Shown here: piece by piece, positions 1 through 64,000 of the stretch
Layout of the letters: each line of letters opens with the position of its first letter
Position numbering within the stretch: position 1 is the stretch's first letter
Source: Zygnema cylindricum
Taxonomy: Eukaryota > Streptophyta > Zygnematophyceae > Zygnematales > Zygnemataceae
Direction: 5' to 3'
NCBI GenBank assembly: GCA_037447655.1
Contig: JBBHKE010000719.1
Span: 170,463-234,462, forward strand
Length of the DNA: 64,000 nt
Translations under genes and position numbers: made by a program
Notes under the pieces: model-generated
The model's input: only the letters and a program-made list of their open reading frames with translations
What the model was told of the DNA's origin: nothing
The model's database searches: none

Positions 1-731
1 CTATCTCCTATGTCCTGCAATCGGTTAATGATATTCTCATACTCTTCAGGTAGTTTCATCATTAATGTGTTCACTCTTTGTCTCTCAGACCATGAGTTGC
101 CTGCACTCTCTAACTCTCCAAACAATGCTCCTAAATCATTGCAATAATTATCCATACTTCCTCCCTTATAAGTATAAGCTGCAATCTTATTTTCTGCCAA
201 CTGTTGCTGCTGCAATGATCCACTCTTATATTTGTTAACTAGTGATATCCAAATCTGAGATGAAGATTTGACATGCATAAGAGGAATGGCAATGCCCTTT
301 GCTACACTTTTAAGTATTAAGAGCTTAGCAACCTTGTCTTTGTAGTTCCACTTTTCAGACTCTGATCTTTCGGTCTGAACCCTTGTCGTTGTTGCTGGTG
401 GTGCTGCTGCCGGTATCACCTTCGGCAATGGTATTACTTGAGTTGCAACTCTTTCCTTTTCTCCTTCCATGACAATCTCTTCTCCTTCCTCATCTTCATC
501 CTCGGTGATGGTGGTAGCTGTTCTACCAACTGTAGAGGCGGAGGTGCCAGAAAAACGTGTCCCTCCAAACCCAGGTGGAGGTGGGCATCGAATTTGTCCA
601 GACACTATGCCCCATAAATGCTTCTCAAATAGTTCTCCCTCCATCATCATTTCCCAATAAAGAAAGTCTGATCCATCAAATATGGGCACCCTAGAGGGTG
701 GGCCCATAACCTGAAATTCTGTGGTCTCCAT
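1..731 (-). CDS. Copia Gag, N-terminal part (partial at window edge)
   Basis: This is the Gag nucleocapsid precursor that packages element RNA. The frame is open for about 243 codons from the ATG at 729-731 to the window edge. It starts inside the LTR, crosses the primer-binding site and encodes the family signature MGPPSRVP, followed by a W-E-MMM stretch, a G-I-V-SGQ stretch and an acidic, variable linker. The C-terminal part (SLQQQQLAENK, then a Y-KGGS-MDNYCN-LG-LF-ELESAG-like region) matches the capsid part of copies A, B and I. No stop is seen, so F may be a fairly intact copy. The linker is much more acidic than in B or I, so F is a separate subfamily. An alternative start is the ATG inside the primer site. 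Confidence 0.8.
   Translation of the reverse strand, partial: METTEFQVMGPPSRVPIFDGSDFLYWEMMMEGELFEKHLWGIVSGQIRCPPPPGFGGTRFSGTSASTVGRTATTITEDEDEEGEEIVMEGEKERVATQVIPLPKVIPAAAPPATTTRVQTERSESEKWNYKDKVAKLLILKSVAKGIAIPLMHVKSSSQIWISLVNKYKSGSLQQQQLAENKIAAYTYKGGSMDNYCNDLGALFGELESAGNSWSERQRVNTLMMKLPEEYENIINRLQDIGD
697..711 (-). other. Primer-binding site of Copia F (initiator tRNA-Met anticodon arm)
   Basis: The minus strand directly next to the LTR reads GGTTATGGGCCCACC. This is complementary to GGUGGGCCCAUAACC in the anticodon stem-loop of plant initiator tRNA-Met (recalled sequence), not to the tRNA 3' CCA end. Internal priming of this kind is known for Drosophila copia and yeast Ty5. Confidence 0.8.
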
Positions 732-1602
732 TGACCCACAGAATGAGCAGCCTATGTAAAGCCTCTAGGATAATATTTGCCCCTTCTACTTTCCCGCTGA
801 ATAAGCGCCGCCCAGGCACACAAATATTCTGACCACTCTCACCCTTGTGAAAAAAAGACTCCCCTGAGTCAAACGCAAAAATAATCACTGAATTTGCTCA
901 CCCGAGCAGTAAGTTATGGCTGGTCAAAGATGACCTTTATAGTTACAAGCTCTCTTAGAGAGAGAGGTACCTAAATATTACTAAGTCTCGGTCTGCCTAC
1001 TCACGACTACCTACTATTAAACCCTAGTCCAATAGGAACACTATAAAGTACAAGAAGGTACAATGGGCGATGTACTTATTGTACAACTATTGTACCACAA
1101 GGTCTACAAGGTGACACCTATCATATCGGAAGCCATGGTTCCTCCTCCCATCTTCTCCGGTATCAAATAATGTGGCGCCACGTGGCACCGCGTGACGCTA
1201 TATCCGTATGCCGCCGAAAAGCTCACTTCGCGTGGCGGCTTTAATGCCTGCCGTCCGATCAAAACATATTTTACACGGTTCAGATTTGCGTACATGCAGA
1301 AATTGCTCATTTTGGTTAGTCTGCTGGAAATTAGCTGTTTCGTTAATATTTATATATTTATGAAACCTGTCACGTGTATCGTTTCGTAACGCTTTAATGG
1401 TTAAGGCGATAGGCTACAAAGAATTTAGAGGTCACAGGTTAAAATCTAGTCCTAGGCATCATTTTAGCCAAAATACCCTTAACTGGAAAAACTGCCACTT
1501 TCTAAATATGGCGGCAGCCATGGCGCGCCTTTGATCCTCACTCTCTTTCTTTAAAACAAAACTAAAATAGGGAAGTGAACTATTAATTACCTCTTTTCAA
1601 CA
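712..1602 (-). repeat. 5' LTR of Copia F
   Basis: On the minus strand the LTR starts TGTTGAAAAG at 1602 and ends in CA at 712, about 891 bp, next to the primer site. It contains G-box-like CCACGTGG motifs (near 1178), several GTAC tetranucleotides (1045-1095), a TATAAAG-like box and the hairpin GACTCAGGGGAGTC near 858-871 that recurs in the other Copia LTRs here. Confidence 0.8.
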
Positions 1603-3197
1603 CTCCCAAATTTTTCATTTCTTTTAACTTTTCTAGATTCACATGCCCAAGTCTCTTATGCCACAACATAATATCATTGACACCACCATAGTAAAGTTTG
1701 AGTTTTTCATTACTTAAAGCAAGCCTGAACATTCCTTGGCTACCTTTCTCAGCGGTGAAACACACATCTTCCTCAAAGCTAGCTGTAAAGACTCTTTTTC
1801 TGTTGCTAGTTTCAAATCCTTTATCATCTAATACAGATGTAGAGATAAGGTTTTTGTTTAACTCCGAAATAAACAATACATTCGAGAATGTAACTATTGA
1901 GGTTTTTCCCTCCACTATGACTTTCACATCTACCGATCCTACATAAGTAGTGGTCACTACCCTCCCATCCCCATATTCAATCTCTATTGTAAGGATCTTT
2001 CTCAGCTTAGTAAATAGATGCTTATCCTTGCACATGTGCATGGATGCACCTGAATCCACAATCCAGCCTCCTTCACCTTTCAGTCCACCGAAAGCACAAT
2101 TCTGCTTTCGTGGGATTTGAACTACTGTCTTTGCCTCCAAATCCTCATCCAAAAGAAGTTCGTCGTCCTCCTCGTCGGATTCCTCCTCGAGTACCTGCGT
2201 GACAAGTGCCATTTTCTTCCCTCGTGGCTGACCCTCGGTGTGCCGCTCCTTTATCCTAAGTTTGGTCAGTTTGGTACATTCCGCCATGTAATGCCCGGGT
2301 TTCTTGTAGACATGACAAAGCCCCTTGGGTCCTCTTATTCCGGACTCATCGGAGTGATTTTTTTGATCTTTTCCTCCATGACTTCCAAGGGGTTTCCGTG
2401 ATTCTTTGTTTCTCCAACTTGCTCCGGCCGCCAAGGCTTGTCCATTCTTAACTCCCCTCCAGATTTCGATTGTGTTCTCTCGTACGAGGATCATGCCAAC
2501 TACCAAATTCCATATCCACTTGGAGTCTGGCAGATCCTGTACCCAGTTCACAATGTTCTCATACTCATCGAGGAGTTTCATGAGTAAGAAGTGAACCTTT
2601 GCCTTCTCGGTTTCTACTTTTCCGGCACATTCTAACTCCATGAAGAGTATAGCTAGCTCATTGCAGATATCGAGCATCTTCTCTCTTTTGTGAAAGTATC
2701 CATTAATCCTTTGATCCGCTAGCTTATGTTCCTGAATAGTACCGCTACGGTACATCTATATAAGCGCATCCCACAGATCCCATGTTCTTTCCACCTGCAA
2801 ATGAGGACCTGCGAGTCCTTCTGTGAGATGACGGAGGACAAAGTGCTTGGCCGCCATGTTGTTCTAGTCCCAGGTATCGATGTCATTGTCCTCATTCCTC
2901 GGAATAGGAGACATGAAAGCAGATCCGGTTACTATAGTTGTAGTTTTCTCTTTTTCTTTCCCTTTTTCCATCACGACACTGTCTCTATCCTCTGAGTCCT
3001 CTGATGGTGGTGGATTTGGTTTCATACCAAAATCTGCTCCCTGCAAACCCTGGAGGGATAGCAGAACCGGATGGGTGATTCACTCGCCCACTCACTATTC
3101 CCCAAAATCTTTTCTCACATAGGGCTCTTATCATCATACTTTCCCAGTAGATGAACCCAGTCCCATTGAATATGGGCACCCTAGAGGGTGGGCCCAT
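1603..3197 (-). pseudogene. Copia gag-pro-pre-integrase remnant of G
   Basis: Gag begins at the ATG within the primer site (3195-3197). The usual upstream ATG in the LTR is mutated to ATT, and a TAG follows it. The first segment (3197-2985) frameshifts into another frame (about 3046-2864), which hits a stop. A long stretch then reads from 2755 to the F junction: capsid part, zinc knuckle with the second cysteine changed to tyrosine (CHVYKKPGHYMAEC), an acidic linker, protease motif VDSGASMHMC and the start of the pre-integrase region WHKRLGHVNLEKL. Integrase, RT and RNase H are not present on this side of F. It is non-functional by these lesions. Confidence 0.85.
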
Positions 3198-3201
3198 AAC
3201 C
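3187..3201 (-). other. Primer-binding site of Copia G
   Basis: GGTTATGGGCCCACC on the minus strand immediately follows the LTR. It is complementary to the plant initiator tRNA-Met anticodon arm. Its internal ATG is the only usable gag start left in this copy. Confidence 0.75.
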
Positions 3202-4191
3202 TAAAACTCTGTGACCTCAATTGGTACTAAGAGCACGCAGCTTACCAGAAGCCTCTAGGATGACCTCAACCCCTTTGTCATTATACAAATATAGCTAACA
3301 CCCAGATAGTATACAAACTGACCAAAGTGCACCCCTTAGAAGAGCTGACACCCCTAAGTCTTCCACAAAAAGAATCCTTGAATTTGCTCCCTTGAGCAGT
3401 TTATTATCAATGGTCAAAGATGACCTTTTTATACAAGAGCACTCTGAGAGAGAGGCAGCTACCTATAATTTTATAAGTCCTAAACCCCTTTTTACATCCT
3501 CTACTACTGATGTACGGAGCTAATCAATTGAGTGTATAATACAAAAAGGTACTTGGTCCGGAGTACTTTCTGTACGACCATTGTACGACATGGCCAGAAA
3601 GACGACGCTTGCCATTTCCTTGTTCGCCATAATATGTCCCGGAGATGCAGTAATCCAATGTCATGCTGCCACGTGTCAACCGGTGTGGCTATGACCGCCA
3701 ACCGCCAAAACGACCATTCCGCGATGCCGGCTTCTTTCTCCGCCGTTAGATTGATGTCGACCTTAACTTATAGCCGTTAAAATACAAACAGTACTTTTTG
3801 GTGTAATTCTATTTAACTGTGTCTGTGTGATAGTGGTCTGTTTGTTAGTAAACCGAACTTCTCTATTTTGTCAAGTTTAAGTAGTTATCGTACCCAATAT
3901 ACTTCAGCACTCGTCTTAGACTACAGGGTAAGACTAACGGCTACTTTGAGGGACGGTAGGAACCAGGGTCAAATCCTGGGTCCGTCAATTCTTTTTGGTA
4001 AGTTTACCAAGGATCTGCCTTCTGACTCTAGAAGGAGCATTAGCAGCCATGGCTCTAGCTTCCTCTCTAGCCTTCAGTGACTACGACAAGTATGGAGGCT
4101 AGAGAGAGAAGCTAGAAGCATGCTGCCTTTGCTTTTTCCTGCTCCTACTTAAATCAATTAAATATCCTAAAAAATACCTTTAATTTCAACA
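3202..4191 (-). repeat. 5' LTR of Copia G
   Basis: This minus-strand LTR of about 990 bp starts TGTTGAAATT at 4191 and ends TTTTA at 3202, where CA would be expected (C-to-T change). It keeps the leader hairpins seen in relatives, for example GGTCATCTTTGACC and GCTCAAGGGAGC, and GTAC clusters near 3512-3590. Confidence 0.75.
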
Positions 4192-5501
4192 GTCTCAGTC
4201 ACATTTGAGGCATATCAAAATTCCGAAATTTGATGATACTAGGGTGTTGAATGAGCTACGGGGGAAATACACTACCGAAGGTTCTAGGTGTGTAACATGC
4301 GGCTTCATGGGACACCAGGAGGAACAATGTTTTCGCAAAAATGGAGTACTAAAGGAAATGATGCATTTCGCTTTGTTTACAGAAGAAGGAGAAACCGCAG
4401 TGAACCCTCTCCCTCTTTAACTCCTCTACCCATGGGGGCGTCGTATCCCGGCCACGAATGAAGTGCCAAGACGAACGTCGTTATTGCAACCAAAACTTAC
4501 ACCGGAAAGGATCATCCAACAGCAAAGTCAGTAATTGGCCGTAATGGCAGCAGAATTGGCTGCCCTTTACATCGGATCCTCCTCCATAAACCCTGTTTTG
4601 ACGGCCGCACAAATACTCCAAAAACAAAATCAAAAGATATTGCAAAATCTTGTGGACCTTGAACAACAGACCACAGCGGGTGAGGATGATGACGATGTAA
4701 TGGGTTGGGATCTCGAACCACCCAAGGCCTATTATGCGCGCAAATTTTCTGTCTAAGGCATGGAACGTGGGCATGGGGGACAGTCGAAGAGAGCTTCGCA
4801 ATTCCACCTCGGAGCAAAGGAAAGACAAGCAGAAACAAGCCTAAGCGGACCATAACCGGAAAGTCACATGACCATTGTCTTTCTTTCCACGGAAGGTAAT
4901 TCTGAACCACGACATCAGTCTTGGAATAAAACCTACCAATCCACCACTCCTTGACACCAAGAGACTGCCCCACGGTTTCAAAAATTACCCAACAGATAAA
5001 CAGCGGAAGCTCAAAAAGGAGGCATTGGAAGACGAGAGAAGGAGCCACCATGATTATTTCGAAAGATACATAGCTGAACACCCGGCAGACGATACACCAA
5101 GAACACCTTCCGCACCGGATTCAGACAAAGAGAGTGAGGAAGCAAGGGGGGGGGAATAGGGGAAATCGGAGGAACCAGGTTCCACCATTTCAACCCCTCA
5201 CACCGAACCTTTTTCCTCTAAACAAGCGGTTATGCTTGTAAGGCACCTCATTTCCTACACCCTTACTCATGTAAAGACTTTGGCCTCGTCCCATAACCTG
5301 CCCGAAGATATCCTCATGCAGGCACTAGAAGAGGAAATACACTTAAGACGGGAGAAGGAAATTTAGGTAGATGAGCCCTGATCCGTCTTCTTATCTACAG
5401 AACCCAAAACCCCTATGATGGATAAGGATTATAAGACATTATCGGTGGCGCTTATCCTCAACCAAACTGGCAACTTTAAACTTAATCGATACGGGGGATA
5501 C
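4192..5501 (+). pseudogene. DNMT-Gypsy D1: Gag zinc-knuckle and linker region
   Basis: This is a piece of the Gag-Pol polyprotein of element D1, colinear with D2 at about 50126-51430. Residues encoded at 4289-4330 form a CCHC zinc knuckle, CVTCGFMGHQEEQC (C-X2-C-X4-H-X4-C). A Q-rich and acidic linker follows (4535-4756, then 4875-5159 in another frame, including LGIKPTNPP and a lysine/glutamate-rich stretch that may form a coiled coil). A further part resembles D2's region before the protease (5230-5500). Stops and frameshifts separate the segments. The left junction is the G insertion; the right end is cut by E at 5502 with target duplication GATAC. Nucleotide identity to D2 looks to be only about 70%, judged by eye. 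Confidence 0.75.
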
Positions 5502-5998
5502 TGTAAAAGGGACGAAATAATAGTAACCCACAACACACTATAATGCACAGCAGAAAGACTCCAAGGATCTCCCCGTAGCAACAGCAAGAGTACACAACAC
5601 TCACAGATAAAGGTCAAGCTTTATTAATCGGGAGGAAGATTCAAGTTGACAAATCACTGCAAAGGTTTACTCAAAAGGTCTATCTTTTTACTACGTCTGC
5701 TCCACTATTTAAACTAACTAGCTGTTAGTCAACCTAATACTGTACAAGTGTACACGTGGACCTTCACGGTCAACTGCGATCTATCCAAAATATCCTTCTA
5801 CAACTATATAGTTAATTCTACATTCTGCGGCGTTGCTATACTGCCACGCTGCGTTGCTATGCTCCGCTATGCTATAATACTAAGTTGCTATGCTGCTATG
5901 TTGCGCTGGTCTAGAATCCCAGCTGCGCTGCTCTGCAACCGCAACTATAGCAGTCTGGTCTCTCGCCCTTAAGTTCTCAACTCTGTAACTCTGTTACA
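5502..5998 (-). repeat. 3' LTR of Gypsy E
   Basis: This 497-bp LTR ends at 5998, beside a purine tract on the minus strand (AGTGGGAGG within 6001-6012). Positions 5757-5998 match 18894-19135 without gaps. Part of it (about 5826-5915) is an imperfect repeat of GCTATGCTGCG-like units. Confidence 0.8.
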
Positions 5999-6042
5999 GT
6001 GCCTCCCACTAAGGATTCAGCGTTCCACTGAACCTAACTCAC

Positions 6043-7465
6043 TCAAGGAAATTGAAGTTGACGGAGTATGCCGTATGTCTCGTCTCGGTACTCCTCGAAT
6101 TCTTGTCGCAGAAAGTCAAGTTGATTTTGGAGCTGCTCACATGGAGTCTCCAGCAGCGTGATATGATGATCAGCTCCCGCCAATCGTCCCCGAGTGATTC
6201 GCTCCCGAATTCGGTCCTCCCCTTCCTCTTGTACTGTTGCTGGTGGTGCGGGTGGTGGCGAAACGGCCCCCGCTACATATTTTTCGGGTACCGGAACTTG
6301 AGGGGACTCGGGTTCCTCAACGTGGTGTGCACTTTCTGCCACTTCGTCGGTCTGCTCTCACCGAGGAACCTTCCTTAATTTGAAGGAAACATGTTTCTTA
6401 GCAGCTCGGGCCCGCTAGAGAACGTTCTTTCAGGCCAGCTTGAGTGCCCGTATCTCGGGTGTGACCTCCGCCCGAGAAATGATGTCATGAAGACGGACAT
6501 CCCACGGGTGATAATGGCGGAGTAACCCGAGAACATCCACCCTGTACCGATAGTTGTCTACAACTACCTCCACAAACGGCAGGGCACGAGGGTTTAATTC
6601 CACATAACCCTTATGGTTATTCCCAAGGTCCTTTGTTCTCATGAAGTTCCACGCCGGGTGTGACGCCACATCGGCTGGGATTTTAATGGGGTCCCCAGGT
6701 TTTCCGGTGCGCCACTTCCGGCCACTCCAAAGGATCCCAATAAAAGCGCTTAGCGAAGCTGAAGGTGAGGTCCGGATGGCGGGTGTTGGTAGGGAGTGAA
6801 AAAAGGTAATCGGGAATTTCCTCTCTTTTTATACTCTCCTCGTCCGTGTCCCCTTGATCCCCTCGAAAGAGAAATACATCGTCTCCGCTGGGGTACTGCG
6901 CTTTTGCCTTCTTTACCGTGCTTTCTGAAGACTGTTCATCTGTGGTGCTCTCCTTATCGGGGTCCTTCATCACCACCAGATCAGAGGAACGCTCGTCAAT
7001 TGGCAGAGGTGTGGGTTCCCGCTCCGGCTCCTCAACGTCCGAGATCTCATGATCCTCCTCATCCTTCTGGTCCCTTAGCTAAAGTGGGTTGTATTCAGGG
7101 TCCTGTGAATTTTCTGACCCTTCTCATCCACTAGTCTCCGCAGGCCCTGCCTCGCTACTGGCTGTCTCCCCAAACTCCGGCCTTACTTCCATCTCCCTCC
7201 TCCGGTCTGCCTCTACCATTACCTCCGCCGCCATTAATAATCTGTCCGGGCGAGGTATATCTTCTTGCCCTACCCGTACAAATCTTCTCTGTTTCCGTGG
7301 TGGAGAGGACGACGACGCCATGGATGTTGTCGTGCAGGACAATTCAGTTAATTTGAGAAGGGAAGGTAAGTTGGCTGTGCGGAGCGAGACGCTCTCCAAA
7401 TTGCCTTGACTGGGTTGGTCGCGAGGGCCAATGGCGGCTTTATCAGAGAGGGTTGAGGATTTCAT
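6043..7465 (-). pseudogene. Extra sense-strand reading frame of Gypsy E after the chromodomain
   Basis: I do not recognise this protein. It reads from the ATG at 7463-7465. The segments 7465-7124 and 6976-6683 are in one frame, separated only by in-frame stops. A shift then leads to a second frame covering 6669-6430 and 6342-6043. The start is basic (SSSPPRKQRRFVRV), the middle is acidic, a central block holds many aromatic and hydrophobic residues (WNFMRTKDLG, DNYRYRVDVLGLLRHY), and the end looks like a coiled coil (QLQNQLDFLRQEFEEYRD). About 470 codons in total lie between the integrase-chromodomain frame and the 3' LTR. That position, on the pol-sense strand, is where some Gypsy elements carry extra or env-like frames. 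I see no signal peptide or membrane segment, so I do not call it env. Confidence 0.5.
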
Positions 7466-7477
7466 GATTGGAGTCTT

Positions 7478-9378
7478 TCAAGCGTCGCAGCGTGCGAGAG
7501 TATCGCAGCGTCCAACATTTAGTAACCTGCGTTGCTGCGACGAAACCAAGGGTTCATCGTCACCAATGTGGTGAAACACAACAAAGCCGTTGCGATTTCC
7601 TGTCTGCGCAGCGATGGCGCTGCGATTCTCTGACGGCACTGCAACTATGATGCGCTTCGGTGGCTCTGCAACCATAACCCTGCGGTCTGTTAACTTCGCC
7701 GCAACGTTTTTTTGCCACATCCCCCATATGATCGCGATGGTTGCGATACTGCGATTCATTGTTTTATTGTGTCCGTTGCGATTGCCCTTCTGGTTAAGCC
7801 GAGTCTCCACACTCTCCGTAAACCGGCGCAGCAATTTAGGCGAATGCAGATCCTCCTCGTCTACCCAAGAATCATCTTCAACTCCGTAGCCCTTCCAACG
7901 CACCAAATATTGGGTGGAGTCAGAATGTCGAGAGCAACGCGACTGAAGGATCTCCTCCACCTCGGACACGTCCGATGTACCCTGAATGCGCGGTAAAGGG
8001 GTACTGCGCCGTCGATTAAGAAAAATCAAATCGGCGTCGCGAAACGGTTTGAGAACGGAAACATGGAAAACATTGTGAATATGCTAGTTCCTCAGTATAT
8101 CCAACTTATAGGCCACCTCTCCAACCCTTGAAAGAACAGAGAACGGGAGTGTAAATCTCAGTGCCAATTTCTTGGAGAGGTCACCCGGTAACGACATCTT
8201 TACCATATTAAGGCGAACTTTATCACCCATATTAAACAGAATGTCATTCCGGTGTGCGCGGGCTTGCGACTCTTGACGATCTTTTGCAAGCTAGAGCGTC
8301 TTCGCTGCCTTCTCCAGATTCCCGTGCAGCGTTTTGGAAAAATCTAGAGCTGCGCGTGTAGGGCAGTCCGCTGCCAATAAATTTTGGGAAAGGGTGGGTT
8401 GTCGTCCATTGAGAGAAAATGGCGTCGTATTCGTGGACGAGTGCACCGCACTATTAAACTCCACCACAATTGCCGTCAAATGGTTCACCCTATCCGTTTG
8501 GTGTACCGATACATAAGCCCGCAAAGCCTCCTCCAAAGTCTGATTCACTCTTTCGGTCTGACCATCGGTCTGAGGGTGATAAGCTGTGGACATGGCCAAC
8601 TGCATTCCACACAGCTCGAACAGACTTCTCCAAAAGTGGCTCACAAACTTTCTATCACAGTCGCTGACGATCATCTTCGGGAGTCCGTGATGGCGAAATA
8701 TCTCCCGAAAGAATAAGTCTGCCACATCACGCGCTCTGGCTGTGGTTGTCGTGGGTAGGAAATGGGCCATTTTCGTCAAATAATCCACGACCACGAAGAT
8801 GGAGTCATAGCCATCCCGAGTCAACGGAAGAGCAACGATGAAGTCGATCGAAATCGCCTCCCAAAGAAAAGATGGTATCGGAAGGGGTTATAACAGACCG
8901 TGGTGACCCGATTCCGAATTATTTTTGTTACAGGAGTCACACGTCTGGACATACTCCACAATGTCTCGAGTCATGCTCGGCCAATAACACGCCTCAGCGA
9001 AACGTGTAGTTGTTTTATCCCGCCCGAAATGTCCACTAAGCGGCTCGTCATGACGCATTTTAAGTAGCGAGTGACGTAACTCCTGGTTTGTCGGAACGTA
9101 AAGTCTAGTTGTCTAACTTGGTCTGTACCGCCACATATCATTGGCGGTTCGAACTAATACCTTCCGTTTTACATGTTCCTTGATTGCCTCGTCTTCGTCA
9201 TATGCGGCCTTAATCCTACTTAACCACTGGTCGTCCACCTGTACCGTACTGGTCACTGCGCTGAGTTCCGGATCCTGCGCTTTGTCCTACACTGCGATGT
9301 TCTTTTTCACAGCGCTTACATTTCTATCCTGCGATGCTTGCGATTGTTGCTCCGTCACTGGCGCAGCTACTCTGAGAC
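7478..9378 (-). pseudogene. Gypsy E integrase with C-terminal chromodomain
   Basis: This C-terminal part of E Pol inserts cDNA into chromatin. Reading down the minus strand, an HHCC zinc finger (RHDEPLSGHFGR ... CDSCNKN) lies at about 9075-8930. The catalytic core follows, with Asp in ISIDFIVALP (about 8855), Asp in IVSDCDRKF (about 8648) and Glu in DGQTERVNQTLEE (about 8565), so the DDE residues are present. The core frame is open at 8824-8291. A chromodomain lies at about 7996-7843, with the aromatic and acidic signature YLVRWKGYGVEDDSWVDEEDL. Its role in related chromoviruses is targeting to marked histones. Stops occur at about 9115, 8885 and 8080. After the chromodomain the frame enters a TGCGAT-rich stretch (7490-7760) that looks like degenerate repeat rather than protein. 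Confidence 0.82.
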
Positions 9379-9383
9379 TTCTC

Positions 9384-10430
9384 TGTTGAAATTTATAGAT
9401 TTCTAGAGTATTTTCTAGGTTTAAATATGGTTTTATAAAAGGAAAAAGAAAAGGACGGACAACCTGCCTCCACCTCCGCTCTCTAGCCCCCATACTTGCT
9501 GTAGTCACTGAAGGAAAGAGAGAGAGGTTGATCCATGGCTGCCTTAGTTCAACAGACAGCTATTTTTAGTAGGTTACTAAAAATATACTTGACGGACCAG
9601 AGATTTGATCCCGGTACCTGCGGTTCGTCTAATCGACCGGTAGCGGTCAGCTTTATCCTAATAGACTAGGACCAATGCTAAGTGCTATGGTATGTGATAG
9701 ATATATATTTAGTTCGAAAGGATAAAGTTCATTTAACTAAAACTGTTTACGGCGTACATATATACAGTTTTATAAAGTACGTCGTACGACGCTAATTCAA
9801 AACGGATACCACGCATTTTATTTCTACATCGGAACAAATATCGCGCAAGTATTTATTCCGGCCAAGATTACGTTTCGCATATAATCCAACGGCGCACATC
9901 ATCGCCGAAATCCCGGAGTGGTCACTTTGGCATTTAGTGACGTGGCATCACCTGGCGCCACGTGGGGAGACATCATTCGGTCGCGGGAATTCCGAGGAAC
10001 GTACGGATGAGTGGAAAGTATACACGCGTCCACTTATGGCCTTGTCGTACAGAGGCCGTACAGAAAGTACATCGGCAGTAGTACTTTCTAGTACTATACA
10101 GTTTTGTGATTAGTTCGTACAGGCAGTAGATAGGAGCTGTGAGAGGGAATTAGGAAAAACTAGGACTTAGGAAAATTTAGGTAGATAGTCCTCTCTCTCA
10201 GAGAGTTTGTATAAATTGGCATCTTTGCCACCCTATAACTTATCGCCTGGTTGGTCGTTTTCAGTGATTCTTTTTTCTACGGACTCAAGGGAGTCTAGGC
10301 TACACAGGGGTGCAGTCAAATTGTCAGTTTGCCTTCTTGGGCAGTAGTGGTTGTGGCTTAAAGTGGGTTAGTTAAATACTATCTAGAGGCTTCCTGTATT
10401 CTGTGGTCCAATGGAGGACACAGAATTGCA
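9384..10430 (+). repeat. 5' LTR of Copia A
   Basis: TGTTGAAATT...AATTGCA, 1047 bp. It contains a G-box (GCCACGTGGGG near 9957), seven GTAC tetranucleotides between about 10000 and 10115, a CTCTCTCAGAGAG palindrome and a TATA box (10210-10216). The gag start codon lies within its last 20 bp. Confidence 0.95.
10210..10216 (+). promoter_or_regulatory. Probable TATA box of Copia A 5' LTR
   Basis: TATAAAT lies just downstream of a CTCTCTCAGAGAG palindrome and of the GTAC cluster. A TATA-like box sits at the equivalent place in the J LTRs, upstream of the leader hairpins. Transcription would start some 25-35 bp downstream, putting the hairpins in the RNA leader (inference). Confidence 0.5.
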
Positions 10431-11079
10431 GGATATGGGCCCACCCTCTAGGGTGCCCACCTTCAATGGATCTGGGTTCATCTATTGGGAAGCCATGATG
10501 ATGGGAGCTTTGTGTGAAAAACGATACTGGGGTATCGTCAGTGGACAAGTGAAACGTCCACCTTCAGGAACTCCACCAGGATTTGGGGGAGTAAGGTTTC
10601 CTGCAACAACGGCTGCCTCGGCGGAGGAGGCAGATGATGGGGACAGCAGTGTGTCCGAAAAGGGGAAAGGGAAGGAGACACCCCTTACTCCTATTGCCAC
10701 AGTATCGGGAGCGGCAATTGTGAAGACCGTGGAGAACGATACTCAAATGTGGGAGGATGTAAACATGGCTGCCAAGAACTTCATTTTGAGGCACCTCACT
10801 CAAGGTTTGGCCACTCCTCATCTTCACATTTACAAGGCAGAGGAATTGTGGGAGAGTTTGGTGGAGATTTATAGAGCTGGAACTATTCAGGAGCTCCAGT
10901 TGGCTGAGCAAAAGCTATTGAGTTACACTTACAAAGGAGGAAAGATGTTAGATTACTGTAATGATCTTTCTTGTTTGTATATGGAAATGGAAAGTGCCGG
11001 GTGGACAGGTACAATGAAAATGAAAGTTAACACCCTTATCATGAAATTACCAGATGAGTTCGAAAACATAGTGTACTGA
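10411..11079 (+). CDS. Copia A Gag (capsid part), ended by a premature TGA
   Basis: This 222-residue product starts inside the LTR (MEDTELQD), passes through the primer site (MGPPSRVPTFNGSG) and covers the Gag capsid region: W-EAMM, GIVSGQ, an acidic low-complexity linker (about residues 70-95), then FILRHLTQGLA and the GGKMLDYCNDLSCLYMEMES helix region. It stops at TGA 11077-11079, where the related B copy has an arginine CGT codon, so a CGA-to-TGA transition is likely. The pol frame continues in the same frame. Because the zinc knuckle lies after the stop, this is not a normal gag/pol boundary. An alternative start is the ATG at 10435. Confidence 0.88.
   Translation: MEDTELQDMGPPSRVPTFNGSGFIYWEAMMMGALCEKRYWGIVSGQVKRPPSGTPPGFGGVRFPATTAASAEEADDGDSSVSEKGKGKETPLTPIATVSGAAIVKTVENDTQMWEDVNMAAKNFILRHLTQGLATPHLHIYKAEELWESLVEIYRAGTIQELQLAEQKLLSYTYKGGKMLDYCNDLSCLYMEMESAGWTGTMKMKVNTLIMKLPDEFENIVY
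10431..10445 (+). other. Primer-binding site of Copia A
   Basis: GGATATGGGCCCACC abuts the LTR end. It differs at one base from the GGTTATGGGCCCACC seen in other copies, which is complementary to the plant initiator tRNA-Met anticodon arm. It also encodes the start of the conserved MGPPSRVP block. Confidence 0.8.
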
Positions 11080-11088
11080 GTACAGGGA

Positions 11089-14000
11089 ATGCCTGATAGT
11101 TCATGGAAATGGAACACAGTAGTCAGGATGATACTTGTGCAGGAAAACACAATGGAGATTAGGAGAGGAGGAAAGAGCATTCAAGCTCTAGCAGCAGGAG
11201 GGGACCGATGGGGGAAGGATCCGAAGAAACCTTATAGAGGGGAAAGAGATAATTCTGGGGGACAGAGGCCCCCAAAGGGTCTTTGTCATTATTGCAAAAA
11301 GCCGGGACACTTTATTGCAGATTGTGTCAAGTTGTCAGAGCTGAGGCTCCAAGAAAACCGTGGAGGGGGTTCTTCCGGAGGGAAGAAAAAGGCACTTGTG
11401 GTTACAAAAGTGTCAGGAGAAATCGAGGATGAGTCATCTGAGGAGGATGGGAAGCTTCTTCTTGACGAGAGTCTGGAGGAGAAGGAGATCCCTCGGAGGC
11501 AGAAGTGTGCCCTTGGAGCAATTCGGGAAGCTCCACAGGAAGGATGGATCATCGACTCAGGTGCATCCATGCATATGTGCCGTGATAAAGAACTCTTCAC
11601 TAAGCTACGAAAGATTCCTACTGTAGAGATAGAGTATGGGGATGGGAGAGTGGTTACTACAGATCTAGTGGGATCAGTAGATCTGAAAGTCTTAGTGGAG
11701 GGTAAGACCTCTATACTTACATTCTCAGATGTACTTTACATTCCTCAGTTGAGTAAAAATCTTGTCTCTACGTCTGTGTTAGATGACAAAGAGTTTGATA
11801 CCCTCACCAGGAAGGGAGTCTTTACAGCTAAGTATGGGAATGAAGTTTACTTCACAGCAGATAAGGGTAGCCAAGGAATGTTTAGGCTTAACTTGAGTAA
11901 TGAAAAGAAGAATGCTTACTATGTTGGTGTTCCTAAGGTGATGATTTGGCATAAGCGTTTGGGGCATGTGCATTTTGATAGGTTAAGGGAAATGAAAAAG
12001 CTTGGGGTAGTAGATGGCATTCAGTTTGGGGATAATGAAATAATGGATGATTGTAGTGGTTGTGCTCAAGGTAAGGCTCACAGACTTCCCTTTCCCAAAG
12101 CCGCCACATATAGAGGTGAGAAAGTGTTAGATTTGGTCCACACAGATATTTGGGGACCTGCAAAAGTACCTTCGGTTGGAGGAAAGAGGTTTATGATGAC
12201 AATAACTGATGATTGGTCTAGATACTCTAGAGTCTACTTTCTGAAAAATAAGTCTGAAGCATCCACTTACTTCAAAGAATATAAAGCTTGGAGTGAGAAG
12301 TTACATGAAACCCCTATTAAGAGGATAAGGAGTGATAATGGGGGGGAATATACCTCTAACCAGTTTGAGGAATATTTGAGAGATGAGGGAGTGCAACACC
12401 AAAAAACTGTACCATATAACCTGGAACAAAATGGGGTAGCTGAGAGGTTGAATCGAACACTAGGAGATAGTGCATGTAGTATGTTGGCAGACAAGAAAAT
12501 AGGAAAGAGATTTTGGGCAGAGGCAATGAACTGTGCCAACTATATTAAAAATAGAGTCCTTACCTCAGCTGTAAAGGGAGTGACACCTTATGAGAGATGG
12601 GTTGGAAGGAAACCAGATATCTCACACCTTAAAGTATTTGGTAGCCAAGTTTACAGTCTTGACACGGATAGGAAAAACTGGAAACTAGATGCTAAGGGAA
12701 AACCTGGATACTTTGTGGGATATGATGAGGATGTTAAGGGATATAGAGTCTATGACTTAGCAAAGAAAGATATCATTCTGGTCAAACACTTAGTTGTCAT
12801 GGATGAAGGGAAGTCATTTGACCCCTTCAAATATACAAAGAAGATAAGGATCAGATTTGAGTCCGAAAGTGAGGAGAACTCAGTCGTTCCCGAAAAAGAC
12901 ATGAGTGAAACTGTGATTACAGATTCAGGGGAGATCGAAGATACAGGAGACTCACCGGAAACCTCACATACTCCTATGGACTTCGAGGAGATGGAAGAAG
13001 CGGGACAAGATACGGTTTTTATGGACAGGGGATCCGATGAGACAGTGAGAAGAAATCCAAGACTTCCATCCATTCCAGCTTCGGAGTTTGAGGGAGGAAG
13101 GAGGAGCAGCAAAAGGATACAGGAAAAACAAGCTGCCCATAAGGTAACTAAGCTATCTCACCCAGATGAGCCTCAGTCTTACTTAGAGGCAGTGAATAGT
13201 CCAGAGAAAGAAAGATGGATTAGAGCCATAAATGATGAGATGGCTTCTATCATGGAAGCAAATACTTGGGAACTAGCGGATTGCCCTCCAGACAGAAAAC
13301 CTATTGGATGTAAATGGGTATTTAAACTAAAACTGAACCCAGATAATACAATTGAGAGGTATAAGGCTCGATTGGTAGCAAAGGGGTTCACCCAAAAAGA
13401 GGGGATTGACTATGAGGAGACCTTTGCTCCAGTTGTTCGGTTCCCATCGGTAAGGATTCTCCTCAGTCTGGCCGCAGCGGAAGACATGGAAATTCACCAG
13501 ATGGATATTAAGACTGCTTTTCTTAATGGTGAGTTAGAGGAAGAAATTTTTATGAGGCAACAAGAGGGGTTTGTGGAAGAAGGAGAAGAGAGCAAAGTGT
13601 GCAGGCTCATAAAGTCCTTATATGGACTGAAACAGGCTCCGCGACAGTGGAACAAGAAACTAGATGAGTTTCTCACCGATCTGGGATACATCCGGATCAG
13701 CTCTGACCATTCTATCTATATGTTTGAAGATGAGAATGGTGTCATTTTTATTGCAATTTATGTGGATGATCTGCTTGTGTTAAGTAAGTCTTTAAATAAT
13801 ATCAATAGGCTAAAGAAAGATCTTAGGGGCAGATTTGATATGAAGGATTTAGGGGAGGCAAAATATATTTTGGGGATCCAAATGGAGAGAGATAGAGGGA
13901 AGAAGATTATCAGACTTACTCAGAAAGAAGCAATAGGTAATATGCTTGAGAAATTCCAGATGGAAAATGCTAACAGTTGTACCACTCCCATGGACTTGAA

Positions 14001-14760
14001 AAAAGTAAGTGATGGGAGTGTAGAAGGAGGAGTGATGATCTTAGACGATCAGATGAGTCTAGAGGAGAGAGAGTTCATGAAGTCTATTCCTTATAGACAG
14101 GTCGTAGGAAGCTTAATCTATTTTATGAACTGTACCAGGCCGGACATAGCGGCAGCAGTTGGAGTACTCAGTAGGAGTCTTAATGATCCTAGGAAGAGAG
14201 ATTGGGAGGTAGCCAAGAGAGTCATGAGATATCTGGTGGGAACTAGAGAGTTATGGTTGCATTTGGGAGGGGAGCATACTGATATCACCACTTGGAGTGA
14301 CGCCAGTTATGGGGATGCACCTATGAGAAGATGCACTTCTGGATATGTTTTGTATGTGGGGGAAGGTGCTTGCTGTTGGAGCAGTAAGCAACAAAAGGTG
14401 GTTGCTCAGTCTACTATGGAGGCTGAGTATATGGTGTCGTGTTCTGCTGTAAAAGAACTAATGTGGGTGAAATCATTGTTACAAGAACTGGGATTTATGA
14501 AAGAGGGAGTGCATGAAATCTTTTGCGATAACCAAGCTGCAATTGCAATTGCAGCCAATCCAAAACACCATTTCAAAGCAAAACATATGGACATAAGATT
14601 AAGCTTCGTAAGAGAAAAAGTTGAAAATAAAATTCTAAATCTTGTGTATAGACCTGATGAAGAAATGGTGGCTGACATGATGACCAAACCTGTGCCCTCT
14701 CCTAAACTAAAATATTGTCGGGAAAAATGCGGGTTGAAAGAAAAATTAAAATTAGACTAG
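11089..14760 (+). CDS. Copia A Pol: zinc knuckle, protease, integrase, RT, RNase H
   Basis: This 1223-codon frame continues gag in the same frame after the TGA. Numbering from 11089: CCHC zinc knuckle CHYCKKPGHFIADC at 66-79; aspartic protease IIDSGASMHMC with catalytic Asp at 156; integrase HKRLGHVHFD at 288 and C-GCAQGKAH; DDE residues Asp353 (HTDIWGP), Asp416 (RSDNGGEY) and Glu452 (NGVAERLN), a D-D-35-E spacing; RT with YKARLVAKGFTQKEG and the active site YVDD at 891-894; RNase H Asp1071, Glu1111 and Asp1147 (FCDNQAA). All catalytic residues are present. It ends 13 bp before the 3' LTR. As annotated it lacks its own start and would need readthrough or reversion of the TGA. It is the best reference for the Copia family here. 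Confidence 0.93.
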   Translation: MPDSSWKWNTVVRMILVQENTMEIRRGGKSIQALAAGGDRWGKDPKKPYRGERDNSGGQRPPKGLCHYCKKPGHFIADCVKLSELRLQENRGGGSSGGKKKALVVTKVSGEIEDESSEEDGKLLLDESLEEKEIPRRQKCALGAIREAPQEGWIIDSGASMHMCRDKELFTKLRKIPTVEIEYGDGRVVTTDLVGSVDLKVLVEGKTSILTFSDVLYIPQLSKNLVSTSVLDDKEFDTLTRKGVFTAKYGNEVYFTADKGSQGMFRLNLSNEKKNAYYVGVPKVMIWHKRLGHVHFDRLREMKKLGVVDGIQFGDNEIMDDCSGCAQGKAHRLPFPKAATYRGEKVLDLVHTDIWGPAKVPSVGGKRFMMTITDDWSRYSRVYFLKNKSEASTYFKEYKAWSEKLHETPIKRIRSDNGGEYTSNQFEEYLRDEGVQHQKTVPYNLEQNGVAERLNRTLGDSACSMLADKKIGKRFWAEAMNCANYIKNRVLTSAVKGVTPYERWVGRKPDISHLKVFGSQVYSLDTDRKNWKLDAKGKPGYFVGYDEDVKGYRVYDLAKKDIILVKHLVVMDEGKSFDPFKYTKKIRIRFESESEENSVVPEKDMSETVITDSGEIEDTGDSPETSHTPMDFEEMEEAGQDTVFMDRGSDETVRRNPRLPSIPASEFEGGRRSSKRIQEKQAAHKVTKLSHPDEPQSYLEAVNSPEKERWIRAINDEMASIMEANTWELADCPPDRKPIGCKWVFKLKLNPDNTIERYKARLVAKGFTQKEGIDYEETFAPVVRFPSVRILLSLAAAEDMEIHQMDIKTAFLNGELEEEIFMRQQEGFVEEGEESKVCRLIKSLYGLKQAPRQWNKKLDEFLTDLGYIRISSDHSIYMFEDENGVIFIAIYVDDLLVLSKSLNNINRLKKDLRGRFDMKDLGEAKYILGIQMERDRGKKIIRLTQKEAIGNMLEKFQMENANSCTTPMDLKKVSDGSVEGGVMILDDQMSLEEREFMKSIPYRQVVGSLIYFMNCTRPDIAAAVGVLSRSLNDPRKRDWEVAKRVMRYLVGTRELWLHLGGEHTDITTWSDASYGDAPMRRCTSGYVLYVGEGACCWSSKQQKVVAQSTMEAEYMVSCSAVKELMWVKSLLQELGFMKEGVHEIFCDNQAAIAIAANPKHHFKAKHMDIRLSFVREKVENKILNLVYRPDEEMVADMMTKPVPSPKLKYCREKCGLKEKLKLD

Positions 14761-14765
14761 AAAAT

Positions 14766-14773
14766 AAGAGGAG
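14766..14773 (+). other. Polypurine tract of Copia A
   Basis: AAGAGGAG immediately precedes the 3' LTR and would prime plus-strand DNA synthesis. The same position holds AAGGGGAG in B (29918-29925), I (43707-43714, minus) and J (54244-54251, minus). Confidence 0.8.
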
Positions 14774-15820
14774 TGTTGAAATTTATAGATTTCTAGAGTA
14801 TTTTCTAGGTTTAAATATGGTTTTATAAAAGGAAAAAGAAAAGGACGGACAACCTGCCTCCACCTCCGCTCTCTAGCCCCCATACTTGCTGTAGTCACTG
14901 AAGGAAAGAGAGAGAGGTTGATCCATGGCTGCCTTAGTTCAACAGACAGCTATTTTTAGTAGGTTACTAAAAATATACTTGACGGACCAGAGATTTGATC
15001 CCGGTACCTGCGGTTCGTCTAATCGACCGGTAGCGGTCAGCTTTATCCTAATAGACTAGGACCAATGCTAAGTGCTATGGTATGTGATAGATATATATTT
15101 AGTTCGAAAGGATAAAGTTCATTTAACTAAAACTGTTTACGGCGTACATATATACAGTTTTATAAAGTACGTCGTACGACGCTAATTCAAAACGGATACC
15201 ACGCATTTTATTTCTACATCGGAACAAATATCGCGCAAGTATTTATTCCGGCCAAGATTACGTTTCGCATATAATCCAACGGCGCACATCATCGCCGAAA
15301 TCCCGGAGTGGTCACTTTGGCATTTAGTGACGTGGCATCACCTGGCGCCACGTGGGGAGACATCATTCGGTCGCGGGAATTCCGAGGAACGTACGGATGA
15401 GTGGAAAGTATACACGCGTCCACTTATGGCCTTGTCGTACAGAGGCCGTACAGAAAGTACATCGGCATTAGTACTTTCTAGTACTATACAGTTTTGTGAT
15501 TAGTTCGTACAGGCAGTAGATAGGAGCTGTGAGAGGGAATTAGGAAAAACTAGGACTTAGGAAAATTTAGGTAGATAGTCCTCTCTCTCAGAGAGTTTGT
15601 ATAAATTGGCATCTTTGCCACCCTATAACTTATCGCCTGGTTCGCCGTTTTCAGTGATTCTTTTTTCTACGGACTCAAGGGAGTCTAGGCTACACAGGGG
15701 TGCACTCAAATTGTCAGTTTGCCTTCTTGGGCAGCAGTGGTTGTGGCTTAAAGTGGGTTAGTTAAATACTATCTAGAGGCTTCCTGTATTCTGTGGTCCA
15801 ATGGAGGACACAGAATTGCA
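14774..15820 (+). repeat. 3' LTR of Copia A
   Basis: This 1047-bp copy is nearly identical to 9384-10430. The differences I see are near 15467, 15653-15655, 15706 and 15735. Like the 5' LTR it carries the gag ATG near its end, here followed by E sequence. Confidence 0.95.
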
Positions 15821-15825
15821 TTCTC

Positions 15826-17308
15826 GACAGCGCATCCGCCGGGTTTGTCTTGTCTGGTTTATATTCAATAGTTAACTCTGGTCCGAAAGTCTGAAGAAAC
15901 GTCATCCATCAAACCTGTTTCTTTGACAACTTTGGGTGTGTTTGGAGATACTGTAGGGCGTGGTGATCAGTGATGATGGTGATCCGCTTCCCTTGAACGT
16001 AACATTTCCAAACTTCCAGCGCATTAATAATGGCGATTGTCTCCTTTTCATAGGTGGCCCAGTTAAGCTCAGCTGCCTTTAGTTCTGACTGTCGTAGGCA
16101 ATGGGTAGAAGGCCTTTTCCTTGATCCTGCATAAGGATCGCTCCAATAGCCGTATCGCTAGCGTCGGTGATTATCGTCCAAAGTAATTCCGGGTCAAGGA
16201 CAGCTAACACAGGGGCGGTAACCAACCGCTCCTTTAGCGTGTCAAAGGCTGCCTTTTGCGCCGTTTTCCACTCATAGGGCACGTCATTTTTAAGCAATTA
16301 TGTGAGTGGAACAACAATTTTTGCAAAACCTTCCACAAAACGGCGATAGTAGGAGCATAATCCAAGAAAGCTCTGTAACTCCGTAATGTTCGTCGGGTGT
16401 GGCCACTCCTTCACTGCCCTAGTGATGTTGGGATCCACTGTGATTCATTCCTGGCTCACCACATGACCCAAAAACTCAATTTTCTCCTTCAAGAAATCAC
16501 ATTTCCTCCTCTTCGCGTAGAACTTGTTCTCCTGAAGGACTTGTAAGACCGTCCGCAGATGCTCCAAGTGATCCTCCAACGTCTTGCTATACACAAAGAT
16601 GTGGTCCAAGAAGACAATTACGAAGGCGTCCAAATATTGCCAAAAGATGGAATTCATCAAATGCATAGAGGTTGCCGGTGCGTTGGTAAATCCGAAGTGC
16701 ATAACCCGAAATTGGAAATGACTGTACGGAGTCCTAAATGTTGTCTTTTCCACATCTTTCTTGGCAATTCTGATTTGGTGATAGCCACTTCGCAGGTCTA
16801 TCTTCGAAAAATATTTAGCACCTCGTAGCCAATCCAATAGTTCGTCTATCCTCGGTAGAGGGTGCGCATTTTTCACCGTTAACTTGTTTAGCGCTCGGTA
16901 ATCCACACACATCAGAAAAGCTCCATCTTTCTTATTCACGAAGAGGACGAGGGCTCCATACGGTGACTTGCTCGGTTCGATTGCTCCGGCTTCGACCAAC
17001 TCCGCAAGTTGATTTTTGAGTTCATCCAATTTGGTGTTGCTCATCTTGTTCATTCGATTTGCCGAGGGTACCGCTCTGGGAACAAGCTCTATCTTATGGT
17101 CTACTTCGCACTTCGGAGGTAAGCCTTCTGGAAGCTTCGGGGGAAAGACGTCAACATACTCCTCGAGAAGTTTTGTCACGACTTCCAAGGCCTCTACGGA
17201 AGTCTTTCCGATGTCGTCACTCTCTTTCGAGTCAAATTCGGGGTCCTTCTTACTCCATTCTTCCGGAATCCCCTCTTTCCTTTCCTCCATAGGTTGGACG
17301 ACCGCCAT
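15826..17308 (-). pseudogene. Gypsy E reverse transcriptase and RNase H
   Basis: This is the middle of E Pol. The RT frame is open at 17308-16445: the VDHKIELVP and RAVPSANRM region, [35 protein letters not shown] and then [10 protein letters not shown]. The last should carry the YxDD-type catalytic pair, but the second Asp codon reads CAC (16601-16603), giving His. The connection domain follows ([16 protein letters not shown], about 16350), then RNase H at 16297-16079 (TIITDASDTAIGAILM, catalytic Asp kept) and a frameshifted part with WATYEKETIAIINALE and ITDHHALQYL. It is broken by stops at about 16445 and 16299, the frameshift near 16080, and Copia A at 15825. Confidence 0.85.
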
Positions 17309-17467
17309 ACCAATTGTCTCCCCCTTCTTGAGTGCCCTCTTAAGCTATAAGGCCTAAAGCAGGCGTCCCTCTTCCGATCCCTTACCAGCCACTCCCACCT
17401 TTACCTCAAACTCTTTTTCACCTTTCCTAACTCTCATGTCGCCACTTCTCCAATCGATCGTCGGGTT

Positions 17468-18589
17468 TTACCTTTGCAGCCACGATTTCCCTAAGATTAC
17501 TTTATGGTCTCCAAGCGGTAATACATGAAGAGTGTTCAACCAATGGAATTTCCCAATTCCGACGCGTAACCTTGGAGTACGATGAGTAATGGATAGGGAA
17601 CTTCCGTCGGCCAATTGCACAGACTGACGATCCTTTAGCACCACGAGAGGAAGTTTCAACTTTTTCACCGTCACCTCCTTGATGAAGTTCCCCGATGCGC
17701 CGGAGTCCACCATGAAGCTAGCTGCGCTTACTCTGATCCGACCTTGAAATATTAAAGGATCTCCCCCTTCACCAGCTAACCTCATGACGTTAAGCTTGCC
17801 CTTCTTAGGACCTCTCCTTTTTGGGCATTCTCGGGCCATATGATCCGGGGAAGCGCCCTGGAAACATAAGTCGTTTTGCTTCCTCCGTTGGAGCTCCTCA
17901 AGGGACAAGTCATTGGTCTTGGCCTTGATAGTCTTCTTCTTCTTCCGCAGCACGTTGACCACCTCCTTATCCTCATTAATTGCTCCGAGCTCCATGGGGA
18001 TTGGACCATCATCCCATGGACCTCCCCCGCCGCTACTCGACCCAAAGTGGTAGGATCTACGGAAGGTGAAGTCCACCGAATCGGTTCGTTCCGCAAATTG
18101 GATAATCGCCGAGAGGCTAGGAGTCGTACTTTCCCGAGCGAGCCATTTCTCCACATCCCTCCAAATGGAGGCCTTAAGCCCCTTAACGTAACGATCCACG
18201 GCTTCGTCCTCCGTCATCGAGGGTATTTGCACTTTGCACTCCTAGAACCGCTGCGTGTACTCCAATACCGAGGTACGTTGCTTCAAAATCGCGATCTTAT
18301 CCTTGGCCGCCTTAACTGTGTTAACGCGTTGCCAAGAGTCACGGAGGAGTTGAATAAACAGAGTCCAAACAGGCGGTAACTCATCATTTTCCACCATCGT
18401 CCTCCACCATGCTCCCGCCGCCCCTTTTAGAAGACCACCCGCATAATGAATCTTCTCACAATCCGACAGGCTAGGGAAATTCTCAAGGTAATTCGCAATG
18501 GAGAATAGCCACGCATCAAGGTTCTTGTGTGTGGCCGTGTCAAACTCATCTGGTAGTCTTAACTTCGGTCTCCTTAAGTCTCTCTCCAT
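17468..18589 (-). pseudogene. Gypsy E Gag and aspartic protease
   Basis: The frame starts at the ATG at 18587-18589. It holds a retrotransposon capsid domain (DAWLFSIANYLENFP, AAGAWWRTMV, and LRDSWQRVN in the QLLRD region), an in-frame TAG near 18241, then a second capsid part (DRYVKGLKASIWRDVEKW). A degenerate CCHC knuckle follows (CFQGASPDHMAREC, second Cys replaced by Gly), then the protease FMVDSGASGNFI at about 17712-17690 with the DSG triad kept. TAA at 17468-17470 ends this stretch, but the same frame continues into RT with two further TAG codons. Confidence 0.83.
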
Positions 18590-18893
18590 GCCTCCTGAGG
18601 TCGTTCACTAAGGGATTTGGTGGACGTGTTTTAATTGAGCCTATAATCTGGGTTTTCCAACTCTCGAAGAACTTGCGCTACATTTCCGTGGTAGAACGTC
18701 GTGGCCCCATGCTTCGATCACGGGGATAGCTTCGATCCAATGTAGGGATGATGAGTACACGGCGCTGACAGGTAAGGGTCAATCGCCATTGGTGGGAGGA
18801 GGTACTGCGCTCTGGAAAGGTCTGTTGAAGGAGGGTGCTTTTGCTGGGGGGTTAGATTGACTGGCCAGCTGATCAGCTTATCTTACCTGTGCA
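18590..18893 (-). other. Gypsy E 5' leader, no clear primer site
   Basis: This is about 300 bp between the start of Gag and the recognisable part of the right LTR. I find no coding signal and no clear primer-binding site beginning TGG. The inner 255 bp of the LTR, present on the left (5502-5756), are not seen here, so this end seems rearranged or deleted. Confidence 0.4.
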
Positions 18894-19135
18894 TGGACCT
18901 TCACGGTCAACTGAGATCTATCCAAAATATCCTTCTACAACTATACAGTTAATTCTACATTCTGCGGCATTGCTATACTGCCATGCTGCGTTGCTATGCT
19001 GCGCTATGCTATTCTACTAAGTTGCTATGTTGCTATGTTGCGTTGGTCTAGAATCCCAGCTGCGCTTCTCTGCAACCGCAACTATAGCAGTCTGGTCTCT
19101 CGCCCTTAAGTACTCAACTCTGTAACCCTGTTACA
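18894..19135 (-). repeat. 5' LTR of Gypsy E (truncated)
   Basis: 242 bp match 5757-5998 without gaps, with about a dozen substitutions. The outer end (TGTAACAG on the minus strand) is intact and next to target duplication GATAC. Confidence 0.8.
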
Positions 19136-19802
19136 GATACCAAGACGCAGTGGTCCATACGGGAGCACTCCCAAATCTGATTAATATTTCGGCTTTGCAG
19201 CAAATGTCGGAAGAACTCCGTCCTGAAATATGCACAAGCAACATATGTCTCAGCACGGATAGCAGTGGAAACCAGCCAGTTCACGAGATCACAAAGGCTA
19301 TGTTAATTGAATTTTCAGATGACGCGGGCCAACAAGTCCTGATTCAGCTTCCCTTCTTCGTGGTGGAAGGTAAACAGTTTGAAATTCTGGGAACAGCCAC
19401 CTGGACTAGGCTTTATTTGGATTTAAGTGTGTGGAAAAAGCAGTTTACTGTTCGAGACCCAAAGATTTCGGAAGGGACCAAGGTGGTGGTACCTTTGGCC
19501 TTATGGAATCGGGGAAAAACAAATGCTCCGGTTTCCGGGTGTTTTCCTGTTTACACAACTTCTTACCCGTCGGAACTCCTTGCCAGTTCCATAGACATCG
19601 TCGAGGTAAATTAGTAATTCCTTATTTCCAAGCGGTGGGAAGAGGAATACCAAAACCGACTGTCACAGATGGCCACACTCCGGCAGGGAGTGGACCGGAC
19701 TTTTTCAGCTATTTTACCCAAGGACAATACTTCAAATCGTCGGTCACAACCTTCGGTTGTTCAGCCGAAGAGGAAGATATTCAACTGACAAGTGGTGTCT
19801 TT
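19136..19802 (+). pseudogene. DNMT-Gypsy D1: aspartic protease region
   Basis: Resumes D1 after E and is colinear with D2 at about 51440-52108. The frame at 19150-19614 reads GALPNLINISALQQM, then LPFFVVEGKQFEILG and ATWTRLYLDLSVWKKQFTVRDP, typical of a retropepsin-like domain. The catalytic triad reads H-T-G (19156-19164), whereas D2 reads D-T-R at the same place, so each copy has lost it differently. The segment after 19614 moves to another frame and leads toward the DNMT domain. Copia C interrupts at 19803, with target duplication TCTTT. Confidence 0.78.
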
Positions 19803-20642
19803 TGTTATTTTTGGAAAGCTTTAGTCCTCTCTATTTCTCGGTTGTGAAGGAGAGAGAGCTCTTCAGGACTTAGTTCATTTTTGGGTATCTCCGGTTCAGT
19901 AATTGCTAGAATTAGTGTGACAGTGAAATTGGTACTTCACATTTAAGTCAAACTAGAGACACGCATCGTCTGCTGCAAGAAATGCTTGAGTATGTCCTCC
20001 GTGGACATACATACATTCGGTAAGGACCACATGATTCTTGAGAGCACATCCACGGTTTCTAATTTGGTGATCGGACGGCTGACAGCTGCCGCCGACAACT
20101 GTTGACGAGGCGTGACTAGATCACGATGAATTTTCTTTATTATCGTGATGTGACTGTCGGTGTAAATATTTGTTAGAACCAGAATTTTGTCTGTAGTGAA
20201 TTAGTTGATTAGTGTAGAATGCGTGATTTAAGACATACCTTGTGTACACAGGTATACTCACGATATTTTTGTGAGACGTATGGTTGGAATGCCTCCGTAA
20301 ATTTTAGTATAGCTTCAGTATAAAAGTAGGACTTAGTAAATTTTGGAGTTTAGGAACAAATGATATGAAAGCTGGACACTCAGTTTTATGTAATTTCATT
20401 TCTAAATATCTCAAATATCTGTGAGGAGAATTAAGTGAAATTTTGTGTGTATGATCCATCGTATGTTATCTAAATTGTGGTAGACTTGTAGGATTATAGT
20501 GTTCTTTTATTGGAAGTTATTGTCTGTCAAAGTTGTTGTTTTGCCATCGGTTTTTGTGGAAGCTTTCTCTCTTGATTTGTTCTACAATGACTACTGCTGC
20601 CTCTTCTTCATCTTTAGTACCAGCAGTTGTCTCAAAACATCA
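19803..20642 (+). repeat. 5' LTR of Copia C
   Basis: TGTTATTTTTGG...ACATCA, 840 bp. It shares the block GTCGGTGTAAATATTTG with the LTR of H. The gag ATG lies inside it at 20587. The primer-site position that follows (CGTCACGGGCCCGCC) matches the initiator-tRNA-type site at 11 of 15 bases. Confidence 0.8.
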
Positions 20643-21430
20643 CGTCACGGGCCCGCCTTCACGAATTTCGGTCTTTGATGGACGTGAATATCTGTATTGG
20701 GCGGATTTGGTTAAATCTTACTTCAAGCAAGTGAAACTTATTGATGTGATAAATGGATCCCTAGCAGAATCTGATGCCAGCTTTGATCAAAAAAATGACC
20801 AAGCTTTGCATTTTGTGAAGCTTATGATATCAAAAGAATTGCATATGACATATATAAATGTAACAAAGGCATCAGAATTGTGGGATGCATTGAAATCTTC
20901 TTATGTTAAAGATAGTGACCAGCATGAGATTATAACTGCTGGTCAGATCTATGAGTATAAGTACACAGGTGGTAGCATGGTGGAATACACTAATCGGTTT
21001 CGAATGTTACTGTCAAAAAATGCATGTTCTAGGGGGACTTTCTCCTGTTATCATCAGGCCATGATTCTCTTAAAGGGGCTTCTTATTGAATATAAAGGAG
21101 CCTAAGATGAAATGAAAAAATTGTCTAAACCTCTTTGGAATTTGCAAACAGCTATAGAGTTTATCTTGGTAGAAAAGGCTAATCAGACAGTCTTAGGATT
21201 TGGAAAACCAGCTGTAGCATTCACGGCTCAATTTTAGAGGGAAAGTAGATATCAAGGGAATCAATATAATCTTTAGTTTGAGAAATGTGTTTATTATTAT
21301 ACTGATGGTCATTCCTTCATAGCTTGTCCTTTGTATATAAAATCCCTTGAAACAGATATCTTCCAGAAAGGATGGAGACACCGCGGACCTCCCATTTTCC
21401 AAAAACCTCCGAATAAAACTGTTGCGTTTT
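20587..21430 (+). pseudogene. Copia C Gag
   Basis: Gag starts inside the LTR with a serine-rich leader (MTTAASSSSLVPAVV), then GPPSRISVFDGREYLYW, the counterpart of MGPPSRVP in the other families. The capsid part includes LHFVKLMISKELH, KASELWDALKSSYV and GGSMVEYTNRFRMLL. TAA at about 21103-21105 and further stops near 21236 and 21274 break it. The zinc knuckle at about 21287-21327 reads CVYYYTDGHSFIAC, with the second Cys replaced by Tyr. It shares its domain plan but limited sequence with A and B. Confidence 0.8.
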
Positions 21431-24400
21431 AAGCGGAGGATACGGAATTGGAGAAGAAGAAGACCGAGGAAGAGACACCTGATGTGACCAGTTTTCTGAA
21501 AACTGATGACAAAGAGTTCTTTGCTCTTGCCAAACTCGATATGATGGAAGGAGAAAAGGACCTCGGATGGATAATGGATTCTGACAGCTCTTCACACATG
21601 TGCTGGAACAAGTCTTGATTTAAGGAGATGTCTTCTATTCCTTTACGTCAAATCTTTTATGCTTATGGCTATGCCCTTGAATCAAATGCCAAAGGAAATA
21701 TAGATCACGATTGTGTGATAGATGGAAAGGTTGTTAAGAGAACTTTGTATGATGTATGTTCCAAAGTTTATGAAAAATATGTTTTCTACAGCTGTAGTTG
21801 AAAGCAAAGGCTTTGAGTTTCTCCAGAAAAATGCCAAAAAAATAGGGAGTTAGGATTGAAGAGTAGCTCTAGTAGGAACTAGCGGCCCAAACTTTTTGTA
21901 CCGCATAGACCTGGCTAATAAAATTGATTTTGCTTACTCCAATGTCCTATGTGATAATGTTTTGTGGCATAAAAGGCTTGGTCATGTGCGTCATGAGAGA
22001 CTTACTAAGATGATAAACAATGATATGATAGAAGGAGTCAAACTTGGTCAAAAAGAGTCTCATGTTTGTGATGGTTGTGCTCTCGGAAAGCTTCACAAGC
22101 TTCCCCTACCACAAGTTTTTGATCACCGAGCCATAGATCTCCTTGGTATTATTCACTCTGATGTCTTTGGCCGTTCCAAAGTTTCCTCTCTTGGTGGCAG
22201 CAGCTATTTTGTCACTTTTACAGATGACTACTCCTAGTACAGTCGCCTATACTTCATGAAGGAGAAGGGAGAAGTCTTCACTCACTTTAAGCACTACAAA
22301 ATCTGGGCGGAGAAACTTCACGGCAATTCTATTTTTGCTTTGCGGATAGATAATGGTGGAGAGTATGTATCCCATGCCTTTGCTGATTTTTTGAAAGAAA
22401 ATGGCATCTCTCATGAATTTACTGCTCCGTACACACCGAAACATAATGGTGTGGCCGAGAGACTTAATCGTACTTTGACTGAATGTGCTCGCTCTATGAT
22501 GTTGATAAAGGTGTGGATCCAAAGTTTTGGGGGGAAGCTTTTCATTGTGCTTCCTACATCAGAAATAGAGTGGAAACCCGATCTGTTAGGGGTAAGACAC
22601 CTTATGAAGTGTGGACAGGTAGAAAGCCAAATGTCGGTCATTTTAGAGTCTTTGGTAGCAAATGATTTATCTTGGATAATCTTCCTAATTGGAAGCTTAG
22701 TCCAAAATTTGTACCTGGTGTCTTTTTAGGCTATGATGAATCTGCAGGTTATAGAGTGTATAATCCTCAAAGAGGATGCCTTCAGACAGCCAGGAATATT
22801 CAGATTAAAGAAGAGAGTCAATCTGTTGATGTTTTTAGTATGGATGCAGCTAAAAGGAATGAGAAAATACAAGAGTATATCATTCTTGAGCAGCTACCTT
22901 TTACTCCATCTTCTTCTACTCCCTCTACCTCTCTCCCAAATGCCTTTGGGCCATCAGATCCTCTTTCCGGAGCTGCTTTTTCTCCTGATCCTTCTACCAA
23001 TCCACGCCCTTTGCGGCAGACTAGGGGTCCAGCAAATCTCGCGTCAGATTTTCCGGGGGGAAGAAGGCAAAGTAGCCGCCTTCGAGGTGACCGAGTGGAG
23101 AGTGCTTTTTCTGCAAGCTCAGGGGAGCTGCTTACTATTCAAGAAGCTTTTTTCGTTCCTGAAAAGGATCATTGGATCTCGGCTGCGAATGACGAGATAA
23201 AGTCAATTATGGAAGCCCAAACTTGGGAACTTGTGGAGCTCCCACCAAACCGGAAAGCTATCGGTTGTAAGTGGGTCTTCAAATTTAAATTGAATCTTGA
23301 TAATACAATTGAGAGATATAAAGCTAGATTGGTCGCTAAGGGATTTAGCCAGAAGGAGGAATTGATTATGAAGAGAGTTTCTCTCCTGTGGTTTGCTTTC
23401 CTACTGTTAGAGTTTTTTTGTCTCTTAGTGCAATAGATTATATGGAATTGCATCAGATGGACGTTAAGACGGCTTTCTTGCATGGTGATTTGGAGGAAGT
23501 AATTTGTACGAAGCAGCCAGAGATGTATGCAAAAAAACGGAAAGAAAATTTGGTCTGTAAACTGTTGAAGTCCCTGTATGGTCTGAAACAAGCTCCGAAA
23601 AAATGGAACATGAAATTAGATGAGTTTTTAACCAATCTTGGTTTTACCAGGATCAATTCAGATCACTCAGTCAATGTAATGCAAGGTGAGAATGAAGTGA
23701 TTTATGTGGCAGAGTATATAGATGATTTGTTGTTGATTAGCAAATCTATCAATGAGATTAATAAAATAAAAGCAGCTATGAATTCCCGGTTTGAAATAAA
23801 CGACTTTGGTGAGGCTGAGTATATTCTAGAAATTCAGGTAGAAAGAGATAGGAAACAGAAAATCATTTATTTAACTCAAAAAGAAGCAATCCAGAACATG
23901 CTAGAAAATTTTGGCATGTCAGAAACAAATGGGAGTGCCACCCCTATAGAATTCAGGCAGAAGTTGGAAGGTACGGAAACGGATGGTGGTGTTTTGGTTG
24001 ATGATTTCTTCGATTCAGGGGAGGCAGATTCTATGTTCTCCATTCCTTACAAGCACATTGTTGGAAGCCTCATTTATTTCATGAACTGTACTCGTCTAGA
24101 CATCGCAGCGGCAGTTGGAGCTTTAAGCCGAAACTTGCAAACTCCGAGAAAGTCGGACTATAAGGCAGCAAAGAGAGTTCTTCATTATCTTACAGGAACT
24201 CGAAATCTTAAACTCTCTCTCGGTGGAGAAGAAGTCAAAATTCATACATGAAGCGAGGAAAGCTACAGAGATATGCCCAGCCGACGCTCCACCATTGGAT
24301 ACATTCTGAAGATCGGCAATGGAACTTGTTATTGGAGCAGCAAACTTCAAAAAGGTAACATCTCAGTCTACCATGGAGGCTGAGTACATGGCTGCCAACT

Positions 24401-24526
24401 TGGCAGTTAAGGAGTTACTTTGGGTAATATCTCTCCTCTAAGAGCTTCTCTTTATGCAATTTGGACCTCAAATAGTGTGGTGTGATAATGAGGCAGCCAT
24501 AGCAATTACATCTAATCCAAGCCATT
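21431..24526 (+). pseudogene. Copia C Pol: protease, integrase, RT and start of RNase H
   Basis: The protease motif at about 21571-21600 reads IMDSDSSSHMC, where DSG is expected, so the triad is damaged. Integrase runs in several frames: WHKRLGHVRHERL (21965), CDGCALGKLHKL, catalytic Asp in IIHSDVFG, Asp in LRIDNGGEYV and Glu in NGVAERLNRTL, so DDE is kept. RT has YKARLVAKGFSQKE, MDVKTAFLHGDLEE and active site YIDD (about 23721). RNase H follows with STMEAEYMAANLAVKELL and CDNEAAIAITSNPS, where Copia B is inserted. Frame breaks occur near 22237, 22663, 23365 and 24250. Confidence 0.85.
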
Positions 24527-25576
24527 TGTAGAAACTAATGGTTTTATTAGTATTTTCTAGGTCTGAAAATAAATATAGAAGTCGAGGCAGTCTATCTCTA
24601 ACTTCTCTCTCCAACTCTCAAACTTGTCGCAGTCACTGAGAAATTAGAGAGGAAGCTAGAGCCATGGCTACCTTGGCTATCCAGAGGTTTACGCGAATTT
24701 TATATTAGGGTTTATTTATTTAATTAAAAGGTATGTGCCAGCGGTAGGATTTGATCCTTGTACCTTCCGGACGGCTGATAGGATATAGCCGGTAGGCTTA
24801 GCCGTTAGGTCTAGCGGTAGTGTTACGTAGCATATAGTTTGATATTTATTAAAATATGTATACGTGCTATAAACCATTTAACTGAAATGAATTACATGAT
24901 ACATAGATCCAGTAATATATAATGTACGACTTACGGTACGGACACAAATCAGTACCGCGCATTTGTTTCGTAAATGAAACAAATACCGCGCATGTATTTA
25001 TTACGGCTACGATTAAAGCCGAATTTAATCGGACGGCCGGGATTAGCGCCGAGATCGCGGAGGAAGATTTCGGCGGTTTGTTTGCCATCGCCACATCGGA
25101 TGACGCGTGGCGAAATTCCGTTGGATTGTGGAATCTCCGGAGATTATGGCACCGAATCCGGATTTGACATGTGTCGACATTTTGGCCATGTCGTACAATG
25201 TCCGTACATAAAGTACACCGGCAGCTGTACTTTTGCGTACGGAACTCAATTCTGATTGGTTCCGTACATCAGTAGATAGAGTTTGTGAGAGAGATAGGAC
25301 TTAGAAAAATTAGAAGATAGGACCCCCTCTCCCAGAGAGCTTCTGTACAAAAGGTCAACTTTGACCCTCCATAACTTACTGCTCAGGGGAGCAAATTCAA
25401 AGATTCTTTTTGCTATCGACTCAGGGGAGTCTTGCCTTCACAGGGGTGAAGTTGGTCAGAGTTGTTGTCTGCCAGGGTGGCAGTTATTTTTGCTTAAACA
25501 CAAAGGGGTCAGGATTATCCTAGAGGCTTCTTGGAAGCTGTCCACTCTGAGGACTTATGGAGGTCTCAGAGTTTCA
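24527..25576 (+). repeat. 5' LTR of Copia B
   Basis: TGTAGAAACT...GAGTTTCA, 1050 bp. It has GTAC clusters at 24922-24955 and 25190-25270, the hairpins GGTCAACTTTGACC, GCTCAGGGGAGC and GACTCAGGGGAGTC (25348-25432), and the gag ATG at 25557. Confidence 0.92.
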
Positions 25577-28500
25577 GGTTATGGGCCCACCCTCTAGGGT
25601 ACCAATCTTTAATGGAACTTGCTTCATATACTGGGAAAGTATGATGATAGGAGCTCTATGCGAAAAAAGGTTTTGGGGGATAGTGAGTGGACGATTGGGG
25701 CGTCCATCAAGTCTTGGAATTCCTCCAGGGTTTAAAGGAAGCAGATTCACCAGGAAAGAGGATTCACCTTCAACGGAGGAAACAAAGGAAGGAGAGGTGG
25801 TGGACAAAGGAAAGGAGAAGGAGGCGACCACACCAATAGCAACTGGTTTAGCATTCATGTCACCTATTCCGAGGAACGAGGAGAATGATACTGAAACCTG
25901 GGACTTCAACAATATGGCGGCAAAGCACTTCATCCTACGCCATCTCACTCAAGGACTTGCATGTCCTCATTTGCAGGTAGAGAGGGCATCCGATCTTTGG
26001 ATGGCTCTCATAGAGATGTACCGAAGTGGTACGATTCAGCAACAACAGTTGGCTGATCAGAAAGTTAAGGAGTATGTATACAAAGGGGGAAATATGTTGG
26101 ATTTTTGCAATGAGCTTGCTACACTCTTCATGGAGCTAGAGAGTGCGGGTAAAGTTTTTAGTGAAAAAGAAAAAGTTAACTGTTTACTAATGAAGTTACC
26201 TGATGAGTTCGAGAACATAGTTTACCGTGTGCAGGACTTGCCTAACTCAAGGTGGATATGGAACTCAGTGGTAAGGATGATTCTCGTTGAAGAGAATACA
26301 ATTGAGATCCGAAGGGGAGGAAAGAGTGGCCAAGCCTTGGCAACAGCGACTGATTAGAGGAACAGGGATTCCCGAAAACCGGTCAGAAACTATGGGGGTA
26401 GGGAGCAGAAAAAACAGACCGACGAGTTCGAACCAAGGGCTCCCAAAGGTTTATGTAATTTTTGTAAGAAACCGGGGCACTATATGGCAGAGTGCACTAA
26501 GCTAACCGAGCTTCGGTTAAAGGAGGGGCAGACCGGTGGTACCCCGAGAGGAAAGAAAAAGGCCCTTGTCACACAGGTACTTGAGGCGGAATCCGAGGAC
26601 GAGGACGATGAGCTCCTTTTGGATGAGGAGTTGGAGGCGAAAACTGAGGTCGAAATTCCACAAGGCAGAAATGTGCTTACAGTGGATTGAAAGGTGAAGC
26701 AGGTTGGATTATAGATTCAGTTGCCTCAATGCACATGTGTAAGGATAGGCACCTGTTCACTAAGATAAGAAAGATTCCCACCGTAGAGATAGAGTACGGG
26801 GATGGGAGGATAGTCACCACTACTCTTGTAGGATCGGTAGATCTTAAAGTGTTAGTAGAAGGAAAGACATCTATATTAACATTCTCCGATGTATTGTTTA
26901 TTCCGGAGTTGAACAAAAACCTTATCTCTACATCAGTATTAGATGATAAGGGTTTTTTCACTAGCACTAGGGAAGGAGTCTTTACTGCTAGTTTTGAGGA
27001 GGATGTCTATTTCATTGCTGAGAAAGGTAGCCATGGGATGTTTAGGTTGGTTTTAAGTAATGAAAAGAAGAAACTTTATTATGCTGGTGTTCATGATATT
27101 ATGATGTGGCATAAGAGGCTTGGGCATGTGAATCTAGATAAGTTAAGAGAGATGAAAAAGATGGGAGTGGTGGAAGGGATTCAGTTCAGTGAGAGTGATA
27201 ATATAAGTGATTTTAGTAGGTGTGCTCAAGGTAAAGCACACAGATTACCCTTTCCTAAAACAGCCACCTACAAGGGAGAAAAACTTCTAGATCTAGTACA
27301 CACAAATATTTGGGGACCGGCTAGAGTGCCCTCACCGGGGGGGAAGAGATTTATGATGACTATAACTGATGATTGGTCTCGGTATTCCCGGGTGTATTTT
27401 TTGAAAAACAAGTCAGAAGCTGAGGATTGTTTTAGACAATATAAAGCATGGAGGGAAAAACTCCATGAAACTCCAATCAAGAGAGTAAGGAGTGACAATG
27501 GTGGAGAGTATACTTCTAACCAGTTTGAGGATTTTCTGAGGGAAGATGGGGTCCAACACCAAAAGACAGTTCTAGAAAATCCTGAACAGAATGGGGTAGC
27601 TGAAAGGTTAAATAGAACACTAAGTGATAGTGCTAGAAATATGTTGTCAGATAAAAAGATAGGAAAAAGGTTTTGGGCAGAAGCAATGAACTGTGCTAAT
27701 TACCTCAAGAATAGAGTTCTTACTTCAGCTATGAAAGATCAAACACCTTATGAGAGATGAACAGGCCGGAAACCAGACATATCTCACTTAAAGGTTTTCG
27801 GAAGTCAAGTATTCAGTCTAGATACTGATCGGTCCAATTGGAAGCTAGATCCTAAAGGAAAACCGGGATACTTATTAGGATATGATGAGGATGTTAAAGG
27901 ATATAGAGTTTATGATCTAAAAAGGGAATATATAATCTTAGTAAAGCATCTAGTAGTTATGGATGAAGGAAAATCTGTGGATCCCTTCAAATATACGAAG
28001 CCAGTAAAAATCAGATTTGAGTCAAAAAATTCCGATGACTTTGAGCTTCCTAACTATCCAGGTTTTAGAGAAGATGACATTCTTCCAGGTACAAATCAGA
28101 CCGAAAAGGACTCGGCTGTGGAAACTCCAGTGACAACTCTACCCGAAGCGGAAGACGTGGTGGAATTTGATTCGGAATCAAGGGATGGGGAGAAGCCGAG
28201 TTTGTTCGAAAGAATCCACGAAAACCATCTATTCTGGCCTCAGATTTTGAAGGGGGGAGGAGAAGTAGCAAAAGACTGCAAGAAAAATAGGTTAATAACA
28301 AGGTAACTAAACTATCTCATCAAGATGAACCTCAAACTTATGGAGAGGCGATGAATTGTCCAGAAAGAAATCGGTGGAAGACAGCCATTAATGAAGAGAT
28401 GGCCTCAATTATGGCAGCCGATACTTGGGAGCTGGTGGATTGTCCACCTAACCGAAAACCAATCGGTTGTAAGTGGGTTTTCAAACTAAAACTGAACCCA

Positions 28501-29912
28501 GATAACACAATCGAGCGCTACAAGGCCAGATTAGTGGCAAAGGGATTTACACAAAAGGAAGGAATTGACTACGAGGAAACCTTTGCCCCGGTGGTCAGAT
28601 TTCCCTCCGTCCGCATACTTCTCAGTTTAGCAGCGGCGGAAGACATGGAAGTGCACCAGATGGACATCAAAACAACCTTTTTGCATGGAGAATTGGAAGA
28701 GGAGATCTTCATGCGACAACCCGAAGGGTTTGTGGAAGAAGGAGAGGAGAGTAAGGTATGCCGGCTGATTAAATCTCTTTATGGTTTGAAACAGGCGCCT
28801 CGACAGTGGAATAAGAAGCTGGATGAGTTTCTTACCGGTCTAGGATATATTCGGATCAGCTCAGATCACTCAATCTATGTTTTCGAAGATGAGGAAGGTT
28901 TTATATTTATTGCAATTTATGTTGATGATTTGCTTGTTTTAAGTAAATCAATGGAAAAAATTAATAAACTGAAAACCGATCTTAAGGGGAGATTTGAAAT
29001 GAAGGATATGGGGGAAGCAAAATATATTTTGGGGATTCAAGTAGAGAGAGACCGATAAAGGAAAATTATAAGATTGACTCAAAAGGAAGCAATAGGGAAC
29101 ATGCTTGAAAAATTTCAAATGGATAAAGCTAATAGTTGTACAACTCCAATGGAGTTGAAGAAGGGAAGTGAGGGGAATCAGGAAGAAGGAGTCATAGTCT
29201 TAGACGAGGAATTATCTCCTGATGAACAGAAGGTCATGCAGACTATTCCTTACAGGCAAGTAGTGGGAAGTCTAATCTATTTTATGAATTGTACCCGGCC
29301 GGATTTAGCTGCAGCTGTAGGAGTGCTGAGTAGAAGTCTAAATGCTCCCACTAAGAAGGATTGGGAGGCAGCTAAGAGAGTCCTTAGATACTTAGTAGGA
29401 ACTAGAGATCTATGGTTGCATTTGGGTGGGGAGAATACTGACATCACTACTTGGAGTGATGCCAGTTATGGTCATGCTCCGATGAGGAGATGTACTTCTG
29501 GATATGTATTATATGTGGGTGATGGGGCTTGCTGTTGGAGTAGCAAACAGCAAAAGGTTATTGCTCAGTCCACCATGGAGGCTAGTATATGGCCTCTTGC
29601 TATGCTGTAAAAGAATTGATGTGGGTCAAGTCTTTGCTTGGTGAGCTTGGTCACCTTAAGAGTGGTCTGCAAAAAATATTTTGTGATAATCAGGCAGCAA
29701 TCGCTATTTCTGCCAATCCTAAACACCATTTTAAAGCCAAACACATGGACATCAGACTCAGCTTTGTTAGAGAGAAAGTAGAAAACAAAATAATCAGTTT
29801 AGAGTACAGACGAGATAGTGAGATGGTAGCAGATATGATGACCAAACCTGTGCCTTCCCCTAAGTTAATTTTTTGCAGGGAGAAGTGTGGTCTGAAATTA
29901 AAGATTGACTAG
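25557..29912 (+). pseudogene. Copia B Gag-Pol polyprotein, several lesions
   Basis: Gag starts in the LTR (MEVSEFQVMGPPSRVP). The order is capsid, TAG at 26355-26357 (Trp in copy I), zinc knuckle CNFCKKPGHYMAEC, a one-base deletion near 26662, protease IIDSVASMHMC (Gly of DSG changed to Val), pre-integrase WHKRLGHVNLDKL, integrase, RT with YVDD (about 28918) and RNase H. Integrase shows N in HTNIWGP where A has the first catalytic Asp; the second Asp (RSDNGGEY) and the Glu are kept. Further breaks are TGA at 27758-27760 (Trp codon), a deletion near 28190, TAG at 28288-28290, TAA at 29056-29058 and a one-base deletion near 29584. It was probably a full polyprotein of about 1450 codons. Confidence 0.9.
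25577..25591 (+). other. Primer-binding site of Copia B
   Basis: GGTTATGGGCCCACC directly follows the LTR. It is a 15-of-15 match to the complement of the plant initiator tRNA-Met anticodon arm (recalled sequence). Confidence 0.82.
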
Positions 29913-29925
29913 AAAATAAGGGGAG

Positions 29926-30974
29926 TGTAGAAACTAATGGTTTTATTAGTATTTTCTAGGTCTGAAAAGAAATATAGAAGTCGAGGCAGTCTATCTCTAA
30001 CTTCTCTCTCCAACTCTCAAACTTGTCGCAGTCACTGAGAAATTGGAGAGGAAGCTAGAGCCATGGCTACCTTGGCTATCCTGAGGTTTACGGGAATTTT
30101 ATATTAGGGTTTATTTATTTAATTAAAAGGTATGTGCCGGCGGTAGGATTTGATCCTTGTACCTTCCCGACGGCTGATAGGATATAGCCGGTAGGCTTAG
30201 CCGTTAGGTCTAGCGGTAGTGTTACGTATCATATAGTTTGATATTTATTTAAATATGTATACGTGCGATAAACCATTTAACTGAAATGAATTACGGGATA
30301 CATAGATCCAGTAATATATAATGTACGACTTACGGTACGGACAAAAATCAGTACCGCGCATTTGTTTCGTAAATGAAACAAATACCGCGCATGTATTTAT
30401 TACGGCTACGATTAAAGCCGAATTTAATCGGACGGCCGGGATTAGCGCCGAGATCGCGGAGGAAGATTTCGGCGGTTTGTGGCCATCGCCACATCGGATG
30501 ACGCGTGGCGAAATTCCGTTGGATTGTGGAATCTCCGGAGATTATGGCACCGAATCCGGATTTGACATGTGTCGATATTTTGGCCATGTCGTACAATGTC
30601 CGTACATAAAGTACACTGACAGCTGTACTTTTGCGTACGGAACTCAATTCTGATTGGTTCCGTACATCAGTAGATAAAGTTTGTGAGAGAGATAGGACTT
30701 AGAAAAATTAGAAGATAGGACCCTCTCTCCTTGAGAGCTTCTGTACAAAAGGTCAACTTTGACCCTCCATAACTTACTGCCCAGGGGAGCAAATTCAGAG
30801 ATTCTTTTTGCTATCGACTCAGGGGAGTCTTGCCTTCACAAGGGTGAAGTTGGTCAGAGTTTTTGTCTGCCAGGGTGGCAGTTATTTTTGCTTAAACACA
30901 AAGGGGTCATGATTATCTTAGAGGCTTCTTGGAAGCTGTCCACTCTGAGGACTTATGGAGGTCTCAAAGTTTCA
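29926..30974 (+). repeat. 3' LTR of Copia B
   Basis: 1049 bp, about 97% identical to 24527-25576. It is preceded by the polypurine tract AAGGGGAG (29918-29925). Confidence 0.92.
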
Positions 30975-31155
30975 CCATCATTTTAAGAGTAATCACATTG
31001 ACATCAAGTTGCATTTTGTGAGAGAAAAGGTGATGGGAAAATTCTTAAAATTGAGTTATTTACCAGATGAGCAAACGGTTGCTGACATGATGACAAAACC
31101 TTTGCCCACACCCAAATTAAAATTTTGTAGGGATGCATGTGGGTTAAGTGACTAG
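30975..31155 (+). pseudogene. Copia C RNase H, C-terminal end
   Basis: This continues the C frame across Copia B: HHFKSNHIDIKLHFVREKV, then LPDEQTVADMMTKPLPTPK and a stop at about 31153-31155. It matches the end of A Pol. A purine tract TAGGGGAG lies just before the C 3' LTR. Confidence 0.85.
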
Positions 31156-31177
31156 TGAGTCTAAAGCATTAGGGGAG

Positions 31178-32016
31178 TGTTGTTTTTGGAAAGCTTTAGT
31201 CCTCTCTATTTCTCGGTTGTGAGGGAGAGAGTGGTGTTCAGGACTTAGTTCATTTTTGGGTATCTCTGGTTCAGTAATTGCTAGAATTAGTGTGACAGTG
31301 AAATTGGTACTTCACATTTAAGTCAAACTAGAGACACGCATCGTCTGCTGCAAGAAATGCTTGAGTATGTCCTCCGTGGACATACATACATTCGGTAAGG
31401 ACCACATGATTCTTGAGAGCACATCCACGGTTTCTAATTTGGTGATCGGACGGCTGACAGCTGCCGCCGACAACTGTTGACGAGGCGTGACTAGATCACG
31501 ATGAATTTTCTTTATTATCGTGATGTGACTGTCGGTGTAAATATTTGTTAGAACCGAATTTTGTCTGTAGTGAATTAGTTGATTAGTGTAGAATGCGTGA
31601 TTTATGACATACTTTGTGTACACAGGTATACTCACGATATTTTTGTGAGACGTATGGTTGGAATGCCTCCGTAAATTTTAGTATAGCTTCAGTATAAAAG
31701 TAGGACTTAGTAAATTTTGGAGTTTAGGAACAAATGATATGAAAGCTGGACACTCAGTTTTATGTAATTTCATCTCTAAATATCTCAAATATCTGTGAGG
31801 AGAATTAAGTGAAATTTTGTGTGTATGTTCCATCGTATGTTATCTAAATTGTGGTAGACTTGTAGGATTATAGTGTTCTTGTATTGGAAGTTATTGTTTG
31901 TCAAAGTTGTTGTTTTGCCATCGGTCTTTGTGGAAGCTTCCTCTCTTGATTTGTTCTACAATGACTACTATTGCCTCTTCTTCATCTTCAGTACCAGCAG
32001 TTGTCTTAGAACTATA
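31178..32016 (+). repeat. 3' LTR of Copia C
   Basis: 839 bp, about 97% identical to 19803-20642. The last dozen bases are the most diverged. The end is set by target duplication TCTTT at 32017-32021. Confidence 0.8.
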
Positions 32017-32354
32017 TCTTTAACCATTCTTGATTCAGGAATCCGGATCTTATCCCTTTCTTTGGAATCGGTTCTAACCTGGAGGTAGTTTTGAAGGAAG
32101 GATATTAGGTGGAAACCTATGCAGCCGTGGAAATATCACATGAGGCCCGGGCTGTCAGCGAACACCACTTGCAATTACTTCACTAACTATATCCCCAGCA
32201 ACTTCCCGTGTCCTCAATTTCCAGCGCTCACCAAAGTCTTCCCCAAAATGTTGATAACATCATGGAACCTCATTTAGCGGTGCTGGGAATAGTGGATCTG
32301 GTGGTAGCGAGATGGCCTTGTCAAGGATACTCTCTGGTTGGACAAGGAAAGGGA
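32017..32354 (+). pseudogene. DNMT-Gypsy D1: methyltransferase motifs I to IV
   Basis: This is the N-terminal half of the cytosine-5 DNA methyltransferase domain of D1, which would transfer a methyl group from S-adenosylmethionine to cytosine. At 32061-32075 the DNA codes F-G-I-G-S in one frame (motif I, the cofactor loop), followed by a motif II-like AAVEI. A shifted frame carries V-D-L-V-V-A-R and then PCQGYS with the catalytic cysteine codon at 32319-32321 (motif IV). Frameshift and stops (near 32056, 32107 and 32194) break the reading. It is colinear with D2 at 52109-52435. Element H interrupts at 32355. Confidence 0.8.
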
Positions 32355-33639
32355 TGTTGTTTTTGAAAAGTTAGTTTCGTGCGAACACGGCGTTTCGTGC
32401 GTACGCGATGTTTCGTGCGTACGCATTTACGTGATATACTGTGGAGGTTCGAAAGGATTTGCGGATTGGGGGAGTAAGTGTACGAGCAAAATTAAAGTGA
32501 CGTGTGAGTGGCGCGAACAAACATTTGAAAATGTACGGCGGATCGCGAAGCGATCCGATATGAAATATGAATTGTTTGAAACGTACGAAGTACAAATGAA
32601 GTGACGCGAAGAAGCGTACGAAAAACAGAATGCGACAAGCTAAAATATTACGTCGCACGTACAAAACAGTTTGCGACAGGCGCATTTATTGCAAACGACG
32701 TATATTCAGTACGGAAAAGATTTAGAAGGTACGGATTAATTTTCGGCAGTAGTTCGAGGTACACGTGGAGGGCGGACGGCGTCCGCCGATATTTTCAAGA
32801 GATCGTATTGTTTGATGACGTGTTATTAAGTGGACCGTACATATGCGATGTCGGTTCACTACGTGGACTTATCGACAAGTGACTAAGCAAGTTGTCACTT
32901 ATGACGCGGATTTGTGGATGCGTCGGTGTAAATATTTGGAGTAACATTATTTTGTCTTTTACATCATTATAAATTAGTGTTGATTATGATGTTTATATTT
33001 AAGTGATCATTTAGGGTTTTGATAGTTTAATTTGTGTGTGTACAATATCATACTTGTAGACAAGTGTACGCTTACGATTGCTTAACTCTCAGGTGTACGC
33101 TTACGATTAGTTTGATTTAGTGACAGTTACGTAATTTACTTTGGTTATTTTGACACTTAGTGATTCATTGACAGCTCACAAGTGTATATATAGGAAGGAG
33201 CTTTGTTAGAAATTAATCATCAATGCTGGTTAGTAAAGTGGGGACCGAAGATGTAGACTTTTAGGGTTGCCGATTAGGTCATGCATTTGAGTAATATGTT
33301 TATTGATATACTTTTGTTTATTTAATGTTTATGTGAGATTTGACTCTTTTTGTTATTATTTATTTATGTTATTTTATGTTGTTTTATATATGTTTGATAT
33401 GCATTGTTTATGCATTTGTCCTAGGGTTTGTTTATGTCGATTATTCCATCAAACCTTAGATGTTGTCATAGGGTTTATTTATGTTGATTATTCCATGAAA
33501 CCCTAAATGTTGTTTGTTGCGTCTGTGTACGCATATGGAGGATGCATTTCATATGATTGTTCGTCGACCTATTTTTGCTTAGCTTTTTGCATGATAGTTT
33601 GGTTTGCTTCTGCGGTCTATTTTAGACCAAAGAACAACA
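32355..33639 (+). repeat. 5' LTR of element H
   Basis: TGTTGTTTTTGAAAAG...GAACAACA. It begins with three tandem 18-bp units (32374-32427), is rich in GTAC and TACG motifs, and ends with a hairpin, GGTCTATTTTAGACC (33615-33629). Short frames inside it occur in both LTRs and show no known protein. Confidence 0.9.
32374..32427 (+). repeat. Three tandem 18-bp units in the H LTR
   Basis: The units start GTTTCGTGCG at 32374, 32392 and 32410. The second and third also contain the palindrome GCGTACGC or a close variant. The array is repeated at 34594-34647 in the other LTR. It could be an enhancer-like array (inference). Confidence 0.85.
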
Positions 33640-33653
33640 GGTTATGGGCCCAC
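33640..33653 (+). other. Primer-binding site of element H
   Basis: GGTTATGGGCCCAC abuts the LTR, as in the Copia elements, although H has no gag. Its presence without coding need shows that this block is kept as a primer site rather than only as gag codons. Confidence 0.85.
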
Positions 33654-34574
33654 ACCCCATCTATCATATGTTAGGTTAAGTCGATGTAGGTTTGTGTCAC
33701 ACGCATTGTAGCGGGTTAATTTTGTTCTTGCTGGTTGTATTGCAGTAATGGTGTCTGTGTACCCATGAGATCGGCCTTATCATAGTGTTGGTATGTGCCG
33801 AGTTTAATCTTGCATTGCCCCAAGGGTTAACTTAGTGACAGTGCCGAAATGTCTACCCTCAATGAAAATGATTAATTATGAGAAATGATATTTTATTTTT
33901 AGAAAATACATATTCGTTTGATGGAGAGATGTGGAAGGTGGAGATTCGACGTTTGGGGGAGAGAGATCCGGAAGGTGGAGTTGTGACATGTGGTGGAGAA
34001 ATCCAAATTTTGTGGATCGATGATTGTTGAAAATTGGATTTGTAATGTAGATTTTGAGTTGTTGGAAATTTTTGCGAAATGTAACATTATTGGAGCTTAA
34101 AATTGCGATAGAGAATGTAGATTTTATTTATTTTTATTTTTAATGTTTTATTTTGTGGGATTAAGTACGCGGGTTGCGAAATTTAGAAAATTTGGAAAGT
34201 TTCATTTTTGGAAATTGTTATGGTAGTTAGAGGAAAATGTGATAATTTTGTTGGAATTTTGTTTATTTTTTTTGGTAGAATTGATTTTCGGAAAATAGTT
34301 TATTATTTATGTATTTTTATGGGAAATTTTCGGATTAAGATATTGTTGAGAAAAGAGAAACTTTTGTTGTAATCGGAAAATGAAAATATATATTGTGTAT
34401 TATGATATTTGGAAAGATTTATAGAGGCAGCGGAAGCAGTGGTGTAGCGAAGGCAGATTCAAATGGAGGAGGCAGCTGAAGGTGACATTGGTGACAGCTG
34501 ATGATGTAGTTCCATGAAGTGTGACAGATGATGACGTGGCATCATGGATGCACGAAACTAAATTTTCGGGGGAG
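33654..34574 (+). other. Non-coding internal region of element H
   Basis: About 0.92 kb, AT-rich (especially 34080-34420), with no significant open frame on either strand and no match that I can see to gag or pol of the other elements. It ends in a purine tract. It presumably holds packaging signals. Confidence 0.7.
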
Positions 34575-35849
34575 TGTTGTTTTTGAAAAGTTAGTTTCGT
34601 GCGAACACGGCGTTTCGTGCGTACGCGATGTTTCGTGCGTACGCATTTACGTGATATACTGTGGAGGTTCGAAAGGATTTGCGGATTGGGGGAGTAAGTG
34701 TACGAGCAAAATTAAAGTGACGTGTGAGTGGCGCGAACAAACATTTGAAAATGTACGGCGGATCGCGAAGCGATCCGATATGAAATATGAATTGTTTGAA
34801 ACGTACGAAGTACAATTGAAGTGACGCGAAGAAGCGTACGAAAAACAGAATGCGACAAGCTAAAATATTACGTCGCACGTACAAAACAGTTTGCGACAGG
34901 CGCATTTATTGCAAACGACGTATATTCAGTACGGAAAAGATTTAGAAGGTACGGATTAATTTTCGGCAGTAGTTCGAGGTACACGTGGAGGGCGGACGGC
35001 GTCCGCCGATATTTTCAAGAGATCGTATTGTTTGATGACGTGTTATTAAGTGGACCGTACATATGCGATGTCGGTTCACTACGTGGACTTATCAACAAGT
35101 GACTAAGCAAGTTGTCACTTATGACGCGGATTTGTGGATGCGACGGTGTAAATATTTGGAGTAACATTGTTTTGTCTTTTACATCATTATAAATTAGTGT
35201 TGATTATGATGTTTATATTTAAGTGATCATTTAGGGTTTTGATAGTTTAATTTGTGTGTGTACAATATCATACTTGTAGACAAGTGTACGCTTACGATTG
35301 CTTGACTCTCAGGTGTACGATTACGATTAGTTTGATTTAGTGACAGTTACGTAATTTACTTTGGTTATTTTCACACTTAGTGATTCATTGACAGCTCACA
35401 AGTGTATATATAGGAATGAGCTTTGTTAGAAATTAATCATCAATACTGGTTAGTAAAGTGGGGACCGAAGATGTAGACTTTTAGGGTTGCCGATTAGGTC
35501 ATGCATTTGAGTAATATGTTTATTGATATACTTTTGTTTATTTAATGTTTATGTGAGATTGGACTCTTTTTGTTATTATTTATTTATGTTATTTTATGTT
35601 TGTTTGATATGCATTATTTATGCATTTGTCCTAGGGTTTGTTTATGTCGATTATTCCATCAAACCTTAGATGTTGTCATAGGGTTTATTTATGTTGATTA
35701 TTCCATGAAACCCTAAATGTTGTTTGTTGCGTCTGTGTACGCATATGGAGGATGCATTTCATATGATTGTTCATCGACCTATTTTTGCTTAGCTTTTTGC
35801 ATGATAGTTTGGTTTGCTTCTGCGGTCTATTTTAGACCAAAGAACAACA
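34575..35849 (+). repeat. 3' LTR of element H
   Basis: 1275 bp, about 99% identical to 32355-33639. The main difference is a 10-bp deletion near 35600. Confidence 0.9.
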
Positions 35850-36718
35850 AGGGACACTAGGACAGCAAGAGCCGAACCTTTTTTCGAATGATACAATTAA
35901 TTTCATGGCTTAAACAGCTTCAGGACACACCAGTGGGGTACGTCTTAGAAAATGTCCACCCAGGAGATGATAAACGAAAACATGTGGCCAATAACTGGTA
36001 TCACATTACACTGATTTTAGGGGCTCCATTAGTTTTTGATGCAGCACAAATAGGATCCGCAGCTCACCGAGTCAGAGCTTATTGGACCAATTTGATCCCT
36101 TTTTCGGTCCTCAAGCAAATCTTGCAGAGGCAAGAACTAAATCCCCAAATTACTCTGCAACAAATTCTCGGGAAAGAGAGGATGGCCACCCCGGTGACAA
36201 AGGCTGATCGTTCCCTGTTCTTCCGATGCAACAAGCCACGGTCTCCAAGGCGAGCAATTCCAACCATGGTTTCCTTTCCCAACAGCCACGCATATCCAAA
36301 AGGTGCAGCAGATATGATATTTGATACGAAAATCGAAACCTGGACAACACCAACTATTGAGGAACGAGAACTGGCCATGGGATTCCAACCTTCCACAACG
36401 GGCCCACCAGGTATTTCAGACCTCCAGAGGTGCAGCCTAATCAGACAGAGCATTGATTTGAATGCAGTCACATGGGTTATGCAGCATTCTCTTCCCTTTT
36501 CTAATCTTCAGTCTCCGCAGTTTCGGATTAGCTACCTTCAAGCTCCAAAGTTGTTAGCCATGCGGGCCACTTTGCAACTTGAGGGGGGGAGAGAGGAAAT
36601 AAGAAGAACCTTGCAATCCAAAATTTCACAGGATCCAAGAGTTCCCAAAATGGGGGGGAAAGGAGGCTTAAAAGGGGATAGCTTAGCGGAAGTTGTCAAC
36701 AGTAGAGTCCTAGCATAA
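35850..36718 (+). pseudogene. DNMT-Gypsy D1: methyltransferase motifs VI to X
   Basis: This is the C-terminal part of the cytosine-5 methyltransferase. After H the frame hits a TAG at 35858-35860, then is open from 35888 to 36718 (276 codons). Numbering from 35888: motif VI YVLENVHPGDD at 18-28 (Glu-Asn-Val), motif VIII with FDAAQIGSAAHRVRAYW at 50-66 (arginine-rich signature), a variable target-recognition-like region at about 95-150, then TPTIEERELAMGF at 154-166 and IRQSIDLNAVTWVM at 185-197, corresponding to motifs IX-X. The order I-IV-VI-VIII-IX-X is canonical and not the rearranged order of plant DRM enzymes. A basic tail (170-276) leads toward RT. It lies between protease and RT, which makes it an internal Pol domain. 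Confidence 0.85.
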
Positions 36719-38452
36719 GGGGAAGGAGTAGACCCACAGGTAGGACTAGATTTCGATATTAGCCGCTGGGGCTGACCACCGGAAGCATGGGCAGCAGTAG
36801 AACCAGGGGAGATGGATTGGACTTTAGGGGAGCAGCTAGACACTCAACAGAAGGCCCAGCTCTCGGAACTATAAGAAAGGAACAAACTGGTGTTTTCCTG
36901 GTCTTACACCGATGTTGGCATCTATAAGCGGATCCCTTTTAGAATCGACTTGATAGACGAGACGGCAACTGTTTGGCAGAAGCAGTACCCTTTCAGCTTC
37001 AAAGAAAAAGAATTCATCACAGCTAAAGTCCAAACCTTGGTGGAAGCCAGACTGGTTTAGGAGAGTACAGGACTCTACGGTTTCGCATCCCCGACAGTTC
37101 TTCCTCCTAAGGAGGATGCGTCGAAAAAACTGTAGACTTCCGGATGTGTGGAGACTATCGTATGCTAAACGCCGCAACCATTTCTGATAGGTATCCGATG
37201 CCAACCCTGCAAAAGATTTTTGACTCTCTTGTTGGGGCCACGATATACTCCACTCTAGACATGAAGGATGGGTTCCACCAAATTGCGATGGAACCAAAGC
37301 ACCGGGAGAGGACAACATTTTGGGTTGGGTCCATGTTGTATGAGTGGCTATACATGCCATTCAGGATAAAGAATGCACCAGTAAAATTTCAACGAGCAAT
37401 GGACGAAGCCCTCCGAGGAATCGACTGTGCCCGGTGTAATATAGATGACGTGATTATCTTCTCTAAGACCTTCGAGGAACACTTAGAGCACATAGAGATT
37501 GTTCTCCAGGCCCTCCAAGCGGCAGGCTTGAAATGTCACCCGGGCAAAGGCATTTTTGGAGTACAAAAAATCATTTACCTTGGTCACGAAGTAACTCGCG
37601 GGATAGTGGGCCCCCATATGGTCAACGTAGCAGCCCTTAACGCCCTTCCACCACTGCAAGACATCTCTGCCCGCTGCACCTTTCTGGGCCTGGCTAACTA
37701 CTATCGAAGATTTATCCCCGTGTTCAGCAGTTATGCCCAACCTCTAAATCAGTAATTTCGGAAGGACCAAGAGTTGAAGTGGGCCGAAGAACAACAGATC
37801 TCCTTCTAGTTCTTGAAGGATGCGCTCAAGCAGCACCACGTGCTCCAGATGCCTGATCACCACAAACATTTCCTCTTTTTACTAATTGGAGCAGGTTTGG
37901 ATTGGGGGCAACTTTGGCCCAAATTGATGACGACGGGGCTGAGTATGTCGTGGCTTACGCGAGGCGGAGCAACAACAAAGGTGAGGGAAATTACAGCAGT
38001 TAGCATGGAGAGCTTCTCGCGGCGGTTTAGGCCATTTAGCATTTCCGGCCCTATCTATATAGAATACGCTTCACCCACATTACGAATCATCAATCTCTCA
38101 AATGGATCATCGAACATAGTAAGTTGACCGGCAAACTTGCTAGATGGGTTTTGATCTTGCAGGAATACGATTTGAGTATTGTCCACCGGGCAGGGGAAAT
38201 CAACGGAAATGCCGACACACTTAGCAAAAGTCCAGACCCCTCAACTCTGGATTCTACGAGGGCTCGGCACGATGAGGACCCCGAGATTAGTCTGGGAATT
38301 ATTCGAGCCTCCTCCGCCTTCATATGGCTTCCCCGATCTGGGGGGGAGCTGTCAACCTTTGCTGCAGACATGGAGGGGCAAGCACCAATAGGGGCCGAAA
38401 GAAAGGATATTTGGAATGATCCTGATTCCCTTCGATCTATCCAGCAAAATTA
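36719..38452 (+). pseudogene. DNMT-Gypsy D1: reverse transcriptase and RNase H
   Basis: Gypsy-type RT begins at about 36900 (RIDLIDETATVWQKQYPF, then FASPTVLPPKED) with stops and a frameshift near 37130. It is open at 37144-37755: CGDYRMLNAATISDRYPMP, YSTLDMKDGFHQIAM, FRIKNAPVKFQRAMDEAL, active site NIDDVIIFS (IDD at 37441-37449) and the connection LGLANYYRRFIPVF. RNase H follows in broken frames: FLKDALKQHH, a GLGATLAQIDDDGAEYVVAY block, HITNHQSLKW (Asn where Asp is usual) and IVHRAGEINGNADTLSK. The polymerase catalytic pair is intact. Frame breaks are at about 37755, 37808, 37895 and 38010. Confidence 0.85.
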
Positions 38453-39720
38453 ACCTCTTCCCCACTTAGCTGGAGTGGAATTGTCCCGTGTTCAAAACTG
38501 GATGGCGCGCTATGATTGGGACCGGGGCATCCTTCTCCGAAAATTGGCGGATGGGACAAGGAAAGTGGTTCCCCCACCCGCCTATCGAGAAACTTTAATC
38601 ACACGCCTCCATAAGCAATGTGGGCACTTCGGGCAGAAAAGGACCACCTCTCTTGTCACAAGATCTTATTCGTGGCACGGGTTGGGAACCCAAGTCAACC
38701 AAATTGTACAAACATGCTCCTCCTGCGATCAATTTAAAGCCGCTTTTGACAAAAAGGGAGGAACAAAGCTTCATTCCCTTCCCATCCGGGGGATGTTTTA
38801 CCGATAGTCTCTTGATCTATTGGGGCCTCTTCCAAACAACAAACGGGGGAACCGCTTCGTGCTCGTTATGATAGAACATTTTTCAAAATAGATAGAGTTT
38901 GTGGTTCTTCCCCAGAAGGAGTCCAAGTCGATTGCCGATGCCTTCTTGCAGAGAGTGTTGTCGCAATTCGGGGCTTTAGCAGAGGTTCTTACTGACCAAG
39001 GTTCGGAATTCGCTGGAGAGTTTTCAAACCTTTTGCAGATGTGTCTCATCGACCATCGGCTAACCAGTCGTGACCATCCACAAGCCGACGGTTTGGACGA
39101 AAGGTGCGTTCAAGCAGTCAATACGAAAATATGCAGTGGAAAAGGATTTGGGAGAGTGGGACAAAAGGGTGCCTTGGATTGCCATGGGATACAGGTTCAG
39201 TCCGCAAGCTTCCATCCACTCCTATAGCCCTTACTTCATTCTATTTGGAAGACATCCTATCCTACCCGGCGTTGCTTTAGCCCAAGCAGTGGTCCTTCGG
39301 AAATGGATAACCAAGCGACAGTCGAAAAACTGATCGCCGACATAGCCAAAGTATTCCACCGAGAGATCCCTCTCGCCATGGGGAATTTCAAGCGGCTCAA
39401 CACCGAGATTAGCTGTGGTATTCTCAGCGCAGAAGCGGGAATTACGTACCCCGGCAACGGCGATTCATGCCCGGGGACTTTGTGCATAGGATGCAACAGA
39501 AAAAGGACACGCTGGATATTTCAGCCGGGAGAGTGATTCTGAGAGTGGTGGAAGTTTCTAACAAATGAGTTATTACCTTGGAGGGGAACGATGGCCGGAG
39601 AATTAAAGAGAATCAAATAAATGTCACCCCTTGCCATCTTCGAGGATTGGAAGACGAACCCACTTTTCACCTAACCTACTTCACCGACCCTCCGCCTTGT
39701 TCCTCCACCTACACTATGTC
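38453..39720 (+). pseudogene. DNMT-Gypsy D1: integrase
   Basis: The order is an HHCC zinc finger (RLHKQCGHFG ... CSSCDQFK, about 38605-38740); a core with Asp in LDLLGPLP (about 38812), Asp in LTDQGSEFAGEF (38995) and Glu in DGLDERCVQAV (about 39100); then WIAMGYRFSPQASIHSYSP and FGRHPILPG in a shifted frame (39115-39300); then a C-terminal part with PGDFVHRMQQKKDTL and INVTPCHLRGLEDEP. Stops occur at 38805, 38889 and 39566. No chromodomain is seen, unlike E. It ends about 170 bp before a purine tract and the LTR-like segment. Confidence 0.83.
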
Positions 39721-39885
39721 CTCCTAGCGGAACAGCGTCTTGGTGTGCGATCAATACAGCCAGTGTTCGCATCCCTCCTGCCTGCCCTCTTCCTGGTAGC
39801 CATGCCCTCCACCCTTGGTCACGTGGTTCTGCAGGAATTGGGAGTTCAGCGGGTAAATCTTTCTTTTTCTTAGTCTGGATTGACT

Positions 39886-39899
39886 AAGAGGGGGGGAAA
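39886..39899 (+). other. Polypurine tract of DNMT-Gypsy D1
   Basis: AAGAGGGGGGGAAA lies just before TGGGATCTCA, the proposed LTR start. It is placed as expected for a plus-strand primer. Confidence 0.6.
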
Positions 39900-39900
39900 T

Positions 39901-41169
39901 TGGGATCTCAGCCCGATGACCACGGAACCTAACCCTTTTCTCCCGACTGGAGGGGAAAAGGTAAGGGGGGAAGGGGTATCTTTTTCACCTTCCCATGCAT
40001 TCATTTCCATTTCCTGTCCGACTATCTCCTATGCTTGCATGCATGTCTACGCAAGGGATGGTTGTCAAGCTCATGTGCTTTACAGGCACACCTCAATATC
40101 ACCAAGGATTTCAGGGACCTTTTTAACCTGTACGGTCATCACTGTAGCGAGGAAGGAGTGCACCCAGCCATACCAGATTGTTGGATTTTCCCAACAGGCG
40201 GAACGCACTTTGTTTCGCGCCTAACGGAGGCCGAACAACCAAGTTATACCGTCTCAAAATTACCATCCGCTTACATGGAACCATTTGCCACCAGCCCCCG
40301 TGGGGGGTACATTGTGGATTGCCACGTAACTTTCCGGATTTGCATCTAGATTTTGCTGTTAGCCATCAGTAGGAATTCAGATCACGCTCGGCTGACTTTT
40401 GGTCCATTAATTACATTAGGACAAAGTCTGGCAAGTTAGTGTCCTTTTCACGACTTTGTCTTATAATAGTGGAACAAATAATTACTTCTGGCCGCCGATC
40501 TAGCCGCCTTCCGAAGCAGAACTTTTTGCCCCGAGTGTAGTACGGATTATTTTGTCTTATGTCAGTTCAATTACATTTTCTTGCCGCTCATCGGTTAATA
40601 GCGTAGCTTTGACTTTTCGACCTACAATTTGACAAACTTTGATGTATAAGGCACTTGGGGTCGAAGGAGACAGGTTGCTTTTCAGTACTATCTCCTGTGA
40701 AAACCCTCAGAAATTCCAACAAACCTTCTTTTGGAGAATCTTTGTTATGTTTTCACTCTATTGCCATCTTGGTTTTGGATCTGTCTTTTGTGGGAATCAA
40801 AGTCCGGGCGGGTAGTTGGCACTATCTGCTTTATGGGTGATTTTTGGACTTTTTGCTGTTTGAAACCGAGAAGAGTCTTGTCGGTTCCGAGTTGCGGACA
40901 CCGGAGGTTGAAAGAGCACCATACCTATTTACGATACTATCGGGATAGGGATCTCTTTTCTCTCGTTGTCATCGTTTATTGTTGGGGTGTGTTAAGCTTG
41001 CTTCGCTATATTTCACATTCTCTTTCTTTTATTCTCTTTTTTGGGGCAAGGTGATATTGTTAAATTTGGAAAGCCTATCCTATTACCTATATATTTCTAC
41101 GTGGTAGTGCATTTGTGTCTTCATCTGTAGTTCATTTTGCTTTGGAGTGACCATCTCGGAGTAAACTCA
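39901..41169 (+). repeat. LTR-like segment between D1 and D2
   Basis: This 1269-bp non-coding segment starts TG after a purine tract and ends CA at 41168-41169. D1 integrase ends before it and D2 gag begins after it. A possible primer site (TGGTTCAGGACAGTGGG) starts at 41177. No second copy is in the window, so the ends are provisional. Confidence 0.55.
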
Positions 41170-41179
41170 AACCCCCTGG

Positions 41180-42659
41180 TTCAGGACAGTGGGTTTTGAG
41201 GGAACAAGTGCGATCGACTTCCCGTAGAGGAAGCACAAAAGGACTTTCCCTTCCGCCCTGCCGAAGGGCTATGGCGATCAAAACTGACCAATCGGGAGGT
41301 TCCGGGTACGGGACCAGAAGATTTTGCCGAGGGATGGTGGCGGACCAGACCTAATGATCCCGAAATTTCGGGGATGGGGATAGCGGATCTTACCAAAGTA
41401 GTCAAAAAGGCTAAGGAACTAGTGGAAGTTCTAAAATCCCAGGGCTAAGCTACGGTGGGGACCGGACCCGTCACGGTAGATTGGGAAGCCTTAGAGGTAG
41501 AAAGGCGAAAGTTATGGGAACAATAATTGAAACTTATTCGGGAAGCTAGGCGTAGATCTAGTGGGATTCTGAGCGGTCAGATTCCTCCTGGCCAAATACA
41601 GAGCCGCATCTCGAAGCGCCAGCTCAGGGGACTTCTCCTCTTGCAAGCACTCAGCTCGAAGTTCCTTCCTCGGAAATCAGCCGAGAGCCTCCTCTTCATC
41701 GGAAAGGGGGGGAAAACATTGAACCTAACATGAAGGGTTTGGGTGCAAATTTACCTCCTGAGTCTGCTCCTCTTCCCCGGGAAGAGCCTACCTTTGTCTC
41801 GGTGGAGGTTGCTTCCGCAATGGAGGCTTTGGTGGAGTTACCACCAGACAAGAGGATTCACATTCCCTTGAGGCCGTTAATACCCCCTTCACCATCTCTC
41901 CTAGTATCCCCCGATCTCCAATCTTCTCCTCCACCTCCATCTTCTCACTCCCCATGTCCTACACTAGAGCCCCGGGACGCTCCCGCCTCCTCTCCCTCTT
42001 CATCCTTTTCTCCCGCTACACCAGCCTGTGGGTCACCGGATCCGCCTGTCCTACCCTACAAACACGACGTCCCAGCTTACTCACCTCCTCACAGGCATTC
42101 CCCTTCCACCAGTTCCGGAATTCCACCTCCCGAGACCTCCAGAAGGCAAACCCGGAAACAGACGCCTTATCCAACCGGGCCCCAGCAGTCTTCGTCTCTG
42201 TCTCCGTCCCCACCCATTCCCCAAGGACCTCTTTTCAACCGACCTCGCCCCCACATCCCATCGATGGAGCAAGTTCTCACAGAGGAACAATACTCTCCTA
42301 GATATAGAGGAATAGTTGGGAACATCCTTCCTCCAACCATATTTTTAAGCGCTGGTACTTCCTTTGTGGGAGGGGGGTCCACACCTCTCAGGGCAGCACC
42401 TTCTACCGGAGGAGGACACGGTTCCGGTCCCAAGGAAGAGGATACGGGAGTCATCTCACGGGCTCAGTTTGTCAGCCCCACCAGGCCTTCCTCTTCCCAT
42501 TTCACCAATCCTGCAGAGGGAAAAAAATGAAATGGGGGATATCCGGATCTTTACAGGAAATAGCTCGGGGATCGCATTTTCGGATTTCGAGTTGTAATGG
42601 AAATCTTTCACACAAGCCGAAATCAATAAGTACCAGGGAGGAGCCATTCTCGATGACTT
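41180..42659 (+). pseudogene. DNMT-Gypsy D2: Gag N-terminal region
   Basis: The first part (41250-41730) reads in broken frames and includes a basic, arginine-rich patch and LTKVVKKAKELVEVL. From 41730 to 42530 the frame is open for 266 codons with a strongly proline/serine-rich, presumably disordered region (residues about 45-190). The frame then shifts near 42530 to DIRIFTGNSSGIAFSDFEL, a TAA and WKSFTQAEINKY, the start of the capsid domain, which continues beyond Copia I at 49111. The join across I is in register, which shows that this region belongs to D2 Gag and not to D1. Confidence 0.65.
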
Positions 42660-43706
42660 TGAAACTCTGAGACCTCCATAAGTCCTCAGAGTGGACAGCT
42701 TCCAAGAAGCCTCTAGGATAACCCTGACCCCTTAGTGTTTCTGCAAAAATAACTGCCACCCTGACAGACAAAAACCCTAACCAACTTCACCCCTGTGAAG
42801 ACAAGACTCCCCTGAGTCGATAGCAAAAAGAATCTTTGAATTTGCTCCCCTGAGCAGTAAGTTATGGAGGGTCAAAGTTGACCTTTTGTACAGAAGCTCT
42901 CTGGGAGAGAGGGTCCTATCTCCTAATTTTTCTAAGTCCTATCTCTCTCACAGACTCTATCTACTAATGTACGGAACCAATCAGAATTGAGTTCCGTACG
43001 CAAAAGTACAGCTGCCGGTGTACTTTAGGTACGGACATTGTACGACAAGGCCTAAATGTCGACACATGTCATATCCGGATTCGATGCCATAATCTCCTGG
43101 GATTCCACGATCCAACGAAATTTCGCCACGCGTCATCCGATGTGGCGATGGCCACAAACCGCCGAAAATTTCCTCCGCGATCTCGGCGCTAATTGCGCCG
43201 TCGGATTAGAATCTAATTTAATCGTAGCCGTAATAAATACATGTGCGGTATTTGTTTCATTTACGAAACAAATGCGCGGTATTGATTTATAGTCCGTACC
43301 GTAATCCGTCCATTATATATTACCGGATCTATGTATCCCGTAATCTATTATAGTTAAATGAATAATCGTACATATACATATTTAAATAACTATCAAACTA
43401 TATACTACGTATCATGACTCCTAAACTTAACGGCTAAGGCTACCGGCTACTCCCTATCTGCCGGCCGGTAGGTACAAGGATCAATTCCTGCCGGCGGCAC
43501 ATATCTTTTAAATAAATAAACCCGAACTAATAGAAATTTCCCGTAAACCTCAGGATAGCCTAGGTAGCCATGGCTCTAGCTTCCTCTCCGATTTCTCAGT
43601 GACTGCGACAAGTTTGAGAGTTAGAGAGAGAAGTTAGAGGTAGACTGCCTCGGCTTCTTTCTTTCTATTCAGACCTAGAAAATACTTAAAACCATTAATT
43701 TCTACA
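42660..43706 (-). repeat. 3' LTR of Copia I
   Basis: 1047 bp, next to the polypurine tract at 43707-43714 (minus strand AAGGGGAG). It is closely similar to the B and K LTRs. Confidence 0.93.
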
Positions 43707-43719
43707 CTCCCCTTATTTT

Positions 43720-46700
43720 CTAGTGAATCTTTAATTTCAGACCACACTTCTCCCTGCAGAAAATTAGCTTAGGGGAAGGCACAAGTTTGGTCATCATATC
43801 TGCTACCATCTCACTATCTGGTCGGTACTCTAAACTGATTATTTTATTTTCTACTTTCTCTCTAACAAAGCTGAGTCTAATGTCCATGTGTTTAGCTTTA
43901 AAATGATGTTTAGGATTGGCAGAAATAGCGATTGCTGCTTGATTATCACAAAATATTTTCTGCACACCACTCTTAAGATGACCAAGTTCACCAAGTAAAG
44001 ACTTGACCCACATCAATTCTTTTACAGCAGAGCAAGAGGCCATATACTCAGCCTCCATGGTGGACTAAGCAATGACCTTTTGCTGTTTGCTACTCCAACT
44101 ACAAGCCCCATCACCCACATATAATACATATCCAGAAGTGCATCTCCTCATCGGAGCATCACCATAACTAGCATCACTCCAAGTTGTGATGTCAGTATTC
44201 TCCCTACCCAAATGCAACCATAGATCCCTAGTTCCTATCAAGTATCTAAGAACTCTCTTAGCTGCCTCCCAATCCTTCTTATTGGGAGCATTTAGACTTC
44301 TACTCAGCACTCCTACAGCTGAAGCTAAATCCGGCCGGGTACAATTCATAAAATAGATTAGACTTCCCACTACTTGCGTGTAAGGAATAGTCTGCATGAA
44401 CTTCTGTTCATCAGGAGATAATTCCTCGTCTAAGACTATGACTCCTTCTTCCTCACTCCCCTCACTTCCCTTCTTCAACTCCATTGTAGTTGTACAACTA
44501 TTAGCTTTATCCATTTGAAATTTTTCAAGCATGTTCCCTATTGCTTCCTTTTGAGTCAATCTTATAATTTTCCTTTTTCGGTCTCTCTCTACTTGAATTC
44601 CCAAAATATATTTTGCTTCCCCCATATCCTTCATTTCAAATCTCCCCTTAAGATCGGTTTTCAGTTTATTAATTTTTTCCATTGATTTACTTAAATCAAG
44701 CAAATCATCAACATAAATTGCAATTAATATAAAACCTTCCTCATCTTCGAAAACATAGATTGAGTGATCTGAGCTGATCCGAATATATCCTAGACCGGTA
44801 AGAAACTCATCAAGCTTCTTATTCCACTGTCGAGGCGCCTGTTTCAAACCATAAAGAGATTTAATCAGCCGGCATACCTTACTCTTCTCTCCTTCTTCCA
44901 CAAACCCTTCGGGTTGTCGCATGAAGATCTCCTCTTCCAATTCTCCATGCAAAAAGGCTGTTTTGATGTCCATCTGGTGCACTTCCATGTCTTCCGCTGC
45001 TGCCAGGCTGAGAAGTATGCGGACGGAGGGAAATCTGACCACCGGGGTAAAGGTTTCCTCGTAGTCAATTCCCTCCTTTTGTGTAAATCCCTTTGCCACT
45101 AGTCGGGCCTTGTAGCGCTCGATTGTGTTATCTGGATTCAGTTTAAATTTGAAAACCCACTTACAACCGATTGGTTTTCGGTTAGGTGGACAATCCACCA
45201 GCTCCCAAGTATCGGCTGCCATAATTGAGGCCATCTCTTCATTGATGGCTATCTTCCACCGATTTTTTTCTGGACAAGTCATCGCCTCTCCATAAGTTTG
45301 AGGTTCATCTTGATGAGATAGTTTTGTTACCTTGTTATTAACCTGTTTTTCTTGCAGTCTTTTACTACTTCTCCTTCCCCCTTCAAAATCTGAGGCCGGA
45401 ATAGATGGTTCTCGTGGATTCTTTCGAACAAACTCGGTTTCTCCCCTATCCCTTAATTCTGAATCAATTTCCACCACGTCTTCCGCTTCGGGTAGAGTTG
45501 TCACTGGAGTTTCCACAGCCGAGTCCTTTTCGGTCTGATTTGTTCCTGCAAGAGTGTCATCTTCTCTAAAACCTGGATAGTTAGGAAGCTCAAAGTCATC
45601 GGAATTTTCTGACTCAAATCTGATTTTTATTGACTTCGTATATTTGAAGGGATCCACAGACTTTCCTTCATCCATAACTACTAGATGCTTTACTAAGATT
45701 ATATCTTCCCTTTTTAGATCATAAACTCTATATCCTTTAACATCTTCATCATATCCTAATAAGTATCCCGGTTTTCTTTTAGGATCTAGCTTCGAATTGG
45801 ACCGATCAGTATCTAGACTGAATACTTGACTGCCGAAAACCTTTAAATGAGATAAGTCTGGTTTCCGGCCTGTCCATCTCTCATAAGGTGTTTGATCTTT
45901 TATAGCTGAAGTAAGAACTCTATTTTTGAGGTAATTAGCACAGTTCATTGCTTCTTCCCAAAACCTTTTTCCTATCTTCTTATCTGACAACATACTTCTA
46001 TCACTATCACTTAGTGTTCTATTTAACCTTTCAGCTACCCCATTCTGTTCCGGATTTTCTGGAACTGTCTTTTGGTGTTGAACCCCATCTTCCCTCAAAA
46101 AATCCTCAAACTGGTTAGAAGTATACTCTCCACCATTGTCACTCCTTACTCTCTTGATTGGAGTTTCATGGAGTTTTTGCTCCATGCTTTATATTGTCTA
46201 AAACAGTCCTCAGCTTCTGACTTGTTTTTCAAAAAATACACCCGGGAATACCGAGACCAATCATCAGTTATAGTCATCATAAATCTCTTCCCCCCCGGTG
46301 AGGGCACTCTAGCCGGTCCCCAAATATTTGTGTGTACTAGATCTAGAAGTTTTTCTCCCTTGTAGGTGGCTATTTTAGGAAAGGGTAATCTGTGTGCTTT
46401 ACCTTGAGCACACCCACTACAATCACTTATATCATCACTCTCACTGAACTGAATCCCTTCCACCACTCCCATCTTTTTCATCTCTCTTAACTTATCTAGA
46501 TTCACATGCCCAAGCCTCTTATGCCACATCATAATATCATGAACACCAGCATAATAAAGTTTCTTCGTTTCATTACTTAAGATCAGCCTAAACATCCCAT
46601 GGCTACCTTTCTCAGCAATGAAATAGACATCCTCCTCAAAACTAGCAGTAAAGACTCTTTCCCTAGTGCTAGTAAAAAAAACCCTTATCATCTAATACAG

Positions 46701-48078
46701 ATGTAGAGATAAGGTTTTTGTTCAGTTCCGAGATAAACAATACATCGGAGAATGTTAATATAGATGTTTTTCCTTCTACTAACACTTTCAGATCTACCGA
46801 TCCTACAAGAGTAGTGGTGACTATCCTCCCATCCCCGTACTCTATCTCTACGGTGGGAATCTTTCTTGTCTTAGTGAACAAGTGCCTATCCTTACACATG
46901 TGCATTGAGGCACCTGAATCTATAATCCAGCCTGCTTCACCTTTCAATCCACCGTAAGCACATTTCTGCCTACGTGGAATTTCAACTTCAGTTTTCGCCT
47001 CCAACTCCTCATCCAAAAGGAGCTCATCGTCCTCGTCCTCGGATTCCGTCTCAAGTACCTGTGTGACAAGGGCCTTTTTCTTTCCTCTCGGGGTACCACC
47101 GGTCTGCCCCTCCTTTAACCGAAGCGCGGTTAGCTTAGTGCACTCTGCCATATAGTGCCCCGGTTTCTTACAAAAATGACATAAACCTTTGGGAGCCCTT
47201 GGTTTGAACTCGTCAACCCTTTTTTTCTACTCCCTACCCCCATAGTTTCCGACTGGTTTCCGAGAATCCTTGTTCCTCCAATCGGTCGCTGCTACCAAGG
47301 CTTGGCCACTCTTTCCTCCCCTTCGGATCTCAATCGTATTCTCCCGAACGAGAATCATCCCTACCACTGAGTTCCATATCCACCTTGAGTCCGGCAAGTC
47401 GTGCACACGGTTGACTATGTTCTCGAACTCATCAGGTAACTTCATTAGTAAACAGTTAACCTTTTCTTTTTCACTAAAAACTTTTCCCGCACTCTCTAGT
47501 TCCATGAAGAGTGTAGCAAGCTCATTGCAAAAATCCAACATATTTCCCCCTTTGTATACATACTCCTTAACTTTCTGATCAGCCAACTGTTGTTGCTGAA
47601 TCGTACCACTTCGGTACATCTCTATGAGAGCCATCCAAAGATTGGATGCCCTCTTTACCTGCAAATGAGGAAATGCAAGTCCTTGAGTGAGATGGCGTAG
47701 GATGAAGTGCTTTGCCGCCATATTGTTGAAGTCCCAGGTTTCAGTATCATTCTCCTCGTTCCTAGGAATAGGTGACATGAATTGTAAACCAGTTGCTATT
47801 GGTGTGGTCGCCTCCTTCTCTTTTCCTTTGTCCACCACCTCTCCTTCCTTTGTTTCCTCCGTTGAAGGTGAATCCTCTTTCCTGGTGAATCTGCTTCCTT
47901 TAAACCCTGGAGGAATTCCAAGACTTGATGGACGCCCCAATCGTCCACTCACTATCCCCCAAAACCTTTTTTCGCATAGAGCTCTTATCATCATACTTTC
48001 CCAGTATATGAAGCCAGTTCTATTAAAGATTGGTACCCTAGAGGGTGGGCCCATAACCTGAAACTCTGAGACCTCCAT
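43720..48078 (-). pseudogene. Copia I Gag-Pol polyprotein, few lesions
   Basis: Gag starts in the LTR (ATG at 48076-48078, MEVSEFQVMGPPSRVP). Capsid runs to a TAG at 47227-47229 (CAG in B). The same frame continues with zinc knuckle CHFCKKPGHYMAEC and protease IIDSGASMHMC (DSG intact) to a frameshift in a T-run near 46675. Pre-integrase and early integrase follow, with N in HTNIWGP as in B. A one-base deletion near 46178 leads to a 706-codon open frame (46185-44065) with RSDNGGEYTS, NGVAERLNRTL, YKARLVAKGFTQKEG, YVDD (about 44715-44704) and the RNase H start. A TAG at 44065-44067 (CAG in B) splits RNase H; the rest reads 44058-43720. Confidence 0.92.
48044..48058 (-). other. Primer-binding site of Copia I
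   Basis: GGTTATGGGCCCACC on the minus strand next to the 5' LTR, identical to the site in B, F, G and J. Confidence 0.82.
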
Positions 48079-49105
48079 AAGTCCTCAGAGTGGACAGCTT
48101 CCAAGAAGCCTCTAGGATAACCCTGACCCCTTTGTGTTTCTCCAAAAATAACTGCCACCCTGACAGACAAAAACCCTAACCAACTTCACCTTTGTGAAGA
48201 CAAGACTCCCCTGAGTCGATAGCAAAAACAATCTCTGAATTTGCTCCCCTGAGCAATAAGTTATGGAGGGTCAAAGTTGACCTTTTGTACAGAAGCTCTC
48301 TGGGAGAGAGGGTCCTATCTCCTAATTTTTCTAAGTCCTATCTCTCTCACAGACTCTATCTACTAATGTACGGAACCAATCAGAATTGAGTTCCGTACGC
48401 AAAAGTACAGCTGCCGGTGTACTTTAGGTACGGACATTGTACGACAAGGCCTAAATGTCGACACATGTCATATCCGGATTCGATGCCATAATCTCCAGGG
48501 ATTCCACGATCCAACGAAATTTTGCCACGCGTCATCCGATGTGGCGATGGCCACAAACCGCCGAAAATTTCCTCCGCAATCTCGGCGCTAATTGCGGCCG
48601 TCCGATTAGAATCTAATTTAATCGTAGCCGTAATAAATACATGTGCGGTATTTGTTTCATTTACGAAACAAATGCGCGGTATTGATTTATAGTCCGTACC
48701 GTAATCCGTACGTTATATATAATCGGATCTATGTATCCCGTAATCTATTATAGTTAAATGAATAATCGTACGTATACATATTTAAATAACTATCAAACTA
48801 TATACTACGTATCATGACTCCTAAACTTAACGGCTAAGGCTACCGGCTACTCCCTATCTGCTGGCCGGTAGGTACAAGGATCAATTCCTGCCGGCGGCAC
48901 ATATCTTTTAAATAAATAAACCGGAACTAATAGAAATTTCCCGTAAACCTCAGATAGCCTAGGTAGCCATGGCTCTAGCTTCCTCTCCGATTTCTCAGTG
49001 ACTGCGACAAGTTTGAGAGTTAGAGAGAGAAGTTAGAGGTAGACTGCCTCGGCTTCTTTCTTTCTATTCAGACCTAGAAAATACTTAAAACCATTAATTT
49101 CTACA
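48059..49105 (-). repeat. 5' LTR of Copia I
   Basis: 1047 bp, about 98% identical to 42660-43706. It carries the leader hairpins and GTAC clusters of the family. Confidence 0.93.
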
Positions 49106-49110
49106 GACTT

Positions 49111-51167
49111 CGAAACAACACTCTTCCCCATGATAGTCAACTACCTTTTTGGAGTGGCGTTGGCTGATTACAAAGAGCGTCAACCTCTTTCGATGGCTCT
49201 TAACATCAAGATCTCGGATCTAGCCCTTGATGCTGCAGTTTTACAAGCGGAGGCTGACTTGGCTGCGGCGGCTGCGACACCTGTGACTGCTACCTTTACA
49301 CAGGACGTGAAACTACAGGCGCAAGGAAGTGACTATGTTAACCAGCTGCAAGCAATCTAGGCAGCCCAGGCAGCAACTCGAATGGTTGCCAATCCCAACC
49401 CTTGTACCACCCTGCTTAACATATGGGGACTCATTTACAACGAGAGGAACGAATCTGCGATCAAGGAATTCATGGAATTCCGATGTTTGAAGAACGAGAC
49501 TCCGCAGACCCTCTTTAACCGACTCTCCAGCCTTTGTCAGAAGACAAAACTATCCACGATTGATCTTCTGGCGATGGCAACCAAATATTTCATCGCAGTC
49601 CGTAATTCATTCGGGCCAACAGGGCAGACTACCCTGGATAATTGGATTGCCGGACAAGATTTTAGGACATTAATCTCTCAGCCAAGGAAATTTCGCTTGT
49701 GGCAATGAAGTTGTACGACCACTTCATCCACAGTGAGGCCAGGGAGAAAGTCGTGACCAGCAAGTCCCGCACAAATTTTGCAGGATTCGGCGGAGAGACC
49801 TCCTTGAGTGAGGAGGAAAGGCTGAACTTTAAGCTTTGCGGAAGCTCAAAGGGAATCAAGTGGCTAACAGCGGGTCAGAACTGGCAATGGGAGTAGACGA
49901 AAGAGTTTTTTTTTACAATTGCTTAAATTGTCACCAAACAGGCCATGGGTGAAAGCACTACACACGGAAACTTAAACCGGAGCTGGCCTTGAAGCTAAAA
50001 TAATGGGAGAAAGAACGCGCATAAAGGACCCGAAAGCAGCAAGAAAGCCTCAAAGGGGAAGGGGGGGGAGAGAAGACTCCAGTAACCAAGGACACTTACC
50101 GTCCGACGCCCCGAGGAGAAACCACCAAAATGTCGCAATCCCAGCTGCGAAAAATCAAACTTCCAAAGTTTGATGACGCCCGAATCTCAAATGAAATCCG
50201 CAGTAAATACACCTCCAAAGGAACGAAATGCGAGGCTTGCGGGTTCCTCGGGCATAAGGAAACGCAATGTTTCCGAAAAAATGGCGTTCCTAAAGAAATG
50301 ATGTAGTTCGCCCTATTCACTGGAGAAGGAGAAACTGCCGTTAACCCTCTCCCACTTCAACTCCTCTATCCTTCGGGACGCCGAGTATCGCTTACCCAAG
50401 ATGAACTGGAGCGAACACCGGTGGCTCCAACGAGACTTACATCGGAATTCATCATCCAGCAGCAGAGTCAGCAACTAAACGCAATGGCTGCAGAGTTGGC
50501 TGCCCTCCGCTTGGGATCTTCTTCCCGGTCTGCTCCGCTCACGGCAGCACAACGACTCCAAAAACAGAAATAAGAGTTGTTACAAAAGCTCGCGGAGCTT
50601 GAGCTTCAAAGCACAGCGGGTGCTAATGATGAGGACTTATTGGGTTGGGATTTGGAACCCCTAAATTCCCACCATGCCCGAACCTCCCTTTCCGGGGCTT
50701 GGACTGTTGGGGTGGGAGACAGTCGTCGCCAACTTCGGAATTCCACATCGATGCAAAGGCAGGACAAGCAGAAAATGGGTCAGAGGGACCACAACCGGAA
50801 AGCTACAGGTCCTTTGTCATTGACTCCTAGGGTAGTGATGCTGAAAAGCGACATCGGCCTCGGAATCAAACCCAATCACCCGCCATCTCTTCCTCCCAAC
50901 ACTAAATTGCCTCCCGGTTTCGAAAACTACCAGAACGAGAAACAACAACGGGAGAAGGAGTCGCTGAAAAGAGAGAAAATGGACAATCAGGACTGGTTTG
51001 AAAGATAAATGGCAGAAGGCCCGGAAATTGACACTCTCTAAACTCCGCCAATCCCAGATTCCGGCTCCGAGAATGACGAGAAGGAAGGAGAGGATCAGGA
51101 TCCGCAGGAACCGGAGTCACCACCATCCTCACCTAAGGCTACCCTTCCTTCCTCCAAACCGGCTGTA
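49111..51167 (+). pseudogene. DNMT-Gypsy D2: Gag capsid, zinc knuckle and linker
   Basis: The capsid continues with LFPMIVNYLFGVALADYKER, an alanine-rich helix (49230-49300), a TAG at about 49358 and WGLIYNERNESAIKEFMEF with ETPQTLFNRLSSLCQKT, a region typical of retrotransposon capsids. A CCHC knuckle, CEACGFLGHKETQC, lies at 50229-50270. A Q-rich stretch, a basic and glutamate-rich linker (50577-51008) and an acidic, proline-rich segment follow. Stops are at about 50304, 50571, 51006 and 51040, and a frameshift lies near 49680. Matching parts of D1 are at 4205-5230. Confidence 0.75.
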
Positions 51168-51914
51168 ATGGTATTTCGACATCTCATGCCATACGCCCTC
51201 ACCCACGTAAAGACTCTGGCATCCTCTCACAACCTTCCCGAAGAAATCCTCATTCAGGCATTGGGAGAAGAGATCCACTCTGGGAAAAACCTTGTCAACA
51301 GGGCCACTCCGCCAACCGCAGTGTTTTTGTCTATAGATCTGAAAACCTCTATAGTGGATAGGGACTACAAAGCCTTGTCAGTGGCTCTTATGCTAAACCG
51401 GACGGGTAACTTCAAGCTCAACGGGTACGGAGGATACCAGGACGTTGTGGTCGACACCAGAGCGCTCCCCAATCTCATTACCACTTCCGCCTTACAAAAA
51501 ATGCTTGAAGAACTCCGGCCAAAAATCCGCCCGAGTAACATCTGCTTCAGGACGGTAAGCAACGGTTGCCAACCTGTCCATGGCATCATCAAAGCCATAG
51601 AAATCAAATTCTTAGATGACGCAGGCCAAAAGGTGAAAATTGAACTCCCCTTCTTAGTGGTTGAAGGGACTCAATTTGAAATTTTGTTAGGGATGGCAAC
51701 TTGGACCCGACTAAATATGATTTTAAGTGTTTGGAAAAAACAATGTACCGTTCGGGACCCCAGGAATCCCGAAGGAACCAAAGTGGTGGTTTCTTTGGAT
51801 TTATGGAACCAGAGGAAGACAAATGTCCCGGTGTCTAGATGTTACCCGGTGTATACTACATCATCTCTGGCGGCACTGTTTTGCGGTTCCACAGATATAG
51901 CGGAAGAAATCTAG
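51168..51914 (+). pseudogene. DNMT-Gypsy D2: aspartic protease region
   Basis: Open for 248 codons. Residues 1-90 form a linker shared with D1 (FRHLMPYALTHVKTLASSHN, then KALSVALMLNRTGNFKLNGY). The protease follows, with VVVDTRALPNLITTSALQ (D-T-R at 51453-51461; the triad glycine is lost) and FLVVEGTQFEILLGMATWTRL, the second conserved part of retropepsins. It would cleave the polyprotein but is probably dead here. TAG at 51912-51914 separates it from the DNMT segment, which continues in the same frame at 51969. Confidence 0.78.
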
Positions 51915-53318
51915 CAATTCCCCATTTCTAAGCGGTGGGAAAAGGAATACAATAATAGATTATTACAGGTGGCGAAACTCCGGCGAGGAGTGGATCAGAC
52001 TTTCTCGGCTTTATCATTAAAGGAAGTCGTTTTTACACCCCTGTCTGATGCTTCAAAAACCAAGTCTGATAACGTGGGATTTGATCGACAAGTGGTGTCA
52101 TTGGCAGTACCCAATTTCGGACTCCATATTTTATCTCTCTTTTCGGAGATTAGTTCCGATTTGGAAGCGATGTTGAAGACAGGATATCTGGTGGAGTCAT
52201 ACGCAGCCATGGAGATATCCCTGGACACACAGGCTCTCAGCGAACACCGCCTCCACCAACTTCACCACTTATATCCTGAACAACTTCCAGTGTCTGCCTT
52301 CTCCAAAGCTCACCGGAGTCTTCCCAAAAATGTAGAAAACATCATGGCGACTCATCTGGCCACTTTGGGAAGAGTAGATTTCGTAATGGCATGCTAGCCT
52401 TGTCAAGGATACTCCCTAGCAGGACAAGGGAAAGGACATCAAGACCGCAAAAGTGGAACATTTTACTGGTTGATCGAACTAATCTTGTGGCTTCAACAGC
52501 TCCAGGACACACCGGTGGGGTACGTTCTGGAAAATGTCCACCCGGGAGATGATAAACGGGTACGTTCTGGAAAATGTCCACGTGAGAGATGATAAACGGA
52601 AATAGTTTGCAGACGGCTGGAATCACATAACCCGGATTTTAAGAGCTCCCTTGGTTTTCGACCCCTCCCAGATGGGATCCCGGGCACACAGAGTCAGGGC
52701 ATATTGGACCAATATGATCTCGCTTCCAGTCCTCCGGCAACTGTTGGAGAAGCAAATCTCGGACCCGCAAAATTTTGTGCAGCAAATACTTGGGGAAGGG
52801 AGAATGGCCACCCCTGTGACTCTACCCGACCGCCCCTCTTTCTTTCGGTACAACAAACTGGGATTCCCACGGAAAGCACTCCCGACTTTGGTCTCCTTTC
52901 CTCACAGTCACGCTTAACGAAAAGGAGCAGCAGGAATGATTTTTGACAGTAAGGCGTGACTCTGGACACCACCGACAATTGCAGAACAGGAAGCAGCAAT
53001 GGGATTTTATAAAGGCACCACGGCAGCACCAGGTATTTCAAACTTTCAAAGGTGCACCATAATTGGGCAAAGTATGGATTTGAATTCGATCACATGGGTG
53101 CTAAAGCATGCACTCGCCTTTTCTAGTCTCAAGTCCCCATAATCAAGGGCTATTTACCTTCAAACTCCTGAGTTGTTAGCGATGCAGGCAACTTTGCAAC
53201 ATGAGAGGGGGAGAGAAAGGAGAAAAGTTCACATTTCACCACCGCAGGCTTTCTTAGTGGGGGGAGGCGGCGGCTCAATTGGCGATAGCTTAGCGCAAGT
53301 TGTCAGCAGTAGTGTCCT
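51915..53318 (+). pseudogene. DNMT-Gypsy D2: cytosine-5 DNA methyltransferase domain
   Basis: The open stretch 51969-52397 has motif I-like HILSLFSEISSDLEAML at 52125-52175 (the glycines seen in D1 are lost), YAAMEIS (motif II) and VDFVMAC just before motif IV. A TAG at 52395-52397 replaces the Trp seen in D1 and is followed in the same frame by PCQGYSLAGQGKGHQD with the catalytic Cys. WLIELILWLQQLQDTPVGYVLENVHPGDD (partial motif: ENV, motif VI) leads into a 40-bp tandem duplication (52518-52597) that shifts the frame. From 52651 another frame gives SRAHRVRAYW (motif VIII), and later pieces give PPTIAEQEAAMGF and IIGQSMDLNSITWVL (motifs IX-X). It is full length in motif content but broken. 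Confidence 0.83.
52518..52597 (+). repeat. 40-bp tandem duplication inside the D2 DNMT
   Basis: Two adjacent 40-bp units (52518-52557 and 52558-52597) each start GGGTACGTTCTGG and differ at three bases. D1 has a single unit. The 40-bp length shifts the frame at motif VI. Confidence 0.9.
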
Positions 53319-53329
53319 AGCCTTCAGTG

Positions 53330-54243
53330 CTACCCAAGCAGGTAAATAGACAATTTGACTGCACCCATGTGCAGTCTGGACTCCCCTGGGTCCACAGCAA
53401 AATAAATCACTGAAAATGCCCAACCATGCAATTAATTATCAAGTGGCAAAGATGCCAATATTTATACAAGCTTCTTGGGAGAGAGGGGGCTACCTCCTCA
53501 ATCCTCTAAGTTCTAAACACTTCTCACAACCCCTATCTACTGAAGTACGAACGAATCAGAAGACTGTACAGTACAAAAAAGTACTAAGGCCGATGTACTT
53601 TCTATACGGCCTGTGTACGACAAGGCCATGGAGTAGACGTCTGTCTCCTCCAAACTTGCCCTCGTGCTCCCCGAGATTCCCGCTTCCCAATAATATCTTG
53701 CCACGTGTCGACAAGTCATGTCACGTCCTAAAACCGCCAAGGCGGCTATTCCAGGATCCCGGCGAGGATGTGGATCGTCGGATAAAAACCTTCTTTTAAT
53801 GTTCGTCGTCCAAAATAACCAAATGTCCATTACATTTGTTTTGTACGTACTAAAACTTAACTAGTTTCTATGTCCTCAATTTATTATTCCGTTGAACGAA
53901 GTAATGGTCTTGCTAATGTTTAAATAGCTATCAAACCCTATGTATCCTAAAGAACTATTACGACAGACTGGTAAGAGCTGACGGTTATGCCTCGCTCTGC
54001 CGGTCCGAGGTTCGAGTCATGCCGGACTCAACCTTTTTGTTGAGAGTGACTTAGGTCACTCTTTAGTCCTTCCTATGGAGCTGAGGCAGCCATGGCTCCA
54101 CCGCCCTCTCTCTCCTTCTGTGACTACAACAAGTATGGGGGCTAAAGAGAGAAGGTGGAGGCAGGCTGCCTGTGCTTTTTCTTTTAGTTATTTCACCTAA
54201 TTGAGACCTAGAAAATACCTTCCCTAAATCAGTGATTTCAACA
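53330..54243 (-). repeat. 3' LTR of Copia J (truncated)
   Basis: It ends in CA-type boundary TTCAACA at 54243, beside the polypurine tract. Its start is approximate, since similarity to the right LTR begins about 70 bp inside it. A G-box-like CCACGTG lies near 53701 and six GTAC motifs at 53540-53625. Confidence 0.7.
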
Positions 54244-54256
54244 CTCCCCTTATTTT

Positions 54257-57200
54257 CTAGTCAAATTTTAGTTTCTCTTTTAAACCACACTTTTCCCTAC
54301 AGTATTTTAACTTGGGAGATGGCACACGTTTTATCATCATATCAGCCACCATTTCCCCATCACCCCTATACACCAGATTCACAAGTTTGTTTTCAATTTT
54401 TTCCCTCACAAAACTCAATCTTATATCCATATGCCTAACCTTAAAATGATGTTTTGGATTGGCTGCAATTAATATTGCAGCCTGATTATCAGAAAACACT
54501 TCATGCACCCCCTTCTTCATATACCCCAGTTCTTGCAATAAAGACTTGACCCACATCAGCTTTTTCACAGCAGAACAAGAGGCCATGTACTCAGCCTCCA
54601 TAGTGGACTGAGCAACAACCTTTTGTTGCTTGCTACTCTAGCAGCAAGCACCTTCCCCCACATACAACACATACCCATAAGTGCATCTTCTCATAGGTGC
54701 ATCCCCATAACAGTGATGTCAGTGTGCTCCCCTCCCAAGTGCAACCATAATTCTCTGGTTCCCACCAAGTATCTCATGACTCTGTTGGCTGCCTCCCAGT
54801 CTCTCTTCCTAGGATCATTAAGACTCCTACTGAGGACTCCAACTACTGCTGCTATGTCCGGTCTAGTACAATTCATAAAGTAAATCAAGCTTCCTACAAC
54901 CTGTCTGTACGGAATAGACTTCATAAACTGTCTCTCTTCTGGACTCATCTGATCATCTAGTATCATCAATCTTTCTACACTCCCATCACTTACGTTCTTC
55001 AAGTCCATGGGAGTGGTACAACTGTTTGCCTTATCCATCTAAAATTTCTCAAGCATATTTTCGATAGCTTCTTTCTGAGTAAGTATGATTATCCTCTTCC
55101 CCCTATCTCTTTCCATTTGAATTCCCAAAATATATTTAGCCTCCCCTAAATCCTTCATGTCAAATCCGCTCCTAAGATCTTTCTTTAGCTTATTGATCTT
55201 TTCCATAAACTTACTTAACACCAGCAAATCATCAACATAAATTGCAATAAAAATCACACCATTCTCATCCTCAAACATATAAATAGAATGGTCAGAAGTG
55301 ATCCGAATATACCCCAGATTGGTAAGAAACTCATCTGGTTTTTTATTCCATTGTTTATGGGCATGCTTTAGTCCATATAGGGACTTTATAAGTTTGCAGA
55401 CTTTGGATACCTCTCCTTCCTCTACAAAGCCTTTTGGTTGTCGTATGAAGATTTCCTACTCTTGTTCACTATTGAGGAAGGCGGTCTTAATATCCATCTG
55501 ATGAATTTCCATGTCTTCCGCTGCTGCTAAACTAAGGAGAATCCTTACAGATGGGAATCGAACTACTAGAGCAAAGGTCTCCTCATATTCTATCCCATCT
55601 TTTTGGGTGAACCCCTTTGCCACAAACAGAGCCTTATATCTCTCAATGTTATTATCTGGGTTCAGTTTCAGTTTAAATACCCATTTACAACCAATAGGTT
55701 TTCTATCTGGTGGACAGTCCACCAACTCCCAAGTAGTTGCCTCCATGATTGAAGCCATCTCATCATTTATGGCTCTGACCCATCTCTCTTTCTCCGGATT
55801 GTCCATTGCCTCCGAGTATGACTGAGGCTCATCTGGGTGAGAAAGCTTTGTTACTTTGTGAGCAACCTATTTTTCTTGAAGCCTTTTGCTGCTCCTCCGT
55901 CCTCCTTCAAAGTCCGAAGCAGGAATGGAGGGAAGTCTTGGATTCTTCCGCACTGTCTCATCAGCTCCCCTATCCATGGAAACTGGTTCTGACTCCTCTT
56001 CCTCTCTCTCCTCACAGTCTGTAGGAATATGAGGGGATTTCGATATATCTCCCCTATCTTTTATCTCCCCTGGATCTGCAATCATGTTTTCACTAGTGTC
56101 CCTTCTTGGAAGATCTAACTCCTCATCACTCTTGGAATCAAAACTGATATTAATTTTCTTAGTGTATTTGAAAGGATCAAAACTTCCGTTCATCCATGAC
56201 AACTAGATGCTTTACCAGAATGATACCTTTTTTAGCTAAGTCATAGACTCTATATCCCTTGACATCCTCGTTTTATCCCACAAAACATCCCAGTTTCCCT
56301 TTAGCATCTAGTTTCCAGTTTTTTTTATCTGTGTCAAGACTATAAATTTGACTAACGAATACTTTCAAGTGAGAGTTATTTGTTTCTCCAACCCATCTCT
56401 CTAAGGGGTCATCCTTTAACGTTGTAGTAAACACTCTATTCTTGATGTGTTAGCAGGTTTATGGCTTCTGCATAATCTTCTTCATATTTTGTTATTCGCC
56501 AACATATATACTTATCTCCCAAAGTCCGGTTTAACCTCTCAACCTTATTCGTTCTGATTATTTGGTAGAGTATTCTGATGCTGAACTCCCTCATCTCTCA
56601 AATAATCCTCAAACTGGTTAGAGGTGTACTCTCCCCCATTATCACTCCTTATTCTCTTCATTGGGGTTCCGTGCAACTTCTCACTCCAGGCTTTGTATTC
56701 TTCAAAATATTTTTGTGTTTAAGACTTTGTTTTTAAGAAGTAGACTCTGGAATATTTAGACCAATCATCAGTAATTGTCTGCATATACCTTTCCCCCCCA
56801 ACCGAAGGTACTCTTGCTGGTCCCCAGATTTTTGTGTGGACCAGATCTAGTACTTTCTCAACTCTATATGTGGCAGTTTTGGGAAAGGGAAGTCTATGAG
56901 CCTTACCTTGGGCACAACCACTACAATCATCCATCATTTCATTATCCCCGAACTGAATGCCTTCTATTACACCCAGCTTCTTCATTTCCCTCAGTCTATC
57001 AAAATGCACGTCCCAAAGGTTTATGACAGATCATCAAGCTCGGAACACCACCCTAGTAAACACTTTTTTTTTCATTAGGCAAGTTAAGCCTAAACATTCT
57101 TTGGCTAACCTTATCTGCTGTGAAGTAGACTTCATCTCCATACTTAGCTGTAAAGATTCCCTTTCTAGTGAAGGTATCAAAATCCTTGTCATCTAGTACA

Positions 57201-58558
57201 AAGGAAGATATAAGATTCTTACTCAGTTGAGGAATGTAGAGCACATCTGAAAAAGTGAGAATAGAAGTCTTACCCTCCACTAAGACTTTCAGATCTACCA
57301 AGCCCACTAGATCTGTGGTACCTACTCTCCCATCCCCATTCTCTATTTCCACGGTAAGGATCTTTCTTAGTTTAGTGAAGAGGTGCCTGTCACAACAGAT
57401 ATGCATGGATGCACCTGAGTCGATGATCCATCCCTCCTCTGTAGCTTCTTGAATGGCTCCAAGGGCACACTTCCATTTCCGAGGGATCTCCTTCTCCTCT
57501 AGATACTCGTCAAAAAGAAGCTCCCCATCTTCCTCGTTGCAAGATTCGTCCTCTTCAGTCTCTCCTTTCACTCGTTTGACCACAAGTGCTTTCTTCTTCC
57601 CTCCAAAAGAACCCCCCTCCACGATTTTCTTGAAGCCTCAGCTCCGATAGCTTGATGCAATTAGCTATAAAGTGCTCAGCTTTCTGCAGAAATGGCAAAG
57701 GCCCTTTGGAGTCCTCGGTTCTCTAGATTGATTCTTTTCCCCTTTGAAGTTGTTGTACGGTTTCTTCAGATCCTTCCTCCATTGGTCCGTTCTGGCAGAT
57801 GAACTTGAACTCTCTTTGCTCCTCTTCGGATCTCAATGGTGTTCTCTTGCACAAGTATCATACGGACCACGGTGTTCCACTTCCAAACACTATTATCCAT
57901 TTCTTCCACTCGGTACACTATATTTTCATACTCCTCCGGCAACTTCATGATGAGAGTGTTAACTTTCATCTTCATAGTGTCTGTCCATCCGACACTTTCG
58001 ATCTCCATGTACAGACAAGAGAGATTGCTGCAATAGTCCCACATCTTTCCTCCTTTGAAAGTGTAACTCGTCAGCCTTTGCTCAACCAGCTGGAGCTCCT
58101 GAATGGTGCCTGCTCTATCGATCTCCACTAAAGTCATCCACAACTCCTCGGCCTTGAAGGAACGAAGGTGAGAGGACGCCAAAGCTTGAGTGAGGTGCCT
58201 CAGAATGAAGTGTCTGGCATTCATGTTGGTGTACTCCCACATCTGAATGTCGTTTTCCTCGGTCTTCACAGCCACCGTTCTGGGTGCCGTGGCAATAGTA
58301 GTGAGAGATGTCTCCTTACCTTTCCCCTTTTCGGACACACTGCTGTCCCCATCATCTGTCTCCTCCATTGGAGCAGATCCTGCGGCAGAAAACCTCACTC
58401 CTCCAAACCCTGGTGGAGTTCCTTGAGATGGACGTTTTACTTGTCCAATAACAATACCCCAATATCGTTTCTCACATAATGCCCCTGTCATCAAGGCTTC
58501 CTAGTAAATGAACCCAGATCCGTTGAATGTGGGCACCCTAGAGGGTGGGCCCATAACC
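54257..58558 (-). pseudogene. Copia J Gag-Pol polyprotein, heavily broken
   Basis: MGPPSRVPTFNGSG starts in the primer site; the upstream LTR ATG is lost. A TAG replaces Trp near 58502. Gag is open at 58494-57766 (GALCEKRYWGIV, FILRHLTQALA, GGKMWDYCSNLSCLYMEIES). The zinc knuckle is frameshifted near 57685. Protease IIDSGASMHIC lies at about 57435-57400. Integrase fragments (57009-56719) read HTKIWGP, with Lys at the first catalytic Asp. Integrase and RT parts at 56700-55806 are scattered. RT follows at 55806-55456, YVDD at about 55230 (in 55278-55039), and RNase H at 55038-54691 and 54601-54257 (FSDNQAAI). It is similar to A throughout and far more decayed. Confidence 0.85.
58544..58558 (-). 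other. Primer-binding site of Copia J
   Basis: GGTTATGGGCCCACC on the minus strand, directly next to the right LTR. It is unchanged even though the rest of J is badly decayed. Confidence 0.8.
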
Positions 58559-59557
58559 TGCAATTCAGTGTCCCCCTTTAAGACCAAAATTGAGGAAGCC
58601 TCTAGGTAGTTTTCAACTATCCCACTTTCAACTAGAGAAATTACCACCCAAGCATACAAATAGAAAAAATGACTGCACGCCCGTGCAGTCTGGACTCCCC
58701 TGAATCCACATCATGAAGAATCAGTGAAAACGCCCGACCAGGCGATTAATTATGGAGTGGCAAAGATGCCAATATTTATATAAGCTTATTGGGAGAGAGG
58801 CGGCTACCTCTTCAATTCACTAAGTCCTAAACCCTCTCACAACTCCTATCTACTGAGGTACGGAGCCAATCAGATGACTGTAGAGTACAAAATTAGTATA
58901 ATAGCCGATGTACTTTCTGTACTACCTGTGTACGACAAGGCCATGGAGTGGACGCGTGTCTCCTTCAGACTTGTCTTTATGTACTCCGAGATTTCCTCTT
59001 CTCAATGACATCGTGCCACGTGTCGTCATGTCATGTCACGACCAAAAAACGCCAAGGCGGTCCTTCCGGGATCTCGGTGATGGTGCGGGTCGTCGGATAA
59101 AAATCGGCTTTGAATGTCAACCGTTCAAAAACAAATGTCCGGTACATTTGTTTTGTGCGCACTAAAACTCCAACTAGTTTCTATGTATTCTATTTGTAAT
59201 TCCGTTAATCGGATTAATCGCCTATTTATTTGTTTAAATAGCTATCAATCCCTATGTATCCTAACGGACTACTACGACAGACTGGTAAGGGTTGACGGCT
59301 ATGCCTCGCCCTACCGGTCGAAGGTTCGAGTCCTACCGCACTCAACCTTTTTGGTTGAGAGTGACTTAGGTCACTCTTAAGCCTTGCCTATGGAGCTAAG
59401 GCAGCCATGGCTCCACTGTCGTCTATCTCCTTCAATGACTGTAACAAGTATGGGGGCTAGAGAGAGAAGGTGGAGGCTGGCTATTTGTGCTTTCCTTTTC
59501 CTTTTTATTTTAATTAAGACCTAGAAAATACCTCCCCTAAATCTGGTGATTTCAACA
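58559..59557 (-). repeat. 5' LTR of Copia J
   Basis: 999 bp, starting TGTTGAAATC on the minus strand at 59557 and ending TGCA-type at 58559. It has the GACTCCCCTGAATC hairpin remnant near 58691, a TATATAAG-like box and GTAC motifs near 58858-58935. Confidence 0.8.
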
Positions 59558-59769
59558 CCAAGTTTATATATACCCAAATGATTGACCCCTTTCCTATCAA
59601 AACCATATTACAGCTTCACCTATGTGAAATAAGACTTTCTATGTGCTCATTTCACCACAGAATGCAAAGTCAGAATATGAGTTTTGTATTGCTTTCCCCA
59701 CTTTGACTTTCCCTTAGAAATGCAGCCATCTTGGCAAGCAGACACTATCACCTACTACACCGCTTTGTA
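59558..59769. other. Unassigned sequence right of Copia J
   Basis: About 210 bp with no open frame of note. It may be the inner end of the LTR remnant that follows, but I cannot align it with confidence. Confidence 0.3.
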
Positions 59770-60051
59770 GCTTGGACTCCCTTGAGGGCGCAGCAAAAGG
59801 ATTCATTGAAAATGGTCAACTGAGTTTACAGATATTGTTAGCCAAAGTTTGCGTATTATACAAGATGCTCCATGGGAGAGGCGGCTTCCTACCCAAAAAA
59901 TTCTAAGCCAAAGTCCCTCTCTAAACCCCTTCTACTGAAGTAAGACGCCAATCACAGGATTGTATCGTACAGAAAAGTACCAGCGCCGGAGTACTTTCTG
60001 CACGGCAATTGTACGATAGGACCATATAGGTGACATATGTCATATCCAAAC
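59770..60051 (-). repeat. Copia LTR remnant
   Basis: On the minus strand this matches the leader half of the A/J-type LTR: the remnant of the GACTC...GAGTC hairpin near 59776, a TTATACAAG box, a GAGAGGCGGCT block near 59877 and GTAC motifs at 59968-60015. It is cut by the K LTR at 60052. No coding part is attached. Confidence 0.55.
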
Positions 60052-61111
60052 TGTACAAATTGATGGTTCCTTTTAAGTATTTTCTAGGTCTAAATGAAAA
60101 TACAGAAAGAAGCCGAGGAAGTCTATCTCTAACTTCTCCCTCCAACTCCCACACATGTCGCAGTCACTGAAAAGTTGGAGTGGAAGCTAGAGCCATGGCT
60201 ACCTTGGCTATCCAGAGGTTTACGGGAAATAGATTAGTTTATTTTTAAGTAGTTCATTTACTAAAAGGATAGATGTCCAAACCATGATTTGATCCTGGTA
60301 TCTGAGGAAAGATAGGTAGCCTGTAGTAGTCTTAACTGTTAAGTTTAAGGCTAATGATATATAATGTAGGGTTTAATATTTATTTAATTATTATTACGAA
60401 GGATAATTCATTTAACTGCTATTGTTTACGGGATATATAGATCCAGTTATGTAAAAGTACGGATTACGGTATGTGTATGAAACTAGTACTGACCATTTAT
60501 TTCTTTAACAAAACAAATACCGCGCAAGTATTTATGACGGCTACGATTGAAATCTGCATTCAATCAGACGGTCGGGAAGAAAGTAGAGATCGCGGAAGAG
60601 AATCTCGGCGGTTTGTGGACATCACCACATCGGATGACACGTGACAAAATTACGTTGGATTGCGGCATCCCCGGGGATTACAGGACCGAACCCGGATATG
60701 ACATGTGTCGACTTTAAGGCCATGTCGTACAGTTCCCGTACAGAAGGTACACCGGCAGCTGTACTTTTATGTACGAAAGTGTAATATGATTGGTTCCGTA
60801 CATCAGTAGATAGAGTTTGTGAGAGAGATAGGACTTAGAAAAAATTGGTCGATAGAACCCTCTCTTCTAGAGAGCTTCCGTACATAAGGTCAACTTTGAC
60901 CCTCCATAACTTACTGCTCACGAGAGCAAATTCAGAGATTCTTTTTGCTATCGACTCAAGGGAGTATTACCTTCACAAAGATGAAGGTAGTCAGAGTTTC
61001 TGTTTGCCAGGGTCGCAATTATTCTTGCTGAAACACAAAGGGATCAAGGTTATCCTAGAGGCTTCTTGGAAGCTGTCCACTCTGAGGACTTATGGAGGTC
61101 TCAGAGTTGCA
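60052..61111 (+). repeat. 5' LTR of Copia K
   Basis: TGTACAAATTGATGG...GAGTTGCA, 1060 bp, clearly related to the B and I LTRs but more diverged. Hairpin GGTCAACTTTGACC is retained near 60889; the GACTC hairpin is slightly damaged. Confidence 0.82.
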
Positions 61112-62378
61112 CATTATGGGCCCACCCTCTAGGGTACCCATCTTTAATGGAACTAGCTTCATATATTGGGAAAGTATGATGATAGGAGCTCTATGCGGTA
61201 AAAGGTTTTGGGGGATAGTGAGTGGATGAGTGGGGCGTCCATCAAGTCTTGGAATCCCTCCAGGGTTTGGAGGAAGCAAATTCACAAGGAAAGCAGATCC
61301 ATCTTCAACGGATGAGACAAAGGAAGGAGAGGCGGTGGACAAAGCAACGGAGAAGGAGACGACCTCACGAATAGCAACTGGTTCAGCATTCATGTCACCT
61401 ATTCTAAGGAACGAGGAGAATGATATTGATACCTGGGACTTCAACAATATAACGGCAAAACACTATATCCTCCGCCATCTTACTCAAGGGCTTGCATGTC
61501 CTCATTTGCAGGTAGAAAAGACATCCGATCTTTGGATGGCTCTCATAGAGAGGTACCAAAGTGGTACGATTCAGCAATAACAATTGGCTGATGAGAAAGT
61601 TAAGGTGTATGTATACAAAGGGGGGAAGATGTTGGATTTTTGCAATGAGCTTGCTACACTTTTAATGGAGCTAGAGAGTGCTGGAAAAGATTTTATTGAA
61701 AAATAAAAGGATAATTGTTTACTATGAAGTTCCGGATGAGTTCGAGAACATAGTCCCGTTTGCAGGACTTGGGGGACTCAAGGTGAATATGGAACTCAAT
61801 GGTAGGGATGATTCTTTTTAGGAAATGATTGAGATCGAAGGCGAGGAAAGTGCGGCAAGCCTTGGCAGCTGCGACCGATTGGAGGAACAAGGGTTACCGG
61901 AAACCGATCGAAAACTATGGGGGGAGGGAGCAGAAAAATCAGACCGACAATTTCGGACCAAGGGCTCCCAAAGGTTTATGTCATTTTTGTAAGAAACTGG
62001 AGCACTATATGGTAGAGTGCACTAAGCTAACCGAGCTTCAGTTAAAGGAGGGGCAGACCGGTGGAACCCCGAGAGGAAAGAAAAAGGCCCTTGTGACACA
62101 GGTACATTAGGCGGAATCCGAGGATGATGACGATGAGCTCCTATTGGATGAGGAGTTGGAGGCGAAAAACGAGGTCGAAATTCCACGAAGGCAGAAATGT
62201 GTTTACGCTGGATTGAAAGGTGAAGCACGCTCGATTATATATTCAGGTGCTTCCATGCACATGTGTAAGGATAAGCACCTGTTCACTAAGATAAGAAAGA
62301 TTCCCACCGATAATATAGAGTACGGGAATGGGAGGATTGCACTACTACTGTTGCAAGATCGGTAAATCTGAAAGTTTG
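61092..62378 (+). pseudogene. Copia K Gag and start of protease
   Basis: The start codon lies in the LTR (61092, MEVSELHIMGPPSRVP). The primer-site stretch reads CATTATGGGCCCACC, two bases off the family. A TGA replaces the CGA codon of B near 61227. The capsid is open at 61230-61580, then come a TAA, frameshifts (61685-61800), zinc knuckle CHFCKKLEHYMVEC (about 61980-62021), a TAG at about 62108 and a protease-like segment IYSGASMHMC, where Asp of DSG is Tyr. It is clearly dead. Confidence 0.82.
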
Positions 62379-62380
62379 AA

Positions 62381-62608
62381 GTGCATATTGCGCGACTTGG
62401 GCGATGGGTTAGCAGCCACATGTATCTATCCTACCTCACCTCTATCCCTTTTGAAGTGTTACTTCTACAAGCTGGATTAGAAGACTGTAAGAATATGTAC
62501 CTTCTTCATCGAGATCGTGTTGAAGTCCCCGAATGCCTTGTTCAACGCAATTTTTCGTGGGCAAAAGACGCTATTGAGAGTGTTAAGCACGTACATTTTT
62601 TTAATTAA
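62381..62608 (+). pseudogene. Fragment resembling a tyrosine-recombinase C-terminus (uncertain)
   Basis: A 75-codon frame directly follows the broken end of K. The start reads H-I-A-R-LGRWVSSHMYLSYL, which resembles the last box of tyrosine recombinases (His/Arg, GRW-x-S, then a Tyr), as found in DIRS and Crypton transposons. The rest (LLLQAGLEDCKNMYLLHRD, VEVPECLVQRNFSWAKDAI) I do not recognise. It has the look of a real protein end, with a normal stop and no low complexity. No upstream catalytic Arg-containing box is visible because K sequence lies there. It is not a confident assignment. Confidence 0.3.
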
Positions 62609-63224
62609 GGGTAAAGAGGGCTGAAATACATGGTAGGATAATAGGTAAAAAGATAGGAATGAGAAGTTAGGCTCGACTTAAATTAGTTAAAAAATAAGGA
62701 ATTATTATTAGCAATGTGTGATAATGGTGAGAAAAGTGGCAATGACGGCTATGGCGCCTAACATGTTTGGTGCCAGAGACGTCTAAGTGGCGACGCGCCA
62801 CGCCGCGCCGGGCCCGCCCCGCGCCGCACCGGCGCAGGCTCAAATTTCAAAAGTATTGGCTGACATGTAAAACGACGCAAAAATGTCAAATTTGAATTTG
62901 AATTTTAAGCGCGCGCCAACCGACAAAGATTGTCAGATGGATTTTGAATCGCAGCGGACTACAAAATTTGAAATTGTGATGTCAAAATTGAATCGTGATA
63001 TCATTCGATTTATATCAAGTTGTTACGCAAAACAACGTCGAAGTTTCGTACGCAACGTTATGTTACATTTAGTACGACGATTAACTTAAATATCGTACAT
63101 TGAGTACATTTATGTAACTCAGCGTACAACCACGTGTAGTTCGAAAGGTAAAGAATGTACCTTTGAACATTATTCTTGTGTCTCTCACTTCCTCTCTCTT
63201 TCTACGCAAAATTAAGTCGCCGCC
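62609..63224 (+). promoter_or_regulatory. Non-coding leader or LTR-like sequence upstream of the 63225 frame
   Basis: No convincing coding sequence. It holds a very GC-rich patch (62786-62836), then AT-rich DNA, then six GTAC motifs at about 63048-63160 with a CCACGTG box near 63131 and a pyrimidine-rich stretch (63180-63202). These are the same motif types as in the Copia LTR promoters here, so it may be the LTR or leader of a further element. No LTR end is identified. Confidence 0.35.
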
Positions 63225-63782
63225 ATGGATTCAACCAGCAATCGAAACACTCGTTTAAATAATCAAAAACTACGCCCTAGCTTGATTCTCCACGAAAAAG
63301 GGGAAAATAGTCGTGCGCATGTGTGTCAATCATATCTAAAGAGAAAGGGAAAAAAAATTCAGACTTCTGTGATGCTCTAAGTTACAAAAATTGTAGAAGG
63401 GGAACAAGGGGGGAACAGTAGCTTAGATGATTACACTCCATCTTCACCTTTGACCGACAAATCCATCGTCGACGCGGCTGAACCTTCTAAAGACCCTACT
63501 TTATCAGAAAAAACCATGAAAGGTGACATCAAAGATGACAAATTGGAGGGGGATGACACTACAGAGGACGAGCAATCACCAGACAGGAAAAAACGACGAA
63601 ATAAAGAGGAGTTTAGTAGTGCGGACGAAGTAATAGGGGTTGCTTCGTCAAAATCCCCTCAAGAGTTACCTTTAGGTTTAATGTTGGAAGTAGAAAAGGT
63701 TCTCTCGCCAATAGAACCTAGGCGAGAGGACCTAGATTGTGTTGTTCTACGACCACCGGTGCAGGTGGAGGAGCAGCAGTAG
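63225..63782 (+). pseudogene. Gag-like N-terminal frame of an unidentified element
   Basis: ATG at 63225-63227 in the strong context GCCGCCATGG opens a frame that runs to 63782 (186 codons including the stop) with one TAA at 63378-63380 inside it. The N-terminal part is basic and polar (NRNTRLNNQKLRPS, YLKRKGKKIQ). The middle is acidic (KDDKLEGDDTTEDEQ) with a nuclear-localisation-like KKRRNKEEF, and the end carries a leucine-rich PLGLMLEVEKVLSP. Stops in tandem follow at 63780-63793. I recognise no family. Location downstream of LTR-like motifs suggests a retrotransposon Gag start, but a host gene's first exon cannot be excluded. Confidence 0.4.
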
Positions 63783-64000
63783 TAGTAGAAGTAGACATGA
63801 TACACTCTCAGAAGCTATCAAGAATCCTACCAAACAACTGTTTTCAAGTGCTCACCAATTCTTGCAAAATCATCCAAACCTCACAAAACTATATTAGAAT
63901 ATAGAGTAGCATAAACACTGACAACTCCTAAAGTTTTAGCACAATTGACGTGACAACACTCAAGATATAATACTCATAAGTTTCCCAAAAATTGTTTGCA
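63783..64000. other. No feature recognised
   Basis: AT-rich sequence with no open frame of note up to the window edge. Confidence 0.5.

Follow-up and report, generated by a model that had tools for sequence, protein, structure and literature searches.

A Gypsy-type retrotransposon family with a DNMT3-like cytosine-5 methyltransferase and a PHD finger in its Pol, found as two dead copies in Zygnema cylindricum

We found that the window (the whole 64,000-nucleotide stretch of DNA analysed) contains two dead copies, D1 and D2, of a Gypsy-type LTR retrotransposon family. It is almost certain that Pol of this family starts with a DNMT3-like C5 methyltransferase (DNMT) and ends with a PHD finger. 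Since both copies in the window are dead, the claim of a DNMT-bearing element concerns the family and not D1 or D2 themselves. The explanation that we favor overall, and hold to be likely, is that these are remnants of a DNMT-bearing Gypsy family with putative stop codon readthrough, cis-methylation, PHD targeting, self-priming and integration from a circle.

The broken DNMT domain of D1 is located at 32058-36505 on the forward strand, upstream of a Gypsy reverse transcriptase (RT). The initial annotation had listed the methyltransferase motifs in this region. The catalytic Cys codon of PCQ (start 32319) and ENV (35948-35956) are exactly where it placed them, and the other blocks were also found: FGIGS from 32061, AHRVRAYW at 36062-36085 (HRVR from 36065) and IRQSIDLNAV at 36440-36469. 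The blocks follow the canonical order (Cys 32319, ENV 35948, RxR block 36062). D1 was aligned piecewise to L012, a relative with unbroken frames. The segment 32058-32354 with motifs I to IV shows 71% identity over 99 aa (E 2e-36, two stops) and 35828-36505 shows 65% identity over 226 aa (E 2e-97), with motifs VI, VIII and the C-terminal block in 35861-36505. The first part of the domain (query residues 2-64) is found at 19618-19809 (58%, E 6e-13, one stop), about 12.2 kb away from the rest. A Pfam search with D1 35861-36715 alone gave no family at E ≤ 1, and 32095-32274 and 32308-32601, neither of which is the DNMT frame of D1, gave no DNMT match. Chance occurrence of the motifs was ruled out because D1 aligns over most of the domain to relatives that match the C5 methyltransferase family PF00145.

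Downstream of the DNMT, the D1 alignment to L012 continues through RT and integrase at 36506-39853 in four pieces with 67 to 84% identity. All of these features are on the forward strand: a broken DNMT-RT linker (36506-37129, 67%, four stops), the Gypsy RT (37126-37878, 84%, two stops, RVT_1 E 1.4e-23), a broken region of RNase H, H2C2 zinc finger and DDE integrase (37839-39392, 73%, eight stops) and a C-terminal PHD finger remnant (39674-39853, 48% identity to the L012 PHD region, E 3e-8). Pfam matches in 37839-39392 are RT_RNaseH (8.7e-9), Integrase_H2C2 (8.8e-15) and rve (9.6e-5, under its cut-off). A partial A-type terminal repeat (40523-41115, 75% to the L012 A repeat, E 2e-71) is found further downstream. 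The predicted location of the DNMT upstream of a Gypsy RT and a DDE integrase was thus borne out. The DNMT had also been placed between protease and RT within 32017-36718. The order is right, but the protease and the DNMT N-terminus are at 5142-19809, outside that interval, with two more interruptions (about 13.6 kb and 12.2 kb) upstream of 32058. The protease region consists of a broken N-terminal part (5142-5528, 60% to L012, E 8e-42, three stops) and a core (19138-19605, 72%, E 9e-71) in a stop-free frame, both on the forward strand.

D1 is a non-working copy: seven of nine pieces contain stops (two of the three DNMT pieces), the frame changes, and an LTR element of 3,495 bp is inserted within the DNMT (32355-35849, forward strand). 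The inserted element was recognized by its LTR pair (32355-33639 and 34575-35849, 98.3% identical) and a 5-bp target duplication (32350-32354/35850-35854). No recognizable coding region was seen when its open frames were viewed by eye. D2, also broken and on the forward strand, spans 51081-53127. Its protease region (51081-51911, 71%, E 2e-131) ends at the conserved UAG in the context UAG CAA, and is followed by the DNMT at 51915-53127 in two frames (62% and 67%, E 6e-84 and 4e-84) with four stops.

A search of the 352.8 Mb genome found at least 109 matches to the family-A DNMT (the D1 type) at at least 106 places (106 scored of 1,967 first-look candidates), and at least 123 scored places of 782 candidates match PF00145. 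Many of the 106 family-A places contain stops, and duplicated contigs are suspected among them from equal scores (e.g., C2179 and C2675). A second family (B) has a DNMT about 40% identical to that of family A. As for the host, the assembly gave no match to the RuBisCO large subunit. Of two light-harvesting genes, L053 matches chains named chlorophyll a-b binding protein 3 (Lhcb3) and two relatives at 316-322 bits, with other single-domain chains at no more than 281, and L054 matches four chains, two of which are named CP24, at 294-303 bits, with other single-domain chains reaching 121 at most. Both genes also match long multi-domain chains of entry 9vfj, which give the top score for L053 (376 bits). 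Lhcb3-like genes are reported from streptophyte algae other than Mesostigma (PMC3088898), so these genes do not tell an alga from a land plant. Long unbroken frames encode DNMT-RT-RNase H-integrase-PHD finger, and in one copy gag and protease precede this array. In L009 and L012 all five domains are found within a single open frame (the L012 PHD is under the cut-off). PHD finger similarity was detected in 15 of 20 loci. The protease-RT-RNase H-integrase order with an H2C2 and DDE integrase is present, with protease matches under the cut-off. The 20 loci were picked by their DNMT match, and siblings lacking the DNMT would therefore be missed. The annotation of D1 as a Gypsy element with a captured DNMT is upheld by the profile matches of stop-free relatives, the many copies, some of them with unbroken frames, and the canonical motif order.

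Three stop-free DNMT segments of relatives matched PF00145 at E 5.5e-14 to 1.2e-12 (48-53 bits; curated cut-off 22). The Pfam assignment expected for the domain was thus obtained with relatives and not with the pieces from the window. The matches cover profile positions 2-158 (family A) and 3-112 (family B) of 324; because this coverage is partial, the C-terminal half of the DNMT is identified by alignment with the relatives and by a DNMT3A match that is very weak (3.9 bits). Against solved structures, one profile ranked DNMT3A best (77 bits), followed by HaeIII (36), HhaI (35), DRM2 (34), DNMT2 (31) and DNMT1 (14). The alignment of the domain with DNMT3A extends from motif I through VIII and, weakly, further. 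Motif IV is PCQ in family A. In family B it is replaced by ECQ, an observation that runs counter to our overall explanation.

A phage-like or bacterial enzyme, rather than a host DNMT3, may have been the donor of the domain, and we rate this origin somewhat below even. Phage enzymes score about as high as DNMT3A, and motif IV of the two families is PCQ or ECQ, as opposed to PCN in DNMT3A; the PCQG of family A is shared with two of three phage enzymes compared. Scores with a single profile were 73.3 bits for the EcoJ01 phage enzyme, 70.7 for the DNMT3A piece, 69.7 for phi18:3, 63.4 for S-CBS2 and 40.1 for one viral contig, and PHROG 116 was matched at 2e-22. Arguing against such a donor are the DNMT3A alignment described above and the finding of de Mendoza et al. 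(2018; PMC5890265) that the Klebsormidium versions belong to a divergent clade related to DNMT3. Phage and plasmid tblastn searches returned 115, 183 and 30 records, all of them relatives below 60% identity. A single-protein pattern scan of viral contigs matched two stretches, neither confirmed. An alignment pattern scan for prokaryotic or viral relatives matched 18 stretches in genome contigs, none confirmed, and 17 in viral contigs, one of which was confirmed (29% identity, residues 69-206).

The motif IV Cys, the ENV Glu and the two Arg of the HRVR-type motif do not vary among the aligned stop-free segments (11 of 11), so that in these copies the catalytic blocks are neither absent nor scrambled. 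Ka/Ks is well below 1 in every pair kept. For the family-A DNMT the median is 0.24 (range 0.11-0.37; 14 of 15 pairs, one dropped with Ks at most 0.02) and for its RT 0.20 (14 of 15 pairs, one too short); 10 of 15 integrase pairs were kept (five without a match). The family-B medians, 0.10 for DNMT and 0.04 for RT, rest on few pairs (3 of 21 each) because most were saturated and dropped (17 saturated and one with low Ks in each set); four of 21 integrase pairs were kept (17 saturated). DNMT and RT distances are correlated among 18 loci (Mantel r 0.963, 0/999 permutations), and RT has changed less than the DNMT (77% vs 57% identity between L012 and L022). Judged from the sequences, the DNMT of the stop-free copies is probably an active DNA methyltransferase.

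Both families display split repeats in the order A-coding-B-A-B. Plain LTR ends were our initial reading, which was dropped in favor of A-B-A-B because no target duplication was present under it. In place of the two full LTRs and short target duplication of Ty3/Gypsy elements, split repeats were found: A1 plus B-A-B in L009 and L012 (with one additional B copy in L012), B-A-B in L010 and L020, B-A in L027 and only A-coding-B, without the second A and B repeats, in L019. Among four copies with both ends read, a 4-bp target duplication is clear in L009 and unclear in L012, L019 and L020. The two A repeats of L009 (931 bp) are 100% identical, indicating recent activity of this copy. In family A the stop between protease and DNMT is UAG in nine of 10 loci examined and UAA in one, and the next codon is CAA in nine of 10. 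At the putative primer site, 16-29 bases past the first copy of A pair with a site inside A; this pairing beats all 100 shuffles in five of six copies over both families and fails in L020. The letters of the site differ between families A and B. A palindromic B|A junction with a G-run is found in five copies.

Tf1/sushi-type Gypsy elements are self-primed, with a primer site that is complementary to part of the element instead of a tRNA; in the elements described here, the complementary stretch is inside the A repeat. The repeat order resembles that of DIRS/PAT elements. DIRS elements are defined by a tyrosine recombinase and the lack of protease and DDE integrase, whereas the elements here carry a Gypsy H2C2-DDE integrase, with a 4-bp target duplication in one copy, and no tyrosine recombinase was found among the open frames scanned. 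The closest known element is KnitGypsy-Dnmt3 of Klebsormidium nitens (de Mendoza et al., 2018; PMC5890265), and the pointer to this paper in the initial annotation was apt. By its published description, it is an LTR Gypsy element whose Pol includes a DNMT3-like domain in frame; key residues are conserved, the element is under purifying selection, and Gypsy domain content is combined with a DIRS-like repeat order, A-coding-B-A-B. Because both families share these repeats, the family is a further case of the KnitGypsy-Dnmt3 type, in a host probably of the same broad group. It differs in its two families with about 40% identity in the DNMT and at least 106 family-A places. We found no description for KnitGypsy-Dnmt3 of a PHD finger, a conserved UAG (as in family A), a primer site complementary to the element itself or a palindromic B|A junction; the main text of PMC5890265 lacks the terms PHD, chromodomain and primer binding. 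The dinoflagellate SymbioDIRS-Dnmt3 and SymbioLINE-Dnmt elements in that text are likewise retrotransposons with a captured DNMT, DNMT3-like in the DIRS type, but use tyrosine recombinase or LINE machinery in place of the protease and DDE integrase found here. Only the SymbioDIRS-Dnmt3 enzymes induced CG methylation among the retrotransposon DNMTs tested there, and in yeast the outcome for the Klebsormidium Gypsy DNMT was negative but inconclusive (PMC5890265).

Self-methylation by the element is plausible; as the selected role of the DNMT we propose it tentatively. In family A, readthrough would yield a small share of Pol that includes the DNMT. The DNMT would enter the particle along with RT and integrase and would methylate in cis the element's own cDNA, circular DNA or new insertion. 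The PHD finger may steer integration to a chromatin state, reverse transcription would be self-primed, and the DNA that integrates may derive from a circle, permuted and opened by a cut at the palindromic B|A junction. If circular cDNA is cut at this junction, the DNMT could mark the circle ahead of integration. That all of this holds together, with a chromatin writer at the start of Pol and a reader by the integrase, UAG readthrough in family A, self-priming, a circle marked before its B|A cut and a lineage co-evolved across streptophytes, we think rather unlikely.

We consider it unlikely that the DNMT serves as a weapon or defence that works in trans, with the host genome or rival elements and viruses as its target. 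Defence by retrotransposon-encoded methylases has been proposed (PMC6338049), and the family-A DNMT occupies at least 106 places, broken ones included; however, its location in one Pol frame with RT and integrase, behind a stop in family A, would predict low expression and particle packaging. Methylation of RNA or of the RNA:DNA hybrid in reverse transcription, or an aid to genome packaging, with DNA marking incidental, appears improbable. DNMT2-type enzymes act on RNA and the DNMT shares its frame with RT, but one profile scored DNMT3A above DNMT2 (77 vs 31 bits). The slimmest chance is given to an inactive passenger hitchhiking in the polyprotein, for which the dead D1 and D2 and the altered residue beside the catalytic Cys in family B could be cited, against catalytic residues that are invariant across about 40% identity and low Ka/Ks in every pair kept.

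Gypsy elements bearing a DNMT are rare; an alga had already provided one case, and the genome here adds many copies with unusual extra features. DNMT capture by Gypsy elements is thereby found in at least one more genome, where two or more families have expanded strongly and are kept under selection. A retrotransposon with its own methyltransferase reverses the picture of methylation as a host defence, and the recent copy with identical repeats makes the element's gain from the DNMT open to experiment. Split repeats together with a DDE integrase raise a mechanistic question on the form of the integrating DNA. If the proposal is true, the elements would form a retrotransposon lineage of their own, with DNMT capture, permuted repeats and DDE integration having co-evolved across streptophytes.

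The initial annotation had placed a Gypsy element with a cytosine-5 DNA methyltransferase (DNMT) domain between protease and reverse transcriptase (RT) at 32017-36718 of the window. This was borne out by alignment with L012, a relative in the same genome with unbroken frames. The DNMT of the window copy (D1) aligns to L012 in two pieces, with 71% identity over 99 aa (E 2e-36) and 65% over 226 aa (E 2e-97), and the alignment extends through RT, RNase H and integrase up to 39853. Judged by these scores, the match is far beyond chance. The catalytic Cys codon (starting at 32319) and ENV (35948-35956) lie exactly where they had been reported, and the motif blocks named without positions are all found in the right order: FGIGS (from 32061), AHRVRAYW (36062-36085) and the C-terminal block IRQSIDLNAV (36440-36469). 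The recognition of the DNMT in the window rests on the relatives, because a Pfam search of the submitted window pieces alone gave no DNMT match. The minus strand of the window showed no DNMT match.

Both window copies, D1 and D2 (51081-53127, by alignment to L012 and stop check), are dead. Stops are present in seven of the nine D1 pieces checked, and the D1 DNMT is interrupted by a 3,495-bp LTR element with 98.3% identical LTRs and a 5-bp target duplication on its flanks. Two further interruptions (~13.6 kb and ~12.2 kb) separate the protease and DNMT N-terminus pieces (5142-5528 and 19138-19809, by alignment to L012) from each other and from the rest. We infer from piece order and matching query ends that the scattered pieces belong to one element. 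The first interruption contains a long open Copia pol frame (11089-14757, plus strand, 1,223 aa, with RVT_2) and a Gypsy RT (16448-17308, minus strand) that is far from both DNMT-bearing families. In the second, Pfam identified Copia-type sequence at 26687-27757. Between D1 and D2 there is a portion of an A-type terminal repeat (40523-41115), and another long open Copia pol frame lies at 44068-46185 (minus strand, 706 aa, with RVT_2).

The assembly containing the window comprises 352.8 Mb in 2,689 contigs. A search with PF00145, the Pfam C5 methyltransferase family, found at least 123 scored places from 782 candidates. The DNMT of D1's own family (family A) as query gave at least 109 matches with 62-100% identity at no fewer than 106 places (106 of 1,967 candidates scored). 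Both counts are lower bounds and leave out D1 and D2; some of the scored places resemble duplicated contigs and many carry stops. Twenty 10-kb loci selected by DNMT sort into family A, a branch (L021 and L022, joined by L017 in the tree) about 51% identical to A, and family B, which comprises L009 with its relatives and shares about 40% identity with A. L009 has a 2,395-aa frame that reads CCHC zinc knuckle, aspartic protease, DNMT, RT, RNase H, H2C2 and DDE integrase, then PHD finger; the first two of these are weak matches under the cut-off. The 1,520-aa frame of L012 runs from DNMT through integrase, and its PHD match (E 0.0044) is under its cut-off. The C-terminal PHD finger lies past the integrase at L009:9010-9219 and L012:8697-8876, and similarity searching detected a PHD-like C-terminus in 15 of these 20 loci.

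The same assembly is rich in chlorophyll a/b-binding genes (88 matches), with clusters on both strands at G000:C519:3496-34847 and G000:C2590:60644-75453. One such gene is closest to Lhcb3-type chains, setting aside the multi-domain chain of entry 9vfj, and another to CP24; the host is therefore probably a streptophyte. Lhcb3-like genes are described in streptophyte algae (PMC3088898), so they do not tell an alga from a land plant.

The motif IV Cys, the ENV Glu and both RxR Arg are invariant in 11 of 11 stop-free DNMT segments; motif IV reads PCQGYS in family A versus ECQGMS in family B. Median Ka/Ks values in family A are 0.24 (DNMT), 0.20 (RT) and 0.20 (integrase). In family B they are 0.10, 0.04 and 0.11, derived from three, three and four of 21 pairs (17 saturated in each). 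The DNMT distances parallel those of RT (18 loci, Mantel r 0.963, 0 of 999 permutations). This fits a domain that has been passed on together with the element from before families A and B parted; the test does not correct for the choice of loci by DNMT. Against solved structures, a single-sequence query matched DNMT3A best (55 bits), followed by DNMT3B (42), HhaI (25), DRM2 (20) and DNMT1 (14); a profile query again ranked DNMT3A first (77 bits). The same profile scored three phage enzymes at 73.3, 69.7 and 63.4 bits vs 70.7 for the DNMT3A piece, and one viral contig at 40.1 bits. Motif IV is closer to the phage type. By sequence comparison the enzyme is assigned to the DNMT3-like class, though the three phage enzymes score about equally.

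Family A has an in-frame stop exactly at the protease/DNMT boundary (L012:4314-4316; also L020, L022, L023 and others). It is UAG in nine and UAA in one of the ten loci examined, and the following codon is CAA in nine of ten. D2 carries UAG CAA at this boundary (stop at window 51912-51914), and D1 has the UAG followed by a second stop. UAG followed by CAA begins the tobacco mosaic virus readthrough context. The conserved stop suggests programmed readthrough in family A.

Split repeats, made of A and B terminal repeats, are common to both families. In L009 the first and second A (A1 and A2) are identical (931 bp) and a 243-bp B lies on each side of A2. L012 has 1,186-bp A repeats (97.8% identical), B on each side of A2 and one additional B near the Pol end. 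L010 and L020 show B-A-B, with a second A that falls short of the reference length in each; the arrangement is B-A in L027 and only A-coding-B in L019. A 10-bp palindrome marks the B-A boundary in five copies (L009, L012, L010, L020 and L027; one with a mismatch), and all five also carry a G run directly 5' of their first B. These repeats, junctions and G runs occur in elements with a DDE integrase. The L009 element begins with TGTC and closes with GACA, with a 4-bp target duplication, TTGG; the ends of L012, L019 and L020 showed no clear target duplication. No tRNA-type primer site (TGG start) was seen after A1 in L009 or L012. The bases directly 3' of A1 are complementary to a mid-A site in both families (putative sites at L009:945-985 and L031:3298-3340), beating 100 of 100 shuffles in five of six copies; L020 failed. 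This complementarity to the element's own repeat suggests self-priming.

KnitGypsy-Dnmt3 of Klebsormidium nitens, compared by its text description (PMC5890265), is alike in element type, Pol position, repeat order and selection. Our elements are of the same kind, and their added features may turn out to be a variant. De Mendoza et al. (PMC5890265) propose self-methylation for retrotransposon DNMTs and report CG methylation in yeast by SymbioDIRS-Dnmt3 enzymes and inconclusive negatives there for the Klebsormidium Gypsy and SymbioLINE enzymes. PMC12344493 likewise lists streptophyte and dinoflagellate retrotransposons with DNMT3. According to PMC6338049, land plants such as tracheophytes lack methylase-encoding transposons, which would give the present elements added interest if their host were a land plant. 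Among the matches listed in the open-licence literature (titles and abstract openings), no further report of this arrangement was found.

It is proposed that reverse transcription would be self-primed, and that split repeats would arise because the integrating ends sit at the B/A junction of circular or permuted cDNA. In family A the DNMT would be produced solely in the readthrough Pol product. Carried along with RT and integrase, it may methylate the DNA of its own element, either ahead of integration or as this takes place, and the PHD finger may skew the choice of target chromatin.
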